Shown one piece after another: positions 1 to 64,000 of a DNA stretch of 64,000 nt (positions are counted from its first letter, which is position 1; each line of letters opens with the position of its first letter). Where the stretch lies: the NCBI RefSeq assembly GCF_963678865.1, contig NZ_OY787459.1, positions 3,092,501-3,156,500 on the forward strand. Reading direction: 5' to 3'. The notes beneath the pieces were generated by a model that was given only the letters and a program-made list of their open reading frames with translations, searched no databases and was not told the origin of the DNA. The DNA is from Maridesulfovibrio sp. (lineage in GTDB: Bacteria; Desulfobacterota; Desulfovibrionia; Desulfovibrionales; Desulfovibrionaceae). Made by a program: the position numbers and the translations under genes.

Positions 1-376
<376 letters not shown>

Positions 377-387
377 TCTTCTCTTCC

Positions 388-516
388 CTTAACTTTGCTT
401 ATGGCACGCCATCTGCGAATTTTAAAATTTAATTTGTCGGCTCACGTATTAAGATACGCTTCGCCAACAAATGAAATTTGAAAATCCACATCTGACGCAC
501 CCTAAGCCAAGTTAAG
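388..516 (+). repeat. Long imperfect inverted repeat in the 23S-5S spacer
   Basis: The spacer begins CTTAACTTTGCTTATGG and ends CCTAAGCCAAGTTAAG. The arms pair over about 55 bp each with a few mismatches, so the spacer transcript should fold into one long stem. A smaller hairpin (AGAATC/GATTCT) follows at 515-536. It could be an RNase III-type processing stem or a small palindromic insertion. Its function is inferred. Confidence 0.7.
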
Positions 517-578
517 AATCTTCTTTAGAGGATTCTATTTTGACAATATATTTTGCTCATCGATAGCAAGCCAAATTT

Positions 579-692
579 GCTTGCGACCATTGAGGAGAGG
601 TCACACCCGACCCCATTCCGAACTCGGAAGTTAAGCTCTCCATCGCCGATGATACTGCTAGGTAGCTAGTGGGAAAGTAGGTCGTCGCAAGC
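579..692 (+). rRNA. 5S ribosomal RNA
   Basis: About 114 nt. The ends pair (GCTTGCGAC with GTCGTCGCAAGC) and the conserved 5S core CCGAACTCGGAAGTTAAG is present. It lies 200 bp after the 23S gene on the same strand, as in a standard rrn operon. Confidence 0.95.
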
Positions 693-701
693 TTTTATTT
701 C

Positions 702-734
702 AAAGCCCTGATTAAGTTCAGGGCTTTTTTTTTG
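702..734 (+). terminator. Rho-independent terminator of the rRNA operon
   Basis: Stem AGCCCTGA / TCAGGGCT with a six-base loop, followed by a run of T. It sits directly after the 5S gene. Confidence 0.9.
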
Positions 735-938
735 CCTAATGAATTTATTTATAGACCGGCATAGATATATGGGGCGGGATTTTGGCGTTTGTTGGAAGTG
801 AGAAGCTTGGGGATACACGGAAGAAAGAGGCGCAAGGACAAAGCCTCTAATGATTTTTAAGTGGAATAGGAAGAATATAAATAAAAGTTCTTAAACCCGC
901 GCAGTTAAGCCTTGGTATTGAATTGAGGTAGTGGCTTT

Positions 939-1514
939 TTACTTTGTGGCCAGTTTCCATCTTGCCTGCAGCATCGCGCATATTTCTTCTTGTGTCTGCG
1001 CAGACATTATTGCCATATCTAATGGGATGCGGTTTCCTTGTTTAGACAATTTGTTTATAAAATTCTCCACCTTGCGAGCTGAAAATTTTTGAACCAGACT
1101 ATCGAATAAAATCTTTTCACTGGCATAAAGCTCGATATAAATTGTTTTGGGCGGCATAAGGGGCATTAATGGTGATAAGTTCTCTGAATCCGGTTCCGAA
1201 GCTGATTTCTCAATAGTGATATTTTTAATGTTGTCCCAAGTTATATATTGGGTAATTCCCCCCGTGATTCTGATTCCGTATTCACTGGTTTCCAGATAAT
1301 TTTTTTTTGCGTTAAGAGTTACTATTTTCCAGATGAACACTGCCGAGCCAGTGCAGGCTAGAATACGGGCAATATAGATTTCTCCTTCACTTTGTGCCGT
1401 CAAGGAACCGAAAAAGCTGAAGAGCAAAAAAAACAGTGTAGCGATTAGTCCCAAAAAACACAGGGCAATCTCTACTGGACGCATGTTGTTTCTTAGAATA
1501 ATTTCGCCTGACAA
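939..1514 (-). CDS. Two-TM hypothetical membrane protein, STM3941-like
   Basis: 191 aa. Two hydrophobic segments near residues 14-36 and 46-66 precede a soluble domain with the layout of PH-like/STM3941 proteins: a short helical hairpin in the membrane, then a beta-rich domain beginning around residue 70 (EYGIRITGGITQYITWDNI). The assignment is by overall shape and is weak. It stands alone between the rRNA operon and a divergently oriented transporter gene. About 200 bp between the rRNA terminator and its stop codon contain no gene. Function unknown. Confidence 0.75.
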   Translation of the reverse strand: MSGEIILRNNMRPVEIALCFLGLIATLFFLLFSFFGSLTAQSEGEIYIARILACTGSAVFIWKIVTLNAKKNYLETSEYGIRITGGITQYITWDNIKNITIEKSASEPDSENLSPLMPLMPPKTIYIELYASEKILFDSLVQKFSARKVENFINKLSKQGNRIPLDMAIMSAQTQEEICAMLQARWKLATK

Positions 1515-1639
1515 ATCAGCCTCCAGTTGGTTCCAATAATTACATCATGTTATTATATAGATATTTTTTATAAAAATTGTCTACATTAATCCTACTGCTA
1601 GCAGTCTGGGTTTCAAAATTTTTAACCACAATTTCCATT

Positions 1640-2599
1640 ATGCTTGTAATTGCTCTATCGGCTTTGACGCCTCTATTGATGATGATTTTGGCTGGGTATT
1701 TTACCTACCGCTACATGGTACTGCCTGAAAACTCAGCAGAAGTACTAAACGGTTTCGTATATTACTTTACTTTGCCAGCTCTTCTATTTTGCTCCCTCGC
1801 CACAACTCCTTTTGATGAGATTGCACAGGGGCGGTTTATTGCGGGTTATATGCTCGCCTTGCTAGTGATTTATATTGTGGGGTTTTTAGCTTCAAAGTTT
1901 ATACTTAAGGGACATTTTACTGAAAACACCATGCGGGCCTGCTCTGCGTGTTTCCCAAATTCAGGCTATCTCGGCCTGCCGATAATGATGTATCTCTTTG
2001 ATGGCTCCAGACAGGCGTTACTTGCAACAACGCTCGGGATTATTCTCCCGATTGTCATCGTGATTCTAATTGTGTCGAGTTTTGCGTTGCACCATGCTGA
2101 TAAGTCTCAACCACGCATCAGAATTGTCTGGGATATAGTGCTGTCCATGTGTAAGGCTCCTATGATTGGAGCATCATTAATTGGTGCCGTTTTTTCTTTT
2201 ATGCAATACGAGTTGCCTGATTTTCTTGAAACCGGCCTTCATAATTTCGGTATGGCATCAGTACCTTGTGCTTTATTTTCTGTAGGTATTCTTCTGGCAA
2301 AGAATAAAATGGAAATGAAGGTTATGAACATCGGGATGGTTAATTTCATCAAATTAATAATTCATCCCTTGCTCACTGCTATGTGTCTTCTGGCATTCGG
2401 GGTTAAAGGTACAATGTTATTGATGGGGATTCTGCTGACTGGAATGCCTGTTGCGGCTATTTCATGCGTATTGGCTGAATCCAATAAGACCCTTGAAGCA
2501 GAGACATCGGCCACATTCCTTTTTTCCATGGTACTATACATACCGATGCTGTATCTGACTTTACTGGTAACTGATATGTGGGGGCTATCTCTGGTTTGA
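1640..2599 (+). CDS. AEC-family transporter (auxin efflux carrier fold)
   Basis: An inner-membrane permease of about 319 aa with roughly ten TM segments and the AEC pattern: a start like LTPLLMMILAGYF, a central CFPNSGYLGLPI motif, and a C-terminal GMPVAAISCVLA segment. Bacterial AEC proteins export or exchange small organic acids such as malate or malonate. The substrate cannot be told here. An upstream TTG at 1577 would add 21 residues. The ATG at 1640 gives the normal family start, but neither has a clear ribosome site. The gene is monocistronic, ending at a hairpin terminator. Confidence 0.85.
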   Translation: MLVIALSALTPLLMMILAGYFTYRYMVLPENSAEVLNGFVYYFTLPALLFCSLATTPFDEIAQGRFIAGYMLALLVIYIVGFLASKFILKGHFTENTMRACSACFPNSGYLGLPIMMYLFDGSRQALLATTLGIILPIVIVILIVSSFALHHADKSQPRIRIVWDIVLSMCKAPMIGASLIGAVFSFMQYELPDFLETGLHNFGMASVPCALFSVGILLAKNKMEMKVMNIGMVNFIKLIIHPLLTAMCLLAFGVKGTMLLMGILLTGMPVAAISCVLAESNKTLEAETSATFLFSMVLYIPMLYLTLLVTDMWGLSLV

Positions 2600-2626
2600 A
2601 GTCAGGGATAATATTCTGACACAAAG

Positions 2627-2663
2627 AAAGTCCGAAATGTTTTTAACTCTTCGGACTTGTTTT
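2627..2663 (+). terminator. Terminator after the AEC transporter
   Basis: Stem AAGTCCGAA / TTCGGACTT followed by GTTTTTA. It lies between two convergent genes and may serve both. Confidence 0.7.
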
Positions 2664-3730
2664 TATTGAGCTGCTTTCTGCAAGGCTATTGCTCGAAGCT
2701 GCTGCATTTTTGCCTTATCCTGGAGCAGTGCTTTCATGTCCGGGTTGTTGGATATAATGAATGAAATCAAAGAGGTTGTCAGAGAAGTATCGTATTTGGT
2801 CTTGCTTTCTGTAAGGATGATCGCGGCGAGAATGGGGTTAAGGCCGGGCCGATGATGCCGATCTGAAATCATGCCGCAAAATGCGTCTGAAATAGCGCAT
2901 ACCCTTGCTTCCAGGGAAATGGCATCTCCCTTGCGCCCTTTTGGATACCCACTGCCGTCTATGCGTTCATGATGGTCAAAGACACAGGATTTTATGGTTT
3001 CATCGCGTATTTCGAGACGGTTGAGCATCTTTTCAGAAATATCCACATGTTCCTGCATGCGCATTCTTTCTTTGTAAAGTAATTTTGATGGCTTGGCGGA
3101 TACGGCGGACGGGATCTGGGTCATGCCCAAATCGTGGAGGACCAGCCCCATTGCCAGAGGTTTCAGATCCATCTTTTCCCCTGGTTTGTAAATAATTTTC
3201 AGGTAGATGGATGTCCCTACAAAGAGAGTGTTTACGGCATGGCAGCAGATATCTTTTTCTCTTTTCAGGGTATTGAAAAAAAATGTCCATCTGTTTGGGT
3301 CCACCCATACGTATTCGCAGAAAACTGCGAGTACAGTATTAAGTTCGGAGAGGGTTTCCCCTATGGGATTGGAATAAAATGCACGTACCTTTTCCAATAC
3401 TCCATCATAGAAAATTTCTGCTGCAGCGGCTTCGTCTAAAAAATGCTCAGTCAACAATGCACCTAGGTTCTGGCTGATGTGTCCGGCCAGTGAAGCATAA
3501 TCCTCTTTGGAGATGAACAGGTTTCCTTCATTGCAGTAATTGTTTACCAGCTCCTGTTTCTTGTCTGAAAGTCTGGTGCCTTTGGAAAAAAGAGGAACGA
3601 CGCGTTGGAATTCATCATCATGTATACATAATGATACCGGAAGTTTACTCCCGAAGGTATTCAATATGTTGAAACTGATTTGCAGGAATTCTTCTAATCC
3701 GGCATTCTGGTTCTCGGTGTCGCTACTCAT
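2663..3730 (-). CDS. HD-GYP domain protein, probable cyclic-di-GMP phosphodiesterase
   Basis: 355 aa, cytosolic. The N-terminal half has no recognised domain. The C-terminal half is an HD-GYP domain with the HD pair at about residue 199 (LHDLGM), followed by HHERIDGSGYP at about 253-263 and AISDAFCGM. HD-GYP enzymes hydrolyse cyclic di-GMP, and the metal ligands and GYP triad are all present, so activity is likely. No receiver or sensor domain is fused, so the unknown N-terminal region probably carries the input. It is transcribed alone; about 200 bp upstream has no other gene. Confidence 0.88.
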   Translation of the reverse strand: MSSDTENQNAGLEEFLQISFNILNTFGSKLPVSLCIHDDEFQRVVPLFSKGTRLSDKKQELVNNYCNEGNLFISKEDYASLAGHISQNLGALLTEHFLDEAAAAEIFYDGVLEKVRAFYSNPIGETLSELNTVLAVFCEYVWVDPNRWTFFFNTLKREKDICCHAVNTLFVGTSIYLKIIYKPGEKMDLKPLAMGLVLHDLGMTQIPSAVSAKPSKLLYKERMRMQEHVDISEKMLNRLEIRDETIKSCVFDHHERIDGSGYPKGRKGDAISLEARVCAISDAFCGMISDRHHRPGLNPILAAIILTESKTKYDTSLTTSLISFIISNNPDMKALLQDKAKMQQLRAIALQKAAQ

Positions 3731-3938
3731 GGTACTGATTCCTTTCAGTATGATACACTTTCCAAGTTATAAAGATTAAACGAAATTTAAGATTATTACA
3801 GGGTTGTGAAAAAGTAAATACCCCTCTTAATTTATCGTTAACCTTTCACTGTTTTTGGTATGTATTTTTGAAGATAGTGTAGTGGGGCAGGCTCCGTTAG
3901 ACTATAGCGGCAATGTTAAGTATTGTTTCGGAGATGAT

Positions 3939-4118
3939 ATGGAAAAGATTCCCGGTAAATTCATGAGCCTTTCCAAAAAGTTGTTAGAGGAAGAGCCTGA
4001 CCTTAAACGCAAGCTCGAGAAGGTCATGGGAAGAGTGGCTGATACAATTGTAAAAGATAAGTATGTAGATAATAGCGGGCATCCGAAGGGGAAAAGCAAA
4101 GATGGCGAACGGGACTGA
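3939..4118 (+). CDS. Small hypothetical protein, charged
   Basis: A 59-aa, highly charged, predicted helical ORF (MEKIPGKFMSLSKK...). The start is chosen because GGAG lies eight bases upstream of the ATG at 3939; the frame is open back to 3855 but that part lacks a ribosome site. It is convergent with the ClC gene and has no close partner. No family is recognised. It may be a real short gene or a chance ORF. Confidence 0.4.
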   Translation: MEKIPGKFMSLSKKLLEEEPDLKRKLEKVMGRVADTIVKDKYVDNSGHPKGKSKDGERD

Positions 4119-4147
4119 GTGTGGAACCCTGTAAATTGGAACGCAGC

Positions 4148-5896
4148 CTAAAAAAGATTGTCGCTTTTTGCGTATGATTTCATCTCGCCTCTGTATGCAG
4201 CCAGAATATCTTCTTTGCTGATGAAACCTGCAAAGTCCCCGTCATTGATAACCGGCAGGGTGCGCTTGCCGCTGCGATTCATTATTTCCAGGATTTCGGC
4301 TGCTCCCATTCCGCTTTCGATCTGTGGAGCATTCCTGTCGATGGCTACTTCACCGATATTGCTTTGCTGTTGTTCGGGGTCGAAGATTGAAGAGCGGGCT
4401 GAAACCACATCCACCATGCCCATGAATTCCTTGGTTTCGTTGTTTATGATGGGGATGTGAGTCTGGCTTGTGCTGGCCAGAACTTTCAAAAATTCGCTTA
4501 CTGTCATTTGCGGGCAGGCGTTGGCCGTGGCTTTACGTACAAGTTGCCCGGCATCAATATCGGCAAGGATTTTTTCATCGGTCTTGGGGCGGAGCAACTG
4601 GCCTTTTTCAACCAGATCCTTGAAGTAGAAAGATGACGGCTCAAAAGCATGGGTGAGCATGGAAGAAAGGAAAGTGACGGTCATGATGTGCATGACATCC
4701 TGATAACCGTGAGTTATTTCCAGCACCAAAAAAACGCTGGTCAGTGGCGCCTGCATCACTCCGCTGACAATTCCGGCCATGCCCAGTAAAGCATATGAAC
4801 CTTCCCCGGTAAGTAGGTGCTGGGGGATAAACTGGGCGATTAGCCGGTAATATAAGGTTCCGAAAAGTGATCCGATAACCAGGCAGGGCGCGAATATTCC
4901 GCCCAAACCACCGCTGCCCAGAGTGAGTGAAGCGGTTGCAATGCGCAGGCCAACCATCAGGGCGACGATGCCTATGCCGGAAGGCAGGGCTCCGTGGATA
5001 GCCATTTTGATGGAATCGTAGCCCTCTCCGAGAGCCAGAGGATAGAAAATACCAATTATGCCTACAGCCAGTCCACCGGCAGCAGCTTTGAGCCATGGTT
5101 TGTTGCTTAATGCGGAGCAGACTGATCCGACCTGCCTGATGGAACGCACAAAAGCCACTGAAATAAGGGCTGCCAACAGGGCCAGCATGATGGATGTCCC
5201 CAGATCGGTAACCCCCATGGGCGGGAACTGATCATTGAAGGGAATGATATTACCCTCCAGAATACGTGATGTCTGGGTCGCTACAACAGATGATATGGCA
5301 ATGGGGATTAAGTGGTAAGGTGTCCATTCCCCGAGGATTATTTCAACGGCAAAGATCATCCCGGTTACCGGGGCGTTGAATATGGCTGAGATTGAACCGG
5401 CTGCACCGCAACCGATTAGGGTCATGCGGGACTGTCCGCTCATTTTGCAGAGCCGGGAAAGGTTGGAACCCATAGCCGCTCCGCTGACTACAACCGGGGC
5501 TTCCGGTCCGGCAGAACCGCCGCTGGCGATGGTCAACAGGCTGGTCAAAAGAGAGCTGAGAATTGAAATCGGACGTAGAATTCCCTGTTTCAGCCCCACC
5601 TTGGCTATAACCTCACCCACTCCGTGTCCGCCAGACTCCTTGAAAACTTTTCGGCTAAGGATGAGGGCTGTGCCCGCACCGACAGCAGGCAGCAGGAACA
5701 TCCACCAATGGTGGGAATTTGTTTTGCGCAGCATGGTCAGGAATTCAAGTGCCTTGTTCAGGGCTACTGCGGCAAATGCCGAGCAGCAGCCGATAGCAAT
5801 TGCCGCCAGAATCAGGGCTGCATTGCGCGAGGGGGCTCTTCTGTGCAGAAAATGCTTCAGCTCTGCTTTATCTATTCCGTTAGCTATCTTAAACAT
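4148..5896 (-). CDS. ClC-family chloride channel/transporter with C-terminal CBS pair
   Basis: 582 aa. The first ~430 residues are a ClC membrane domain with the signature loops GGSAGPEAP at about 123-131 (variant of GREGP) and GGIFAP near 330. Two CBS domains follow (about 450-575, including HIPIINNETKEFMGMVD and RTLPVINDGDFAGFISKED), which usually bind adenine nucleotides and gate transport. The usual gating glutamate position (GREGP) reads AGPEA, so the exchange mechanism may differ. It starts 21 bp after the stop of the CNT transporter and is probably co-transcribed with it. Confidence 0.92.
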   Translation of the reverse strand: MFKIANGIDKAELKHFLHRRAPSRNAALILAAIAIGCCSAFAAVALNKALEFLTMLRKTNSHHWWMFLLPAVGAGTALILSRKVFKESGGHGVGEVIAKVGLKQGILRPISILSSLLTSLLTIASGGSAGPEAPVVVSGAAMGSNLSRLCKMSGQSRMTLIGCGAAGSISAIFNAPVTGMIFAVEIILGEWTPYHLIPIAISSVVATQTSRILEGNIIPFNDQFPPMGVTDLGTSIMLALLAALISVAFVRSIRQVGSVCSALSNKPWLKAAAGGLAVGIIGIFYPLALGEGYDSIKMAIHGALPSGIGIVALMVGLRIATASLTLGSGGLGGIFAPCLVIGSLFGTLYYRLIAQFIPQHLLTGEGSYALLGMAGIVSGVMQAPLTSVFLVLEITHGYQDVMHIMTVTFLSSMLTHAFEPSSFYFKDLVEKGQLLRPKTDEKILADIDAGQLVRKATANACPQMTVSEFLKVLASTSQTHIPIINNETKEFMGMVDVVSARSSIFDPEQQQSNIGEVAIDRNAPQIESGMGAAEILEIMNRSGKRTLPVINDGDFAGFISKEDILAAYRGEMKSYAKSDNLF

Positions 5897-5917
5897 GCCG
5901 TCTGATTCCTTTTAATT

Positions 5918-7159
5918 TCAATAAAGTAATCCTACGATCGCCCCGGTCATACATGTTGCCAGCGTCCCGCCGATAACTGATTTGCTCCCTAAATCCACGA
6001 TTTCATCTTTACGCGATGGCGCGATGGTGATCAGTCCGCCGATCAGTATTCCAAGGCTGCCGAGGTTGGCAAAGCCGCACATGGCGTAGGTCATGATGAT
6101 GGTCGAGCGTGGTGAGAGTGTTCCTTCCGGGAGTCCTGCCATTTGCAGATAGGCAAGAAATTCGTTGAGGATTGTCTTGGTCCCCATGAGCGAGGAAGCT
6201 GTATAGGCTTCACTGGCTGGAATTCCCATCAGCCATACTACGGGCCACATGATGAAGCCGAGAATGCGTTGTAGGGTCAGCTGTTCTCCGAAAATATCCG
6301 GCAGGAATGCCAGAACCTGATTTATCAGGGCTACAAGGGCGACCAGTACCAGCAGCATGGCTACAACGTTGATGAGAAGAGTAACTCCATCCGATGTCCC
6401 TTTGACCATTGCGTCCATGGAACTGGAGGCATTGCTTTTTATATTCAGGCCGTCCTCTCCCTGATGGTTTTTATGCTCCGGGACCATTACCCGTGAGATG
6501 AGGATTGCTGCCGGGGCGCTGATGATGGAGGCGGTCAGGATGTGGCCTATGGCACCGGGAAGTACCGGGTTGAGTATCGAGGCGTACAGCACCAGTACTG
6601 TGCCGGATATGGTTGCCATGCCGCTGATCATCAGGGTCATAAGTTCGCTGCGGCTCATGCTTTTCACATAGGGACCAATGATTATCGGCGCTTCGACCAT
6701 GCCTACGAAAATATTGGATGCAACACCGAGCCCGAGCGCTCCGCCTATGTCCATGGTTTTTTGCAGGGCCAGAGAAAAAAATTTGACCACTACCGGGATG
6801 ACTCTCCAATAGAAAAGAAGAGCAGAAAGGGCACTGACCACAAGGATAAGCGGCAGGGCGCGGAAGGCCAGAGTCCAGCTTGCTCCCGGTGAGTTCTCTG
6901 TGAACGGCAGGGGAGCTCCTCCCAGATAGCCGAACACAAAACTGGTTCCGGCTTGTGTGGCCTGTTGCAGGGCGTCTACAGCATGGTTCAAGTACATGAC
7001 AAGGTCGCTGAAAAACGGAACTTTGAGCATAAGTACGGCAACTCCGAACTGTAGAATCAGTCCGCTGAGTATGTTTTTCATGCTTAAGTCTTTCCTGCTT
7101 TCGCTGAAAAGCCATGCTATAAAGATTAGTCCCAACAGTCCGGCCAGGCTTTGAATCAT
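5918..7159 (-). CDS. Concentrative nucleoside transporter (CNT/NupC family)
   Basis: 413 aa with many TM segments. It has the CNT core: GVASNIFVGMVEAPIIIGPY in the middle and the C-terminal gate ending TYAMCGFANLGSLGI. CNT proteins import nucleosides using an H+ or Na+ gradient. AAGGA is nine bases upstream of the ATG. It is first in a two-gene minus-strand unit with the ClC gene. Substrate specificity is not readable. Confidence 0.93.
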   Translation of the reverse strand: MIQSLAGLLGLIFIAWLFSESRKDLSMKNILSGLILQFGVAVLMLKVPFFSDLVMYLNHAVDALQQATQAGTSFVFGYLGGAPLPFTENSPGASWTLAFRALPLILVVSALSALLFYWRVIPVVVKFFSLALQKTMDIGGALGLGVASNIFVGMVEAPIIIGPYVKSMSRSELMTLMISGMATISGTVLVLYASILNPVLPGAIGHILTASIISAPAAILISRVMVPEHKNHQGEDGLNIKSNASSSMDAMVKGTSDGVTLLINVVAMLLVLVALVALINQVLAFLPDIFGEQLTLQRILGFIMWPVVWLMGIPASEAYTASSLMGTKTILNEFLAYLQMAGLPEGTLSPRSTIIMTYAMCGFANLGSLGILIGGLITIAPSRKDEIVDLGSKSVIGGTLATCMTGAIVGLLY

Positions 7160-7383
7160 GTATATTGTCCTTTTTAAATTAGTCGCAAAATGATTACTTT
7201 GATTACATTATCCTATGCAAGCCTGCAACTTGGATTGCTTTGCCGGTGGTTTTTAATCATGTTTCTTGAACCTTTCTGTTTTTGCAGTTAGTATCGCTTA
7301 AATTGTGTTCTAAGTGGGAACAGGCCATGAGGCTGCAGGGAGTCCTGCTGCTGCAAATAACATCTGATGTAGGGAATGTTTAT

Positions 7384-7842
7384 ATGAATGTTGAGCTTGC
7401 CAAACCGTTTATCAAGGCTGCGGTGGATGTTCTGTCAATGATGGCGATGATCACCCCCAAACCGGGGAAGCCTTATGTAAAGAAGACCAAGACTGCCGTG
7501 GGCGATGTAACTGGGCTTGTGGGCATCACCGGCGACATGAACGGAACAATTTCAATTACCTTTACAAAAAATTGCGCAGTGACCATCGTCAAGAATATGC
7601 TTGGCGATGATATTCAGGATATTCTGCAGGATGTGCAGGATGCAGTCGGTGAGATCACCAATATGGTTTCCGGGCAGGCCCGTGCCGGGCTGGCCGAACA
7701 GGGGCTCCAGTTTTCGGGGGCGACACCTTCAGTTATTATGGGAGATAACCATACCATCACCCATATTGCCAGCACTCCGATCATGGCAATCCCCTTTACT
7801 ACAGATGCAGGGGAGTTCACCATTGAGTTCTGCTTTGAATAA
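7384..7842 (+). CDS. CheX-like chemotaxis phosphatase
   Basis: 152 aa. The ATG at 7384 is chosen because AGGGA lies upstream and the protein then begins like the family (MNVELAKPFIKAAVDVL). The central segment DVQDAVGEITNMVSGQAR contains the CheX/CheC catalytic pattern (E..xN). Such proteins dephosphorylate response regulators, typically CheY-P. The next gene, 33 bp downstream, ends in a receiver domain, which may be its substrate (inference). Confidence 0.88.
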   Translation: MNVELAKPFIKAAVDVLSMMAMITPKPGKPYVKKTKTAVGDVTGLVGITGDMNGTISITFTKNCAVTIVKNMLGDDIQDILQDVQDAVGEITNMVSGQARAGLAEQGLQFSGATPSVIMGDNHTITHIASTPIMAIPFTTDAGEFTIEFCFE

Positions 7843-7875
7843 CGAATAAGATTTATTGAAAAAGAGAGATCAGAT

Positions 7876-9465
7876 ATGTCTATATTAACCGATTTCAGGG
7901 AAAAATCTTTCTTGGATAAGATCAGTATCCTCAATGAGGTGGCTACCGCCAAGGATCCGTTGGAGCTTGAAGAACTGCTTGAACTCTTCCTGAATCCCGT
8001 TGGTGATACTTCCGTTGATTATATGGTGGTCACAGCTTTGAACGGCGTGCTTTCCGTTGATGAGCAGAAAACAGTTGATCTTTTAGAGCAGGGTGAAGGC
8101 AAGCTGCGTACCCTGTGCATCAGGGTCTGCGGTGAATTTCAGTTCAAGAGTGCTGTGCCCGTGCTGTTGCGTATGGCAGAAGAAAATTCCGATCCTGATT
8201 TTCTGTTTGAGGTTTTAACTTCCCTGTCCAAAATAGGAGGGGCGGAAGCTCTTGATCTTTTCCGCTCCAATATCAACAATGAAGATGATCTGATTGTGGT
8301 CATGTCCATTGAAATGCTGGGTGAACTTAAAGATAAAGAGTCCGTCCCCGCCCTTAAAGGATTTGTGGAGCGCAATAACGAAGACGGCAATTATGAGGTC
8401 TGCGACCTGACTACATGGAAAGCTGTTGAATGCCTTGCAGCCATCGGCACTGACGAAGCCCTTGATTTTATTGTCGCCAACCTGCATCACCGCAATCCCA
8501 CCGTGCGCAGGGTGGTCACTGATTGCCTGACCGTACTCGGCGGCGCGGCTGTACCTTATCTGACTAAAGTAATCAGTCCGGGCAGCGACAAGGATGATAT
8601 GATCCTTGCCGCCAACGTACTCGGTTTTGTCGGGGATAAGGCCGGTCTTGATGTGCTCATGGATGCCATTGAGAAAGAATACTCCACTGATTCCAGTGTG
8701 AAATATGCAATCTATGAAGCCATCGGAAGGATCGGAACCATGAAGGGCGTAATCAGCCTGATTGATGGTCTGGATGATGATGACGACCTTATTGCCGTTG
8801 CGGTTATGACCGGACTTGACGGTCTGGTTAATCCGGGTGTGAATAAAAAACTTGTTGAAATAATAGGTGCTGGCGGAAGCAAGGCCGGGAAAATTCTCAG
8901 GGCCATTGTCACTGCAAAGGCTGTGAATGTCTTTCATGGGTTATATGGTGAGGGTAAGATCGGCCGTTTTCTGATGAATGCCATTGTCGCTTCCAAGGAC
9001 GCCGAGGTGCATGAGGCCTTCCGGGCCAAGCTGGTCGAGATTGGTGGTGAGGGAGCCGAAGCCGACATTTCAAGGTTGCCCGAGGCAGTAGAGGCCGTTG
9101 GGAAAAGAGCTCTTGCTGTCGACGATTCCAAGTCCATGCTTGCTCTCTACCGCAGCATTCTGACCAGTGCCGGGTACAACCCCACGGTGGCTGAGAACGG
9201 GCAGGATGCCTACTCCTATATCGAGATGAATGAAGTATTCGATGTGATTATCACCGATATGAATATGCCGGTCATGGATGGAATGGAATTTGTTTCCAAG
9301 CTGCGCCAGACCGATGACTATGCTGATATCCCGGTGATCATGGTTACGACCGAATCCGAATATTCCCAGCAGGAGCTGGCGCGTAAAACCGGGGTAAATG
9401 ACTTTATTACCAAGCCTTTTACCGCTGATCAGCTGAAAGCAAAAATTGCTGAGTATGTTTCTTGA
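7876..9465 (+). CDS. HEAT-repeat protein with C-terminal response-regulator receiver
   Basis: 529 aa. Residues ~1-390 are HEAT/PBS-type helical repeats (recurring patterns such as AIGRIGTMKGVISLIDGL). Residues ~410-529 form a receiver domain: acidic pair VDDSK, phosphoacceptor D461 in ITDMNMPVMDG, a conserved T in VTTESE, and K in ITKPF. With no DNA-binding output, it is likely a scaffold or CheY-like protein. It follows the cheX-like gene by 33 bp and ends at a strong terminator, so the two form an operon. Confidence 0.93.
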   Translation: MSILTDFREKSFLDKISILNEVATAKDPLELEELLELFLNPVGDTSVDYMVVTALNGVLSVDEQKTVDLLEQGEGKLRTLCIRVCGEFQFKSAVPVLLRMAEENSDPDFLFEVLTSLSKIGGAEALDLFRSNINNEDDLIVVMSIEMLGELKDKESVPALKGFVERNNEDGNYEVCDLTTWKAVECLAAIGTDEALDFIVANLHHRNPTVRRVVTDCLTVLGGAAVPYLTKVISPGSDKDDMILAANVLGFVGDKAGLDVLMDAIEKEYSTDSSVKYAIYEAIGRIGTMKGVISLIDGLDDDDDLIAVAVMTGLDGLVNPGVNKKLVEIIGAGGSKAGKILRAIVTAKAVNVFHGLYGEGKIGRFLMNAIVASKDAEVHEAFRAKLVEIGGEGAEADISRLPEAVEAVGKRALAVDDSKSMLALYRSILTSAGYNPTVAENGQDAYSYIEMNEVFDVIITDMNMPVMDGMEFVSKLRQTDDYADIPVIMVTTESEYSQQELARKTGVNDFITKPFTADQLKAKIAEYVS

Positions 9466-9489
9466 AATACGCGGATAAATTAATGAAGA

Positions 9490-9518
9490 AAGGGGCTAAA
9501 CAGCCCCTTTTTTTTATG
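9490..9518 (+). terminator. Terminator after the HEAT-receiver gene
   Basis: Stem AGGGGCT / AGCCCCT with an AAAC loop and eight T. Convergent genes meet here. Confidence 0.9.
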
Positions 9519-10332
9519 CTTTTTGAATTTTACGTATATTTTCCACTATGAGACCACTGACTTCCCTGCTGTAGAGCATGGCTACATGTCCAAGCGCATG
9601 GCTATGTATGATGTTCCAATTTCCTGAAGAAGGTTCAAGGTTGGTCCATGGCAGCACCAGTTCATCCATTGGGGAAATGATAGCCGTTTTGGGGATATCT
9701 TGCGGGTAAGCTATTCTGTTTTCACCTTTGAATAACCCACTTGCTGGATGGAGGCTTCGCCCCAGCCTGCCGATGGCTATTGATGCCAGAATACTTCCTC
9801 TGTACGGGGTGCCGAGAGATATGAGCCCGGCACACATGCTTTCTGTTTCCGGGGCCTGAGTTGCTCCGCAAGAAAGCAGACCTCCAAGGCTGTGCCCTAT
9901 GAGAATTATTTTTTTGTTTGATTTATAGTGAAGTTTTTCAATGGTATCGCGTAGTTCTAACACCAATTCAGGATAAGATGTCATAAAACTGCCGTATTGC
10001 CACGTGTGCAGGTTGCTGTACCCGGCCAGATTTAAGCGGTAACGCATAATCAGCCATGCGGCTTTGTTATGGTAAAGCCCGTGGACCATTAGTATGGGAG
10101 TGTCATCACTATTTTTTTTTATCAGCGGCAGATTGCACAGAAAGGTGAAAGGACGGGTGCAGACGGCGTTCAGCAGACTTAATCCAGCTGAAAATGCAGC
10201 CCTGACAAAATCCTTGAGCATCTGCTTGGCACCTCTTTTGCGTACTTCTGCGGGATTGCAGAGGGTTGCAAAAAGAAAAAGAGGAATGGGCATTAATACC
10301 AGCAGCACAACGGCATTTATTATAAAGTTCAT
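9514..10332 (-). CDS. Alpha/beta-hydrolase, lipase/esterase-like, membrane-anchored
   Basis: 272 aa with an N-terminal hydrophobic helix (residues ~3-24). The fold is signalled by the oxyanion region ILMVHGLYHNKAAW, the nucleophile elbow GHSLGG, an acidic residue in SPMDELVLPW, and a late His in HSHALGHVAM. This is the layout of triacylglycerol-lipase or PGAP1-like esterases. Substrate unknown. It is transcribed alone, divergent from the DUF1786 gene. Confidence 0.85.
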   Translation of the reverse strand: MNFIINAVVLLVLMPIPLFLFATLCNPAEVRKRGAKQMLKDFVRAAFSAGLSLLNAVCTRPFTFLCNLPLIKKNSDDTPILMVHGLYHNKAAWLIMRYRLNLAGYSNLHTWQYGSFMTSYPELVLELRDTIEKLHYKSNKKIILIGHSLGGLLSCGATQAPETESMCAGLISLGTPYRGSILASIAIGRLGRSLHPASGLFKGENRIAYPQDIPKTAIISPMDELVLPWTNLEPSSGNWNIIHSHALGHVAMLYSREVSGLIVENIRKIQKA

Positions 10333-10440
10333 AGCGTCCGGTTATGGGTTTCGGTTAACATATTCTGTTTTCAATTGACGCAAATCGTTTCCGCCTGCAA
10401 CATAATTATCAATCTTTACTGTTACAAATGGAGAGTTGAA

Positions 10441-11478
10441 GTGAAAGATACGGTCTTAAGTCTGGACATCGGCAGTGGAACTCAGGATGTCCTTTATTAT
10501 ATGAAGGGGGTGGAGATTGAGAATTGTTTCAAATTCGTACTTCCTTCGCCTGCACGGGTGGTGGGCGCCAAGATTAAGGAATTGACCGGACAGGGACGTG
10601 ATATATATCTTTCCGGCAGGAACATGGGGGGCGGTTTCGGGCGTTCAGTCTATCCGCACATGGAGGCCGGGTACAAGGTCTACTCCCACCCTCGCGCTGC
10701 TCTCGCTCTTGGAGACGACCTGACCCGTCTGGAAAAAAACGGAATAATCCTTTGCGATGAAATGCCTGAAGGGTGCGTCGAAGTGCCACTTGCTGATTTT
10801 GATCCTGAGTGGTGGAAGGAATTTTTTGCGGCAGCGGGGCTTGATTATCCCGGCTATATTACTGCTTCGGTTCAGGATCATGGTTACCATCCGGGCAAGA
10901 GTAATCGTATCGGGCGGTTTAATCTTTGGAAACACCTGCTGCTGGAGAATAGCGGGCGTCCCGAAAGTCTTGTTTTTGAAACCGTACCCCCTGAATTCAC
11001 CCGCATGGCTGAGCTGCAGGACAGTATCGGCGGTGGTGCAGTAAGTGATACCGGGGCGGCAGCAGTGCTGGGAGCTCTGTTTGTGGACGGGATTATGGAG
11101 CACAGTCATCGGCAGGGGGTCTGCCTGATTAATGTGGGCAATAGTCATACGGTTTCTTTTCTGATCTTTAAGGGTGCGGTTTACGGAGTTTATGAGCATC
11201 ATACCGGAAATATGACCCCGGAAAAGCTCTGGAATGATTCCCAGCGTTTCCGGCAGGGTAAAATAAGTTTCCAGGATGTTTTTGATGACTGGGGACACGG
11301 CTGCCTGACTCTTGACCTGCCGGAAGAGGCGCAGGGGTTTGCTCCCACATATGTGCTTGGTCCCCGCCGGGCATTGCTGGAAGGTTATCCGGTAGAATTC
11401 CCTGCTCCCGGGGGGGATATGATGCTTGCCGGAAGCTTTGGCCTGATAAAGGGAATGGAGATGAAAGGCATATTGTAA
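10441..11478 (+). CDS. DUF1786 family protein (ASKHA-like fold)
   Basis: 345 aa from a GTG start at 10441, preceded by GGAGAG. The start LSLDIGSGTQDVLYYM is the DUF1786 signature and resembles the phosphate-1 loop of actin/sugar-kinase ATPases. A second glycine-rich segment (INVGNSHTVSFL) lies at about 225. The family has no established role that I can name; older annotations link it to pyruvate-formate-lyase activase-related proteins. Single gene between a lipase and a sensor kinase. Confidence 0.85.
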   Translation: MKDTVLSLDIGSGTQDVLYYMKGVEIENCFKFVLPSPARVVGAKIKELTGQGRDIYLSGRNMGGGFGRSVYPHMEAGYKVYSHPRAALALGDDLTRLEKNGIILCDEMPEGCVEVPLADFDPEWWKEFFAAAGLDYPGYITASVQDHGYHPGKSNRIGRFNLWKHLLLENSGRPESLVFETVPPEFTRMAELQDSIGGGAVSDTGAAAVLGALFVDGIMEHSHRQGVCLINVGNSHTVSFLIFKGAVYGVYEHHTGNMTPEKLWNDSQRFRQGKISFQDVFDDWGHGCLTLDLPEEAQGFAPTYVLGPRRALLEGYPVEFPAPGGDMMLAGSFGLIKGMEMKGIL

Positions 11479-11605
11479 TGTAGTTGGCAAAATGACTTAT
11501 CTCCTTGCTCTGCCAGCGTATTAGCGCTATTGATGATCAGGATTGTTCTTTTGTGAACTGTGCTGAATACCTTAAACCGGACTGATGTACTGAAGACCAG
11601 AGGCC

Positions 11606-13765
11606 ATGTTTCGATCCATACTGTTTGCACTATTATTATTTCTGCCCGGCTGTACTGATATTTTTGCAGAAGGCTGGCTCTCCAGTACTCTTACTGAGCT
11701 GGGGGCGGGTAATCTGGACAGGATTCTTGTGATTGGTGCGGGTGTGATTATTGCTATTCTGCTGTTTTTTATCGGTTTTCTTTATTTGAATATCGATAAG
11801 AGAAAAAAAGTGGAAACGGAATTGCAGCGTGAACGCGATCTCATGGGCAGTATTATGGAAACCAGCCCCATGGGTATTTTGGTTATTGATAATGACGGCA
11901 GGATTATTTTTGCCAATGATCAGGCTGCCCGTGTGCATGGTGTGGCCCGTGAAGACATTATAGGTAAACAGCATAATGACCCGGTTTGGGAAATAACCGC
12001 CCATGACGGATCCCCTTTTCCTGAAGAACGGCTCGCTTTCAACAGGGTCATGAAAATCCGTAATGCGGTTTTGGATATTCGTCACGCCATCCATTGGATG
12101 GATGGACGCAGGGTCCTGCTCTCCATCAATGCTTCCCCTATTTTTTCTGATGACGGGAACATTCAGAAAGTCGTTGCCTCTGTAGAGGACATCACCACCA
12201 GAAAAAAAGTGGAGGAAGCTCTCAAGGAGAGCGCCTACCGTTTTCGTTCACTTGTTAAAACAGCTGAAAGTGTCATTATTCTCCTTTCCCCCGAGAAAAA
12301 AATTCTTGAATTCAACCGTATGGCTGAGCACATTTTCGGACGGACCCGCCATGAGGTACTGGGCCGTGATTATTATGAACTTTTTGTTCCGGAGAGATTT
12401 TGGGCTGACCATAATAAGCAGTTCTCAACAGTGCTTTCCGGTACTCCTTTGCGGTTGCTTGAGGGCTATGTGGTAGCCCATGGCGGTGAAGAGCGCATGA
12501 TGCAATGGTCCCTTTCCCGGTTGCTGGATGCCAAGGGCGGAGCTTTGGGGGTTCTTGCAGTGGGACAGGACATCACCGAGCGCAAGCGAAGTGAAGCCGA
12601 ACTTTGCGAAGCCCGTGATGCTGCCGAAGAAGCCAGCCGGGCAAAAAGTGAATTCCTCGCCAATATGAGTCATGAAATCCGCACTCCTATCAGCGCAATT
12701 ATCGGCATGAGTGAAATGACTTTGAGCACCGACCTGACCGAAGAGCAGCAGGGGTATCTGGTAACGGTTAAAAAAGCTGCGGAATCATTGCTGCACATTA
12801 TTAATGATATTCTTGATATTTCCAAAATTGAAGCCCGCAAGATGGAGTTGCGGCCCGAGGATTTCAATCTCTTTGAAATGCTGGAAAAACAGCTTTCAGT
12901 TTTGAAGGTGCAGGCAGAGGAAAAGGGCATAGAACTGCGCGCCAATGTCAGCGACGATGTTTCCCGCTGCTATTATGGGGATGAATACCGTCTTGGGCAG
13001 ATCATAATCAATCTGGTGGGCAATGCCATCAAGTTTACTGAAAAAGGTTACGTGAAAGTCTCTGTGGAGCATGCCGGAAGTTTTGAAGAGGGTGCGGTTC
13101 TCGAGTTCAGGGTTAAAGACACTGGAATAGGTATTTCAGAAGATAAGGCCGAGAAACTTTTTGAAAGTTTTGTGCAGCTCAATGCCGGATATTCCAAACG
13201 CCATCCCGGAAGCGGTTTGGGGCTGGCTATTTCACGCCAGTTGGTGGAAATGATGGGGGGGCAGATTACCTTTACCAGCAGTGAAGGCAAGGGCACTGAG
13301 TTCAAGTTTACAGTAAGGCTCAAGTCCAGCGAAGGTGAATGTCTGGAAACCCCGGTTACTATTTTTGAGACTCCCGGTACTGGAAAGGCTCATCCTGCCC
13401 GTATCCTTCTGGCTGAGGATAATGCTACCAACCAGCTCTATATTGCCCATTTCCTGACTGAACAGGGCTTTGAGGTTGAAACTGCGGAAAATGGGATTGA
13501 AGCTTTGGAATTGCTGGCGAACAGTGATTCTTTTGACGTTATCCTTATGGATGTGCAGATGCCTGAGATGGACGGTCTTGAAACAACAAAGAGGATCAGG
13601 GAGCAGGGGAACGATATCCCGATCATTGCCCTGACCGCTTATGCCATGGAAGGAGACCGGGAAAAATTCTTGAGCAGTGGCATGGATGCCTATTCTTCAA
13701 AGCCGGTTAAGATTGACGAGCTGGTTAAGATTATCGGCAGGCTTGTTCCCCACAAGACCAATTAA
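11606..13765 (+). CDS. Hybrid sensor histidine kinase (TM-PAS-PAS-HisKA-HATPase-REC)
   Basis: 719 aa. A signal-like N-terminus with a possible lipobox (LLFLPGC) and a TM helix (~40-60) precede two PAS domains (~85-205 and 215-330). The HisKA phospho-acceptor is H356 in SHEIRTP. The ATPase domain has the N, G1 (DTGIGIS) and G2 (GSGLGLA) boxes. A C-terminal receiver has D649 in LMDVQMPEMDG. The final output partner is not adjacent, so this looks like an orphan kinase passing phosphate to an unlinked protein. Confidence 0.93.
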   Translation: MFRSILFALLLFLPGCTDIFAEGWLSSTLTELGAGNLDRILVIGAGVIIAILLFFIGFLYLNIDKRKKVETELQRERDLMGSIMETSPMGILVIDNDGRIIFANDQAARVHGVAREDIIGKQHNDPVWEITAHDGSPFPEERLAFNRVMKIRNAVLDIRHAIHWMDGRRVLLSINASPIFSDDGNIQKVVASVEDITTRKKVEEALKESAYRFRSLVKTAESVIILLSPEKKILEFNRMAEHIFGRTRHEVLGRDYYELFVPERFWADHNKQFSTVLSGTPLRLLEGYVVAHGGEERMMQWSLSRLLDAKGGALGVLAVGQDITERKRSEAELCEARDAAEEASRAKSEFLANMSHEIRTPISAIIGMSEMTLSTDLTEEQQGYLVTVKKAAESLLHIINDILDISKIEARKMELRPEDFNLFEMLEKQLSVLKVQAEEKGIELRANVSDDVSRCYYGDEYRLGQIIINLVGNAIKFTEKGYVKVSVEHAGSFEEGAVLEFRVKDTGIGISEDKAEKLFESFVQLNAGYSKRHPGSGLGLAISRQLVEMMGGQITFTSSEGKGTEFKFTVRLKSSEGECLETPVTIFETPGTGKAHPARILLAEDNATNQLYIAHFLTEQGFEVETAENGIEALELLANSDSFDVILMDVQMPEMDGLETTKRIREQGNDIPIIALTAYAMEGDREKFLSSGMDAYSSKPVKIDELVKIIGRLVPHKTN

Positions 13766-13799
13766 AAAAGCGCCAAATCTGCGTGATCTGGCGCTAGTT
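13766..13799 (-). terminator. Terminator between convergent kinase and hypothetical gene
   Basis: Stem AGCGCCA / TGGCGCT, extended by near-matching bases. The run of six T lies on the minus strand, so it mainly ends the 13813-14232 gene. Confidence 0.75.
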
Positions 13800-13812
13800 C
13801 GTTTAGCATAAT

Positions 13813-14232
13813 TTATTGTTCGTTTTTTTTATCTTCAATATTCCCTACCAGATCCTTCTGCAGGATTCCGGCAATCTGCTCTTTGAAGTCCATGAGTTCT
13901 TTGTTGTTGATTCCTGCAAGAATGTCTTCCGCAGATTCAATTTCATCGAATCCTTTGTTTAAGGAGCACACAAGATGAATACCCACTTTTCGACCTTCAA
14001 GATCAACTGTTCCAAGAATATTTGACTTTTTTATCTTTTTTCTTACCGCTTGCGGAAGCTGGGGGATGGCCAGCAGCATGTCGCGGGGGTAGAACAAGTA
14101 GCCGAAGGAAAAATTCTCGGCAGTAAAAGCGTCATTTTGAAATCCACCATTGAGGTCAAGATCACTGCCTTTGGCTGATTCCAGCATCTGCATGATATCA
14201 GAAGCGATAGTTTCCGCGTAACCTTTGTCCAT
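13813..14232 (-). CDS. Hypothetical protein, soluble
   Basis: 139 aa, acidic, no TM segments or signal. The central part alternates beta-like and helical stretches (ENFSFGYLFYPRDMLLAIPQLP). No family recognised. It has its own terminator and is flanked by about 150 bp on the upstream side that contain a GC-rich hairpin without a T-run (near 14281-14301). Likely a genuine lineage-specific gene. Confidence 0.7.
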   Translation of the reverse strand: MDKGYAETIASDIMQMLESAKGSDLDLNGGFQNDAFTAENFSFGYLFYPRDMLLAIPQLPQAVRKKIKKSNILGTVDLEGRKVGIHLVCSLNKGFDEIESAEDILAGINNKELMDFKEQIAGILQKDLVGNIEDKKNEQ

Positions 14233-14384
14233 ATTGTTTCTCCCTGAAATATTATGTAGCCTTCGTTTGTTTGTAATTATTTCCCCGGCAGCGGCTGCGG
14301 GGGCAAAAGAGAATCAAGCATTTGCAGCCTGCAGATGTCAAGCTGATTGGGAGGCTTCGGTATATGAAATCGTATAGTCAGGAA

Positions 14385-14885
14385 TTATGGCTGTTTTAAT
14401 TTACCCCAGGGTTTAAATACAGAAACCCAGACCAGAAAGAGCAGGCAGCCGAAGACAGCAAATGCTGAGATTTCATTGAGCAATTGGCTGCGCAGGTATT
14501 CCGGGGTCTGCAGGGCCAGATCTCCTGTATTACCTGAAAGTTTACTCATATGTTCCAGCCAGGGCATGTAGCAGGTGAATCCGAAGACGATGAAGCCTAT
14601 GTTGATTGCCCATTTGGTGATAATCCATTTAAACTTGAAAAATCCCCATGCACTTTTGCAGGCAAAGATAAATCCCGTGCACAGACAGCCCAAAGCTCCG
14701 GCGGTGACTACATATTGATCCACCAGCTTCAGGCAGATGTCCCGGCCATACAGGGCTTCCCCTGATCCCGGAACAAAAAGGCAGTGCAGCAGGACCAGTG
14801 AGAGTGCTCCGCCGCCCCAGAGGCAGGCGCTTAGCATGTGCATGGCGCGTAGCCATTTGGTTTGTGTCGGTGTGAGTTTTGTCAT
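14385..14885 (-). CDS. Four-TM membrane protein, DUF2269/CopD-like
   Basis: 166 aa with four TM segments at about 15-35, 58-80, 88-108 and 140-160. The first contains MHMLSACLWGGGALS, typical of small heme- or copper-associated membrane families (CopD/DUF2269). Its ATG shares one base with the stop of the upstream sensor kinase (TAATG), so translation is coupled. A role in that kinase's signalling is inferred from coupling only. Confidence 0.75.
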   Translation of the reverse strand: MTKLTPTQTKWLRAMHMLSACLWGGGALSLVLLHCLFVPGSGEALYGRDICLKLVDQYVVTAGALGCLCTGFIFACKSAWGFFKFKWIITKWAINIGFIVFGFTCYMPWLEHMSKLSGNTGDLALQTPEYLRSQLLNEISAFAVFGCLLFLVWVSVFKPWGKLKQP

Positions 14886-17800
14886 TATTTCAGTTTGTTG
14901 TATAAGTTAAGTGCGGTCTGTAGTAGTTTATCCCTTTTGATGGGTTTGGCTATGAACTCGTCCGCTCCTCCGGCAAGGCATTTTTCCCTGTGTTCCGGTG
15001 ATACATGGGCCGTAAGAGCAATTATCCCGGATCGTTTCCCGGAATTCTCCTCCTCTTTTCTGAATTTATCAAGAAATTCATAGCCGTTCATTATGGGCAT
15101 TTCCATGTCCAACAAAATTATATCAAAATAATTATTTGAGGTAAGTTTCATAGCCTGCCTGCCATCACCGGTCATGACAAGATTAACACCTGTGTTTTTA
15201 AAAAAATGTCTGATCAGGTCCTGATTGGAGAGGTTGTCTTCAGCCACCAGAATTCGCATGGCTGGGAGTTTAAATTCGTGCCTCTCTTCCGGGCTTTGTC
15301 CGTTTTTATGGGATAAATTCAGCAATTCCATTGTATTTCTGAGAAGTAATCTGCGTGAAACCGGCAGGGGTTGTCCCCGGCCTGTAATCCCTTGTTCCAG
15401 CAATTTTCTGTCAAAGCCGGCTCCCTGCTGGAGCATAAGAACCGGAGGCAGTTCGATGCCTTCAGCTTTAAGTGTGTGCAGCAGCCTCAGACCTTCTGAA
15501 TTCTTAAGCGAAAGATCGTAGATGAGGAGTCTATATTTCTGCTCCTGCGCTGAATGGAGCAACGTTTTCAGACTTTCCGCAGTGGAGCAGGGCGTGGCTC
15601 TGCCATTGAAATAATTCAGGGTTTCGCAGAGAGAGATCAAGGTCTCGGGATTGCGGGCGGCCACCAGTATTTCAGAACATTTAAGATCCGGCTGAGGTTG
15701 CGGATTCGTTTCCGGGCAGTGGGGCAGGGGCAGGGTAACTGTGAAGGTGCTGCCTTTTCCGGGAGTGCTGCTGGCAGTAATGCTTCCGCCCATGAGCTCC
15801 GCCAGCTTACGGCTGATGGAAAGTCCAAGTCCGGAACCCCCATACCTGCGGGTGGTGGAAGTGTCGGCCTGCGAAAATGGTTCGAAAATGGTTTCCAGCT
15901 TTTCCGGTGAAATGCCGATTCCGGTATCGGATACGGTGAAGGTGATGTTGTCCGGTGAAGACCCTTTTCCTGAGCGTGATACGGTAACGTTTACTTCTCC
16001 GCTGTTGGTGAATTTTACAGCATTGGAAAGGAGATTGAGCATGATCTGGCGCAGACGGGTTGAATCTCCGGTTACAATTTCCGGTACCTCAGGCTTGTAA
16101 CGCAGGACCAACTCCACATGCCGTGACGAAGCTGCTGTGCTTTGCAGATACATGAGTGATTCTGTCTCTTGCAGCAGGTCAACAGGTATGGATTCCAGTT
16201 GTATGTGGTTAGCCTCTATTTTGGAAAAATCAAGAATATCGTTAATGATAGTCAGCAATACTTCGCCGGAAGACTCAAATATATTAACGTATTCAGCCTG
16301 TTCTTCGGATATGTCCGTGTTTTTCAGCAGGTCGGCTACCCCCAGAATAGAGTTGAGGGGAGTGCGTATTTCATGACTCATGCTGGCAAGGAAAACACCC
16401 TTGGCTTTGTTGGCTTCCTCTGTTTTCAAAATTGCCTGTTCCAGTCTTTCTTCGGTTTTTTTGTGTTCTTCAATTTCCTGATTCAGATCGGCTGTACGTG
16501 CTTCCACCTGCATGGCCAGCGCATCTTTCTGTTTTTTCATCGAACGGGTTCGCTGGCGTACGATCAGGATAAACAGGAGGATGAAGGCGCAGAAAAGACC
16601 TGCAGCGAACCATGATGTTTTCCAGAACGGAGGGGTAATTGATATTCCCAGCCGGATTCCTTCTGTGTTCCATATTCCGTCACTGTTGGCTCCGCGGACC
16701 CTGAACACGTAGTTGCCGTGATCAAAATTAGTGAAAGTCGCTGTGGCATCCGGGGCGTCGATCCATGCGTCATTAAAACCTTCCAGCATGTATTGGTATT
16801 TGTTCAGTTTCGGGTTCTGGTAGTCCAGGGCTGAAAAATTAAAGCTGAACATGGCATCTTTCCATGACAGGGTAACATGAGCGGATTCGGTTATGTTACG
16901 TTCAAGTTTTGCCGGCCTGTTCATTATGCTCAACCCGGTGATGACCATGGGCGGGGGAGTGATGTTGATTTTTATTTCGCGGGGATCGAACATGGTTATA
17001 CCCTTGAGACCGCCGAAGTACATCTTGCCGCTTTGGCCTTTGTTGTATGAATTTATCCAGAATTCTATTCCCTGCAGCCCGTCTGAAAGACTGAAATTCC
17101 AGACCTGTCCGTTAACCGGATTAAGGCGTGAAATACCCTTGAAGGTGGATACCCAGACGTGACCGCTATCGTCTAGGCAAAGCCCTTGAATCCCGTCGTT
17201 GGCAAGGCCGTTTTCCGTAGTGTAGCGAGTGAACATCCCGCTTACCGGATCAAAACGGTTCAAACCGGAATCAGTGCCCAGCCAGAGGGAACCATCCGCA
17301 GCTTCGGCAATTGGCGTAACTCGGTTGTTCGAGAGGGATTGCGGATTGTCCGGATCGTGCCGGAAATGTCTGAATGTACCCTTTTCCCGGTCCATCAAAT
17401 TCAGTCCGGCATTGGTGCAGACCCAGAAATTGTTATTGCTGTCTTCAAAAATGTTGCGGACCCTTTGATGTCCAAGACTGCTCGGATCGGAGGAAACATA
17501 GTTGTAATGTTTGAACTTGCCGGTTTCACGGTCCAGCCTGTTGAGTCCTTTTTTGCTGGTCCCGATCCAGATATAGCCCTTGCTGCCTTCGTATATCCAC
17601 CAGATATTGTTCTGGCTCAGGGAGTTGCTGTCAGCATTGTTCCGTTTGTACCTTTTGACAACTCCTCTCTCTTTGTTGATGACACAGATGCCTTTTTTAC
17701 GGGTTCCCACCCAGATCAGCCCGGAACTGTCCTGAAAAATGCAGTTGATCCGGTCGCCGGATAACTTCCACGGGGCCGCAGATTTTGTATTGTAGGTTTT

Positions 17801-19021
17801 GATTTCTCCGGTTCGGGGGTCATAGGTGTTGATCCCGTTTTTATAGGTTCCCACCCAAAGCAGCCCTTCTTTATCTTCAAGGACGGCACTTATTTCCAGC
17901 CCCGAAAGTGTGTCCTTTTTCCATGGCTGGCGGGTAAGTAAGCCGAAAGCCTGCATTTTAGGGGTGAGTTTGCTCAACCCGGCTGTATAGGTGGCAATCC
18001 AGATAACTCCTGAGTTGTCCTCGAGGATTCCGGTAACCTTGTTACTGCTCAGGCTCTGACGGTCAAACTGGTTGTTCTTGAAGAAATGAAATTTCATTTT
18101 TTCCGGGCTCAATCCGGCGGTTGCAGGATCCCGTTTCGCCAATCCTTCAAGGGTTCCCAGCCAGATATTTCCGGAACGATCTTCGTAAATGTCGTTAATT
18201 TCCAGAGAGCTGAGTATGGACCTAAACTTTCCGCTACGGGGATCAAGGATGGAAATTCCTTTTTTAGTGCCTATCCATAATTCATTTTTTTTCTGCTGAT
18301 AAAAGCAGAGGATTGTGTTGTCGTTGAGGCTTTCAGGATCATCGGGGTCATGCATGAAAGTTTTAAATGTTTTTTGTTTACGGTTGAATAGGTTAAATCC
18401 TCCGGCTGTGCCTACCCATATCCGGCCCTGCAGGTCTTCATAAACAGTCCTGATTTCATCATCACTGATGCTGCCCGGCTGTTCGGAATGACGGAAGCTG
18501 GTAAAGTTTCCTGATTTCCGGTTGAAAATATGCAGACCATAATGAGTCCCTACCCAGAGCTGCCCTTTGGAGTCCTCATAGATGGAGCTGACGTCTTTAT
18601 CCGAAACGGGATGGGTATTATCTGTTGCAGGCTGAAAGCTTATGAAGCTGTCTGTTAAGCGATTATAGCGGTTTAATCCTCCGCCCTTTGTGCCGACCCA
18701 GATGATTCCGTCCTTATCTTCATAGAGGGCGCGTATATTGGCGTCGGAAAGGCTTCCGGCTTCTGTGCCGTCCTTGTATACTTTAATATGCCTGCCATCG
18801 TAGCGGTTAAGCCCATCATAGGTTCCGAACCACAGGAACCCCCGTGAATCCTGCAGCATGCAGAGGATGGAAGATTGCGACAGTCCGTCATTCAGGGATA
18901 AGTGGTCAAACCTGAGCTCTTCCTGGTACGCCAGTGCCGGTATTATAGGTAAGATGAATAATATCAGTATGCTTGTGATTAATGTCGCAATTCTTATATA
19001 TCGGGGCATGCGTTGATCCAT
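14885..19021 (-). CDS. Large hybrid kinase with two-component beta-propeller sensor
   Basis: About 1378 aa from the ATG at 19021, chosen because a clean signal peptide follows ([20 protein letters not shown]) and it does not run into the upstream gene. The periplasmic region is built from repeated Reg_prop blades (patterns like [18 protein letters not shown]), then a Y_Y_Y domain and one TM helix. Inside: HisKA with H883, HATPase, a degenerate receiver-like segment lacking the acidic pair, and a C-terminal receiver with D1305 ([11 protein letters not shown]). No DNA-binding output. Such sensors usually read polymer breakdown products; the ligand is unknown. Confidence 0.92.
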
Positions 19022-19058
19022 ATCAGTTGGCGATGAAAGGGCAGTCCACTCTGTTCTG

Positions 19059-20261
19059 TTAAACTGAGAGGACTGACTTGATACGTTCAAGGGCCCAGTC
19101 CACTTGTTTTGCATTGATAACCAGCGGAGGCGCAAATCTTATGATGTTGTCGTGTGTTTCCTTACAGAGGAGCCCGTTTTCCTTGAGCTTTTCGCAATAC
19201 TGCCTTGCTCCTCCGGCATTAAGCTTGAATTCAACGGCCAATAGCAGTCCTCTTCCGCGAACTTCCTTGATTTTGCCGTTTTGGATGGAATTAAGCCCGG
19301 CCAGAAATTTCGCTCCCATATCTTCAGCATTCTGAATGAGTTTTTCGTCTTTCAGGACTTTGAGAGCCTCTCTTGCCACAGCACAGGCCAGCGGGTTTCC
19401 GCCGAAGGTGGAGCCGTGTTCGCCGGGCTTGAGTACGCCGAGGACCTCGGTATTGGAAAGTACTGCCGACACCGGGTAGAATCCCCCGGAAAGGGCTTTT
19501 CCTATGAGGGTGATATCTGCCTCGATGCCTTCATGCTCTTCCGCGAGCATTTTTCCGGTCCGTCCGAGTCCGGTCTGAATTTCGTCCAAAATCAGATTGA
19601 TGTTATGTTTGTTGCAAATTTCGCGGACTTTTTTCAGGTAACCTTCGGGAGGTATTATGACCCCTGCCTCACCTTGGATTGGTTCGACCATGAAAGCCAC
19701 TGTGTTGGGAGTTATGGTCGCTTCAAGAGCCTCGGCATTGCCGAAGGGGATGATCTTGAAGCCGGGAGTGAAGGGGCCGAATCCCTTGCGGGAGCCTAGA
19801 TCAGTGGAAAAACTGACGATGGTGATGGTCCGGCCATGAAAATTGTCGCCGCATACAATGATCTCGGCGCGGTCTTCAGGGATTCCTTTGACCATATAAC
19901 CCCATTTGCGCACCGCTTTGATGGCGGTTTCAACCGCCTCGGCGCCGCTGTTCATGGGCAGGACTTTGTGGGAGTTGGTCAGTGCGCAAAGCTCTTCGTA
20001 AAAAGGACCCAACTGGTCGTTGCGGAAGGCTCTGGAAGTCAGGGTCAGTTTTTCTATCTGTTCCTGCATGGCCTTTTTGATACGAGGATGGCAGTGGCCC
20101 TGATTTACTGCGGAGTATGCGGAAAGGCAGTCCATGTACTTGTTTCCTTCAACGTCCCAGACCCAGACTCCCTCTCCTTTTTCAATTACAACGTCGAGGG
20201 GTTTATAGTTCTGCGCGCCAAATTTATCTTCAAGTTCAATGTATTCGGACTGTTTCATCAT
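19059..20261 (-). CDS. rocD: Ornithine aminotransferase (class III PLP-dependent)
   Basis: 400 aa, full length for the family. It converts ornithine and 2-oxoglutarate to glutamate-semialdehyde and glutamate in the cytosol. Motifs include [14 protein letters not shown], the PLP-binding [14 protein letters not shown], and the Schiff-base lysine segment [17 protein letters not shown]. The N-terminus ([18 protein letters not shown]) is closest to ornithine rather than acetylornithine enzymes. GGAG precedes the start, which has two in-frame ATGs. Transcribed upstream of the hybrid kinase but with a 37-bp gap and unrelated function. Confidence 0.92.
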
Positions 20262-20388
20262 CTGAATCTCCGTTGAAGGATTGATTTGTCTATATATCTA
20301 CTAGATTCAGTTTCATTTATCCAGCTTTGTCCTTTGTGTTTGTATAATATATTAGAGACCTTTGCGTTGTTTGAAGAGTCAGACGTGT

Positions 20389-20425
20389 CAAACGCCGCAT
20401 GATTTTTGTTTTCATGCGGCGTTTG
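20389..20425. terminator. Strong hairpin between rocD and the LOG-family gene
   Basis: CAAACGCCGCATGA / TCATGCGGCGTTTG, a perfect 14-bp stem with a 9-base loop. It has no T-run on either strand, so it is at best a weak intrinsic terminator for the minus-strand operon ending at 20458. Confidence 0.5.
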
Positions 20426-20457
20426 GTGAAGAAGATGTAGTACTTAAATAATAAAAT

Positions 20458-21056
20458 TTATTGCCTTTTGCGTGGGGCTACCTCAATTTTTTCCACCCAC
20501 TTTGATCCGCTGGGCGGTTCATAAGTAGCAAATGAGTCGATGAGCAGGTCCGGAGTGTCTGCGGTGAGCAGTTTTTCCAGATGGATGTCTTTCAGGAAAC
20601 CTTCTTCAACAACACCGCCCAGAAAAGAGAGCAGTTTGTCGTAGTAACCGTCCACATTGAGCAGCCCGCAGGGTTTGGAGTGGAAACCGAGCTGTGCCCA
20701 GGTAAAAATTTCAAATATCTCATCCATGGTGCCGATGCCGCCCGGCATGGCGATAAAACCGTCGGAAAGATCGGCCATGAGGGCTTTGCGTTCATGCATG
20801 GAATCTGCAACGTGCAGCTCTGTCAGTCCGTGTGAGCGATTTCGATTTTATAGAGGCTTTCCGGGATAACCCCGATCACCTTGCCCCCAGCATCCAAAGC
20901 GGATTGGGCCAGTATGCCCATCAGTCCGGTGCGTGAACCTCCGTATACGGTGGTCAGGCCGCGCTGGGCCATTTCCCGGCCCATGTTGCGGGCCGCCTGA
21001 GCGTATTTAGGGTCGTTACCCGGATTGGCTCCAAGAAAAATGCATATGCTTTTCAT
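20458..21056 (-). pseudogene. LOG/TIGR00730 family protein, split by a frameshift
   Basis: Two ORFs together make one LOG-family protein (nucleotide 5'-monophosphate phosphoribohydrolase, Rossmann fold). The front part (20823-21056) has CIFLGANPG and VYGGSRTGLMG and stops after KIEIAHTD. The back part continues in another frame from about 20829 with ELHVADSMHERKA and the active-site motif PGGIGTMDE. Removing the shift requires one extra base in CACACGGACTG, giving HTGLTELHVADS. So a single-base deletion (or read error) disrupts it. It starts one base after the upstream membrane-protein gene. Confidence 0.85.
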
Positions 21057-21057
21057 T

Positions 21058-21912
21058 TCAGGATTCCTTGTCTTTTAGGTAAAATGAGTTGTAGGCGATG
21101 GTTAAAAGGACCGCAAACCCGGCCGAGGCAACTCCCAGAGCGGCATTGTAAAAGGGCGGTGCCGCAAGTGCAAGCCGAATCAACAGGGTGACCAGCGCGA
21201 ATCCCGAGTTACGGAAAACCGCATGGAATGCCGGGAGGAAACGTTGGGAAATGAGTACCAGCAGAATGTCGCTGAAGATGAGTATGGTATAAAAAGTACT
21301 AAAGAAATCAAATGAGTGAATGCCCATGGCCGAGCGGAAAAAAACGTATCCTCCCAGACCCATGAATAAACCCAGCAGGAGCAGGGCAACCAGTTTTTTG
21401 CTGGCAACATAGCTGAATTTAAATGAAGGTTTTAAGGTCGGGCCTGATTTTTGGACACGGTAATATATGCCCAGCAGAACAAAAACCACAAAGGCTCCTG
21501 TTCCGTCTGAAAGGATTTGGTAAATGGGTGTCATGTTTCCGGTGAATGTTATCGGTTCCGGAAAATTAACCAGTTCCTTGAATGAGTTACGCATGAGGAT
21601 CAGACAGAGAATCTCCAACTGCTTGCCGACGGATTTTGAAAAAGAGCAAGGCAGCACAAAGATGAAACTGATTACCTCAAGCACAAGAACCAGAGTGAAG
21701 GCAATTCCCACTGCCGCGTAGTGGCTGCTCGGTGTTTTGGCTGCAATTGCTGCGGGGAGCAAACCCTGCCTGCCCAGTTCGATTCCCAGCAGGGCGGCCA
21801 GAAAGCAGCCGATTAGAATACCCGCCACAGCCCGTTCCGTCTTTTCATTTTGCCAGAGCGAGTGCAGGGGATCAAAAACGTATGTCGCTAATTCATAGAT
21901 TGAATATTTCAT
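21058..21912 (-). CDS. Multi-TM membrane protein of unknown function
   Basis: 284 aa with about seven TM helices and little else. The ATG at 21912 overlaps the TGA of the SpoIIE phosphatase gene (ATGA), which fixes the start and implies coupled translation. No transporter motif is recognised. As third gene of the DUF554-SpoIIE-membrane-LOG operon, it may sense or act under control of the phosphatase (inference). Confidence 0.8.
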   Translation of the reverse strand: MKYSIYELATYVFDPLHSLWQNEKTERAVAGILIGCFLAALLGIELGRQGLLPAAIAAKTPSSHYAAVGIAFTLVLVLEVISFIFVLPCSFSKSVGKQLEILCLILMRNSFKELVNFPEPITFTGNMTPIYQILSDGTGAFVVFVLLGIYYRVQKSGPTLKPSFKFSYVASKKLVALLLLGLFMGLGGYVFFRSAMGIHSFDFFSTFYTILIFSDILLVLISQRFLPAFHAVFRNSGFALVTLLIRLALAAPPFYNAALGVASAGFAVLLTIAYNSFYLKDKES

Positions 21913-24101
21913 AAGAATTTTATTACTATGACCGTACAATCATCTTCCAATGGAAGTCCTTTGCGGTAGGCTTCCACCTCAATGAGGATCGTGTCGGCGA
22001 TTTCCTGTGCTTGTTTGTGGTGGTTATCGCGGATTATCTGCTTGAGACTATCCTTGCCGAATTGCTTCCCGGACGGGCTGTGTGCTTCCCATATCCCATC
22101 GGTATAAAGGATCATGATCTGACCCTGCTTCATGGAAGTTACATAGTCCCGGTACGGGTAGTCTTCATCAACTCCCAGCGCAAGTCCTTCGCCCAGAAGC
22201 TGGTCGAAACTGTCACTGTCCGGGGAATAGATCAGTCCTGGATCATGCCCGGCCCTGATCCAGTTGACTGTCTTCTGCTCTGCATTGCATATGGCCATGA
22301 ACATGGTCATAAAGTGCCCGGTCTGGGCACAGTCTTTTGTTATCAGCCTGTTGACATCCGTTACGGATTCCACCAGCGTCCTGCCCTGTCCGGAAAGGGC
22401 GCGCAGATAAGCCCGGGCGCTGGTCATCAGCAGGGCCGCACTTACGCCGTGCCCGGACACATCTCCGATTGCCGTGGCAAAACTTTTGGGTCCGCAGGTG
22501 GCACAGCCTGTAAAGTCATAATAGTCTCCACCTGTCTGTTCTGAAAAGGTGCAGCGCGCGCCAATTTCCACACCTTCAATCTCGGGCGGGGCCTTCGGGA
22601 AGAGTGATTGCTGGGCCTCATCCGCCAGATCCAGGGCTTGCCTGATCCTTGAGTGCTCTCGCAGTTGGGGGACCATATGGTTAAAATTCTGGGCAAGATC
22701 GCCGAGTTCGTCTTTTGAGTGGAATTCAGCGCGGACATCCCAATCACCGTCTCCGACTTTGATCATTGCTTCCGATAGCTTGCGGATGGGGGTGGAAAGG
22801 CTTTGCGATACAAAATAGGCTACAACGGCAATGGATAGAATCACTGCCAATGCAATCAGCGAGGTCCCTTCGAGCTGGTTGGCTATGCTTTCACGTACAG
22901 ATTGTTCGGCCTCATCCGCTTCCGCAGTGAATTTATTGACCGGTGTTATAATGAGGATGGATACGGATTTATTGATAGGACTGTAAGTCCACAAAGAGGG
23001 GACCCCTTTGTAGTTCATGTGCAGAACTCCGGGGTTCTTGTCGTTGATATCCTTGATCAGGGATTCAAATTGCGGGTTGTCTTCAGTCAGCCATTCTTTT
23101 TCCGGCGGGGCCTGCCAGAAACGTCCGTGTGCAGGGTGGAATTCTTTTTCAGTCTGATTGTCATCAATTTTACCGATGACCAGCAGGGAATCGTGATGTG
23201 CTTCATCCCGGTGAAGAGTCGTGACCATGATCACTTTGGCGACTTGCGTGTCCGTTGACACCAGTGCCGTGTTCAGGCTTTCCTCCAGAGGAATTACCAG
23301 CGATGCAACTCCGATGAATTTACCCTTATCGTCGTAAAGGGGGGCCGTCAGTCTGTTGCATAATGTTTTGGTTGCAGCATCGAGTGATGGCAGAGTCCAG
23401 TTCTCTTTACCCTGTTTACGTGTCTCTTGATACCATACGTGCGTTCTTGGATCATAGCTGCGGGGAAATGAATTGTGACCCGGATAGGTGGCAATAAGAC
23501 CGTTTTCGAGGATTATTTCCTGCCAGAGAACCAGATTTTTCAGGGCTGCGGCACATGATTTGAAATCATCAAGCAGCGGGGTGATCCTGTTGATATCCGT
23601 TAAGGCCTGCTCAAGGGGCAGATTTTCGCTCAGCCAGAAAGAGATATGGTCCGTTGTGATGGGCAGGTCGATAAGGTCACCGCGCTGCATGCCCGCCATG
23701 TGTTCACCCCTGCGGTTTGTTCCTCTGCCCATGAGTGCGCGTTTTTTGTAAGCCGGGAGATTGATGAGTTCAGGCTCATTAATATTTTTAGAGTGGGTAG
23801 TGATAAACGGTTTTATTGCCGGCGAAGCAACTTCGTTGGTGTTCAGCCGCAGTTCCGCTTCTCCTTGAATGCTTTTCAGGGTGGTCTTGTACAGACGTTC
23901 TTCAAGGTTGATCATTATCGCAGCACTTCTGGCCTGTTCGGCAAGGTTACGGGTGGCCCGCTCAAGGAGGGTCATACGAGTCTGGGTCTGCAAGTCCGAT
24001 CCTAATGCCTTGAGTGAGTTGATCCCGTGTGTCTTAAGCACAAACAAGGGAATAAGGGAAAAGGTAAGCAGTATTATGAGCAATTTCCAGCGGATTTTCA
24101 T
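21909..24101 (-). CDS. Membrane PP2C/SpoIIE phosphatase with dCache-like sensor and HAMP
   Basis: 730 aa from the ATG at 24101 (a TTG 27 bp upstream is in frame). One TM helix at 5-20, a periplasmic region of ~380 residues resembling Cache domains (TRKQGKENWTLPSLD), a second TM near 415-440, HAMP, then a SpoIIE-type phosphatase with GGDYYDF, GDVSGHGVSAALLM and a late LYTDGIWEA/DDCTVIVIKF. Such proteins dephosphorylate anti-sigma antagonists in response to an external ligand. No cognate RsbV/RsbW-like gene is in the window. Confidence 0.92.
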   Translation of the reverse strand: MKIRWKLLIILLTFSLIPLFVLKTHGINSLKALGSDLQTQTRMTLLERATRNLAEQARSAAIMINLEERLYKTTLKSIQGEAELRLNTNEVASPAIKPFITTHSKNINEPELINLPAYKKRALMGRGTNRRGEHMAGMQRGDLIDLPITTDHISFWLSENLPLEQALTDINRITPLLDDFKSCAAALKNLVLWQEIILENGLIATYPGHNSFPRSYDPRTHVWYQETRKQGKENWTLPSLDAATKTLCNRLTAPLYDDKGKFIGVASLVIPLEESLNTALVSTDTQVAKVIMVTTLHRDEAHHDSLLVIGKIDDNQTEKEFHPAHGRFWQAPPEKEWLTEDNPQFESLIKDINDKNPGVLHMNYKGVPSLWTYSPINKSVSILIITPVNKFTAEADEAEQSVRESIANQLEGTSLIALAVILSIAVVAYFVSQSLSTPIRKLSEAMIKVGDGDWDVRAEFHSKDELGDLAQNFNHMVPQLREHSRIRQALDLADEAQQSLFPKAPPEIEGVEIGARCTFSEQTGGDYYDFTGCATCGPKSFATAIGDVSGHGVSAALLMTSARAYLRALSGQGRTLVESVTDVNRLITKDCAQTGHFMTMFMAICNAEQKTVNWIRAGHDPGLIYSPDSDSFDQLLGEGLALGVDEDYPYRDYVTSMKQGQIMILYTDGIWEAHSPSGKQFGKDSLKQIIRDNHHKQAQEIADTILIEVEAYRKGLPLEDDCTVIVIKFL

Positions 24102-24173
24102 AACAGTATTAAAACCTATCCAAACCAAATATTCAATGATGAAAATGTTTAAAACGTCCGCTTTACCGGGAAA

Positions 24174-24857
24174 TTAATTGAGCAGAGCGGTTAGGGTTAT
24201 AACCACTGGCAGTGAAGGCAGTAGATTTGCCAGGTTGATACGTTTTATTTCGAGCAGGGTCAGGCTGATACCGATTATGAGCAGACCTCCGGTTGCGGTA
24301 AGCTGGTCAATGATAAACGGCGAGAACCATTCCTGAAATGATTCGGCGAAAAGGGTCAGTGCGCCCTGATAGATTATTACCGGAATGAAAGAGAAAAGCA
24401 CCCCGATTCCGTAAGAGGAAGCCAAGGCTATGGATGCGAAGCCGTCGAGCATGGCCTTTGTGAAAAGGATGGTGGTATCTCCTTTTATTCCTTCTTCCAA
24501 TGAACCTATGATGGCCATGGCCCCGATGCAGAAGATAAGTGAAGCTGTAATCATTCCATCAATAAAACCGGTATCGCTGGAGCCGACCTTTTTTTTCAGC
24601 CATCCTGCACCTCGCTCGAATAAGGTATCAAGCCTCAGTAATTCACCAATGATTCCGCCAATGAGAAGACTGAAGATAACCACAAGGATATCTTGAACTT
24701 TTAAAGCCATCTGGATGCCGATCAGAACAACACCCAGACCAAGTGCCTGAAAAATAATCTGTCGAATGCGTTCAGGAAATCTGCTGTGCAGGAGGATACC
24801 GATTATGGATCCGGCGATGATGGCACCGCCATTGACCAGTGAGCCTATTGGAATCAT
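24174..24857 (-). CDS. DUF554 membrane protein
   Basis: 227 aa, about seven TM segments, with the DUF554 start (MIPIGSLVNGGAIIAGS) and the core GFIDGMITASLIFCIGAMAIIGSLEEG. Function of the family is not established; transport is suspected. First gene of the minus-strand operon running down to 20458. About 200 bp upstream, before the tRNA, hold no gene. Confidence 0.9.
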   Translation of the reverse strand: MIPIGSLVNGGAIIAGSIIGILLHSRFPERIRQIIFQALGLGVVLIGIQMALKVQDILVVIFSLLIGGIIGELLRLDTLFERGAGWLKKKVGSSDTGFIDGMITASLIFCIGAMAIIGSLEEGIKGDTTILFTKAMLDGFASIALASSYGIGVLFSFIPVIIYQGALTLFAESFQEWFSPFIIDQLTATGGLLIIGISLTLLEIKRINLANLLPSLPVVITLTALLN

Positions 24858-25059
24858 GGGAATCTCTTTTGTGTAGAAAATTAATGAAAGGAGGCTGAAA
24901 ATAGCACTGAGTTTTATGGTTTACAATAGAGCAACACCTTAATTTTATGTTTGCTGTGGGGTGTGTATGAGTATGACGATGAAGGTTTTTCCCGGAGATA
25001 TATTGCTAAATGGTCTTGACAGCTGCTCAGTCATTTAATATTAACAATCCCTCACCTAT

Positions 25060-25146
25060 GCCGGGATGGCGGAATTGGTAGACGCAGCGGACTCAAAATC
25101 CGCCGGGTTCACGCCCTTGCGAGTTCGAGTCTCGCTCCCGGTACCA
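25060..25146 (+). tRNA. tRNA-Leu (CAA)
   Basis: 87 nt including the encoded CCA. Acceptor GCCGGGA pairs with TCCCGGT; the anticodon loop CTCAAAA gives CAA (25094-25096). A long variable arm and T-loop GTTCGAGTC are present. Its 3' 56 bases form the attachment site of the adjacent element. Confidence 0.97.
25091..25146 (+). repeat. attL of IME1 (3' part of tRNA-Leu)
   Basis: 56 bp, from the anticodon loop to the CCA end, identical to 41959-42014. The match starts and ends sharply, as expected for a recombined attachment core that keeps the tRNA whole. Confidence 0.95.
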
Positions 25147-25155
25147 TCTGAAATT

Positions 25156-25192
25156 AAAGGGTTTTTCGCAAAAAGCGAGAAGCCCTTTTTTC
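25156..25192 (+). terminator. Terminator after tRNA-Leu, supplied by IME1
   Basis: AAAGGGTTTTTCGC / GCGAGAAGCCCTTT with wobble pairs, then T6. It replaces the original tRNA terminator, which was displaced to 42023. Confidence 0.75.
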
Positions 25193-25219
25193 ATGTCCAA
25201 AACAGTTCTCCCCACACTC

Positions 25220-25290
25220 TTCCCCATAAAATTAAAAAAAGTGAAAAAAGTTTGATTAAGTTCAAATTTTTTTCACTTGGCGTTCCCCAT
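25220..25290. promoter_or_regulatory. Left-end arm-type repeats TTCCCCAT of IME1
   Basis: TTCCCCAT at 25220-25227 and 25283-25290, just inside attL. The same octamer is clustered at the other end beside the integrase, which suggests integrase or excisionase arm-binding sites. Confidence 0.6.
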
Positions 25291-25393
25291 GTCTGTTTAA
25301 CTACTCAGTTAACTTAATTATTTTTAGATTTGTAAATATAATTTAGCTCGGTTAAGGATGGCTAAGCCTGATATAATTATGGAGAGTTTGAGC

Positions 25394-26302
25394 ATGAATA
25401 AATCGCAAAATGGTAAAGCCAAGTCCAAAGTTGATGAGGAATCAAAACGTGAAATCCTGATTCAGCCGCTTGTTCAAGAAAAGCTGGATGAAGATAAATT
25501 GGTAGATGCAGTTATCCTGTTTCTTAGTTTGATTGGGCCTGTTCTTTTGGTCCAATATGGGCCGAATCCTTCGAACATGGCTTTTTTAGCTTATGCTTTT
25601 GTGTGTACCCTGATTGTTTGCGGATCAATTTGGTTGCTTAATCGTGCGGTATCTTATTTGGCTGAGGGCTTGAACTGGTTCGTAAAGTATGAAGTTAAGC
25701 GTAGAATACCAGTTTCAGAGTTGAGAGTTCGATGGAACAGAACGTCTAGTGCGGATTTTACAAATGTTGTTCTTGAAACCAGATTAAATGTATATTTTCA
25801 ATTTGAGTATAATTCCAAAAAATTCTCAGTGCTGCGTTATTTCTATTCCTCATTTTTCCGTCAGGCCGAAAGATTGAAACGGCTTTTTGATGAGCGATGT
25901 TTCTTTGATTTAGAAGAAGTTGAACAGATTGAGCAGAAGTATCCGAGGTTTTTACCAAAAGCCGATAGAAGTGGAATAGAACAAGATTTAAAGATCGAAG
26001 AATTGGAAAAAGAGCTGGAAGATGCGCGAACTATGAAGGCCAGATTGACTAAGGCCAAGAAAAAGTTGGATGGCGCACGCAAGGAAGGTTTTTTCTTTTC
26101 CAACATGATTCTTGAGATGGTCGTTGACCCAACTCCGAAACAACAGTTTTCACACGAAGAATATAAAGCGATTGCGGACACGGTTATAGAAAAGGATTAC
26201 ATCAAAAAATTAAAACTGGTCAGACCAGCCAATTCCGTTATTGAAGAATTTAGGAAAAACATTCCTATCGAGTTCAGAAAAGAAAGCAATACAGCAAAAT
26301 AA
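25394..26302 (+). CDS. Hypothetical membrane protein with coiled coil
   Basis: 302 aa. The ATG at 25394 is chosen for the GGAGAG eight bases upstream; in-frame ATGs at 25358 and 25379 lack such a site. Two TM segments at about 40-60 and 68-90 are followed by a soluble region and a long coiled coil (~190-250, runs of E, K and L). No family recognised. First gene inside IME1; followed by a striking repeated palindrome. Confidence 0.75.
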   Translation: MNKSQNGKAKSKVDEESKREILIQPLVQEKLDEDKLVDAVILFLSLIGPVLLVQYGPNPSNMAFLAYAFVCTLIVCGSIWLLNRAVSYLAEGLNWFVKYEVKRRIPVSELRVRWNRTSSADFTNVVLETRLNVYFQFEYNSKKFSVLRYFYSSFFRQAERLKRLFDERCFFDLEEVEQIEQKYPRFLPKADRSGIEQDLKIEELEKELEDARTMKARLTKAKKKLDGARKEGFFFSNMILEMVVDPTPKQQFSHEEYKAIADTVIEKDYIKKLKLVRPANSVIEEFRKNIPIEFRKESNTAK

Positions 26303-26310
26303 AAACTACG

Positions 26311-26368
26311 GGACAAAATGGACAATATGGACAAAATTAGATTTCTGTCCATTTTGTCCATATTGTCC
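26311..26368. repeat. Tandem 9-bp units in inverted arrangement (GGACAAWAT)
   Basis: Left arm GGACAAAAT-GGACAATAT-GGACAAAAT (26311-26337), right arm TGTCC-ATTTTGTCC-ATATTGTCC (26346-26368). The 18-bp stretches at 26320-26337 and 26351-26368 are perfect inverted copies. It may be a binding array, partition-like site or origin; function inferred. Confidence 0.75.
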
Positions 26369-26387
26369 GGGGTAATTTGATTCAAGA

Positions 26388-26418
26388 ACAAGACCCCGAA
26401 CCGAAGTCCGGGGCCTTG
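26388..26418 (-). terminator. Hairpin terminator with TTCG loop
   Basis: On the minus strand AAGGCCCCGGAC-TTCG-GTTCGGGGTCTT, with two G-T pairs, followed by GTTCTTG. Ends the zinc-ribbon gene. Confidence 0.75.
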
Positions 26419-26421
26419 TGG

Positions 26422-26859
26422 TTAATCATCCTCTGGCTGAGGGAATTGTTCTGGAACATCTTTCAGCTCTGGATGCCGTTCATAAAAACCATCCAAAAGT
26501 TCTAATTTGGCTCCACATTCTGAGCAAATATCTTTCCGGCAATTTTCAGGGAGATCTTCTGCCAAATAAACCGTCTGGCATTTTGGACAAATCATGTCTT
26601 CCGGTTCGTTGCTTTCATCTGAGTTCAATGAAACGCTTTCTCTTGTTTTCCATAAATAAATAAGAACAATAGCACCGATAAATAATTGTATATATCCCAC
26701 AAAGTCATATACTTTAAAACCTTTATATTTCCCTCCGCCAGTAAGAGGGGTCAAAATTCCAGATAAGAAAAAAGCCCAGCCTGCTAGGATAAGAACAAGT
26801 CTACCCGTTCCACCTTTTGATGGTTTGATTCTGTGTGATTCTTTTCTACTTTTTCCCAT
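26422..26859 (-). CDS. Zinc-ribbon membrane protein
   Basis: 145 aa. Basic N-terminus, two TM helices (~20-38 and 50-70), then a cytosolic zinc ribbon with MICPKCQ and DICSECG. An acidic tail follows. No family assigned. Transcribed on its own terminator in IME1 cargo. Confidence 0.75.
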   Translation of the reverse strand: MGKSRKESHRIKPSKGGTGRLVLILAGWAFFLSGILTPLTGGGKYKGFKVYDFVGYIQLFIGAIVLIYLWKTRESVSLNSDESNEPEDMICPKCQTVYLAEDLPENCRKDICSECGAKLELLDGFYERHPELKDVPEQFPQPEDD

Positions 26860-26951
26860 AATTATCCATAGCTTCTAGTGTTCTTGCTAATTAATGAGGC
26901 TATCGAATAGATATTCTTAATCAAGTTTTCCACATGCAAGTCCGCAGCTAG

Positions 26952-27632
26952 TTATGCAGCATTATCAGCAAAGGAGTTTTTGCCCACAGCATAAGACAAA
27001 ACAGTTAGAATAATATAATACACAGAAAGAGCAGAAGCATATATATAAATATTGACTATCGACATTCCAATTAATGCGACTATAGAAAAAATAATAGAGT
27101 TTACAAAGAGTATCACCATTCCCATCGTTAGTTTAATAATAGATATAGACATCATTTTTTTTAAAGAAAAGCATAAGCACGCAAACATATAGATAAAAGG
27201 AGATGATAATGTATAAAAAAATGGCTCTATCAATATGCATACAAAACCTTCGTAGTTTAGATAACCACGATTCAACATGGATAGCATTTCAAATACATGC
27301 AATTTTAAATTAAAAAAATTTTCATCTATCATATACCATGATGAACTTGCAGCTAATTCTGTCGCCAGAAGCAGTGTCAAATATGCAAAAGTCATCCTGA
27401 ATTGAAAGTCAAACCTAAATATTTTTAATCCTGAGTCTCTGCATCCGATACAACTTAATACAAATGACACAACTAAGCATGATGTGTAAGGGCTTATGTA
27501 ATCTGTTATATGCCCAAAAAAGCAACTTATAAAGTTAAACATAAAATATGCATATACAATAACCAGAAAGGCATAGTCTCTATGTAGAATGGCCTTAAAA
27601 TCATTCTTAACTTTTTTTAAATATATAAGCAT
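26952..27632 (-). CDS. Multi-TM membrane protein, candidate immunity protein for the RHS toxin
   Basis: 226 aa, about six TM helices, AT-rich. It begins 51 bp after the stop of the RHS gene on the same strand, the usual place for an immunity gene. No family recognised. An immunity role would suit a membrane-acting toxin domain, but this rests on position alone. Confidence 0.7.
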   Translation of the reverse strand: MLIYLKKVKNDFKAILHRDYAFLVIVYAYFMFNFISCFFGHITDYISPYTSCLVVSFVLSCIGCRDSGLKIFRFDFQFRMTFAYLTLLLATELAASSSWYMIDENFFNLKLHVFEMLSMLNRGYLNYEGFVCILIEPFFYTLSSPFIYMFACLCFSLKKMMSISIIKLTMGMVILFVNSIIFSIVALIGMSIVNIYIYASALSVYYIILTVLSYAVGKNSFADNAA

Positions 27633-27644
27633 ATCTTATCCTAG

Positions 27645-27686
27645 CCCTGCAACAACATCGGTTTGTCGTTGCAGGGCTTGTTTTTA
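27645..27686 (+). terminator. Hairpin between RHS gene and membrane gene
   Basis: AGCCCTGCAAC / GTTGCAGGGCT, followed on the plus strand by TTGTTTTTAATTTTT. On the minus strand, the direction of both neighbours, there is no T-run, so it may attenuate rather than end transcription. Confidence 0.6.
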
Positions 27687-29879
27687 ATTTTTATTTCTCT
27701 TCATAAATTCGCCCAGCTTAGTAATTCCATACTGAACTGGATACATTTTATCATCAGGAGTAGAAAGATAGACATCAGCATAATTTTCCAATTTATCCTG
27801 AACGCCAGCCTTAATAGTATTAGCCCTATTTTTTCTCACCTTTGGATCATTGCTGAAAATATCTGTGACTTTACTCGGATTAAGGTTTTTAGCAGCCGCA
27901 TCTCTCCTTTGCTGATTTCGTTTTTCTTTTGCTGCCATATTATCCCAGCTTGCCTTTACGTAATCCTCTGCTTTTTCGAAAAATCCTTTATCCTTATCAT
28001 CTTCATCGGCTGCCAGAGACGCACGTCGTGCTCGGCTTATCCGGTCGGCCTCAGCAAGAGCTCTATGTTCTTTTTTTGCCTGTTCATTAGCATTGAATTT
28101 ATCCTGTCTACTAGTCAGCTCTTGAGCCTGCTTATCCACTTCCAAACCTTGTTGCACGCCTGCGTTATTTAGCTGATCAATAGCTTGCTGACTTTGCTGA
28201 CCGAAAAAATCGTCATCTTTTGCCTGTTGGGTACTACGTGTCGCATTTTGGCTATGCCCTTCCCCGCCTAGGGTGTCATCACCATTGTAATGAGAGCCTC
28301 CCGGATCGGTATTATACCCCCAACCAGCGTCTGTAGGGCCGTAGGCACTTCCACTGGTTCCATTATACCCCGGACCGAAATCATTTCCAGCGTACCCACC
28401 GGAACTTGACGATTTGCTTTCGCTCTTCCCATCATCATCTGAACTGGATTCATCAAACAACCCCAGCCGATCGACAAAGTTAACCGGATCATCCCCGCAA
28501 TAGCCATACAAATCCACATCACCGCCAGCATAGCCCAGCGGATCAGGAGAAATGAAACGCCCAATGGCAGGATCGTACTCACGGTAGCCGAAATGAATCA
28601 GGCCGGTATCGGAATCATACAATCCTCCGGCAAAGCCGAGCGGAGGCGCGAGTTCGGGACGACTGTTCTGTATCATCACCCCGAAAGAATCATATAGGAT
28701 TTCCTGTACACTGTTTCCCGACAGATCAGCAACAGTAAAGGTACTACCCAACTGATCGGTAGCCAGTAGCAGCTTCTGGCCGTTGCGGATCATCCCGATA
28801 GCGTCCCCATCTTCATCATAGCGGATACGGGTCACACCGGAACGGTCTTCCACCGCAGACAGAGTGATCAGATCGTCCCACTGGTAACGCTGCACCAGCT
28901 TGCCGTTGATGAGCTTCTCGACACGGAATCCATTTTCATCAAAGCGATATTCAATTTCCCTGCCGTCAGGAAGCTGCACACCGCAAAGCTGTCCGCTTTC
29001 CAGATAATGATAGCGGGTAAGGCCATCTGAGTCCTGTTTAGCTGCAAGGTAGCCGTCTTCATTGTAGGAATAAGAGACCTCTCCGGCTTGAACGAGCTGC
29101 CCCTGTTCATTGTAGCTATATTTCAGCGGCTGACCGCCTGATACCTGCGAAAACACGCGCTGGCCCATGCGGTTGTAGCGATACACTTCAACCGGCTTTC
29201 CCTCGTAATGCACAACCTGCAACCTGCCTTCTTCATCGTACTGATATTCAAGGGCATGGCTGGATTCTGCTGAAGCGAGGATTTTACCAACAATGCGCAG
29301 TGTTTCATCCCGGTCAACACCCATGACAGCAAAAGTGTTCCGGGACTTGGGAGTCTGGAACTGCACGACCTCATCAGCCACTTCATTGAGGTCCACGTTA
29401 TCGCGTTCAAGTTCATCACGGATAGTCCGCCCCGTACCAGCCTGCGGCATGCGGGACTTAAGCATCGACTGGCTTCCGCTGAGCATTTTCTGGAACTCAG
29501 CCTGAATTTCACTACCGTAAGTTGTGCCTTTCAGACCCTGAATCACGGGCAGGTTGGGATTTTCCTGCAGAAACTGGGCATGAACCATACGCTTCAACTT
29601 TGCATGTTGAGCTTTGGTTTCTTCCCATTCATAATTTTTCAGGTCCCAGCGGCGTTTGACTTCCGGATTCATCATGGATGGGTACATGCGGTCAGAGGAT
29701 GAGAATTCATCAAAGTCAGGCTTTGGGTCTGCAAGTTCTTCACCTGTTCTGCGGTCAACGATTTTCCAGAGATTTTCAATCTGCATTTCCGCAGGTTCAG
29801 TTTCACCGTACAGTACCAGTTCGGTTGTCAGTTCGCTACGGGGCCTCAGTTCCATTTTGTAATGATTGAAAGATTTCAT
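27684..29879 (-). CDS. RHS-repeat protein with core domain, short polymorphic-toxin type
   Basis: 731 aa, much shorter than usual RHS proteins. After a ~200-aa unique N-terminus, YD repeats run from ~205 to 400 (YSYNEDGYLAAKQDSDG), then the RHS core ends at about 480 with YREYDPAIGRFISPDPLGYAGG and VNFVDRLGL. The ~250-aa tail is different: Ser/Gly-rich linker, then a charged helical domain, typical of swapped C-terminal toxin tips, but the tip family is not recognised. No signal peptide or PAAR domain. GGAGG precedes the start. Confidence 0.9.
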   Translation of the reverse strand: MKSFNHYKMELRPRSELTTELVLYGETEPAEMQIENLWKIVDRRTGEELADPKPDFDEFSSSDRMYPSMMNPEVKRRWDLKNYEWEETKAQHAKLKRMVHAQFLQENPNLPVIQGLKGTTYGSEIQAEFQKMLSGSQSMLKSRMPQAGTGRTIRDELERDNVDLNEVADEVVQFQTPKSRNTFAVMGVDRDETLRIVGKILASAESSHALEYQYDEEGRLQVVHYEGKPVEVYRYNRMGQRVFSQVSGGQPLKYSYNEQGQLVQAGEVSYSYNEDGYLAAKQDSDGLTRYHYLESGQLCGVQLPDGREIEYRFDENGFRVEKLINGKLVQRYQWDDLITLSAVEDRSGVTRIRYDEDGDAIGMIRNGQKLLLATDQLGSTFTVADLSGNSVQEILYDSFGVMIQNSRPELAPPLGFAGGLYDSDTGLIHFGYREYDPAIGRFISPDPLGYAGGDVDLYGYCGDDPVNFVDRLGLFDESSSDDDGKSESKSSSSGGYAGNDFGPGYNGTSGSAYGPTDAGWGYNTDPGGSHYNGDDTLGGEGHSQNATRSTQQAKDDDFFGQQSQQAIDQLNNAGVQQGLEVDKQAQELTSRQDKFNANEQAKKEHRALAEADRISRARRASLAADEDDKDKGFFEKAEDYVKASWDNMAAKEKRNQQRRDAAAKNLNPSKVTDIFSNDPKVRKNRANTIKAGVQDKLENYADVYLSTPDDKMYPVQYGITKLGEFMKRNKN

Positions 29880-30276
29880 CTTTCCTCCATCGTTTATAAT
29901 TCTGGGGATGTGCTAGGAGCCCTAGCGGTTCAAAAGCAACTCTTCCCCGGACATTTATAAACTAGCCGGGAGGTCGGACATGGAATGACTTGACAGTGTC
30001 CGTCTTGGAAGAAAGGTGAAAATTGATGATTCAGGTAGCCCAAAAGCAACTTCTGTCCTTCAATTCAGGACTTTTTTCAGAATTTGGATACTTCTTAGTT
30101 TGATTTTCATTACCTACTGATAATATAGAAATTTTATTACCAATTTCTGTCGTGATCTCACAGAACTTGGTGGTCCCTCCACACCATTTGTCCCCTTCCA
30201 GATGGTTTTACTGTCCGATTAAACGTGGTTGCCTTGCATCGAAGAAAAAATACCTCCAACCAACAAGGAGAAATCG
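29880..30276. other. 397-bp intergenic region between RHS and AlpA-like genes
   Basis: Divergent promoter space. It holds two copies of CAAAAGCAACT (29931 and 30041) and an inverted repeat at 30140-30170. No ORF or RNA gene is apparent. Confidence 0.6.
30140..30170. promoter_or_regulatory. Inverted repeat upstream of AlpA-like gene, possible operator
   Basis: CCAATTTCTGT and ACAGAACTTGG, 11-bp arms with one mismatch and a 9-base centre, about 105 bp before the AlpA-like start. Operator role is inferred. Confidence 0.4.
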
Positions 30277-30486
30277 ATGCAAGGACTATTAAGCACAAAA
30301 GAAGCTGCTGAAAAATTAGGACTCAGCCCCGGAACCCTCGAAGTATGGCGTTGTCTTGGAAAAGGGCCGCGCTATATCAAAATCGGCAGGCGGGTCGGGT
30401 ACGATCTTAAAGATCTGGATGCCTATGTGGAATCCTGCAAGGTCATTCCGCTTGAAGAAATGTCTGACCTGCCGAGGCACAGATGA
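30277..30486 (+). CDS. AlpA/excisionase-like helix-turn-helix protein
   Basis: 69 aa from the ATG at 30277 with AAGGAG upstream. The MerR-like winged HTH (LLSTKEAAEKLGLSPGTLEVWR...GRRVGYDLKDLDAYV) is that of small excisionase/AlpA regulators. It overlaps the DUF3987 gene by ATGA and heads the mobilization operon. It could regulate this operon, aid excision, or both. Confidence 0.88.
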   Translation: MQGLLSTKEAAEKLGLSPGTLEVWRCLGKGPRYIKIGRRVGYDLKDLDAYVESCKVIPLEEMSDLPRHR

Positions 30487-32117
30487 ACGAGTCCGGCACA
30501 GACATTCTTTCCATGTTCGGAAATAAGGCCCCAGTTCCATTGGGGCCTCAGTTTCCTCCTTCTCTATCATCGGTTCAATTACCGCCGATTCTGGCTGATT
30601 ACAGCTTTGAGCTTAGCGAAGCGTTGCAGGTGCCTTATGAGATGGTGCTCTGCAATCTCCTTGGCGTCCTATCAACCGCAGCGCAGCGGAGGTTCCATGT
30701 GCAGATTAAAGAAGGTTATGAGGAATCCTTAAACCTGTACCTGCTTTCGCCGCTACCGCCCGGAGAAAGGAAAAGCGCGGTGACGCAGGCCGCAAGAAGA
30801 CCGCTTATCGGCTGGGAAAATGAGCAGGAAAAGCTCATTGGTCCACTGGCGCAGGAAGCGCGTTCAAAACGGATGACTCTTGAACGCGCCATTGAGCATC
30901 GGCGCAACATGGCGGCCAAGGCAAAAAACTCGCAAAGCCGGGACAACCTCATTCAGGAAATCCGGGATTTGGAAGATGAAATGCCGGAGCTGATTACAAT
31001 CCCGCTCTTGCTTGCCGATGACATAACTCCTGAATGCCTTGCCATGCTCATGGAGCAGCAAAGCGAATGCATGTCCATCATTGAAGCTGAAGGCGGTCTT
31101 TTTGATACATTTGCCGGTCGTTACAGCCGCATGCCTAACCTTGATCTGATTTTAAAAGCATTCAGTGGCGAACCGTGCCGCGTGGACCGTAAGCATGGGC
31201 AGTTTATCGGCCTGAAGCATCCACTGTTAACTATCTGCGTTACCACTCAGCCGGATGTGTTGCGTGGAATGGCCGGAAATCCTGAATTCCGTGGACGCGG
31301 TTTCTTGGCGCGTTTCCTCTATTTCTTTGGTCAAAGCAGGCTTGGTTATCGAGTGGCGGAGCCTCCGCAGGTATCATTACAGGTGGAACGAGCTTTTCTA
31401 GAGCGGGTTGAGTTTCTGCTTTCTCTCAAAAGTAATTCTGAAATGAATGCACAAGGTAAGTCTCTGCTGCTTAGTGCCGGAGCTTATGAGTCGTGGAAAA
31501 ACTTTTTCCTGCTCATTGAGGGAGAGTTGCGACCGGGGAGTAGTCTGGAAAATATGACTGATTGGGCGGGTAAGGTTCCGGGGCCGGTTGCCCGCTTGGC
31601 CGGTCTGCTGCATCTGGCTTCAGCGCAACAGGTTGAGTCGAAGGTTGATTCCGCTGTCATGCTTGCGGCTACTGAATTGGGAAAGAAGCTTGTTCATCAT
31701 GCCCGCTACGCATTTCATGATATGGGGTGTGATGATCTGACTTCCTGTGCTCAGGCTATCTTGAAATGGATCACGGGCCGCAAAATTGAGCTGTTCACTG
31801 GTCGTGAATGTCAGCGTGCGATCCGTGGACGGTTTCCGAAAAAGAAGCAGATTGAGCAGGGACTAACCATGCTCGTGGAGTTCGGATATGTGGTTGTGCT
31901 TCCGGTGCAATCTTCCGGTCCGGGGCGTCCTCCGAGTCCGAGTTACCAAGTTCATCCGGCTGTGCATGCTGCCGAAGCTATCCCAATATCGAATCCTAGC
32001 CAGCCTACCCACTGTGACACTGTTAGCTGCGCAACAGGTGTCCCCGTGGGGGCTGGCGAGGGAGGCAAGCCTCCCTTCGAACCCTCCGTTTACGCCAGAA
32101 AAATGGAGGCCGTATGA
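30483..32117 (+). CDS. DUF3987/YfjI-like replication-type protein
   Basis: 544 aa. It resembles the helicase-like half of plasmid and island replication proteins (DUF3987), with LSPLPPGERKSAVTQAA near 90 as the P-loop-like segment and a C-terminal winged helix. The paralogue in IME2 (46528-48051) has the same role but carries a prim-pol front, missing here. Overlaps both neighbours by ATGA. The 3' end of the gene contains the oriT-like site. Confidence 0.85.
   Translation: MNESGTDILSMFGNKAPVPLGPQFPPSLSSVQLPPILADYSFELSEALQVPYEMVLCNLLGVLSTAAQRRFHVQIKEGYEESLNLYLLSPLPPGERKSAVTQAARRPLIGWENEQEKLIGPLAQEARSKRMTLERAIEHRRNMAAKAKNSQSRDNLIQEIRDLEDEMPELITIPLLLADDITPECLAMLMEQQSECMSIIEAEGGLFDTFAGRYSRMPNLDLILKAFSGEPCRVDRKHGQFIGLKHPLLTICVTTQPDVLRGMAGNPEFRGRGFLARFLYFFGQSRLGYRVAEPPQVSLQVERAFLERVEFLLSLKSNSEMNAQGKSLLLSAGAYESWKNFFLLIEGELRPGSSLENMTDWAGKVPGPVARLAGLLHLASAQQVESKVDSAVMLAATELGKKLVHHARYAFHDMGCDDLTSCAQAILKWITGRKIELFTGRECQRAIRGRFPKKKQIEQGLTMLVEFGYVVVLPVQSSGPGRPPSPSYQVHPAVHAAEAIPISNPSQPTHCDTVSCATGVPVGAGEGGKPPFEPSVYARKMEAV
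31998..32087 (+). promoter_or_regulatory. Probable oriT of IME1
   Basis: AGCCAGCCTACCCA, a hairpin (CCCAC / GTGGG), then GGGGCTGGCGAGGGAGG and CCTCCCTTCGAACCCTC. The flanks are nearly identical in IME2 (48219-48303), also just upstream of mobC, while the hairpin bases differ but still pair. It overlaps the end of the DUF3987 frame. Confidence 0.7.
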
Positions 32118-32410
32118 GCACGGCCCGCACTAGATGGTTGAATGTCCGGGTTACGCCGGATGAGAAAAATAGCGTTGTGGAAGAAGCAGAAGCCAAGGGC
32201 ATGACCATCGGTGATTTCATGCGTCAGCTTCTGGGTAAAAGACGAGTACGCAAGACCAGACGTGAGCGGGAGAAGCTTCTTCACCTTGCCCGTATTGGCA
32301 ACAACATCAATCAGCTCGCTCGCTGGGCAAATACCTATAAGAGCAATGCCGATTCCGTTCTCATCCTCGCCGAACTGGCTGCCATTGAGAGGGAGCTGAA
32401 ATGTATATGA
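32114..32410 (+). CDS. mobC: MobC-like relaxosome accessory protein
   Basis: 98 aa, basic, ribbon-helix-helix-like N-terminus (RWLNVRVTPDEKNSVV) and the MobC core REKLLHLARIGNNINQLARWAN. It would bind oriT and help the relaxase nick. ATGA overlap with the previous gene, and its end overlaps the relaxase start by 10 bp. Close paralogue at 48318-48617. Confidence 0.9.
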   Translation: MSTARTRWLNVRVTPDEKNSVVEEAEAKGMTIGDFMRQLLGKRRVRKTRREREKLLHLARIGNNINQLARWANTYKSNADSVLILAELAAIERELKCI

Positions 32411-33603
32411 AGGTTTTCGCCCATGGCCGGGGAAACGGAGCCAAGGCCATTGATTATGTAATTGATCCCCGGCGCAAAGGGCGAGAAGAATCGCCGCCGG
32501 AAGTTTTGCGCGGTGATCCTGAAGCCGTACAGCGGGTGATTGGTTCAACTTATCGGGTATGGAAGTTTACATCCGGGGTGCTCTCATGGGCACCGCAGGA
32601 CAAGGTTTCCCCGCAGCTTGAAAAAGAAGTGATGGACGACTTTGAAAAGGTCGCTTTCGCAGGACTTGAGCCGGATCAATATTCGATTCTTTGGGTCAGG
32701 CACAGCCATGCCGGTCATCATGAAATGCATTTCATTATCCCGCGCACCGAATTGCGCAGTGACAAGGCCATGAATCCATGCCCGCCCAACTGGCATAAGC
32801 AATATGATGTCTGGCGCGACCTTTGGAATGAGCGCATGGAGTGGGCAAAGCCTGATGAGCTAAAGCGATCCCGGTTGTTGCAACCCGGCAAAGACATTCA
32901 TTCACCCAAAGGAAAACAACTGCACAATTTCAGGAAAACCGTAACCGATTTCCTAGCTCAAGGCATAGCTGACGGTCTGCACAAGGACCGTGCGGATCTG
33001 GTCAAGGCTTTGGAGGAAGAAGGGCTTTCCGTGGTCCGGCAGGGCAAGAAGTATATCACCTTGGAGTTACCCGAAGACAAGACACGAGTCCGATTGAAGG
33101 GAGGAATATATGAATCATCTTGGAGAGCTAAGCGACAAACTGAAAGAGCGAATGAACTCGCAGTCGCAGGAAGTAGAGCAGATCGCCAGCAGCGCATTGA
33201 AAGACTTGAGCGGGAACTTGCTGAAATATGCCGAAAGCGAGCTGAATTCCATCACAGCAGATATGGACGGCCACATCCAGAAGCTCAGGAAAAAGCAGTC
33301 CGCGATTTCGGCAAGCTACTGGAAACAAAACATTTTGGTGAACATCGTATCCGTGCTGCTGTTACTCATAATGTCGGTCTGCATAACCGGATTTTACGGT
33401 TGGAGAATCAAGGCCAGCCACGAAGAGCTGACAAGAATCAACGCGCAGGTAGAGAGTCAGAGAAAGAACATAAGCAAATTTACGGAATGGGGGATCAAGG
33501 CATATCAGACCGAAGAGCAGCAGTATCTGATTTTCCCAAGGGGATAAATCTGAAAATCGCACAGACAAACAGCGGCCAGCCAGCCGTTTTATTGCAGAGG
33601 TAG
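32401..33603 (+). CDS. MOBP-type relaxase with altered C-terminus
   Basis: 400 aa. N-terminal relaxase domain with motif III HSHAGHHEMHFIIPR (about 98-112); it would nick oriT and pilot the strand. It is 86 residues shorter than the IME2 paralogue. A one-base deletion near 33535 shifts it into the frame of the nested gene, so its last ~23 residues (GINLKIAQTNSGQPAVLLQR) are the homologue of the IME2 nested protein's tail. The catalytic half is intact. Confidence 0.9.
   Translation: MYMKVFAHGRGNGAKAIDYVIDPRRKGREESPPEVLRGDPEAVQRVIGSTYRVWKFTSGVLSWAPQDKVSPQLEKEVMDDFEKVAFAGLEPDQYSILWVRHSHAGHHEMHFIIPRTELRSDKAMNPCPPNWHKQYDVWRDLWNERMEWAKPDELKRSRLLQPGKDIHSPKGKQLHNFRKTVTDFLAQGIADGLHKDRADLVKALEEEGLSVVRQGKKYITLELPEDKTRVRLKGGIYESSWRAKRQTERANELAVAGSRADRQQRIERLERELAEICRKRAEFHHSRYGRPHPEAQEKAVRDFGKLLETKHFGEHRIRAAVTHNVGLHNRILRLENQGQPRRADKNQRAGRESEKEHKQIYGMGDQGISDRRAAVSDFPKGINLKIAQTNSGQPAVLLQR
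33110..33547 (+). CDS. MbeB-like mobilization protein nested in the relaxase gene
   Basis: 145 aa in the +1 frame inside the relaxase gene, like ColE1 mbeB inside mbeA. GGGAGG lies six bases before the ATG. Coiled-coil N-terminus, one TM helix at about 85-105 (VSVLLLLIMSVCITGFYGWRI). The IME2 copy (49314-49808) is alignable along its length, showing that this frame is maintained. It is cut short by the same one-base deletion that changes the relaxase tail. Confidence 0.85.
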   Translation: MNHLGELSDKLKERMNSQSQEVEQIASSALKDLSGNLLKYAESELNSITADMDGHIQKLRKKQSAISASYWKQNILVNIVSVLLLLIMSVCITGFYGWRIKASHEELTRINAQVESQRKNISKFTEWGIKAYQTEEQQYLIFPRG

Positions 33604-33606
33604 ATC

Positions 33607-33807
33607 ATGAACGAGTTATCAAGGAGCTTGTCGGAGGCCCTAGCCGGAATGGAGAAGGAGCAGTCCCGCCGCTTGAAAGAGCAGGATCAGAAAATAGCCG
33701 AGCAGGGGCGCAGGATATCGGATCTGGAAAAGGAAGTTCAGGGTTGCCGGGACTTGCAGAGCGAATTGGAAGGTGTTTTGCGGAAGCTTACGAGGTTGCG
33801 CGGGTGA
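33607..33807 (+). CDS. MbeD-like small coiled-coil mobilization protein
   Basis: 66 aa, heptad-like helix (LKEQDQKIAEQGRRISDLEKEVQ). Starts 3 bp after the relaxase stop here, but is inside the relaxase frame in IME2. Comparable to ColE1 MbeD, the entry-exclusion or accessory mobilization protein. Homologues at 49812-50030 and a decayed one near 56800. Confidence 0.8.
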   Translation: MNELSRSLSEALAGMEKEQSRRLKEQDQKIAEQGRRISDLEKEVQGCRDLQSELEGVLRKLTRLRG

Positions 33808-33848
33808 GGGGGAAGCGTATTTGGCGGGGGATGGGGCAGTAAAATAAA

Positions 33849-33882
33849 AGGGGATGAACTGGTTTGGAGTTAGCCCCTTAAT
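33849..33882 (-). terminator. Possible terminator of the pentapeptide protein gene
   Basis: Minus-strand AGGGGCTAAC ... GTTCATCCCCT then TTTATTTTA; one mismatch in the stem. Confidence 0.45.
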
Positions 33883-33897
33883 CTTGAATGGATAATT

Positions 33898-35925
33898 TTA
33901 CCTACGTAGTTTGTTGCGTAGGGCGAAGGCGAAGAGCGCTGCTTGGACAGCTATGAGTATACGTCCGAGACCATGAATAAGTATAGATAGGTAGGATGTC
34001 TCAGAACTTGTTTGCGTCAAAGGTAAATAGTTAACAGTGTCTTTGATCCATTGAGGATCTTTGTAAGTTGTTAAATCGATAGGTATAAATGCTGGTAACA
34101 ATATGAAAATAGTAAGCCAAATTAAAGCTCTTAATGGTTTTTCTCCGTAGCCACTAATTAAATTGTATATTGAATAGTATGTTATTGCGAATAATTGTTC
34201 AGATTTTTTGTATAACTTAAAAATTAATACAATAGGGGTTAAGTAGGCTAGGATACCAACAGAAAAGGGGATATCATAATAGGTCAGGCACAGAGATGAA
34301 ATTATGACAGCTAAAACAAGAAAGAAGTGGCACATAAAGTCTTGATGTAAAATTGTGCGTACATTTTTGGCCTGCATTTCTTTTTCTTTGTAATGCCAGT
34401 GTGACGTTTGTACTTCATCTGATCCATCTTTAGCAATTCTTTTCAAACGTCTGTAAGTTGATTCTAGGGTTGAGTTAGCAAGTTTATCGCTCTTGTTTTT
34501 GGGGTTTTCATTATAAAGGGGGCCATATTTGTTTTTGTCCTTATGCCAAAGGCACTCAATAAATTGAAATGATTCAATATTCATTCTTTTTAATGAAACA
34601 TTACACATGTTAGCTCTTTCAAAAATTATTTTTTGACCACTGATAGTGTTTTCAAAAGTTGCTATTGACTTGAAGGTTGTATCTTTAAAATATACCCAAG
34701 AATCAAATGTGCAATTGTTTACCATGCAGCAATAGTGCTGATTGGGATTAGATTTATTTTCTATTTCATTATGTGTGGTGTTAGAAAAATCAGCAAGTTT
34801 TTTAAAGGAACAACTGAGTATTTGAAATCCATTATATGAGTTGCCGTTAAATTGAACCATGTCATCAAAGTGGGAGTTCCCAATGTATAAGCGACATCTA
34901 CCAAACATTCCTGAAAAAAAAGATGGACTATTAAAATAGCTATATCTAATCCTAATAATATTTATATTTGCATGGGCGAACATGATTTCTTTTTTAAAGA
35001 TACAATCTTCAATTATTAGGCGTTTAGACGTATTTGCTTCTGCAAAAACAATATTTTTATGAAATTGTGTTCCTACTAATTTGGCTTCAATGAATTTTGA
35101 TTTTTTAAAAGAAGACATTCCAAGGAAATCACAGCTTGTAATTTTTATTGTGCTATTAAATATGCATCTACCAAGGTCAAATGCGTCATTGACGATGTTT
35201 CTAATGAAAGAAAATTCATCATTAAAAATGGTTCTATTAAAATCTAAAAATGTGCATTTCTTTTCAAAATGACAGTGTTTAAATTTAATTTTAGCATTAA
35301 AGAGACAACGCCCATACGAGACGTCATCTTTGAATGTAATGTTGAAAAAAGAACAACCACAACTTATGCCCAAATCTTCAAGGGATTGAGGATAATCATA
35401 GCAGTATATACTTCTTTCTGGATTGGATTGGTAATCAAATGTCGAACCATCAAAATGAACAGGTCCATTAAAAGTATTGTTTGCAAAAATAACTGGGTCT
35501 TCAAAGACGGTATGAAAAAAACATGTCTGCACTTCAAATATGCAATCTGAAAAATCGACGATACCTTTGAATTTGCATTCATCAAATTTTATAGCAGGAA
35601 GTTTATCGATAGATTCAAAAGTAATATCCCAAGGGAATATGGTTCCTGCTAAATTACACCTTGGATCATTTGCCCACCACGTATAATTGCCTTGCCATTC
35701 ATCTGCTCCGCTTTGTATGCATTTTTTTATTTTTGAAAGAACAAATGTATTGAAGTCGGTGTCGGACACCAGTTCCGGGCGCTGCCCTTTGCCTTCAACA
35801 TAAAGTTTGGAGTATTTATGCTCGGCAGGAGCATGGAAGAGACAGTATTCTTTACCTTTACTGTCTTTATAGACGATATCTTCTCCCGCGCACCAACCGA
35901 ACTTTGCATCCATACAACAGGCCAT
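33898..35925 (-). CDS. Pentapeptide-repeat protein with C-terminal membrane domain
   Basis: 675 aa from the ATG at 35925 (GGAG upstream). A Cys-rich N-terminus (ACCMDAKFGWC ... CLFHAP) may bind metal. Residues ~90-470 are pentapeptide repeats rich in F and C (KFDECKFKGIVDFSDCIF), forming a right-handed beta helix. Four TM helices near 520-675, with NLISGYGEKPLRAL, resemble ion-channel-linked pentapeptide proteins but lack a clear selectivity filter. AT-rich IME1 cargo. A defence or toxin role is possible but unproven. Confidence 0.85.
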   Translation of the reverse strand: MACCMDAKFGWCAGEDIVYKDSKGKEYCLFHAPAEHKYSKLYVEGKGQRPELVSDTDFNTFVLSKIKKCIQSGADEWQGNYTWWANDPRCNLAGTIFPWDITFESIDKLPAIKFDECKFKGIVDFSDCIFEVQTCFFHTVFEDPVIFANNTFNGPVHFDGSTFDYQSNPERSIYCYDYPQSLEDLGISCGCSFFNITFKDDVSYGRCLFNAKIKFKHCHFEKKCTFLDFNRTIFNDEFSFIRNIVNDAFDLGRCIFNSTIKITSCDFLGMSSFKKSKFIEAKLVGTQFHKNIVFAEANTSKRLIIEDCIFKKEIMFAHANINIIRIRYSYFNSPSFFSGMFGRCRLYIGNSHFDDMVQFNGNSYNGFQILSCSFKKLADFSNTTHNEIENKSNPNQHYCCMVNNCTFDSWVYFKDTTFKSIATFENTISGQKIIFERANMCNVSLKRMNIESFQFIECLWHKDKNKYGPLYNENPKNKSDKLANSTLESTYRRLKRIAKDGSDEVQTSHWHYKEKEMQAKNVRTILHQDFMCHFFLVLAVIISSLCLTYYDIPFSVGILAYLTPIVLIFKLYKKSEQLFAITYYSIYNLISGYGEKPLRALIWLTIFILLPAFIPIDLTTYKDPQWIKDTVNYLPLTQTSSETSYLSILIHGLGRILIAVQAALFAFALRNKLRR

Positions 35926-35931
35926 ATCCAA

Positions 35932-36151
35932 CTCCTAAATTCAAACTTATCTTCAAGATAAAAGTCTCATACTACAATCAACAGGAGTAAATAAAGGCCT
36001 AAAAAAGCGGAATTAAATTTTACCCCCTCAAGCCACTCCGCAAATCCTCATGCTCAAAATCTGACAGCCTCATATCAACTTCATTCTTGCTGACACCAAG
36101 CCGTGAAATATTAATATTGTTTACAATTTAAGACCTTGCTAAACTTCCCCC
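35932..36151. other. Intergenic region with possible gene remnant
   Basis: Minus-strand frame at about 36026-36120 reads RLGVSKNEVDMRLSDFEHEDL and stops; it has no start and looks like a leftover C-terminus of a lost gene. No other feature seen. Confidence 0.35.
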
Positions 36152-37150
36152 ATGCCAACCTACCACCCACCCCACACAATAACCCCACTCATCGTAAATC
36201 TGATAGCCCAGATAAGCGAGGAAGTAGGGCGTTTGACCGTTTTAACCGATAACTCAAAGGAGTTAAGGCTAAGACGTATCAACCGTGTGCGCACAATTCG
36301 CGGATCACTGGCTATTGAAGGTAACAACCTTAGCGAAGAACAGATAACAGCGATTCTGGACGGCAAAAGAGTAATAGCTCCGCCTCGTGAGATTCAGGAG
36401 GTGCATAACGCCATTGCTGCTTATGATCGGTTCGATGATTGGTCGGTAGAGAGCGAAGCGGATTTGAAAGAAGCGCACAGCGTGCTCATGGCCGGACTGA
36501 TTGACGAGGTTGGCATGTATCGCCGTTCCGGTGTGGGCGTGATCGCAGGGGAGAGGGTGATTCACATGGCCCCGCCTGCCGATAGAGTCCCGGCACTGAT
36601 GCAGGATCTATTTTCATGGCTGGGTGCCACTGACGACCATCCTTTGATTGCCAGCTCGGTCTTCCACTACGAATTTGAATTTATCCACCCCTTTGCGGAC
36701 GGCAACGGTCGTATGGGCCGTTTATGGCAGACTTTGATCCTGAAAGGATGGAATCCACTTTTCGCGGATATCCCGGTGGAAAGTCTGGTTTTCGAACACC
36801 AAGAAGAATATTATGACGCTCTCCAGCAGAGCACGAATAAGGCGGACTCGGCACCCTTTATAGAGTTCATGCTCAGGATGATTTTGAATGCCGTTTCATC
36901 TGCCACCCCCCAAGTTGACCCCCAAGTTGCCCCCCAAGTTAAAGCATTGATTGAAGTCATTTCTGGCGAAATGAGCCGTGATGAGCTGCAAACGGCTTTG
37001 AGCCTTAAAGACCGCAAGTCATTCAGGGAACTTTACCTCAAACCTGCATTGGAAGAAGGGCTTGTTGAAATGACCATTCCCGATAAGCCCAATAGTAGAA
37101 ATCAGAAGTATCGGTTGACTGAGATGGGGCAACTTGCTGTATATCGCTAA
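36152..37150 (+). CDS. Fic/DOC family adenylyltransferase, class II
   Basis: 332 aa. Catalytic loop HPFADGNGRMGR at about 178-189 is complete. The N-terminal inhibitory helix motif S-x-x-x-E-G (SLAIEGN) is present, so activity should be self-restrained. A Fic N-terminal domain and C-terminal winged helix (GEMSRDELQTALSL) complete the common DUF4172-like layout. A PQV repeat (PQVDPQVAPQV) is a linker with short DNA repeats. Such enzymes AMPylate proteins; target unknown. IS insertion starts 137 bp downstream. Confidence 0.92.
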   Translation: MPTYHPPHTITPLIVNLIAQISEEVGRLTVLTDNSKELRLRRINRVRTIRGSLAIEGNNLSEEQITAILDGKRVIAPPREIQEVHNAIAAYDRFDDWSVESEADLKEAHSVLMAGLIDEVGMYRRSGVGVIAGERVIHMAPPADRVPALMQDLFSWLGATDDHPLIASSVFHYEFEFIHPFADGNGRMGRLWQTLILKGWNPLFADIPVESLVFEHQEEYYDALQQSTNKADSAPFIEFMLRMILNAVSSATPQVDPQVAPQVKALIEVISGEMSRDELQTALSLKDRKSFRELYLKPALEEGLVEMTIPDKPNSRNQKYRLTEMGQLAVYR

Positions 37151-37287
37151 TCCGTCTTTTTCTGTGTATTTAGAATCAGGATTAGATTGGTGTGTCTGTT
37201 GCCGAGAATGCGGATACAGCATATCTGGTTTTGTGTAGAAAGTTGTTATTGAAGATACGAAATAACAACTTATCTGTATTAGTTCCG

Positions 37288-38474
37288 ACTTGATCTGACA
37301 TTTCCTCTTGAAACAGAAGAGGTTCTCCTTTTTGATGGGAATACTAAGGAACCATCAAAACAGGGCACCGTGCCCAAGGAGAACCACATGTCCAGTTTCA
37401 ATCAAAACATCATAAAACACAAGATAGGTCTGCTGAATCTGGCGGAAGAACTCGGTAATGTTTCCAGAGCTTGCAAGCTGATGGGCTTTTCTCGGGACAC
37501 CTTTTACCGGTATCATTCAGCCAAGGAAGAAGGCGGTGTGGAAGCACTTTTTGATAAGTCCCGTCGTAAACCGAACCTGAAGAATCGGGTAGATCAGGCA
37601 ATCGAAGACGCAGTTGTTGTTTACGCAACTGACTTTCCTGCTCATGGACAAACAAGAACCAGTAATGAGCTAAGAAAGTTGGGCGTTTTTGTTTCGCCTT
37701 CAGGAGTTAGATCCATTTGGCTCCGGCACAATCTCCATAATTTCAAGCTCCGGTTGACTGCGCTGGAGAAGATTTCAGCAGAGCAAGGAGTTGTACTCAC
37801 CGAGGCGCAGGTTCAGGCCCTTGAGAAGAAAAAGGATGATGATTTGGCCTGCGGTGAAATCGAAACAGCCCATCCTGGCTATCTGGGTAGTCAGGACACC
37901 TTCTATGTCGGCACAATCAAAGGCGTTGGGCGGATCTATCAGCAGACTTTTGTGGACACCTATTCCAAGTGGGCAGCCGCAAAGCTCTACACAACCAAAA
38001 CGCCGATCACTGCAGCCGATATGCTCAACGACAAGGTCCTTCCTTTCTTCGCGGAGAAGGAGATGGGCATTTTGCGCATGTTGACCGATAGGGGAACCGA
38101 GTACTGCGGATGCGTTGAGAAACACGATTACGAGCTGTTTCTTGGCGTTTGCGGCATTGAGCACACAAAGGCTAAGGCACGTCATCCGCAAACAAATGGG
38201 ATTTGCGAACGTTTCCACAAAACAATTCTGGATGAATTTTACAGGGTCACGTTCAGGCGCAAGATCTACACTTCACTGGAAGAATTGCAGGCTGATCTCG
38301 ATATCTGGATTGATGAATACAACACACAACGATCTCATCAGGGAAAAATGTGTTGCGGTCGAACACCACTGGCAACTATGCTGGATGGAAAAGAACTCTG
38401 GAACGACAAGGTTCTGAGTTTAAACTAAACTGACAATTTCGGTCCCATCAAAAAGGCGGACTGTCAGATCAAGT
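37288..38474 (+). mobile_element. IS481-family insertion sequence
   Basis: 1187 bp with ends ACTTGATCTGACA / TGTCAGATCAAGT as inverted repeats, and a further inward shared stretch CTTTTTGATGGGA. One transposase gene. No target-site duplication is recognised; a 10-bp ACAACTTATC on both sides is not at the ends. Confidence 0.85.
37388..38428 (+). CDS. IS481-family transposase
   Basis: 346 aa from the ATG at 37388 (AGGAG upstream). HTH N-terminus (SRACKLMGFSRDTFYRY), rve/DDE domain with D in SQDTFYVG, D in LTDRGTEYCG, and E in NGICERFHKTI. Full length, no interruptions, so it may be active. Confidence 0.93.
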   Translation: MSSFNQNIIKHKIGLLNLAEELGNVSRACKLMGFSRDTFYRYHSAKEEGGVEALFDKSRRKPNLKNRVDQAIEDAVVVYATDFPAHGQTRTSNELRKLGVFVSPSGVRSIWLRHNLHNFKLRLTALEKISAEQGVVLTEAQVQALEKKKDDDLACGEIETAHPGYLGSQDTFYVGTIKGVGRIYQQTFVDTYSKWAAAKLYTTKTPITAADMLNDKVLPFFAEKEMGILRMLTDRGTEYCGCVEKHDYELFLGVCGIEHTKAKARHPQTNGICERFHKTILDEFYRVTFRRKIYTSLEELQADLDIWIDEYNTQRSHQGKMCCGRTPLATMLDGKELWNDKVLSLN

Positions 38475-38518
38475 ATGAACCACTACAACTTATCCATCGT
38501 TAAGACGGAGTCGTTGAT

Positions 38519-38914
38519 ATGAAATCGCATTTTAATTTTGAAGATCTGAGCCAGACTTTTGTAGGGGCGTTTGCATTGGCGGTACCGATTTCTTTTTCCG
38601 AGGAAGCTTGGAGCATAGCCCCATCTTTACCGTTGCTGAATTTGCTTTTGATTTTTACTTTGTCGGTTTTATTTTTAGCTTTTTTTACTTATGAAAGCGT
38701 CTTTCGAGGGAACGTGAAACATAGGATCGGAGCTTTCTTTTTTCGTCTTTTTGTTGCCTATACTATTGCAAGCTTAGTGGTTGCTCTCCTTCTTTTTGCC
38801 TTGGATAAGTTTCCGTTAATTTCAGCTCCTGAAGTCGCAATCAAACGTCTGATCGTCATAACTATGCCAGCTTCTATGGGTGCTATTGTCGTAGACAGTT
38901 TTGATAAGGAATAA
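38519..38914 (+). CDS. DUF2391/TIGR02587-like membrane protein
   Basis: 131 aa with four TM helices and the motif FVGAFALAVPISFSEEAW followed by ITMPASMGAIVVDSF. Shortened compared with the usual ~270-aa TIGR02587 proteins, but matches the single-domain DUF2391 form. CGGAG upstream. Function unknown. Sits between the IS and a sensor kinase. Confidence 0.8.
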   Translation: MKSHFNFEDLSQTFVGAFALAVPISFSEEAWSIAPSLPLLNLLLIFTLSVLFLAFFTYESVFRGNVKHRIGAFFFRLFVAYTIASLVVALLLFALDKFPLISAPEVAIKRLIVITMPASMGAIVVDSFDKE

Positions 38915-38949
38915 ATTAGCCTGCCCTGATAGTGTGTGCTCCTCTTTGC

Positions 38950-40131
38950 TTAGGCCTTTGGCAGATGGACATATATAGTTGTTATTTCGGGGCTAGAACA
39001 GTTTAATTCAATATTTCCATTTTGGGCTTTGACCATCATCATGGCTAAGTATGTTCCCAATCCAGTTCCGAATTCTTTGCCTGATGTAACCATTTTGTTG
39101 AAAAAAGTTTTTCTTATGCTTTCTGGAACTGATCCGTAGTTACTAATAGCGATCGAACAATACTTGTTTTTACTGAGAATAACTGAAATAGGCTTTCCTT
39201 GAGGAGAAGCTTCCAATGCATTTGTAAGTAGGTTCATGAAGATGCTGTAGAGAAGAAATTTATCTCCAGTTACGGGGAAACTATCACTTTCAGCGCCATC
39301 AGCGTCCATACAGGTGATTGAAATTTCATGTTCGTAATTTGAATGGGAACCAGTGATACGTTCGACAACAGTTGTGATTATTTTGAATAGGTTTACAGTC
39401 GTAAATTCTTTTTCATAGGTTCCTTCTTCTATCCGATAAAGTGTTAAGCTTGAGTCAAGTATCTCAAGCATTTTTTCCCCACTGTCCCGTATCAGTCGTA
39501 CAATGATCTTTTGTTTGTCAGTTAAGTTGGGATCAGAAAGAACTGATTCTGGTAATGATGCTGAAGCTATCAAAGCACTTCTGAGATCGTGCTGGATCAT
39601 TTTCTCTATTAATTCTCTCGCTTCGATTTCTTCATGTAAACGGTCTATTTCGGTTTTGAGTACAGAGATAGATTGATTTGCATCATCCAGATCAGCAATA
39701 CTTATTGTTAATTCGGCATCTGTGATACGTTGTTTTTTCTTATAACCATCAATCCGATCTATGGCATTTTGAGATTTTGTATCAAATTCTTCAAGACTTA
39801 GTTTGAATTTGAGACGTTCAGACTGCATATCTGTGATCACATCATCCTGCTCCAAAATCTTATTTTGGATTTTGGATTTTTCCACATCACTTTTTGAAGT
39901 TGCTGTCTTGTTCCATATACCTTTCATTATAGTCGCAATTGATCCGATAAGAATACCAAGGAGTAAGGTTCCCAGAAGTACTAATGCACGTGATATTGGA
40001 ATAGTCCAGAATAAGAACGCGATCTGAATCTGCTCAGTATTTTGGATGATAAACAATACGAAAAAAAGAATTATCAATATGATGACAGCTAAGTATGACT
40101 TTTGTCTGATTTTTGTTAGAAGTTTCATCAT
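38950..40131 (-). CDS. Sensor histidine kinase with LapA-type membrane hairpin
   Basis: 393 aa. Residues ~12-72 form a two-TM LapA/DUF1049 domain (LFIIQNTEQIQIAFLFWTIPISRALVLLG). A coiled coil to ~185, a HisKA-like helix with H in IQHDLRSALIASA, and an HATPase with N box (MNLLTNALEAS) and GTGLGTYLA follow. No periplasmic sensor loop. The ATG at 40131 uses the TGAGG that overlaps the stop of the upstream small gene. No response regulator is adjacent. Confidence 0.88.
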   Translation of the reverse strand: MMKLLTKIRQKSYLAVIILIILFFVLFIIQNTEQIQIAFLFWTIPISRALVLLGTLLLGILIGSIATIMKGIWNKTATSKSDVEKSKIQNKILEQDDVITDMQSERLKFKLSLEEFDTKSQNAIDRIDGYKKKQRITDAELTISIADLDDANQSISVLKTEIDRLHEEIEARELIEKMIQHDLRSALIASASLPESVLSDPNLTDKQKIIVRLIRDSGEKMLEILDSSLTLYRIEEGTYEKEFTTVNLFKIITTVVERITGSHSNYEHEISITCMDADGAESDSFPVTGDKFLLYSIFMNLLTNALEASPQGKPISVILSKNKYCSIAISNYGSVPESIRKTFFNKMVTSGKEFGTGLGTYLAMMMVKAQNGNIELNCSSPEITTIYVHLPKA

Positions 40132-40138
40132 CAAAACC

Positions 40139-40351
40139 TCAGGAAATATCCATTTTTTCTAGATGAGGGGGGTGGGCCTTTTTGGGAGAGTATTTGCCAC
40201 ACCAATCTATTTTTTCTACTCTTGGCCAAATTCCCATGGTGTTATCTGATGTTGGTGAAACTGTTGGAGGCGAGAACCTGCATATTCCGTCTTCCTTATA
40301 GTCCCTTTGGCTTGGAAGGTAGTAACGACAATTTTCACATGCTTTATCCAT
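40139..40351 (-). CDS. Small cysteine-motif protein
   Basis: 70 aa with CENCRYY, GICRFSPP and WCGKY, a four-Cys set that could bind zinc or a metal. AAGGAG upstream. Seven bases before the kinase start, so co-translated with it. Similar short CxxC proteins occur in phages and islands; function unknown. Confidence 0.8.
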   Translation of the reverse strand: MDKACENCRYYLPSQRDYKEDGICRFSPPTVSPTSDNTMGIWPRVEKIDWCGKYSPKKAHPPHLEKMDIS

Positions 40352-40593
40352 TGAATGATCTCCTTAAAAGTATCGCTGTCGGTAAAGTTGTGTGCTTTTT
40401 ATGATTCTACCTTTAATCTTATTACTTCTGTAATCTTAGGTCAACCGGCATGCAAAAAATGCTCAGCCCTAATCCCGTTCCTTGTTTTTGAAGATGAGGT
40501 TTGAGCCCGTCCTACGAAGTTTGTTTCATTATAATGCCTAATAAAATAGTCTCTAAATTGATCTATGACTAAAATATTAGGCATTAATTTGGG

Positions 40594-41727
40594 TTAAGCG
40601 TGAGTCTTCTTCTGCATCACCCTATACATATCCCCAGCAACCTCACTGGCCCGCTGCATGGCGTCATCCCGTAAGTGGGCATATCTTTGAACCATTGATG
40701 GGGTCTTGTGGGTGAGCAATTTTTGCAGAGTATACATATCTACCTGCCCGGAGCTGGCAAGAGTGGAAGCGAATACATGACGTAGTCCGTGCATGGGCCG
40801 GAAGTCTTTGGGCAGACCTGCATTATCGCAGATACGGCGAAAGGGGATGCGCATTTCTTTTGTTGGACCGTTCTTTCTGCCGGGAAAAATGTATTCACTT
40901 TTTCTGGGCTGTCTTTCTAAAACAGATCTTGCTGAGTTATTTAAAGGTATACGTTGGTCTGTTCCATTTTTAGGATCTCCCAGCGTGATGAAGCCACGGT
41001 TTAAATCAATGTCATTCCATCTCAGCTTAAAGATTTCTCCTTTTCTCATGCCTGTGTATAGTGCCATAAGCATCATGTTCGCAGCGGGCTTATTGGGTGA
41101 AGTTTCAATGGCTTCCATGAGAGCTGAAAGCTGTCCGGGCGTAAGGTCTTCCGTTTTGATGTTATTTATTTTGGGCATTTCGAAGTAAAGCTTTGCCTGA
41201 TTGATTGGCTGACACATCCCCCGTTTGGCTCCGAAATTTAAAATGCGTTTAAGCAGGACAAGTCCCTGCTTGACTGTTCCGGGAGCAAGGCCTTTATTCT
41301 GTAATTTTCGGCGTAGCCGGTCGATGTCGGTGGTGACTACTTCTTCAGGAATCTTTTTCCCGAAATCCTTGAGCAAGTAGCTCTGCCAGCGGTTACGGTC
41401 ATCCTTGATACTTTTGTTTTCTTGTTTAGCGTCATAAAATGCTTCCCAGATCCGGGCAACGGTCATTCTGTTGCGCTCCGCCCGAACTTTCTTCCTTCGC
41501 TCGTTGTTGGAGTCAATTTTCCCCTCAATGCGCAGCACCCGCAAACGGTTCGCCTTGGCAGGTGTCATCTGATCCTGATGCTGGCGTCCGGCTTTTTCTT
41601 CAATGGACTTTCCGTCTTTATAGTAGCGGATGTAATAAATCTTTTCCTATACCCCGGTGACTTGGTTTTTACTATCGATGTAGAACACGCCCTTATATGT
41701 TGTCTTGTGTCTTTTTACTGCGGCCAT
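40594..41727 (-). pseudogene. IME1 tyrosine integrase interrupted by in-frame TAG
   Basis: One open frame from the ATG at 41727 to 40594, broken by TAG at codon 27 (41649-41647). Codons before (MAAVKRHKTTYKGVFYIDSK) and after (EKIYYIRYYKDGKSIEEK) both look like the arm-binding domain of Desulfovibrio-type island integrases. The catalytic domain is complete: R in TGMRKGEI, HGLRH, H and Y in QRYAHL. A shortened form from the ATG at 41568 would lack the arm-binding domain. Confidence 0.88.
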
Positions 41728-41958
41728 CTGCTTTCCTTTTTGAGCTGATTTGTGGGGAATTATGGGGAAGAATATATGCTCACCACGTACTTAGATACGC
41801 AGGGTGGGGGGAAGTCTTATTCCCCATGCTATTCCCCATAAAGGAGGCCAGAATACAATAAATTATGGGGAAATCAAACAAGCTCAGTTAAATAAGGATG
41901 TCCTTTTAAATAAAGACCTTGTAGCTGGGTTAAGTCCGGTTAAACAGTTCTATTCAGT
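41728..41958. promoter_or_regulatory. Right-end arm-type repeats of IME1
   Basis: ATGGGGAA or TTCCCCAT (one with G first) at 41752, 41762, 41820, 41832 and 41865. Five copies between the integrase start and attR; with the two left-end copies they form a typical arm-site set. Confidence 0.65.
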
Positions 41959-42014
41959 ACTCAAAATCCGCCGGGTTCACGCCCTTGCGAGTTCGAGTCT
42001 CGCTCCCGGTACCA
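41959..42014 (+). repeat. attR of IME1 / left att of IME2
   Basis: Exact 56-bp copy of the tRNA-Leu 3' end (25091-25146). The upstream tRNA half is absent, so it is not a functional tRNA. Confidence 0.95.
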
Positions 42015-42022
42015 GATAATAC

Positions 42023-42059
42023 AAGGACTTACAGCTTTTGAGTTGTAAGTCCTTTTTTT
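42023..42059 (+). terminator. Displaced original tRNA-Leu terminator
   Basis: AAGGACTTACA / TGTAAGTCCTT with T7. It follows the att copy by eight bases, as a tRNA terminator would. Confidence 0.8.
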
Positions 42060-42072
42060 GTGTCTGGTGTTT

Positions 42073-42092
42073 TGTACAACTCCTGTACAACT
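42073..42092. promoter_or_regulatory. Left-end TGTACAACT repeats of IME2
   Basis: TGTACAACT at 42073-42081 and 42084-42092; the 11-mer CCTGTACAACT recurs at 56614-56624 beside integrase 2. Candidate arm sites of that integrase. Confidence 0.5.
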
Positions 42093-42157
42093 TTTTTTGG
42101 GGGTGGAGGGGGATAAATCATAATTATTTTGCTTAGGGGAAATAGGGAGAGCTTATC

Positions 42158-42187
42158 TTGACAAGCGAGCTTGATTGGGAGTTACAT
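42158..42187 (+). promoter_or_regulatory. Promoter of the zinc-hook ATPase operon
   Basis: TTGACA at 42158-42163 and TTACAT at 42182-42187, spacing 18. Confidence 0.5.
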
Positions 42188-42239
42188 ATTTATGTGCTGA
42201 ATAAATGTGTCGCTTAATGAGCTAACGAAGGAATTTTAT

Positions 42240-44846
42240 ATGATCCGTGCTGAATACCAACGATTTATGCAAACCCTTGTCGATAACTCTGTTTCCGATG
42301 ATGTCCGCAAAATAGCTAATCTCGTATTATTTAATTTAGATACACTGATTCCCCTTTCTACAGCCCGCGGACAACGCATAATAAAGATTGTTGAGTTGGC
42401 ACAACTGAATTGGGACAGGCTTAGCACTCAAATTCATACTGATCCTGTCCAAGTTGGTGCACAAACCAGTTCCGCATGTGCGTTAAAGAAAATTTCTGTA
42501 GGTCCATTTCGTGGATTTGCCCAAACTGAAGAATTTGATCTTTCGAATAAAATTGTCCTCATGTATGGGCCAAACGGAACAGGAAAATCAAGCTTTTGCG
42601 AAGCACTTGAATATGGGCTTTTAGGAAGTGTAGCAGAAGCTGATAACAAGAGATTCCGTGATCAAAATAAATATTTGAAAAATGCTTATACCAATAATTT
42701 TGAAGCTCCAGAAATTATTGGGGACAACGATACAAAAATTATTGCCAATGAACCTTTGTATCGTTTTTGTTTCGTTGAAAAGAACCGCATAGATAATTTT
42801 TCGCGTATTGCTGCTCAGGCTCCGGCGAAACAAGGAGAATTGATTTCTACTTTGTTTGGGATGGATGCCTTCAATTCGTTTGTACGCAATTTTAGCGCAG
42901 AGATGGGTAATAATCATATCGATGTCGAAGGATTAAAATCAAAAGAATTGAGCTCGAAGGAGCAGTCTTTAGCGGGGGCGAGAGCACAAAAGAAAGAAGC
43001 CGAAGACGCGTTAAAAAGGCTTGCAGGAGAAGAACAAAATTTAGCTAATCAATATCGTGCAGGCTTAACTTTTCCCCAAATGGAGATCGAGATCAATGGT
43101 AATGGGGAAAAAGCTGGAGCAATAAGTCTTCTGGAAAATGAGTTAGCGCAACCAGTTAACCTCCAAATGGGATTATCTCTAGCAACACTGCAAAGTTTAG
43201 GGAATTCAATTAGGGCTAATGTGTCTGATTTGGCATCAAAGCAACAAATACTTCAAGATGCAAGCGAACAGGTCTCTTTTAAAAATTTATATGAAGCTGT
43301 ACGGCAAACCCAAAATCTCAACGCTGATATATGCCCAGCATGTAAAACACCGCTCACTAGTACTGTTGTGAATCCATATACTCATGCAAGTAGCGAACTT
43401 AAAAAATTGCAACATTTAGCGCAGACGCAAGGGGTTGTCGAAAAATTAAGGCAGGATTTGAATGTTTCTTTGAACGGCGTTTCACACATTATAAATTCAT
43501 GTTGCACATTTTATTCTGAAAATGTGATTTATGCCTATCGTTTGGCTCCTAACTCTCAAGTGTCAAATGAGTGGTGGAATTCATTGAATCAATCTCTCCC
43601 CGAAGGGGGGACTCCATGGCAGCATTTAGAGAGTCAGGTTAAGCAGATTGAAGACAATGACAAAGAAATAGATCAAATTAAGCAAATTCGGGCGAAGAAA
43701 CAACAAGACCTAAACATTCTTCGGCAGTATAACGGCTTAATAATCAAGATAAAGGCACAACACGATTTTGCTCAGCAAAGAATTGTAAAATCTCAAAAGA
43801 CTATTGAAAATTTTAACATTGAAAATGCTCAGCTTATATCAGAAGCAAAATCTGAACAGGTAGTAGTTAAAAGAAATATTTCTATTGCAAGTAGTTATGC
43901 TGATTTTGTGGTTAGATTGAATGCGTATAAAAATGATTTGCCAATTCGTTTAGTTGCTGATTTAAGTGTCTCAGTCGTTGCATTATATAATGCGTTCAAC
44001 CGCAATGATGCAGCAAATGAACGATTGGCAGAAGTGTATTTGCCGTTGGCTCAAAATCAACGGTTAGAAATTTCATTTGAGAATGATCCTGCAAAGCGGT
44101 TTGATGCCTTACATATATTAAGTGAAGGGCATATTCGGTGTCTCGGTCTTGCCATTTTAATGGCTAAAAATTTAAAAGAAAATTGCTCTCTCTTAATTTT
44201 TGATGATCCGGTAAATGCCATTGATGATGATCATAAAGAAGCGATTAGGCGAACTCTTTTTGAAGATGACTTCTTTAATGAGAAGCAAATTATTTTGGCA
44301 TGTCATGGTGAAGAATTTTTCAAAGATATTCAGAATTTATTGCCAAGGGAGGTTGCTTCGCAAGCAAAATTATTTTCCTTTTTGCCTCGACTTGGAGAAC
44401 AGCATGTTCGTGTTGATCCTCATTGTAGGCCACGTAATTATATAATTGCAGCAAATGATTGTCTTGATCGGGGTGAGATCCGTAATGCCTTGGCTAAGTC
44501 GAGGCAGGCTCTCGAATCGCTCACTAAAGGTAAGGTCTGGAGGTATGTAAATAAATATGGAGATAGTAATCTCTCAATTAAAATGCGTTCAGCAACGTCA
44601 CCAATTGAGCTCTACAACCTTACTACTCAACTTAAATCAAAAATAGCAAAAAATGATTTTGGCGATAGCAATAAATTCATCGTACTCACGCCTCTCGACA
44701 CTTTATTAGGTATGAATGGTAATTCTCGTGAATGGAGGTATTTGAATAAGGGGACGCATGATGAAGCAGATCGAGCTGAATTTGATCGTAGCACCGTAAT
44801 TAAAATTGTTAGTATGATTGAAGCTCTTGATTCAGCTCTTCAGTAA
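42240..44846 (+). CDS. SMC/RecF-like ATPase with zinc hook
   Basis: 868 aa. The ATG at 42240 has AAGGA eight bases upstream; a GTG at 42207 would add 11 residues. Walker A GPNGTGKSS at ~110, two coiled-coil arms (~230-300 and ~480-560) joined by a hook CPAC near 366, Walker B LLIFDDPVNAIDDD near 650, and a helical tail with LNKGTHDEADRAEFDR. The layout recalls RloC-type ATPases, but no anticodon-nuclease motif is recognised. Likely anti-phage or DNA-repair role (inference). It leads a two-gene operon. Confidence 0.85.
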   Translation: MIRAEYQRFMQTLVDNSVSDDVRKIANLVLFNLDTLIPLSTARGQRIIKIVELAQLNWDRLSTQIHTDPVQVGAQTSSACALKKISVGPFRGFAQTEEFDLSNKIVLMYGPNGTGKSSFCEALEYGLLGSVAEADNKRFRDQNKYLKNAYTNNFEAPEIIGDNDTKIIANEPLYRFCFVEKNRIDNFSRIAAQAPAKQGELISTLFGMDAFNSFVRNFSAEMGNNHIDVEGLKSKELSSKEQSLAGARAQKKEAEDALKRLAGEEQNLANQYRAGLTFPQMEIEINGNGEKAGAISLLENELAQPVNLQMGLSLATLQSLGNSIRANVSDLASKQQILQDASEQVSFKNLYEAVRQTQNLNADICPACKTPLTSTVVNPYTHASSELKKLQHLAQTQGVVEKLRQDLNVSLNGVSHIINSCCTFYSENVIYAYRLAPNSQVSNEWWNSLNQSLPEGGTPWQHLESQVKQIEDNDKEIDQIKQIRAKKQQDLNILRQYNGLIIKIKAQHDFAQQRIVKSQKTIENFNIENAQLISEAKSEQVVVKRNISIASSYADFVVRLNAYKNDLPIRLVADLSVSVVALYNAFNRNDAANERLAEVYLPLAQNQRLEISFENDPAKRFDALHILSEGHIRCLGLAILMAKNLKENCSLLIFDDPVNAIDDDHKEAIRRTLFEDDFFNEKQIILACHGEEFFKDIQNLLPREVASQAKLFSFLPRLGEQHVRVDPHCRPRNYIIAANDCLDRGEIRNALAKSRQALESLTKGKVWRYVNKYGDSNLSIKMRSATSPIELYNLTTQLKSKIAKNDFGDSNKFIVLTPLDTLLGMNGNSREWRYLNKGTHDEADRAEFDRSTVIKIVSMIEALDSALQ

Positions 44847-44855
44847 GGAAATCGA

Positions 44856-45653
44856 ATGGATAAAATTTATGACCCAGAATACTACTGGCACAAAAGGTCA
44901 ACCCACCTAACAATCTACGCAGAAGACATGCTCAAACACGTGAGATCCTACTCGCGTGAAAATAGGCATTTTAAACTTTCACTATCCCTGCTCGAAGACA
45001 GAGCACACGGAAGCCTTTTCCTGTTTCCTATGAAGATTGTTGAGCAGATGCTTAAAGCTTCCCCGATCATTGTTTATACAAATCTCGTTGATATCGATTT
45101 AAGCCATGTCTCTGTCCCATCTCCGGGCATTCTTAAAGAAGATGAAAATTATTCACCAATCCAATAGCTGCTTAAAATCATAGCCATTTCTAACGATCTT
45201 TTAGACGACCTCAATGAAGATAAAAGGATTTCAAGATCATCCCTGCATGAATTGTCAGTCACTGTTGATGACTTTTACAACTGGGCGGTTGAAACTTTTC
45301 CACGTTTTGAGGAAGAAGCTGAAGACGAGGCTCCTGTAAAAACGACCGAGAAGAACATTGAGTGGTTCGCTATGCTTTGCGATCATCTTGAAGTGGATGA
45401 TAAAATTACTGCTCGCAGCTTGTGTAATAAAATTAAAAAAAAGTCTGCCCCCGAAAAGCCAATATACTTTGATATTTATCAGGTAGTTATTTATGAGGAC
45501 GTTCTTTTTTATTCGATTCTACCCATGACCCCGAAAGAATGGAAAGATTGGTTTGTCGATGCGGAGGCAGACAAAATCGTTTTCAAAACGTTTGAAAATT
45601 ACCTGTCCAGATACAAAAAGAATCTCCCAACTAATCCCAAAAGCATCAAATAG
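44856..45653 (+). pseudogene. Partner gene of the zinc-hook ATPase, interrupted by in-frame TAG
   Basis: 266 codons in one frame, with AAGGA upstream and nine bases after the ATPase stop. TAG at codon 104 (45165-45167) is the only break; the next codons (LLKIIAISNDLLDDLNEDK) run on without a shift to 45653. The product would be 265 residues, acidic, no TM segments, no family recognised. Either recently inactivated (CAG to TAG would suffice) or suppressed. A restart at TTG 45252 is possible. Confidence 0.75.
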
Positions 45654-45765
45654 TATTAATTAACGGCAGTTAACGCAGGGTAAAAAATTCTCCCAATTTT
45701 ACGCACAGCCATCCCGCCAGTGCTAACCTTCACTCATCTTAACAAATGTTTGGAGGTTAACACTT

Positions 45766-46005
45766 ATGCCAATCAAAGAATCAAAGGAGTCTTCCGGTGC
45801 TGATCTGACGATCCTGCACAAAACCCTTCCACCCATCATTGCCCGTAAGGATGTAAAACTTTACCTCGGCGGGCTGATCTCAAGCGGCTATCTTGCAAAT
45901 CTGGATTCCCAAGGGCGAGGTCCGAAAAGTATCAAAAGCGGCAGACGAGTCGCGTACCTGCGTGAAGATCTGATTTCATGGCTTGAAAACTGGTTGCAGG
46001 GGTAG
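45766..46005 (+). CDS. AlpA-like helix-turn-helix protein of IME2
   Basis: 79 aa, with a conserved wing (GPKSIKSGRRVAYLREDLISWLENWL) matching the IME1 regulator at 30277. GGAGG lies 9 bases upstream. Heads the IME2 replication-mobilization operon; likely regulator or excisionase. Confidence 0.85.
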   Translation: MPIKESKESSGADLTILHKTLPPIIARKDVKLYLGGLISSGYLANLDSQGRGPKSIKSGRRVAYLREDLISWLENWLQG

Positions 46006-46010
46006 GCTGA

Positions 46011-46604
46011 ATGGCCTCCCTTTTATCCGTATCAACTATGACGCTTGGCGATGCTGCTTTGTTCTATGCAAAGCAGGGTCTTCCCGTCTTCTCATGTTCA
46101 GGAAAGCGGCCTTGCGTTTCCGGTGGATTCAAGAGCGCGACTAATGACCTTAATCAAATCACCCAATGGTGGCAGCAATTTCCACAGGCCAATATAGGCA
46201 GCCCGACCGGAGCGAACAGTTTTGTTCTGGATATTGATCCACCGCACGGGGAAGAGTCGCTTGCTTTGCTTGAAAGTCAGAACTCACCACTACCCGAAAC
46301 ATTAACCCAGAGAACCGGGAGTGGTGGACGGCATCTATTCTTCATACAGCCTGCTGATGTTGAGATCCGCAACTCTGCCAGCAAGATCGGCAAGGGTCTC
46401 GATATCCGCGGAACTGGCGGTTATATCATCCTGCCGCCATCGGTTCATGCTTCGGGTAATTCTTACCAATGGATAAACGAATATTCCCCCGCTGAAGCTC
46501 CTGCTTGGCTGGTAGAGCTTATTCTCGATGGCTCAGCGTCCAATTCACAGGCAAACCAACCTGCATGTCCAATCCCTACTGAAGTCAGAGAAAGGACCCC
46601 GTAA
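46011..46604 (+). CDS. Prim-pol fragment (N-terminal ORF)
   Basis: 197 aa; holds the whole primase-polymerase catalytic core (acidic pair in FVLDIDPP, histidine in GGRHLFF). It could make primers alone. Last residues (PIPTEVRERTP) precede the frameshift stop. See the combined entry at 46011-48051. Confidence 0.85.
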   Translation: MASLLSVSTMTLGDAALFYAKQGLPVFSCSGKRPCVSGGFKSATNDLNQITQWWQQFPQANIGSPTGANSFVLDIDPPHGEESLALLESQNSPLPETLTQRTGSGGRHLFFIQPADVEIRNSASKIGKGLDIRGTGGYIILPPSVHASGNSYQWINEYSPAEAPAWLVELILDGSASNSQANQPACPIPTEVRERTP

Positions 46605-48051
46605 CGATTCTCTAAACAAAGTTGCTTTTCGGGTCGGGAAGGACATTGCTTCAGGGAAGGCGGATGGCGGGAATGTTGAAGCTATTGTCAAAGCAGCGTT
46701 GCAAACAGGTCTGGGACCGAAGGAAGTTCAACGGACTCTTCAGAGCGGAGTACAGGCCGGAAAGAAGGTTGTTGAAGAAAGCAACCCATATTCAGGGCTA
46801 ACCACCTCTGCGTGGCCGATCCCGGACAAAGCGGTTTTTTACGGTTTTGCCGGGGAATTTGCAGAATTTGCGGTGGAGAAGTCTGAAGCCGATCCTATTG
46901 CTGTACTTGCAACTTTTCTTTGCCGATTTGGTGTTGAAGTCGGGCAGTCTCCGCACATGTTTGCTGGAGAAAAGCAGTACAGCCGGATAAATGCTGTGCT
47001 GGTCGGGCAGAGCTCAAAAGCGCGTAAAGGGACATCGTCTATTCCAATCCGAGAATTGTTCGTCTTCAATGAAAAGGAATGGATTCCGGCACAGACATCC
47101 CAAGGACCGCTTTCCAGTGGGGAAGGGCTGATACATGCCATACGTGACCCGGAGCTGAAATATCACGTGGATAAAAGCACCGGAGTTGGTGAGCAGATTA
47201 CTATGGACCCCGGAGTTGAAGACAAACGTCTTTTTATCCTTGATCAGGAATTTGCAGGGGCTCTGGCTTGTACAAAGCGGGAAGGCAATACTCTTTCAAC
47301 CATTGTCCGTACCCTGTTTGATGGCGGCACCATCGAGCCGCTGACCAAAACAAGCAAGTTGGTGGCAACAAATCCACATGTTGCCATTACCACCCATATT
47401 ACTTTGCAAGAGCTGCACGCCCGACTTGATCGGGTTGAGATCTTCAACGGCTTTGCAAACCGTTTCCTATGGCTCTGCGTCCGTAGAACAAAATTGATCC
47501 CCTTCCCGGAACCTTTGGACAGTCAGCTGGTGAGAGCGTTTCAAAAGAAGCTTCACTTATTGCTGGAGTCATCGAAAGCATGTTCTCAGATGGATTTTGA
47601 TCCTGAAGCCAAAAAGGAATGGGGAAACATCTATCCGCTGTTGGCGAAAGAGCGTGCTGACTTGCTCGGTTCGGTGTTGAATCGTTCAGAAGCCTATGTC
47701 CGGCGTATTGCGTTGATCTATGCCCTACTTGATGGGAGTGACTGCGTTCGGCTCCCTCATTTGAAAGCGGCTCTTGCTCTTTGGGATTATTGCGAACAGT
47801 CAGCGCGATTCATTTTTGCCGGACTAGAGAGTGATTCGACTTGTCAGAAGATTATGGAAGCTTTGGAGGAGTCTGGCGGAAAGCTGGATACTTCCGGTCT
47901 GTATAAATTTTTCGGAAATCACATCTCAAAACGAAAGATGACCGTGGCCCTGAATAACCTCCTTGCCAGCAAAAATATTCGAGTTGAAGAGCTGAGACCG
48001 CAAGGAGGAGGACGACCACGAAAAATATTTTATTTATGCGAAAAAAGCTAA
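46528..48051 (+). CDS. DUF3987 fragment (C-terminal ORF)
   Basis: Open from 46528, but residues before GPRNDSLNK are out-of-frame read-through of the prim-pol part. The DUF3987 body includes VLVGQSSKARKGTSSIPI, equivalent to the P-loop region, and a C-terminal winged helix ending GGRPRKIFYL. Paralogue of 30483-32117. Confidence 0.85.
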   Translation: MAQRPIHRQTNLHVQSLLKSEKGPRNDSLNKVAFRVGKDIASGKADGGNVEAIVKAALQTGLGPKEVQRTLQSGVQAGKKVVEESNPYSGLTTSAWPIPDKAVFYGFAGEFAEFAVEKSEADPIAVLATFLCRFGVEVGQSPHMFAGEKQYSRINAVLVGQSSKARKGTSSIPIRELFVFNEKEWIPAQTSQGPLSSGEGLIHAIRDPELKYHVDKSTGVGEQITMDPGVEDKRLFILDQEFAGALACTKREGNTLSTIVRTLFDGGTIEPLTKTSKLVATNPHVAITTHITLQELHARLDRVEIFNGFANRFLWLCVRRTKLIPFPEPLDSQLVRAFQKKLHLLLESSKACSQMDFDPEAKKEWGNIYPLLAKERADLLGSVLNRSEAYVRRIALIYALLDGSDCVRLPHLKAALALWDYCEQSARFIFAGLESDSTCQKIMEALEESGGKLDTSGLYKFFGNHISKRKMTVALNNLLASKNIRVEELRPQGGGRPRKIFYLCEKS

Positions 48052-48150
48052 TTTTGCGAATTTACTCGAAGTTCATTGCGAGTATGTTCGCAAAATTCGC
48101 ACACTTCATATTGAATTAGTAAATTCGCAAAGTTCGCGAAATTCGCAATA
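48035..48150. repeat. Cluster of ATTCGCAAA-type repeats, possible origin
   Basis: About six copies of TTCGCAAA or its complement and variants (48053, 48087, 48096, 48124, 48133, 48142), followed by AT-rich ATAAAATAAAAAAAAG. Located between the primase gene and oriT. Iteron-like; an origin role is inferred. Confidence 0.6.
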
Positions 48151-48218
48151 TAAAATAAAAAAAAGTGGATGTTGCACCTACTGAAGGGCTTCGCTGGTGG
48201 AGTGTGCTTATCCTGTTA

Positions 48219-48303
48219 AGCCAGCCTACCCAATGTCGGACTTTTGCTCCGCAAAAACATTGGGGCTGGTGAGGGAGTTGCTCCGCCTCCCTTCAAACCC
48301 TCT
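48219..48303 (+). promoter_or_regulatory. Probable oriT of IME2
   Basis: AGCCAGCCTACC, hairpin CCAATGT / ACATTGG, then GGGGCTGGTGAGGGAG and CCTCCCTTCAAACCCTC. Flanks match IME1 31998-32087; the hairpin differs in sequence but not in position. Confidence 0.7.
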
Positions 48304-48317
48304 GGATTTTGAAAGAC

Positions 48318-48617
48318 ATGACTGACGCCAAAAAAACTGAAAAATTATCCATGCGAGTTAGTTCGAAGGACAAAGAGTTAATTCTCGCTATGGCTGCTGA
48401 AAGTGGAATGAGCATGGCCGATTTTGTGCGCGTGCGTCTCGGACAGACCAGAGTGCGCCGCAGCAAAATTGAAAGAGAGAAGCTGCTCCATTTGGCTCGC
48501 ATCGGAAATAATTTGAATCAAATTGCACGCTGGGCAAATACGCACAAGAGCGGCGCGGACGCACTCCTAATTCTTGCCGAGCTGACCTCCATCGAGCAGG
48601 AGCTGAAATGTATATGA
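48318..48617 (+). CDS. mobC: MobC-like relaxosome protein of IME2
   Basis: 99 aa from the ATG at 48318. Core REKLLHLARIGNNLNQIARWAN matches the IME1 MobC almost exactly; the N-terminal RHH-like part is more different. It overlaps the relaxase start by ten bases. Confidence 0.9.
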   Translation: MTDAKKTEKLSMRVSSKDKELILAMAAESGMSMADFVRVRLGQTRVRRSKIEREKLLHLARIGNNLNQIARWANTHKSGADALLILAELTSIEQELKCI

Positions 48618-50068
48618 AGGTATTCGCTCATGGTCAGAGTAATGGTGCTCAGGCCGTGGGGTACGTGATTGACCCGAAACGGAAAGGTCGTGAGGAGTCC
48701 CCGCCGCAAGTCCTGCGTGGTGATCCTGAAATGGTCCAACAGGTAATTGGCTCAACAGATCGTAAATGGAAATACACATCCGGTGTGCTGTCTTGGGCTC
48801 CTGAAGACAAAGTCAGCCCTGAAGTTGAGCACAAGGTCATGGACGACTTTGAAAAGATAGCTTTTGCAGGAATGGAGTCGGATCAATATTCCATTCTTTG
48901 GGTTCGGCATAGCCATGCCGGACATCATGAGTTGCATTTCATCATCCCGCGCACTGAGCTTCACCAAGATAAGGCCATGAATCCATGCCCGCCGGGATGG
49001 CAGAAGCAATATGATGTCTGGCGGGATCTTTGGAATGAGCGAATGGAGTGGGCAAGACCGGATGACCCGAAACGGGCGCGAATCTCTCAGCCCGGAAAGG
49101 CAATCCAGTTCAACAACAAGAGTAAAGCAGAATTCAAAGAGCAAATAACCAATCATCTTGCCCAAGGCATTATGAAAGGCATTTATCAAAACAGGAATGA
49201 TTTGATTCAAGCTCTGGAGTCCGCTGGTTTTGCTATCCCGCGCAAAGGTAAAAACTATATAACTCTGGAGTCCCCGCAGGACGGCCAACGCATACGGATG
49301 AAGGGAGGTATATATGCAGCATCTTGGCGAGCTGAGCAACAAATTAAAGGAGCAGGTGGATTCTCAATCCAAGGAGATGGAGCGAGCCGTACAGAGCGTA
49401 TTTCGAGACTTGAGCGAGAGCTTGAAGAAGTGCGCAGCGTCCGAGCTGAATACCATTTCCAAAGATATGGAGGACCGTCTTCAGGAACTCAAGAAAAAGC
49501 AATCCAAGATCTCGGCCCACTACTTGAAACAAAGCATTTTGGTGAACTTCGTGTCCGCACTGTTGTTGGTCATAATATCAGTTTGTGTGACCGGATTCTA
49601 CGGATGGAGAATCAAGGAAAAGCATCTGGAGTTAACAAACATCAACGCGCAAATAGCAATCCAGAAGAAGAAAGAAAGCAAATTTACGAAATGGGGCATC
49701 AACGCCTACCAGAACGACAGTCAGAAATATCTGGTCTTCCCCAAAGGGATACAGCTGAAAATTGTCCAGACAAACAACGGCCAGCCAGCCGTTTTACTTA
49801 CGAGGTAAATCATGAACGAGTTAAGTCGGAGCTTATCGGAGACGCTCAGACGGTTAAGCGAGGAGCAAAGGCAAAAGCTCAAAGATCAGGATCGCAAGAT
49901 AGCCGAGCAAGGACAAAGGATTTCCGAACTGGAGCAGGAGGTCCAAGGTTGTCAGGATTTGCTAAGCGGATTGGAAGGTGTTTTGAGAGAGTTGGAGGCG
50001 TTGTCCGGGCGTTTGCGCGGCGGGCGGTGAAAACGAAACAAGTAAATAACCAGGGGCCAAGTCTTTAA
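48608..50068 (+). CDS. MOBP-type relaxase of IME2
   Basis: 486 aa. Same N-terminal relaxase domain (HSHAGHHELHFIIPR) as IME1, with a longer basic C-terminus that lies over the nested mbeB- and mbeD-like genes. This appears to be the ancestral length. It would nick oriT at 48219-48303. Confidence 0.92.
   Translation: MYMKVFAHGQSNGAQAVGYVIDPKRKGREESPPQVLRGDPEMVQQVIGSTDRKWKYTSGVLSWAPEDKVSPEVEHKVMDDFEKIAFAGMESDQYSILWVRHSHAGHHELHFIIPRTELHQDKAMNPCPPGWQKQYDVWRDLWNERMEWARPDDPKRARISQPGKAIQFNNKSKAEFKEQITNHLAQGIMKGIYQNRNDLIQALESAGFAIPRKGKNYITLESPQDGQRIRMKGGIYAASWRAEQQIKGAGGFSIQGDGASRTERISRLERELEEVRSVRAEYHFQRYGGPSSGTQEKAIQDLGPLLETKHFGELRVRTVVGHNISLCDRILRMENQGKASGVNKHQRANSNPEEERKQIYEMGHQRLPERQSEISGLPQRDTAENCPDKQRPASRFTYEVNHERVKSELIGDAQTVKRGAKAKAQRSGSQDSRARTKDFRTGAGGPRLSGFAKRIGRCFERVGGVVRAFARRAVKTKQVNNQGPSL
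49314..49808 (+). CDS. MbeB-like protein nested in the relaxase gene of IME2
   Basis: 164 aa in the +1 frame of the relaxase. GGGAGG six bases before the ATG. Helical N-terminus, TM helix (VSALLLVIISVCVTGFYGWRI), soluble tail ending IVQTNNGQPAVLLTR. It ends three bases before the mbeD-like start. Same frame, position and ribosome site as in IME1. Confidence 0.87.
   Translation: MQHLGELSNKLKEQVDSQSKEMERAVQSVFRDLSESLKKCAASELNTISKDMEDRLQELKKKQSKISAHYLKQSILVNFVSALLLVIISVCVTGFYGWRIKEKHLELTNINAQIAIQKKKESKFTKWGINAYQNDSQKYLVFPKGIQLKIVQTNNGQPAVLLTR
49812..50030 (+). CDS. MbeD-like protein nested in the relaxase gene of IME2
   Basis: 72 aa coiled coil (LKDQDRKIAEQGQRISELEQEVQ), wholly inside the 3' end of the relaxase gene in the +1 frame, following mbeB by 3 bp. 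Homologue of 33607-33807. Confidence 0.82.
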   Translation: MNELSRSLSETLRRLSEEQRQKLKDQDRKIAEQGQRISELEQEVQGCQDLLSGLEGVLRELEALSGRLRGGR

Positions 50069-50211
50069 CTAAGGTCGTCTATTTTATATATGATCACAAG
50101 TTAAGGTTCTGGCTTGCTTTATGCTGAGTCTTGAAATAACAATCTTGGTGTCGTTGGTTAAAGAGAGGTGTGTAAAAGTTTAATATTTTGGTAAGTTAAA
50201 AGGGTAGGGAA

Positions 50212-50481
50212 ATGGCATATATTGTTCCTTTGTTGGTTATTGGTGGTTGTGTCGGTGGTATATTTTGGGGAGCGAAAAAAATTTGGGATAGGGATGATTC
50301 TGCTGATCGCAAGGCTGCTGAAATTTTGCAAGAAGTACCTCGCCACTTAAAAAAATATGTTGATAATATTTCTGTAGATGAACACGGTGTAAGATTTACT
50401 TTTAAAAAAGATACACCTCAAGAAGTCTATGACGAGGTGAAGCGGGAAGCTAAACCCTTAGAGGGTAAGTTGATAAAATAA
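50212..50481 (+). CDS. Small single-TM protein
   Basis: 89 aa: TM helix (IVPLLVIGGCVGGIFWGAKKIW) then a charged soluble domain. AGGG upstream. No family recognised. It lies 50-60 bp before the gajA-like gene on the same strand and could belong to that locus. Confidence 0.7.
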   Translation: MAYIVPLLVIGGCVGGIFWGAKKIWDRDDSADRKAAEILQEVPRHLKKYVDNISVDEHGVRFTFKKDTPQEVYDEVKREAKPLEGKLIK

Positions 50482-50542
50482 CTTTTTAAAAGAGCATATG
50501 TACGTCTGGAGAGTCAAATTAGTCAGTTAAATGAGGTTGGTT

Positions 50543-52642
50543 ATGTATTTAAAAAGCTTGAATATAAAAAAATTTAGAAAATTTGGAGAGGGCGATAATA
50601 CTATTTACTTTGTCTCTGGAGATAAGTCAGAAAGTTCAAATAATATAGCGGCTGCAACAACATTGATAGTTGGGAGGAATAATGCCGGAAAAACAACTGT
50701 TATTAAAGCGATAGATTTTATTTTAAGGGGGACCAATCCTAAAAGTTGCGACATAAATCTAATCTATTTAAAAAAGGTTTATGAAAAATACTCCGAAGCA
50801 TATGCGGGTGGAACTTTCGAAGATTTAGACGAATATCCAAGTATTGAGTTTTGTATTTCAATTGGTGTTGAAGAAAACTTATCCTCAACAATAATATCCA
50901 ACCTGTCTGAGCTGATAGATATTTCCTTTGCAACAAATGACTCTGATTCTACTGTAGATTGCAGGATTACATATGAGATTAAAGAACAGGCAGTCTTTAA
51001 GGAAAATGTAAAGGTTCTTTTATCTAAAGTTCATAGTACTAAGGGTGAGTTGCATTTTGACCCATTCAAAAAGTTTTTGCTGTTGATTGATCATGCTGAA
51101 TTTCGAAAAAAATATTGGCGTAAAAATGGAGATATGGTTGATCCCAGTTTTAAGCTTTCTGACTTAATTGATCTAGAGTTCATTTCAGCCAATAAGCCTT
51201 TGGATGAGAAAGGCCTATCTTCGATGTTCAATAAGATAATCACAAGGAAATGTAGTCCAAAGATAAAAAGTACAACATTTAATAGTTTAAATGATACAAT
51301 AGATTCTCTCAATGAAAGTTTGGCAACAGAAATAATACAGCATAAACCTGATGTGAATGGTGTTTTAGGATGTATCGAATCTACAAAGCATCTAGAAGTC
51401 GAACTGTCTTCGGATATTAATATTGATAATATTTTAAGTAGACTTGTTAAATATGAATATAACGAAGGTAGAACTTTAATTCCTGAGGGACAGTTTGGCC
51501 TTGGATATGCGAATTTGATGCATATTATTGGTCAAGTTATTGATTATGTAGATAAGTGTCCTGACAACAAAATGCAGAGTAAGGTAAATTTGATATGTAT
51601 TGAAGAACCTGAAGCTTTCATGCATCCTCAAATGCAAGAAAATTTTATAGTAAACATAGATAAAGCTGTTAAGTATTTACTCAATGGATCTAGTAAGAAT
51701 ATCAATAGTCAGCTTGTTGTTACCACTCATTCATCTCATGTCCTTCACAGCAAAATTCACAGTTCAAACTCTTTTGACAATATAAATTACATGTCAACAA
51801 AAAGAGGATTTCCAATTGTAGTTCAATTGAATGATAAAAAGCTAGAAGAAGTGCTAAATATAGATGAGTCTAAAGAGGCTTCAAAGCTTCTGTCTTTTTT
51901 GAAGAAACACATAAAATATAAAGCTTCAGAGCTATTTTTTGCAGATGCAGCAATACTCATTGAAGGTGTAACGGAAGATGTCTTGTTGCGTTATTACTTG
52001 GAGCAATCCCCTATTGGTAAGTATCACATCACAACTTTTCAAATAGATGGGGCTCACGGTTTAGTCTATTATCCTTTAGTGAAGTTATTGCAGCTCCCGA
52101 CATTGATAATTACTGATTTTGACCTACAGAGAAGTGCTGAAGAGCGAGGTGCAGTGAAGAATGATGGCGAAAAACCCGTATACCTTCAAATAGATAATCT
52201 TGCAGGACGACATACAACTAATGCTACAATTAAATTTTTCTTCAAAGGTGATAATCTAGAAGATCTTCCTCCATTTTTGGATGATGATGTAATACGCTGT
52301 GTGTTTCAGCGGAATCCAATAGAAGGTTTATATGCCACGAGTTTTGAAGAAGCTTATATTTTAACGAACTTTAACAATGATATTTTTAATAGAGCCTTAA
52401 GGTCGGTAAAGCCTAATGTTTATAGTTCTATTGTTGGTAAAGCTGGAGAAGAAGAAGTCGAGAAATTAAAGAATAACTCATATCAATTTCAAAAAAAATT
52501 ATCGAAGTCCAAAAGTGGGCTTGCTACTGCATTACTTTATGAAATTGTTAATGCTAATGAAGATCCAATTCCCGTTCTACCAGAGTACATTTTGGGCGGT
52601 TTTGAGTGGCTTAAAAAACAGTTTGCCCATGGAGATTCATAA
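50543..52642 (+). CDS. gajA: GajA-like OLD-family ATPase-TOPRIM nuclease
   Basis: 699 aa from ATG 50543 (GAGG upstream; an ATG four codons earlier is in frame). ABC-type ATPase with Walker A GRNNAGKTT at 44-52 and Walker B CIEEPEAFMHP near 355, then a TOPRIM domain with ILIEGVTED and ITDFDLQRS. This is the class 2 OLD layout, paired with a UvrD-like helicase that starts in its stop codon (TAATG). In Gabija, GajA nicks DNA when nucleotides fall. Longer than the described B. cereus GajA, so call it Gabija-like. Confidence 0.88.
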   Translation: MYLKSLNIKKFRKFGEGDNTIYFVSGDKSESSNNIAAATTLIVGRNNAGKTTVIKAIDFILRGTNPKSCDINLIYLKKVYEKYSEAYAGGTFEDLDEYPSIEFCISIGVEENLSSTIISNLSELIDISFATNDSDSTVDCRITYEIKEQAVFKENVKVLLSKVHSTKGELHFDPFKKFLLLIDHAEFRKKYWRKNGDMVDPSFKLSDLIDLEFISANKPLDEKGLSSMFNKIITRKCSPKIKSTTFNSLNDTIDSLNESLATEIIQHKPDVNGVLGCIESTKHLEVELSSDINIDNILSRLVKYEYNEGRTLIPEGQFGLGYANLMHIIGQVIDYVDKCPDNKMQSKVNLICIEEPEAFMHPQMQENFIVNIDKAVKYLLNGSSKNINSQLVVTTHSSHVLHSKIHSSNSFDNINYMSTKRGFPIVVQLNDKKLEEVLNIDESKEASKLLSFLKKHIKYKASELFFADAAILIEGVTEDVLLRYYLEQSPIGKYHITTFQIDGAHGLVYYPLVKLLQLPTLIITDFDLQRSAEERGAVKNDGEKPVYLQIDNLAGRHTTNATIKFFFKGDNLEDLPPFLDDDVIRCVFQRNPIEGLYATSFEEAYILTNFNNDIFNRALRSVKPNVYSSIVGKAGEEEVEKLKNNSYQFQKKLSKSKSGLATALLYEIVNANEDPIPVLPEYILGGFEWLKKQFAHGDS

Positions 52643-54750
52643 TGAAATTAAATAGTCCAACTTTATCTGAAAAAGCAATTTATGCAGAAGAAAAAATCCA
52701 GCGGCAATTAAGAGACTTTGTTGATCAGAGAGAAAAAGTTCTTTTTGATGCAGGAGCTGGATCAGGTAAAACTTATTCCCTAATTGAATGTTTAAGACAT
52801 ATACTGATAAACTATTCTAAAGAGCTGCATACAAATAATCAAAAGGTTCTGTGTGTTACTTATACGAATGTAGCAGTTGATGAGATAAAAAGACGTTTAG
52901 GAAATTCAGATTTAATTTATGTATCTACTATCCATGATTTACTGTGGTCCATCATAGGTAAACATCAAAGTCAGTTGATAGATATACATAAGAAAAAGCT
53001 TATCAAAGAAGCCAATGAATTTGAAACACGTTTATCAGGGCAAGATAAAGAATATAAAGTTTTCAAAGATCTTTCGGATTCTTTGCAGGAAGATTTTAGA
53101 AAGGATATGTTAGAGAACAGAGATATTTTCTACCAAACTTACAATATGAAGGCAAAAGATGTTCGAGATAATTTTGGTGGAATATTAGCCAGATATCCTA
53201 ATGTTCTAAAAAACATAGGTAATTTTCGTAAGATTGGAACAGCGATATACAAAATATTTGATTATAATAGTTGTTTGAATTCAATAGATCATGGGGATGA
53301 TGGTTATTTAAATATTGCATACGACTCGAGACGGAATCGTGATTCATTGCACAGAATGCGTATTAGCCATGACACTGTTTTAGAATATGCTTTTCAAATA
53401 ATAAGTTCCTATGATGTGCTTAAACAAATTTGTATAGACTGTTATCCATATATTTTGGTTGATGAGTATCAGGATACAGCTCCGGAACTTGTACAGATTT
53501 TAAAAATGCTTGACGATTATTCTACTAAAATTGATCACCCGATATTTATCGGATACTTTGGAGATCATGTACAGAATATTTACGATAAAGGGGTTGGGGG
53601 GAATATTATAGATTTGCATCCAAGCTTAAATTCAGTGAATAAAGACATTAATCGACGTTCGTTCGTTGAAATAATAAATACGATTAACGAGATAAGACAT
53701 GATAAAATAAGGCAGTATTCAATATATGAAAATTATTCTGGAGGAAGTGTTAGGTTCTATTACTCTTCTGAAGAAGATAAATTAGGCATTGTTAGAAAGT
53801 TTATCAACAAGTATGAAAAAAAATGGTTAGGTGGATCAGATGATAAGATACATTGTTTAGTACTTACGAACAAATTACTTGCAGAATTATCAGGCTTTGA
53901 AAAAGTGTACTCAGTGTTTTATGAAAGTAAGTATTACAAAACTGGGCGCAACTATGAGCTGTTGAAAACAGATCTACTGAGTCACCAAAGAGAAAAATTA
54001 GGGGATGTTCCTGCCTTATTATTTAAAATATTAGACTTCAGAAAAATAATTTTTGATGAGAAGTCTATTGTGAGTCAGCTAGTCAGTGCAAATGTTGCAT
54101 CTGCCCTATCGTTTACTGATCTAAAACACGTGGTGCTAGCCTTGCAACAAACTTGCGGTAATTCTCTCTGTGAATACATGTATTCAATGTTTTCTGTTAT
54201 CGATGATGCCTCAGAAGAGTTAAGGGGGTATATAGTTAAGGTTCTTTCACAGTTTATTGATGTTAATAGTCTCTCTTTCCGTAGTGTATATGATTATATT
54301 TTAGGGAAATTAAATCCAGAATTAGATTATGACGATGACAATGAACTAATGGAAGCGAAGGAGCATCTAGATTACCTACTGGAAATAGATATATCTGAAT
54401 GGGACAAGTGGCATAATTATGTTTCTGGTCTTGGAAGTGCTACCGTGAATTTTCATACTTATCATGGAACAAAGGGTGAGGAGTATGAGAATGTTCTGAT
54501 TTTCATGGAGAACAGTTTTGGTCGCGAAAAAGAGTACTTTTCATGTTATTTTAAAGATATTGAGGGAAGTGGAATAGACACTGAAGATGAACGCAGGAAA
54601 TATGAAGCAACTAAAAATTTGCTATATGTTTCATGCTCGCGAGCTGTTAAAAATTTAAGAATTTTGTACCTTGATGATATTGCCCCATTTAAGAATGGGG
54701 TAGAGTCTGTGTTTTTAGAAACAACTGAATTTAGTATCCAAGAAGAATAG
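52642..54750 (+). CDS. gajB: GajB-like UvrD/Rep-family helicase
   Basis: 702 aa. Superfamily 1 helicase: AGAGSGKTYS (38-46), VTYTNVAVDEI, ILVDEYQDTAP, YFGDHVQNIYD, FHTYHGTKGEEYENV and YVSCSRAVKNL. In Gabija, GajB senses DNA ends and activates GajA. Longer than canonical GajB (~500 aa). ATG shares one base with the gajA stop. AT-rich, unlike the core genome. Confidence 0.88.
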   Translation: MKLNSPTLSEKAIYAEEKIQRQLRDFVDQREKVLFDAGAGSGKTYSLIECLRHILINYSKELHTNNQKVLCVTYTNVAVDEIKRRLGNSDLIYVSTIHDLLWSIIGKHQSQLIDIHKKKLIKEANEFETRLSGQDKEYKVFKDLSDSLQEDFRKDMLENRDIFYQTYNMKAKDVRDNFGGILARYPNVLKNIGNFRKIGTAIYKIFDYNSCLNSIDHGDDGYLNIAYDSRRNRDSLHRMRISHDTVLEYAFQIISSYDVLKQICIDCYPYILVDEYQDTAPELVQILKMLDDYSTKIDHPIFIGYFGDHVQNIYDKGVGGNIIDLHPSLNSVNKDINRRSFVEIINTINEIRHDKIRQYSIYENYSGGSVRFYYSSEEDKLGIVRKFINKYEKKWLGGSDDKIHCLVLTNKLLAELSGFEKVYSVFYESKYYKTGRNYELLKTDLLSHQREKLGDVPALLFKILDFRKIIFDEKSIVSQLVSANVASALSFTDLKHVVLALQQTCGNSLCEYMYSMFSVIDDASEELRGYIVKVLSQFIDVNSLSFRSVYDYILGKLNPELDYDDDNELMEAKEHLDYLLEIDISEWDKWHNYVSGLGSATVNFHTYHGTKGEEYENVLIFMENSFGREKEYFSCYFKDIEGSGIDTEDERRKYEATKNLLYVSCSRAVKNLRILYLDDIAPFKNGVESVFLETTEFSIQEE

Positions 54751-54778
54751 TTTTAAACAAAGAGCAATAGTGCTTCTC

Positions 54779-55075
54779 TTACACCACAGCCCCACGCCCC
54801 ACAGGAGTAACCCCAGACAAATCAACCTGACTGCGGACCTTACCAAGGTCATAGTTAGCCTGCATAGCCAACCAGCTTTCGGGGGTACGTCCGAGGACCT
54901 TTGAGAGGCGCAGGGCCATTTCAGGGGAAACCGCGCTCTTGGCGTTCAGGACACGGGCGAGAGTAGAGGGAGCCACGCCGAGCATCATTGCCAGCTTGCG
55001 GCAGCTGAGATTGTATTCTTCCATGTATACGGAGCTGATAAGCTCGCCGGGATGTGGGGGATTGTACATAGTCAT
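54779..55075 (-). CDS. higA: HigA-type antitoxin (XRE family)
   Basis: 98 aa. HTH of the HigA subfamily: YNPPHPGELISSVYMEEYNLS, LAMMLGVAPSTLARVLNAK. It represses its operon and neutralises HigB. The ATG overlaps the toxin stop (TAATG). Intact, whereas the toxin gene has an internal stop. Confidence 0.9.
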   Translation of the reverse strand: MTMYNPPHPGELISSVYMEEYNLSCRKLAMMLGVAPSTLARVLNAKSAVSPEMALRLSKVLGRTPESWLAMQANYDLGKVRSQVDLSGVTPVGRGAVV

Positions 55076-55353
55076 TAATGATAATCCTCGTAGTTTAATA
55101 TGTAGGCATTCCCATCGCGAAACTCAAAGGTCAGTCGCCAATTTCCGTTAACGGTTATGGACCAGAGGTCCGCACGGCTTCCTTTGAGCTTGTGCAGCCT
55201 GAATCAGGGAAGGTTAATGTCTTCCGCTTCCTGAGCCGTATCAATGACTGAAAGCTGGATTCTTAGCCGCTTGGAATGCTTGGCCTGTATCCCGGCTGTT
55301 GAACCGGATCGATAAAATTTTTCCAGACCTTTGTGCTTAAATGTTTTGATCAT
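55075..55353 (-). pseudogene. higB: HigB-like toxin gene with in-frame TGA
   Basis: Reads MIKTFKHKGLEKFYRSG ... AEDINLP, stop, FRLHKLKGSRADLWS ... LNYEDYH. Family members have Gly (GGA) where TGA lies (codon 50, 55206-55204), so one base change (GGA to TGA) explains it. The rest of the frame is intact to 93 codons. The truncated product lacks the C-terminal active-site strand. Confidence 0.85.
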
Positions 55354-55411
55354 TGCTCTTCATTTGTGTGTTGCGCACTACGCAACATTTTGTCAAGAAG
55401 TGTTGAGGACA

Positions 55412-56599
55412 CTAGTTTTCTAAAACGGCCACCGCAGCTTTCAAATTATCCGGTGCAAGATGGGCATACCGTTCTGTCATAGCCAGAGTGGAATGGCCCA
55501 TGAGCTTTGCCACGGTATAAAGTGGAGTGCCCCGCTGAACTAACCAGCTTGCGAAAGTATGGCGCAGGGTATGGAAAACAACCTTCTGCCTACGGTCGTC
55601 GATACCGACATTTAGACCAAGCTCGTCGACAGCCTCATTGAACAGTCTGGATACCTCATTGAGCTTTTTACCGCGTTGTGCACTGAAGACCGGCTTTTGG
55701 TCAGGGTCAATTTGCTTGCGCAGTTCTCGGAGCTCTTTCTTTACCTGTTTGGTCATGAAGGCGTGTCGTGAGAAACCATTCTTGGCGTCACGTATCAGGA
55801 TCATGTCTTCTGCAAAGTTCAGATCCTTCCATTCAAGATCGATGATTTCGCCCGCTCTAAGGCCGCAGTAAAGGGAAACTAAAGAAACGCAATGCTGCAG
55901 GGGATTTCTTTCCAGCAATACACCAAGAAGCTGGTCAGCTTCATCTTCTGACAGGAAACGCGTCCGACGGTTATCCATCTTGGGCATTTTGATTTTTTTG
56001 ACCGGATTGTCACCTTTGAAAATATCCAGATTCTTGGCGACATTGTATACTTGGCGCACGGTCGCAAGGGCATACTGTATGGAGCGGGGGCTACGTCCCT
56101 TTTCAGACATATTGGTTTTGATCTTTTCAAGGTCGGTCGCTGATACACAGGCAAAAGGGCAGTCGCCTATGGCAGGTGAGATCCAGATGCGGTGTAGGCT
56201 TTCTTCTCGCTTCCATGATTTGGCCGCTTTGTTGGCTTCTGCTTGCGGTCGATAGAATTGAGCCCAGATTTCATCAAAGGTGATGCTTTTGTCTTTCTCG
56301 GCTCTATCGCGTGCTTCCTGCTCTTCGAGTTCAGCGGCGGCCATCTCTTTTTTCTGCTTCAGCGTCTGGGGAAATTTGCCTTGCGTCTGGTTGACCTTAA
56401 GCTCACTGAGAACGTTCGCAGCATCTTGAGCTTTAACGCCTTGACTGGCCCAGCCTATGGACTCGGTTTCGGTCTTCCCTTTATACTTGTAAGTGATGGT
56501 AAAGTACTTGTCCGGCTGAATGCCGTGCTTGCGGGTTTCGTGTTCCCGGTAACGTACTCCGGGGTACTTCGTTTTGTTCCACTTAGGTCTCGTTGCCAT
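55412..56599 (-). CDS. Tyrosine integrase of IME2
   Basis: 395 aa. Start at the ATG 56599 (MATRPKWNKTKYPGVRYREH), with GGAGG upstream; N-terminal AP2-like arm-binding domain, SAM-like core-binding domain, catalytic R in CGLRAGEIIDL, HTLRH, H and Y in TERYAHL. Intact, so IME2 may still move and perhaps help IME1. The gene lies beside its element end, pointing inward. Confidence 0.93.
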   Translation of the reverse strand: MATRPKWNKTKYPGVRYREHETRKHGIQPDKYFTITYKYKGKTETESIGWASQGVKAQDAANVLSELKVNQTQGKFPQTLKQKKEMAAAELEEQEARDRAEKDKSITFDEIWAQFYRPQAEANKAAKSWKREESLHRIWISPAIGDCPFACVSATDLEKIKTNMSEKGRSPRSIQYALATVRQVYNVAKNLDIFKGDNPVKKIKMPKMDNRRTRFLSEDEADQLLGVLLERNPLQHCVSLVSLYCGLRAGEIIDLEWKDLNFAEDMILIRDAKNGFSRHAFMTKQVKKELRELRKQIDPDQKPVFSAQRGKKLNEVSRLFNEAVDELGLNVGIDDRRQKVVFHTLRHTFASWLVQRGTPLYTVAKLMGHSTLAMTERYAHLAPDNLKAAVAVLEN

Positions 56600-56613
56600 C
56601 ATTACCTCCAATT

Positions 56614-56624
56614 CCTGTACAACT
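56614..56624. promoter_or_regulatory. Right-end CCTGTACAACT repeat of IME2
   Basis: Identical 11-mer to 42082-42092, 15 bp upstream of the integrase start. Candidate arm site. Confidence 0.45.
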
Positions 56625-56639
56625 CGGGTTCGTTTTTTT

Positions 56640-57064
56640 GAGGTGAATTGAAATCAGAACCTTTTGTTGGAGATATTCATGGTGATTGGGCCTCGTTTAA
56701 TTAACTGATTGATTAACATCAGTCTCAAGTGATTCTTCAGTGTGGTGATTTTGGAAACTGGCCGGGAAAAAAATGTTGTTCTCCTGCAATTAATATTGAA
56801 CATACAAGGAATTTCACGCCGTTTAAAAGGGCAGGATCAGAAAATAGTCGAGCGGGGACGCAGTATTTCGGAGCCGGAAAAGGAAGTTAAGGGGTTCCGG
56901 GACTTACAGAGCGAATTGTGGCGCTTGTGCTGGGGGCAGGGGGACTTAGATTGAAACGATTCAAAATGAAAAGTATTCAAAGATAAAGAACTCGTTTTTT
57001 CTTTTATTATAAATGCAGATAAGCCAGAGCTGGATTTATTTGTTGAAAGGTTCCGTGTCTCACA
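56640..57064. other. 425-bp region to the right of IME2
   Basis: Contains a decayed mbeD-like fragment (56800-56950) and AT-rich sequence; no tRNA-like att core is visible. No intact gene. Confidence 0.6.
56800..56950 (+). pseudogene. Decayed mbeD-like fragment from a third element
   Basis: LKGQDQKIVERGRSIS, EPEKEVKGFRDLQSELW align with LKEQDQKIAEQGRRIS, DLEKEVQGCRDLQSELE of the IME1 MbeD-like protein, and the DNA is clearly homologous. No relaxase around it. The 56742 ORF start is not original. Confidence 0.75.
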
Positions 57065-59209
57065 TCAAAACCCGCTTTCACGCAACAAAAGGTTATATCC
57101 ACTGCGTAGCCAGCTAAGTAGAAGTGATTTGGGTTTGGTTCTAAGACGTGCGGTTCCGCTCTGCCCGATTAATAATGAGGACTTTGGCTCAGGCTTGATT
57201 TCTATTACGTAATAGCTGTCAACCATGTTCATGCGACCTTTCTCATCCGGCGCTACAGGAATTACTCCCTGCGAAAGGGAGGTCAAGGCTATATGTTCCA
57301 CATTCTCTGAACGGGCCGGGCTGATACGGGTGACTTCTCCGGATACCGGACCTGCAGCCGAGGCAGGGTAGAATTTTGCGAAATCCCCGACATGAATTGA
57401 AGATATGTTTTTTTCTTCAACAAAAGCCCGGACAAGAATTTCAGCCTGATTTGCAATGCGTCCCATGGCAACATCCTTACCTACGTAGCTGCCCTTGCGC
57501 AGGTTTTCATCCCACCAGAGAACCATGCCATCCATGCGGGCCTTTACACGCTGTTCTTCCAGCTTCTTTTCCAGACCTGCCAATTTGGATTCAGCCTGTT
57601 CTATTTCCTCATTCTTTTGCGGTAACAGGGCGCGTGATATAGCATCCAGTTGAAGGTTAGAATGTTCAAGAGTCAAAATTGCCAGCCTGTTACGGGCCTC
57701 CGCCAATGCCGTCTCCAGCTCGCGTGAATGGAAGACCGCCAGCACCTGTCCTTTTGATACAAAGTCACCCTTACGAACATTTATGTCCAGTAACTGACCG
57801 GCTGAAGGGGCATGCACAACCTGCATCTCACCGGGAACAATTACTGCCGGAGCTTTTAGATCGTGCTTTAAAGGAGCTGCTCCCCAGATTAAGATGGCTG
57901 CCAGCAGTGCCAGCAGCGCTAAACCCGTCCAAGTGAAGTGTATTGACTTTCTGCTTTGTATGATACTTTTCATTTCCATTCCAAGAGGCTTAAGTATGAA
58001 CCACCATATCTCTACGATAAAAAGGAACAGGCCGAGGGTTTTGGTAAATTTGTAATACACGAGCACTGCAATACCTAAATATAATACCAGCCGATAAAGC
58101 CATGCATAGACAGAATAGCAGATAAAAGCGCAGAGACGTCTCGTTTTCAGGTTTTTTTCGGGACAGGCATTATCTATCCCCAACAACTTTTTCCGATAAA
58201 ACCAGCGGGTGGTCGCGAAAGCGCGCGGACGCAAATTATCCACACCCCAGAGGTCCATGAGTATAAAGTAGCCGTCAAAACTCATGGCTGGGTTCAGGTT
58301 TACCGTCAGCGTTGAAATAAGCGAGGTGGATGATACAACAAAACAGATGCTGTTGAATACTCCCGGAGGAGATACGGACCAGCCGAACAGGGCCAGACCG
58401 GCCATGATTATTTCGGCCTTGATTCCCGCTGTGGCTATTGCGGCTCTCTGCCTGCGGTCGCTAAGCCTCCAGCCATCTGTGACATCACAGAAGGCCACGG
58501 GCCACATGACCATAAAGGCAATTCCCATTACAGGCACGCGCACTCCAAAATTCTTGGCCGTATAGGCGTGTGAAAATTCATGGATAGTCTTGATGATTAT
58601 GATGAACCCGCCGTACCAGATCATCCCGTTCAGGTTGAAAAAATATGGAAAGGTGCTCAGGTAGAGGGCAAAATTACGGAGCATAGCGGAAAGCCCCAGC
58701 AGGCCGAAAGTCAGATATAAAATTATGGCCGGTCTGGATACCAACAACCTTGCTATGCCAAGAGTTTCGCTCAGAAATCGGTCCGGGCGCAAAAGGGGGA
58801 TGCGGATATAGAGATAATTTTTAAGCAACCAGTTAAAAATGCTGAGCCGGGTGGCCTTGTTTCGGGCCATAAGCTTTTCCACGGGCTGAATAAGCGCTGC
58901 CGTGGTCAGTCCCGCAAGATTGGCCTGATCGATAAAATTCAGCAGTTCCCGATCCGAAAGGCGGATAGTGCTGGAGTCGGTCAATTTTTTTTGCAGCGAA
59001 GCAAGGGTTGCGGGGCGACGCAGCAACTCCAGAATTATAGCCTCGGACCAGCCCACCTTTGAGAAACTGCGCGGCACGGGATCGTAAATGGTATAAGTTG
59101 GGGAGCCGTTAAGGGCTGCCGGTCCGGCTACGATCTCCAGATCGGGACGCAGTTGTGGAAGCGGTGCGTTTACATCAATTTTATTATCTCCAGCAGAGGA
59201 AAGCTGCAT
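57065..59209 (-). CDS. M50-type membrane peptidase fused to HlyD adaptor
   Basis: 714 aa. N-terminal winged/PqqD-like region (~60-110), then a polytopic site-2-protease-type domain with zinc motif HEFSH at ~207 and FDGYFILMDLWGVDNLRPRA, then a TM helix and HlyD-like biotinyl-lipoyl and coiled-coil domains (~450-700, VVHAPSAGQLLDINVRKGDFVSKG). Such fusions accompany type I secretion of large adhesins or lasso/bacteriocin-type peptides; substrate not in view. Follows the GAF-HlyD gene by 12 bp. Confidence 0.88.
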   Translation of the reverse strand: MQLSSAGDNKIDVNAPLPQLRPDLEIVAGPAALNGSPTYTIYDPVPRSFSKVGWSEAIILELLRRPATLASLQKKLTDSSTIRLSDRELLNFIDQANLAGLTTAALIQPVEKLMARNKATRLSIFNWLLKNYLYIRIPLLRPDRFLSETLGIARLLVSRPAIILYLTFGLLGLSAMLRNFALYLSTFPYFFNLNGMIWYGGFIIIIKTIHEFSHAYTAKNFGVRVPVMGIAFMVMWPVAFCDVTDGWRLSDRRQRAAIATAGIKAEIIMAGLALFGWSVSPPGVFNSICFVVSSTSLISTLTVNLNPAMSFDGYFILMDLWGVDNLRPRAFATTRWFYRKKLLGIDNACPEKNLKTRRLCAFICYSVYAWLYRLVLYLGIAVLVYYKFTKTLGLFLFIVEIWWFILKPLGMEMKSIIQSRKSIHFTWTGLALLALLAAILIWGAAPLKHDLKAPAVIVPGEMQVVHAPSAGQLLDINVRKGDFVSKGQVLAVFHSRELETALAEARNRLAILTLEHSNLQLDAISRALLPQKNEEIEQAESKLAGLEKKLEEQRVKARMDGMVLWWDENLRKGSYVGKDVAMGRIANQAEILVRAFVEEKNISSIHVGDFAKFYPASAAGPVSGEVTRISPARSENVEHIALTSLSQGVIPVAPDEKGRMNMVDSYYVIEIKPEPKSSLLIGQSGTARLRTKPKSLLLSWLRSGYNLLLRESGF

Positions 59210-59221
59210 ACCGCTCCTCCA

Positions 59222-60622
59222 TCAAAACCCGAAGTATGCATTAAAGGCGGCCCACGGCTTTCTGAACAGCCAGTAACCCAGACTTACCTTTTCTCCATAA
59301 ATAACAGTTGTCCCCTTCAAGCCAATTTTAACGTCGGGGCTATCCCCTTTCCATTCAGCCTCGGCCAGAACACTTGCTACACGCTGCGGGCTGACTTCAA
59401 CTTCACTGCCCACGAATTCCAGCTTGCCGGGCAGGACTGATTCAGGCATTACGTTGAGCATTGTGCGGACAGGGACATTAAAATCAAAGTCCATATTATC
59501 ATCTTCGGGAATCCAGATACGGACCTTTGTCTGAGAAGGGTCCACTACGGAGAGTACTCTTTCACCCATGAAAACCGGACGGCCTCTCCATTTTTCGGGA
59601 TCAGCGATGACGGCCACGCCGTCTTTCTCTGCATGTACCTTGAGCATAGCAATATTGTGCTCGGCCAGCTTGAAGCGGGCCTGCTCCTGATCCAGACGGT
59701 GTTCAAGAATAGCGATCTCAGATCTTGCTCTGGCATCGGCGAAGGCCTGCATGCGGGCGCGGTCAAGTGATGATTCTATAATCAGAACCTGTTCGCGGGC
59801 TACCTTAAGTTCTTCAACTGCAGTACGCTGGTCATACTCAAAGAGTATCTGACCCTTGGTTACCTTATCCCCCGGATTGATCTTCACCTCTGCTATGACT
59901 CCGTTCAGGGGTGCGGAGACGATGAAAGGATCATCAGCAACCACCTCACTGGGTGCCACAACACGTAAAGGCAAACGCACCAGCAGCAGGGTCGCCACAA
60001 CTGCCGCAAAGAGAAGCAGCGTTAATTTTTTACCTGCAAGAGTACTGAGTTTATCTGCCAGTGGATGTTTCGGGTGCAGCCGTTCCCATGCTCCGGAGTA
60101 ACCAGCGATAAGATGGCTTAAAAGATTCTGCTCCTGATCATTCCAGGGCCTAGATCCCCAGCGTTCAAACCAGAGTCCGCCGACATGTTTCCCCCATCCT
60201 GTCAAGGGAAACCAGATGACCGAGATACCGCCGTTCTTTTGCACGTAAGCCTGCCAGTACTTGCGTATATTCTCAGGAAAGTGTTCTTTGCTAAGGACGC
60301 ACGGTTCTGTGGCCTTGTTTAATGCTGCAGCAAAACTGTTCCATTGTTCCACCATCTCGGAGGTCTTGTTGATCGCAGACTGTCCAGAAATTCCTTTCAG
60401 TTTCAACCGTTTTACCCCTTGCTCGAAAAACAGGGCGCGGTCATATCCGCACAGGGATACAGTGCGGTTGAGCATGCTGAAAACTAGTTCCTCTGCGTTT
60501 TTAGCATGCAGGCTTTCAAGGCTGAGCTTCTGGAGCACACTGAGAATGCGGATACCTTTTTCAGCGTCAGAGGGAGTTCCCATTATACTTAATTGCTCCT
60601 GCAGGATGACTGTTCCACGCAT
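59222..60622 (-). CDS. GAF-HlyD membrane adaptor
   Basis: 466 aa. N-terminal GAF-like cytosolic domain (~20-180), TM helix near 195-215 (LTLLLFAAVVATLLLVRLPLRVV), then HlyD lipoyl halves and coiled coil in the periplasm (VSAPLNGVIAEVKINPGDKVTKG). An ATG at 60583 is an alternative start. Pairs with the M50-HlyD protein, likely as two periplasmic adaptors of one export system. An outer-membrane partner is missing upstream, where the locus is broken. Confidence 0.85.
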   Translation of the reverse strand: MRGTVILQEQLSIMGTPSDAEKGIRILSVLQKLSLESLHAKNAEELVFSMLNRTVSLCGYDRALFFEQGVKRLKLKGISGQSAINKTSEMVEQWNSFAAALNKATEPCVLSKEHFPENIRKYWQAYVQKNGGISVIWFPLTGWGKHVGGLWFERWGSRPWNDQEQNLLSHLIAGYSGAWERLHPKHPLADKLSTLAGKKLTLLLFAAVVATLLLVRLPLRVVAPSEVVADDPFIVSAPLNGVIAEVKINPGDKVTKGQILFEYDQRTAVEELKVAREQVLIIESSLDRARMQAFADARARSEIAILEHRLDQEQARFKLAEHNIAMLKVHAEKDGVAVIADPEKWRGRPVFMGERVLSVVDPSQTKVRIWIPEDDNMDFDFNVPVRTMLNVMPESVLPGKLEFVGSEVEVSPQRVASVLAEAEWKGDSPDVKIGLKGTTVIYGEKVSLGYWLFRKPWAAFNAYFGF

Positions 60623-60653
60623 TCCGCCACGCAGAGAGGAATCGTTTTGCAGC

Positions 60654-60767
60654 TAGGCCCTGGCTACCTTGTATTCATCTGAATAACGAGTCAGACGAAT
60701 GACCAGCTCGGCAATACCAATACTGCTCTGAAGTCCATCTATTTTAGGAATATGCCCCTTTTCCATC
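60654..60767 (-). CDS. Short ORF, possible remnant at the broken end of the export operon
   Basis: 37 codons (MEKGHIPKIDGLQSSIGIAE...), no ribosome site. Lies between the GAF-HlyD gene and an IS1380 remnant. It reads like a leftover of a larger gene lost at the insertion. A palindrome ATGTAAAAAACCTTACAT sits just upstream (60778). Function unknown. Confidence 0.35.
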
Positions 60768-60845
60768 TGGTTGTCGATATGTAAAAAACCTTACATAACA
60801 ACGGATTTTCATTAATTCCAAATATTATTTTTTGCAAAAATAAAT

Positions 60846-60988
60846 CCTAACCTGAGCGATTCTCCAACCTGACACAATATCAAAGCTGGCATATCTTATT
60901 GTTTTTGTTTGCGATCACATTCATCTGCTACGTCATAATCATTTCACCCATCAGGTGGAGGGCTGGATGTCCAACTCAAAAGGGAAAG
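60846..60988 (+). mobile_element. IS1380-family left-end remnant
   Basis: Starts CCTAACCTGAGCGATTC and runs to a transposase start MSNSKGKAGTI then stop. Aligns along ~140 bp with the right-hand copy (62246), with many differences, so two related but not identical elements. Confidence 0.8.
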
Positions 60989-60994
60989 CAGGAA

Positions 60995-61642
60995 CTATTT
61001 GACAAGCAAGTCGATCGGGCCTTTGCCAGCCTGTACGATTTCGCTCACTCCTTCATAAATGAAGTAGGCTCCTGTCATGCCGCAAACGATTTTCGCGGCT
61101 GTACGGATGTCCTTGAAACGGCTGAGCAGGCTCGTGAACAGAAAGGGCAGCATGTAGAGGCTTGTGGCCAGGAAGAACAGCAGGAAAAACAGTGTGCCGT
61201 TCAACATGGAACCGGTTCGCAGCCCCGCCCCCACAGCGAGGAGGAAGGGGGGGCAGACATTGATACCTGTGAGGAAGCCGGTGACTAACATCAAGCTGCG
61301 GCCTCTTGTTTTGCCTGCCACGTAATGGCACACGGACCAATGCGGGAAGTGGAGCCCCAGGCTGTGGCCCAACATGACCCCGCCCAGAATGATCTCGGTA
61401 ATGGGTAGAGCCGTGCTAAAGACAAGGCTGCCGGAAGCAAAGAACTCGCCAGCCAGGCCGCTCAAGGCACCAAATAGCATGTAGGCCATGAGCCGCCCGC
61501 CCATGAATATGCCCAGTGAAACGGCGTTGCCATGAAACCCTGCTTCGTCTCGGGACAGCATGAGCCCCATCAGGACAGGAGCGCAGTACCCCAGGCAGAA
61601 CATGCCTGTGGAGAGCCCCAGACCGAACGCTTCTGCGTACAT
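60995..61642 (-). CDS. DsbD-core/TauE-SafE-like membrane protein
   Basis: 215 aa from the ATG at 61642, which overlaps the TGA of the upstream gene (TGATG). Six TM helices. A CxxxC in TM1 (MFCLGYCAPVLMG) and a Cys in TM4 (GINVCPPFLLAV) match the positions of the redox cysteines of DsbD and CcdA. Such proteins carry electrons across the membrane to periplasmic thiols; annotation pipelines often call them sulfite exporters or UreH-like. Partner: the CxxC-bearing MIP18-like protein upstream. Confidence 0.8.
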   Translation of the reverse strand: MYAEAFGLGLSTGMFCLGYCAPVLMGLMLSRDEAGFHGNAVSLGIFMGGRLMAYMLFGALSGLAGEFFASGSLVFSTALPITEIILGGVMLGHSLGLHFPHWSVCHYVAGKTRGRSLMLVTGFLTGINVCPPFLLAVGAGLRTGSMLNGTLFFLLFFLATSLYMLPFLFTSLLSRFKDIRTAAKIVCGMTGAYFIYEGVSEIVQAGKGPIDLLVK

Positions 61643-62199
61643 CAGTCTTCCCCCAGCAAGAGGCGGTTGCCCTGGGCAGTCATATCCGCGGGCGTCCATC
61701 GGGTGTCCAGGTCTATCAAAACCGTGACGTTACACCCTGGGCACGTTGCGCCTGCCTGCTGCTTGATTTCGGCAACGATCACTTCCATAAACGGACACGT
61801 GGGGGTCGTAATAATCATGTTCACGACAATCAGGTCCTTCGAAACGGAGATGCCTTTGATCAGCCCCAGATCAACCACGTTCACGTCCAGTTCGGGATCT
61901 ACAACCTGTTTCAGCTTTTCAAGTATGCGTTGTTCAGGGCTCCCTTTGGCGTACGACAACTCCGGTACAGGAGAAAAATTGGCGGATGAAAGGCAGGCCT
62001 CTGTCCGACGGTTGGCGAGTTCATCGTTGATGCGAAGCAGGGATTGAGCTTCATTGGTAGTGGAGTTCACTGTTGCAGTGGGCTGAACTGGTTTCTGCCC
62101 TATGCGCAGTGAATACAAGAGGGTCGCACCCTGTCTGACTGCAGCAAGCGCGACCAACAGGAGCATGACAAACACCGACACTCGAAATATTCTGCTCAT
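61642..62199 (-). CDS. Membrane-anchored MIP18/DUF59 protein with extra CxxC
   Basis: 185 aa from the ATG at 62199 (AAGGA upstream; the frame is open to 62292 without a site). N-terminal TM helix (VFVMLLLVALAAV) after MSRIFR, so the domain should face outside the cytosol. The MIP18 core has VDPELDVNVVDLGLI and TTPTCPF. Where the family usually has a valine/glycine turn before the last strand, this one has CPGC. MIP18 proteins normally act in cytosolic Fe-S assembly; an exported one is unexpected. Translationally coupled to the DsbD-like gene. Confidence 0.82.
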   Translation of the reverse strand: MSRIFRVSVFVMLLLVALAAVRQGATLLYSLRIGQKPVQPTATVNSTTNEAQSLLRINDELANRRTEACLSSANFSPVPELSYAKGSPEQRILEKLKQVVDPELDVNVVDLGLIKGISVSKDLIVVNMIITTPTCPFMEVIVAEIKQQAGATCPGCNVTVLIDLDTRWTPADMTAQGNRLLLGED

Positions 62200-62245
62200 T
62201 TTCGACTCTGTCCTTGGCGATCCGTTTTTTTTAGCCTTTGTTGGG

Positions 62246-62808
62246 CCTAACAGGAGCAATCCTCCAGCCTGGCACAACATCACTGCTGGCATATGTTGTT
62301 GTTTTTACTTGCAATAGCATCCAGTCGAAGCCTCATAATCATTTCACCAGTTTGGTGGCGGGCTGGATGTCCAACTCAAAGAGAGCCAAAGCAAAATTCA
62401 TCGACGATGTCCAGGTCACGAACGACTGTCTGACAAGTCGAGCCGGACTCAACCTCTTTGCTCGCTGCAGTCGCGTTATTGATATGTACCCACACATCAA
62501 TCGTCTCTTCGGCTCCATGCGCAAGAATCCCAAAGGCGCACCAATCGATGAGCTGTTCAAGCAGCTTCTCTGTTTCCTTTTCGACGGCACGAGCCGCCGT
62601 CTCGCGCATTTTGACGTCCTGGCCAAAGACCCCGGTTACGCCGCCGTTATCGAGACGAGCCAGAAAGGCATGGTCTCCTCGCATACCGTCAAACTGCTTT
62701 CGTCCTCGTGGTCATCAAGACAAGACTCGAATCCGCCCCCATTTGCGTCGCTTCGTGCCGGTTTTTCCCGGAGGGAGCCATTACAGCGCCACAAACGCAC
62801 GATTTAGG
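62246..62808 (+). mobile_element. IS1380-family element with internal deletion
   Basis: Begins CCTAACAGGAGCAATC and ends ...CGATTTAGG (inverted CCTAA ends). Transposase starts at 62367 (MSNSKRAKAKFIDDVQVTND) but only ~100 residues are homologous before the frame breaks and the element ends, so it is a deletion derivative. Confidence 0.75.
62367..62807 (+). pseudogene. IS1380 transposase, truncated
   Basis: Keeps the N-terminus to about EIETSQKGMVSSHTVKLL, then an out-of-place tail; the catalytic middle with the DDE residues is absent. Not functional. Confidence 0.75.
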
Positions 62809-62828
62809 TAAATATTAATTGTTCTGCT

Positions 62829-63893
62829 TCAGCTTGTGCTTACACAGCCCTCAAAAAAATATTTCTTTTTGAAATGTAAGGCTACATTAACCAGTGCGAT
62901 AAGCACAGGAACTTCTACAAGGGGGCCTATAACTGCAGCAAAAGCTGCCCCCGAATCAATTCCGAATACTGCAATAGCAACAGCTATCGCGAGTTCGAAA
63001 TTATTTGAAGCTGCAGTAAAACTCAGTGTGGCAGCCTGGCCGTAAGTCGCATCCGCCTTATACGAGAGGTAAAAGGAAACCAGAAACATGACCAGAAAAT
63101 AAATGGTCAGAGGTATAGCAATACGAAGAACATCAAAGGGAAGCTCGATGACCTTGTCACCCTTAAGTGAAAACATGACCACAATAGTGAAAAGCAGAAA
63201 AATAAGTGTCAGCGGGCTGATGCGGGGTATGAACTCATTTTCATACCATTCCTTGCCTTTTATCCTGATTCCGACATAACGGGTCACCATACCGGCTAAA
63301 AACGGAATTCCCAGATAGATAAAAACACTCTCGGCGATCTGGCCAATGGAAATATCTACAACTGCCCCTTCAAGACCGAACCAACCGGGCATAACGGTCA
63401 GGAAAATATACGCATATACAGAGAAAAAAATAACTTGAAATATGGAGTTAAACGCGACCAGCCCCGCGCAGTATTCGGTGTCACCCTTTGCAAGATCATT
63501 CCAGACAATGACCATAGCGATACAGCGAGCAAGGCCGATCATAATTAACCCCACCATATATTCGTGGTAACCGGACAAGAAGGTTATTGCCAACGCAAAC
63601 ATAAGCACAGGGCCAATAAGCCAATTCTGTATCAGAGAAAGAAAAAGTACTTTATAGTTTTTAAAGACCTTTCCCAATTCCTCATATTTAACCTTGGCAA
63701 GCGGCGGATACATCATCAGGATAAGTCCGATAGCAATTGGAATATTTGTGGTTCCAACCTGAAACGAATTGATAACGTTTTTGATTTCAGGATAAAAATA
63801 CCCGCTGCCAACCCCGATAAACATTGCCAAAAATATCCACAAGGTCAGATAACGATCCAGAAAGGAGAGTTTTTTCATTGTTGACTCAGACAT
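62829..63893 (-). CDS. acr3: ACR3-type arsenite exporter
   Basis: 354 aa, ten TM helices. Start [21 protein letters not shown] with GGAG upstream; ACR3 hallmarks [36 protein letters not shown] (with the essential Cys) and [19 protein letters not shown]. Exports arsenite by proton antiport. The plus-strand end of the window (63960-64000, minus) may hold the C-terminus of a preceding gene, EVNNDF stop; an ars regulator is plausible. Confidence 0.94.
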
Positions 63894-64000
63894 ATTTGCT
63901 CCGGTTAACGCTGTTTAGTGCTATGATTTACACATAAAAACTACATTTCCAATTCAGCCTCCTAAAAGTCATTATTGACTTCAATCAAGCTACTAAGAAC
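63894..64000. other. Upstream of acr3, possible end of a preceding gene
   Basis: On the minus strand VLSSLIEVNNDF then TAG at 63962-63964, followed by GGAGG. It could be the last codons of an upstream ars-operon gene cut by the window edge. Not enough sequence to identify it. Confidence 0.35.

Follow-up and report, generated by a model that had tools for sequence, protein, structure and literature searches.

The window analysed here is a 64,000-nt stretch of a Maridesulfovibrio sp. genome (assembly GCF_963678865.1, contig NZ_OY787459.1, positions 3,092,501 to 3,156,500 of the forward strand). It contains two neighbouring putative integrative mobilizable elements, IME A and IME B, whose features are collected in Table 1. 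IME A is located at a tRNA-Leu(CAA) gene (25060-25146) and has one integrase, one relaxase and a pair of 56-nt tRNA-Leu repeats. IME B directly adjoins IME A; it contains a relaxase and its own integrase.

Table 1. Features of the mobilisation regions and borders of IME A and IME B (window coordinates)
Feature	Position	Strand	Basis or remark
Left att repeat, IME A (3' 56 nt of tRNA-Leu(CAA))	25091..25146	+	exact direct repeat
Candidate oriT, IME A (putative)	31998..32090	.	conserved element upstream of mobC
mobC/mbeC, IME A	32114..32410	+	Pfam NikA-like 1e-16, MobC 2e-12
Relaxase gene, IME A, 400 aa, C-terminally truncated	32401..33603	+	Pfam Relaxase 1e-8; alignment with copy B
mbeB ribosome site AAGGGAGG, IME A	33097..33104	+	encoded in relaxase codons K-G-G
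mbeB-like gene, IME A, +1 frame of relaxase, truncated, 145 aa	33110..33547	+	
1-nt deletion hitting both frames, IME A	33531..33539	+	A versus B alignment
mbeD-like coiled-coil gene, IME A, 66 aa	33607..33807	+	downstream of truncated relaxase
Tyrosine integrase, IME A	40594..41568	-	Pfam Phage_integrase E=4e-31
Right att repeat, IME A	41959..42014	+	exact 56-nt match to left repeat
Candidate oriT, IME B (putative)	48219..48300	.	conserved element upstream of mobC
mobC/mbeC, IME B	48309..48617	+	Pfam NikA-like 5e-13, MobC 1e-11
Relaxase gene, IME B, full length, 486 aa	48608..50068	+	
mbeB ribosome site AAGGGAGG, IME B	49301..49308	+	
mbeB-like gene, IME B, nested in relaxase +1 frame, 164 aa	49314..49808	+	
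mbeD-like coiled-coil gene, IME B, nested in relaxase +1 frame, 72 aa	49812..50030	+	
Tyrosine integrase, IME B	55412..56611	-	Pfam Phage_integrase E=2e-31

The nested cassette of IME B is intact. The relaxase gene overlaps mobC by 10 nt; its 3' half accommodates the mbeB-like gene and, starting 3 nt past the mbeB stop, the mbeD-like gene. In the AlphaFold model, which is of moderate confidence (pLDDT 75, pTM 0.27), the MbeB-like protein of IME B is composed of one long helix, with the transmembrane (TM) segment at residues 75-93, followed by four β-strands. The search for relatives of the nested protein among solved structures gave none.

Like that of IME B, the relaxase gene of IME A starts inside the 3' end of mobC, with an overlap of 10 nt, and its MbeB-like protein has one strong TM segment at residues 75-93 (KD 2.76). 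Different from IME B, the mbeD-like ORF of IME A lies outside the relaxase gene and begins 3 nt past the relaxase stop. Alignment of the two copies located a 1-nt deletion in IME A within 33531-33539, where A reads TTTTCCCAAGGGG and IME B reads TCTTCCCCAAAGGG. This single deletion puts the relaxase in the frame of MbeB and truncates both proteins: the relaxase is 86 codons short (400 versus 486 aa) and MbeB is reduced to 145 aa, compared to 164 aa in IME B. Over its last 27 residues, the A relaxase shares 70% identity with the C-terminal end of the B nested protein. The mbeD of IME A is not nested, owing to the frameshift and the early end of the relaxase. The MbeB residues lost from IME A correspond mostly to the last two of the four C-terminal strands in the moderate-confidence B model. 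When genome contigs were scanned with the relaxase, a single named relative emerged, Desulfovibrio sp. UBA2564 (L077); this closest named relative is intact, with a relaxase of 480 aa and nested proteins of 164 and 66 aa. IME A therefore carries a normal type of cassette that has been damaged. The original prediction had placed a nested TM gene and then a nested coiled-coil gene in both elements; the TM gene is indeed nested in both, whereas the coiled-coil gene is nested in IME B and not in IME A. The predicted ribosome site ahead of the first nested gene was found in both copies (AAGGGAGG, 5 nt, ATG), and the second frame, described as kept between the diverged copies, encodes MbeB proteins that are 62% identical between A and B.

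The nested proteins were compared with the mobilisation proteins of plasmids. With tblastn, the TM protein of IME B matched 213 plasmid records; the best plasmid matches are MbeB genes, covering 96-99% of the query with 28-30% identity and E-values of about 1e-4. A profile built from 32 nested TM proteins was aligned by hhalign with a profile of five plasmid MbeBs, giving a probability of 99.7% and E=8e-27 over 160 columns, full length and including the C-terminal WG-x-...-FLVLPKG block. For the coiled-coil proteins and plasmid MbeD, the values were 96% and E=4.7e-9, and the MxELE start is common to both; the mismatched control, MbeD-like against MbeB, gave 14%. Single members scored much lower. 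Only 2 of the 32 TM proteins matched the Pfam MbeB_N model (PF04837), which covers just 52 positions at the N terminus of MbeB, and the best E-value (1.4e-3) did not reach the curated cut-off. Single coiled-coil members likewise stayed below the Pfam MbeD_MobD cut-off, and weak single-sequence matches to NCBIfam MbeD were seen in 7 of 27 members (best 5e-5). We discarded such single-protein scans (Pfam, NCBIfam, PHROGs) as proof of MbeB or MbeD membership, since they return mostly coiled-coil noise. Profile comparison and tblastn indicate that the nested genes are homologues of ColE1 mbeB and mbeD. A domain search of the nested proteins, as had been suggested for them, succeeded between profiles and stayed below the cut-offs for single proteins.

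ColE1 (NC_001371) has the same gene order, mbeC-mbeA/mbeB/mbeD, with protein homology of all parts. Its mbeC-mbeA overlap is 11 nt, compared to 10 nt in both islands; its mbeB likewise lies in the +1 frame and starts from the KG(A/G)xY motif, and its mbeD follows mbeB after a gap of 6 nt, compared to 3 nt in the islands. This bears out the proposal that the ColE1 mbeA/B/D arrangement is present on chromosomal elements. ColE1 requires MbeB and MbeD for its mobilisation. Different from ColE1, which is a small plasmid, the islands are chromosomal IMEs with a tyrosine integrase, at tRNA-Leu, and no exc genes came to notice close to them. The MOBQ plasmid RSF1010/R1162 is a parallel in arrangement: the gene of its membrane-associated MobB is overprinted on that of the relaxase MobA, which belongs to a different relaxase family. 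Further cases are the ColE-like kanamycin-resistance plasmid pSNC3-Kan, on which mobA (1659-3212) contains the 'internally encoded' mobB (2347-2865, beginning 688 nt into mobA) and mobD (2872-3105) (PMC9282650), and the MOBP5 modules of the Paracoccus plasmids pMARC2 and pAES4, whose mobA, mobB and mobC are three overlapping ORFs (PMC3832669). pSNC3-Kan differs from the islands in being an enterobacterial plasmid with a ColE-type MOBP5 relaxase (HQD-x4-ELNF motif), whereas pMARC2 and pAES4 are alphaproteobacterial plasmids whose overlap is known from annotation only. Overprinted mobB and mobD are already published for plasmids; the island copies are new members with an evolutionary twist.

The mbeB start is built into the relaxase. 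Both its ribosome site and its ATG are encoded within the relaxase motif RLKG(G/A)xY, and the start lies 19 nt into this motif at most loci of Desulfovibrio-type bacteria as well as in ColE1, Rahnella, Neisseria, Pasteurella, Yoonia, Chondrocystis and others; in ColE1 the motif reads RLKGAFYE (AAAGGAGCATTTTATG). In Paracoccus the start is 37 nt into the motif, and in Rippkaea it is a GTG at 22 nt. All 52 mbeB starts compared (52/52) have an anti-Shine-Dalgarno match of at least 4 nt and 40/52 have one of at least 5 nt, compared to 9% of background ATGs with at least 5 nt. In nearly all loci compared across lineages, mbeD begins 0-6 nt after mbeB.

Among 199 genomes searched within the same family, 50 contain the relaxase, and 47 loci of this family, some of them near-identical, carry the entire cassette in intact form. 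These have a relaxase of >440 aa, a +1-frame TM gene of 161-183 aa, a coiled-coil gene and a relaxase stop slightly beyond; the coiled-coil gene follows the TM-gene stop by 3 nt in nearly all 47. The genome of the window contains a third intact copy at 532 kb (L003), and no paralogues of the nested genes were found in this genome beyond the three relaxase loci. One frame or the other is broken in L010, L020, L030, L032, L053 and L064. One lineage (L055-L059) has lost the overprinted mbeB and kept the overprinted mbeD; its mbeB ATG is gone (TAT-G changed to TAC-G or TTT), its relaxase is shortened to 402-404 aa, and its mbeD-like ORF (MTETERML...) lies in the +1 frame, preceded in L055-L058 by AGGAGG or GGAGG. 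Homologous relaxase genes were checked for stops in the nested frame; these proved not to be frequent, the exceptions being the loss of mbeB in L055-L059 and the scattered broken copies. A phylum-wide search with the relaxase alignment added few further carriers, one of them in another family. The cassette also occurs on plasmids of alpha-, beta- and gammaproteobacteria and of cyanobacteria: the nested pair, with its start 19 nt into the motif, was found on plasmids of Rahnella, E. coli, Klebsiella, Citrobacter, Aeromonas, Arsenophonus, Pasteurella, Yoonia and Chondrocystis, and mbeB on the gonococcal cryptic plasmid. The nested pair was not found in those relaxases of A. baumannii and Psychrobacter that were tested, and a search of viral contigs with the TM protein gave no match.

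To measure selection, every pairwise difference was classed by its effect in both frames in three groups of loci. In the nested frame, dNN/dNS is 0.38 [0.31-0.45], 0.59 and 0.60 for the TM gene and 0.42, 0.33 and 0.66 for the coiled-coil gene. By this measure the unused third frame gives at least 1, and the register of the nested frame gives 0.68-0.94 upstream, outside the overlap. As the upstream control is below 1 in one clade (0.68), part of the nested-frame signal is composition or codon structure; in that clade the overlap value is 0.38, and the two intervals do not overlap. The relaxase frame behaves differently: its NN/SN is 0.12-0.20 upstream versus 0.7-1.25 in the overlap, and its pN/pS is 0.06-0.13 in the N-domain versus 0.95-1.34 in the tail. 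In L055-L058, which lack mbeB, the relaxase pN/pS is 0.62. Within the overlap, purifying selection acts on the nested frames; the relaxase evolves almost neutrally at the amino-acid level, with its frame kept open. Of the expectation that both frames are constrained, the half concerning the nested frame stands at the sequence level; the relaxase frame is constrained mainly to openness. Codon usage is ambiguous as a clue to the older frame, with the nested frame favoured in the family set and no clear difference in the genus set.

These values raise the alternative that the C-terminal half of the relaxase is itself a chance frame, with a functional relaxase of only the N-terminal ~250 aa and an unneeded tail. 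The near-neutral evolution of the tail agrees with it, as do the stop in the L032 tail beside an intact mbeB and mbeD, the broken relaxase frames of L020 and L064 beside an intact mbeB, and the shorter relaxases of L055-L059. However, 3-10 stops are expected in the relaxase frame when the amino acids of the nested proteins are fixed, and all 47 intact loci have this frame open. Moreover, on the cyanobacterial plasmid pP880103 the relaxase frame runs past mbeB into DUF3991 and Toprim domains and so must be read through, there at least, and similar-looking RG-x-[GS]-[ML]-[GS]-R ends are seen across phyla. We consider an unneeded tail unlikely.

Such short C-terminal tails were noticed on many relaxases of different phyla, in the forms GPSLGW, RGPSMGR, RGRGLSR, RGPGMGR, RGMGR and QGPSL (L070, L076, L074, L075, L017, L026, L043, L077 and window positions 50051-50065); they are possibly a secretion signal.

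In MOB-HEN relaxases, of which ColE1 MbeA is the prototype, an HEN motif III replaces the canonical three-histidine motif (PMC12857230). Different from ColE1 (H-x6-E-L-N-F), the window relaxases carry HSHAGHHE[LM]HF, that is, the canonical 3-His motif III (H-x-H-x4-E-[LM]-H-F), by which their assignment to MOB-HEN is ruled out; the overprint is thus wider than MOB-HEN. Most of the relaxases compared also have the canonical form, and H-x6-ELNF was seen, among those tested, only in ColE1, Citrobacter, Klebsiella, Neisseria and Pasteurella. The window relaxases have the MobA/VirD2-type Relaxase domain (PF03432) and the MobC/NikA-like partner of the MOBP class, and related plasmid relaxases are typed as MOBP in PLSDB. 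The distances of the relaxase N-domain and of MbeB agree (Mantel r=0.76, 0/999 permutations), as expected if the two have long been co-inherited. The simplest reading of these comparisons is that the overprint is older than the HEN clade, while horizontal transfer of the whole operon may account for the same distribution. It is conceivable, although we lean slightly against so broad a claim, that the overprint is among the oldest and widest long same-strand overlaps of bacteria: it would have been present, before HEN arose, in a 3-His MOBP ancestor of the relaxases of cyanobacteria, Desulfovibrio-type bacteria and Proteobacteria, with the mbeB ribosome site fixed in the relaxase motif and, with selection on the nested proteins, the C-terminal half of the relaxase as a slave frame that is only held open, a read-through linker to a short C-terminal tail or a Toprim domain.

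The homology, the geometry, the selection on the nested frame and the co-inheritance are established computationally. The locus is very probably a ColE1-type mobC-mobA operon with overprinted mbeB and mbeD, which yields four proteins per mRNA, has MbeB and MbeD serving the relaxosome in mobilisation, and keeps the relaxase tail mainly as read-through. For translation, membrane tethering and mobilisation, we infer the following course. One mRNA would give MobC, MbeB and MbeD as well as the relaxase, the latter initiated at its own start. MbeB would start at the internal Shine-Dalgarno and ATG built into the relaxase codons RLKGG(I)Y, and MbeD, 3 nt past the MbeB stop, would be made by re-initiation or coupling. 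With its coiled-coil, single TM segment and small C-terminal β domain, MbeB would most likely tether the relaxosome to the inner membrane and the coupling protein, assisted by the coiled-coil MbeD; the modelled anatomy, one long coiled helix with one TM segment and a small β domain, suits such a tether. The island would then leave via the type IV secretion channel of a conjugative element. The C-terminal half of the relaxase would serve mostly as a flexible tail made by read-through; MbeB and MbeD would dictate its sequence, and its frame would have to stay open.

Alternatively, the nested genes could be translated and have a role in plasmid or element exclusion, or in another process, rather than in relaxosome tethering. 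The NCBIfam name of the MbeD family, mobilization/exclusion, points in this direction; the fact that they are strictly linked to the relaxase and co-inherited with it, together with the lack of paralogues outside the three relaxase loci of the genome, favours the relaxosome role and makes the other one improbable. That the nested ORFs are chance open frames without a product, conserved through the relaxase sequence alone, can practically be dismissed: when synonymous codons are resampled without altering the relaxase protein, about 0-30% of resamplings per locus (5% for copy B) keep the nested frame free of stops, so a single open frame is weak evidence, but the frame is actually open at 47 loci and in many divergent lineages, purifying selection acts on it and not on the relaxase frame, the proteins are full-length homologues of annotated plasmid MbeB and MbeD, and Shine-Dalgarno matches are enriched at the mbeB starts.

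With the ColE1-type operon as the preferred reading, chromosomal islands of Desulfovibrio-type bacteria make use of the ColE1 mobilisation design. Overlaps are usually judged by the longer annotated frame; here, in the overlap, the amino-acid constraint lies on the nested genes, with the long frame as passenger. The cassette offers a clean natural test of overprinting, with many copies, intact and broken, the loss of mbeB with mbeD kept, and a ribosome site that sits within a protein motif. Public annotation often retains only one of the overlapping frames (L097, L102, L104; PLSDB rows e.g. H85-H103), and as a result relaxase-based mobility typing can miss such elements. Many plasmids with a clear relaxase match have no relaxase listed in the PLSDB gene table, which is itself incomplete.

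Upstream of mobC, AGCCAGCCTACCC...GGGGCTGGCGAGGGAG...CTCCCTTCGA is common to both IMEs and their relatives. A hairpin-like element before mobC, AGCCAGCCTACCCAATGT...ACATTGGGGCTGG[CT]GAGGGAG...CTCCCTTCGAACCC, was observed in both IMEs and in L003, L007, L011, L013, L017 and others; by its position and conservation, it is the candidate oriT of this IME family. Just past the IME B integrase, at 56814-56918, lies an mbeD remnant that is 86% identical to the mbeD of IME A, a hint that the array includes a third element, now decayed.

Both islands also carry cargo. In IME A (33898-35931, 36152-37150 and 37370-38428) this comprises a minus-strand ORF whose C-terminal part is hydrophobic, a protein of Fic-like type (HPFADGNGR) and an ORF resembling a DDE integrase/transposase. 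IME B encodes an SMC/AAA-type protein (42207-44846) and, in a Gabija-like layout, an OLD-like TOPRIM ATPase (50531-52642) followed by a UvrD-type helicase (52642-54750); these are possibly defence genes.

Follow-up and report, generated by a model that had tools for sequence, protein, structure and literature searches.

A MIP18-type protein with a predicted export signal is encoded together with a CcdA-like membrane protein in Maridesulfovibrio and its relatives

The analyzed window is a 64,000-nt stretch of a Maridesulfovibrio sp. genome (contig NZ_OY787459.1), and two of its minus-strand genes form the subject of this study (Table 1). The first gene encodes a protein with a MIP18/DUF59 domain, the second encodes an integral membrane protein of the DsbD_2 family, and their frames overlap at the junction GACTGATGTAC, where TGATG provides both stop and start codons and couples their translation. 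Both frames are intact and carry all conserved residues. The family assignments lie above the Pfam gathering thresholds, with 72.8 bits against 24.9 for the DsbD_2 protein (PF13386, E = 4.6e-20) and 61.6 bits against 23.5 for residues 89-159 of the MIP18 protein (PF01883, E = 8.9e-17). The original prediction, made from the sequence of the window, had described a DsbD-core-like membrane protein coupled by TGATG to an anchored MIP18 protein, and its genes, families and overlap are confirmed. The MIP18 protein reaches 56.7 bits against the SufT equivalog model (NCBIfam SUF_assoc, TIGR02945), below its cut-off of 143.4, and no suf gene is seen beside its gene.

Table 1. Positions of the gene pair, its flanking features in the window, and the chemoreceptor genes at three related loci.
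Feature	Position	Strand	Basis or remark
MIP18/DUF59 (FeS_assembly_P) gene, 185 aa	61642-62199	minus	PF01883 match
DsbD_2 (CcdA-like) integral membrane protein gene, 215 aa	60995-61642	minus	PF13386 match
TGATG stop/start overlap, translational coupling of the MIP18 and DsbD_2 genes	61640-61644	minus	sequence
Possible ribosome-binding site AAGGA of the MIP18 gene	62211-62215	minus	11 nt upstream of the start codon (ATG at 62199); identified by eye
Left remnant of IS1380-like end	60846-60980	plus	79% identical to 62246-62380
Right IS1380-like remnant, decayed transposase	62246 to about 62806	plus	PF13701, E = 0.016, below cut-off
acr3 arsenite exporter gene, judged outside the system	62829-63893	minus	TIGR00832, 461.7 bits
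PocR chemoreceptor gene, locus L051	5027-7336		
PocR chemoreceptor gene, locus L052	4505-6814		
PocR chemoreceptor gene, locus L053	8513-10822		

The MIP18 protein begins with a hydrophobic core (residues 7-21) and a possible cleavage site (ALA/AV, the slash marking the cut), followed by a linker of about residues 30-85 and the DUF59 domain, and its cysteines are C69, C135 and the pair in C153-P-G-C156. Its AlphaFold model has a mean pLDDT of 74, with blocks of the domain at 85-96, and is matched by DUF59 crystal structures (Foldseek; 3lno, E = 1.5e-9; also 3cq1 and 1uwd). The protein therefore resembles SufT, MIP18 and CIA2 in its domain, its DPE and TxxxC motifs and its structural matches; in contrast to them, it has an N-terminal signal or anchor and a linker, and is predicted to be periplasmic.

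In the DsbD_2 protein, C16 and C20 fall within the first predicted helix (TM1) and C130-P131-P132 within TM4, which agrees with the original claim of cysteines placed as in DsbD and CcdA. The model of this protein, of middling quality (mean pLDDT 73), has its helices interrupted at C20 and immediately ahead of P131, a pattern that a CcdA-type core should show, with C130 of the CPP motif at the break before residues 131-141. In comparisons of this model to known folds, CcdA (5vkv) ranked fifth without significance (probability 0.80, E = 0.29), and a VIA-align search of 990 chains gave no Z of 8 or more, with CcdA absent among the matches listed; a profile search against PDB sequences found no match. 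Overall, the protein is like CcdA and the DsbD core in its PF13386 score, its multi-helix membrane core, and its Cys-Pro breaks in TM1 and TM4. It differs in lacking fused thioredoxin domains, in having a DUF59 protein as partner instead of a thioredoxin-fold protein or a cytochrome c apparatus, and in carrying CxxxC in TM1, where CcdA and DsbD have a single cysteine. The PF13386 family also takes in proteins proposed as transporters.

Each protein of the pair was searched against 348 genomes of the host order, which yielded MIP18 relatives in 6 genomes and DsbD_2 relatives in 8. Both genes are present in five genomes, and in all five they are adjacent with the MIP18 gene first: the window's genome, three of the same genus (G260, G264 and G271), and one from another genus of the family (G150). 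This pairing exceeds chance because every genome of the order having both genes keeps them adjacent and in the same order; thus, the gene-neighborhood survey proposed with the original prediction found a conserved linkage. Four of the pairs have overlapping frames; in that of G150, 7 nt separate the MIP18 stop from the likely start of DsbD_2. The window proteins are only 32-36% (DsbD_2) and 20-35% (MIP18) identical to the other pair copies, identities low enough to indicate that the linkage has persisted. Moreover, the two gene trees agree: in both, the copies of G260, G264 and G271 form a group with that of the window (100/99 for DsbD_2 and 96/90 for MIP18), while the G150 copies form long, unplaced branches in each. 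The three copies from the genus may represent a single unit, either inherited or moved. The unpaired matches are a soluble MIP18 protein of 106 aa (G172) and weak or partial DsbD_2 matches in G269, G208 and G128. The G269 match (E = 8.5e-5, two stops) was followed up by tblastn to E = 1, and no remnant of either gene turned up at that place.

The search was extended to 395 genomes of the phylum, a sample drawn from a larger group that covers about half of the known species, such that rarer cases may exist. MIP18 matches (E ≤ 1e-5) occur in 94 of these genomes and DsbD_2 matches (E ≤ 1e-10) in 9, namely the window's and 8 others, none of which is among the 94. From 30 MIP18 loci read in this search, the 29 non-window loci have no adjoining DsbD_2 gene; conversely, a MIP18 neighbor was found beside none of 30 DsbD_2 relatives from genome contigs and none of the 8 non-window phylum matches. 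Across the phylum sample and the genome contigs, the pair was not found outside the host order. The DsbD_2 protein had no plasmid match and viral contigs gave no match to the pair, while the MIP18 protein matched 42 plasmid records, where the 20 listed are below 60% identity and mostly share the DUF59 domain alone.

The conserved cysteines separate what is shared by the family from what is particular to the window. In 40 aligned DsbD_2 sequences (matches with fewer than about 140 aligned residues and copy L118 were left out), C16, C20, C130, P131 and P132 are invariant and P22 is present in 39. Loss of the TM1 and TM4 cysteines in homologues, which the original prediction had named as evidence against itself, did not occur. 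With adjacency in five of five genomes and these cysteines kept in 40 of 40 relatives, the MIP18/DsbD_2 module is real, rare and old. In the MIP18 partner, C135 of the TxxxCP motif is the sole cysteine common to all five pair copies, and it is present in all 36 aligned DUF59 domains, a set picked by the D-P/R/H-E motif, so that its DPE count holds by construction. C69 aligns with a cysteine in four of the five copies, and CPGC occurs in the window copy alone. The G150 protein has one cysteine besides that in its hydrophobic segment, and therefore a dithiol (CxxC) relay inside MIP18 is not the shared mechanism.

These counts bear on the original proposal of a periplasmic thiol relay through CPGC that, with acr3, would respond to stress from arsenite or metals. 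The window does contain both CPGC and an adjoining acr3 gene; however, CPGC is confined to one of five copies, none of the other four pair neighborhoods (16 kb each) has acr3, the pair and acr3 differ in GC content (55.6% vs 42.4%), and IS-like debris separates them. The stress link was consequently dropped, CPGC as the active thiol was not upheld, and this explanation is very improbable. From the broader claim of a reductant-driven relay, the CcdA/DsbD-like core, the anchored or exported MIP18 protein, their linkage and their cysteines stand, while the CxxC relay is not general.

The neighbors of the pair in related genomes provide candidate clients. In G260, G264 and G271, a third gene encodes a 770-aa chemoreceptor, whose domains in G264 were scanned as CHASE3, PocR and MCP. 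Its TM segments start near residues 2 and 365, and the PocR domain (151-320) is predicted to be periplasmic because it is located between them. The PocR domain of these receptors has three conserved cysteines (FC, RC and CHAGL), which we infer to bind a cofactor; by sequence, the domain has no relative in the PDB. Among 23 distinct PocR proteins of the genus, counted by hand from 37 matches listed, these three are the only ones with the domain between TM segments, and the rest look cytoplasmic. In PMC1592074, the PocR domain is a predicted sensor of growth substrates. G264 and G260 have a common gene order around the three-gene unit and the surroundings in G271 differ, which indicates that the unit was kept or moved together.

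The G150 pair is part of a gene run that also encodes two dehalogenase-like proteins with three TM segments each, a permease-like protein and three small 4Fe-4S proteins of the membrane. The dehalogenase-like proteins match TIGR02486 with E = 1.2e-40 and 1.6e-41, both under its cut-off, and a Tat motif is present in none of the five Fe-S proteins (the two dehalogenase-like proteins and the three small ferredoxins). A reading of their flanking charges suggests that the Fe-S parts are outside in four of these five. For hybrid reductive dehalogenases, which carry TM helices at the N-terminus, either orientation has been predicted (Atashgahi 2019, PMC6797604; also PMC6129605), and the PMC6797604 text as searched has no mention of DsbD or neighboring thiol genes. 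The G150 pair is associated with two such proteins, whereas the window genome has none, its only candidate being a weak 33% match in a 264-aa frame. The dehalogenase was also considered as a general partner and rejected. A relative (E ≤ 1e-25) occurs in 48 of the 395 phylum genomes, and in 20 dehalogenase neighborhoods read from 20 of them, DsbD_2 was found in one (G592) and MIP18 in none. The G592 protein lies in a dehalogenase operon (its contig C215 is taken as that of locus L015, as the two read alike and have the same length of 21,534 bases), where DsbD_2 adjoins an anchored TIGR03980 protein ('hybrid cluster protein-associated redox disulfide domain'; 43.4 bits, cut-off 44.95) in place of MIP18. 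The operons at L142 2961-13087 (L015) and L054 75-8526 are homologous; each encodes a pair of dehalogenase-like proteins, ferredoxins of the membrane, a permease and DsbD_2. Their small anchored partner carries a TIGR03980 domain in one and is MIP18 in the other.

MIP18 was likewise rejected as the general partner of this DsbD_2 subfamily, as the loci read mostly have a NapH-like polyferredoxin. In particular, seven of the eight non-window phylum DsbD_2 matches belong to a unit with this polyferredoxin and an anchored 150-aa protein. These units share the DsbD_2 subfamily and its invariant cysteines with the window pair and differ in their partner, a 4Fe-4S membrane ferredoxin rather than MIP18; their composition suggests a ferredoxin-fed export of thiols. 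The unit is widespread in clostridia, Methanosarcina, Elusimicrobia and genomes of the window's phylum (L119-L125, L002, L003, L005, L007, L008 and L024), and several of its copies also include an anchored protein of about 150 aa ('SP.YSGGE...HRPVFDGL'). For the MIP18/DsbD_2 pair, the recurring partners, namely the PocR chemoreceptor in three genomes and the dehalogenase-like and ferredoxin proteins in one, point to exported cysteine-rich or Fe-S proteins.

DUF59/MIP18 proteins are known as cytoplasmic Fe-S maturation factors and, to our knowledge, all characterized DUF59 proteins are cytoplasmic or nuclear. The pair members are predicted to depart from this, with a MIP18 domain exported behind an N-terminal signal or anchor. 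All five have an N-terminal hydrophobic core (15 residues with a mean hydropathy of 2.45-3.08), unlike SufT, a soluble cytoplasmic protein, and in four of them the N-side charge exceeds the C-side charge; the window copy is ambiguous (+2 on the N side, +3 on the C side). Signal-peptidase-like sites are AFS/AE at L051, ATA/DD at L052, VYA/DN at L053 and the window's ALA/AV. These signal and topology calls follow a rule of thumb from charge and hydropathy only. MIP18 proteins outside the pair look soluble, including L041 and 28 of the 29 non-window phylum loci, which have no hydrophobic N-terminal segment; the exception, L063, is a frame with a doubtful upstream start. A search of titles and abstract openings, directed at exported DUF59 proteins and at periplasmic insertion of Fe-S clusters, showed no exported DUF59 protein in the library covered.

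The same segment could hold a cytoplasmic MIP18 domain at the membrane, where it would give Fe-S clusters to the cytoplasmic sites of membrane proteins, with DsbD_2 acting as a separate, co-expressed thiol or cofactor transporter. The precedent of the characterized proteins fits this alternative, as do review passages that describe SufT and CIA2 in cytoplasmic Fe-S assembly only (PMC8593673), the ambiguous charges of the window copy, and the two orientations predicted for hybrid dehalogenases. However, the relatives show N-side positive charge and signal-peptidase-like sites, the PocR domain of the neighboring receptor sits between its TM1 and TM2, and it would be hard to see a purpose for so strict a coupling to a redox protein of the membrane; we consider this alternative unlikely. 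A second alternative is that DsbD_2 is a transporter of a metal ion or of some small sulfur compound, for which the exported MIP18 protein would be the metal- or ligand-binding receptor. Its supporting matches, of the DUF59 fold to the C-terminal domains of cation diffusion facilitators (ranks 23-40, E about 0.06-0.1) and of the L051 DsbD_2 protein to the copper chaperone family PpoB2 (E = 0.0016; 18.9 bits vs 28.7), are both below threshold, while the conserved residues at the tested sites of the 40 DsbD_2 relatives are CcdA-type cysteines and prolines and acr3 does not recur beside the pair. Such a transport role is quite unlikely.

The reading that we tentatively adopt, at somewhat less than an even chance, is that the exported MIP18 protein and the CcdA-like thiol conduit constitute an extracytoplasmic maintenance module for the thiols or Fe-S sites of Sec-exported proteins. 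The DUF59 domain would use the Sec route to cross the inner membrane and would then be tethered or soluble in the periplasm, while the co-translated DsbD_2 protein would carry reducing equivalents across the membrane via C16/C20 of TM1 and C130 of TM4, like CcdA and DsbD. These electrons would hold the single essential MIP18 cysteine, C135, or the client cysteines that MIP18 presents, as thiols; MIP18 would act through its one cysteine, by which it presents, protects or loads the client site. Exported, Sec-inserted proteins with cysteine-ligated sites could thereby gain a cofactor or retain it. In the usual view, exported Fe-S proteins receive their clusters before Tat export. A more specific version of the module, in which the exported DUF59 factor, maintained by the conduit, loads or protects Fe-S clusters or other cysteine-ligated cofactors in Sec-inserted exoplasmic proteins (the PocR chemoreceptor and the anchored dehalogenases) and so bypasses folding in the cytoplasm followed by Tat export, is improbable, though it merits mention. 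With a conserved exported DUF59 protein beside a transmembrane thiol conduit, the building or keeping of cysteine or Fe-S sites outside the cytoplasm becomes directly testable. The recurrence of the pair beside exported cysteine-rich proteins hints at their maturation or reduction there, and gives a handle on two unexplained groups, the hybrid membrane-anchored dehalogenases and the chemoreceptors with a periplasmic PocR domain.

In the window itself, the pair has a higher GC content than its surroundings (45.2% for the window), compared with 37.5-38.9% for the pairs of genus relatives and 57.4% for that of G150, and it is flanked by a 135-nt direct repeat. As the transposase remnant in the right copy matches its family only under the cut-off, the original label of IS1380 remnants is plausible and is taken over partly from the earlier reading. 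High GC together with IS-like repeats on both sides argues for acquisition from a GC-rich source, and the window pair was probably acquired horizontally. It stands without its usual neighbors and may be a passenger here: the window genome has no other PF01883 protein and no periplasmic PocR receptor, as its one PocR protein has no TM segment. A second DsbD_2 match in this genome, at 2907 kb, was set aside as a different, histidine-rich protein. A pair carried along without function, left between IS remnants with neither promoter nor client, would fit the flanking remnants, the missing neighbors, the lack of any client found in the genome, and a scan that gave no promoter-like site upstream of 62199 on the minus strand. 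Intact frames with complete conserved residues, a plausible ribosome-binding site and the coupling of the genes argue the other way, and we hold this to be a minor possibility. Near the pair, an HTH protein and an integrase of phage type are encoded at window positions 54779-56611, in keeping with a mobile region. Further, minus-strand positions 57065-60622 encode an M50-peptidase/HlyD-like fusion (714 aa) and an HlyD-like protein with a weak GAF match (466 aa), which are perhaps an export pair.
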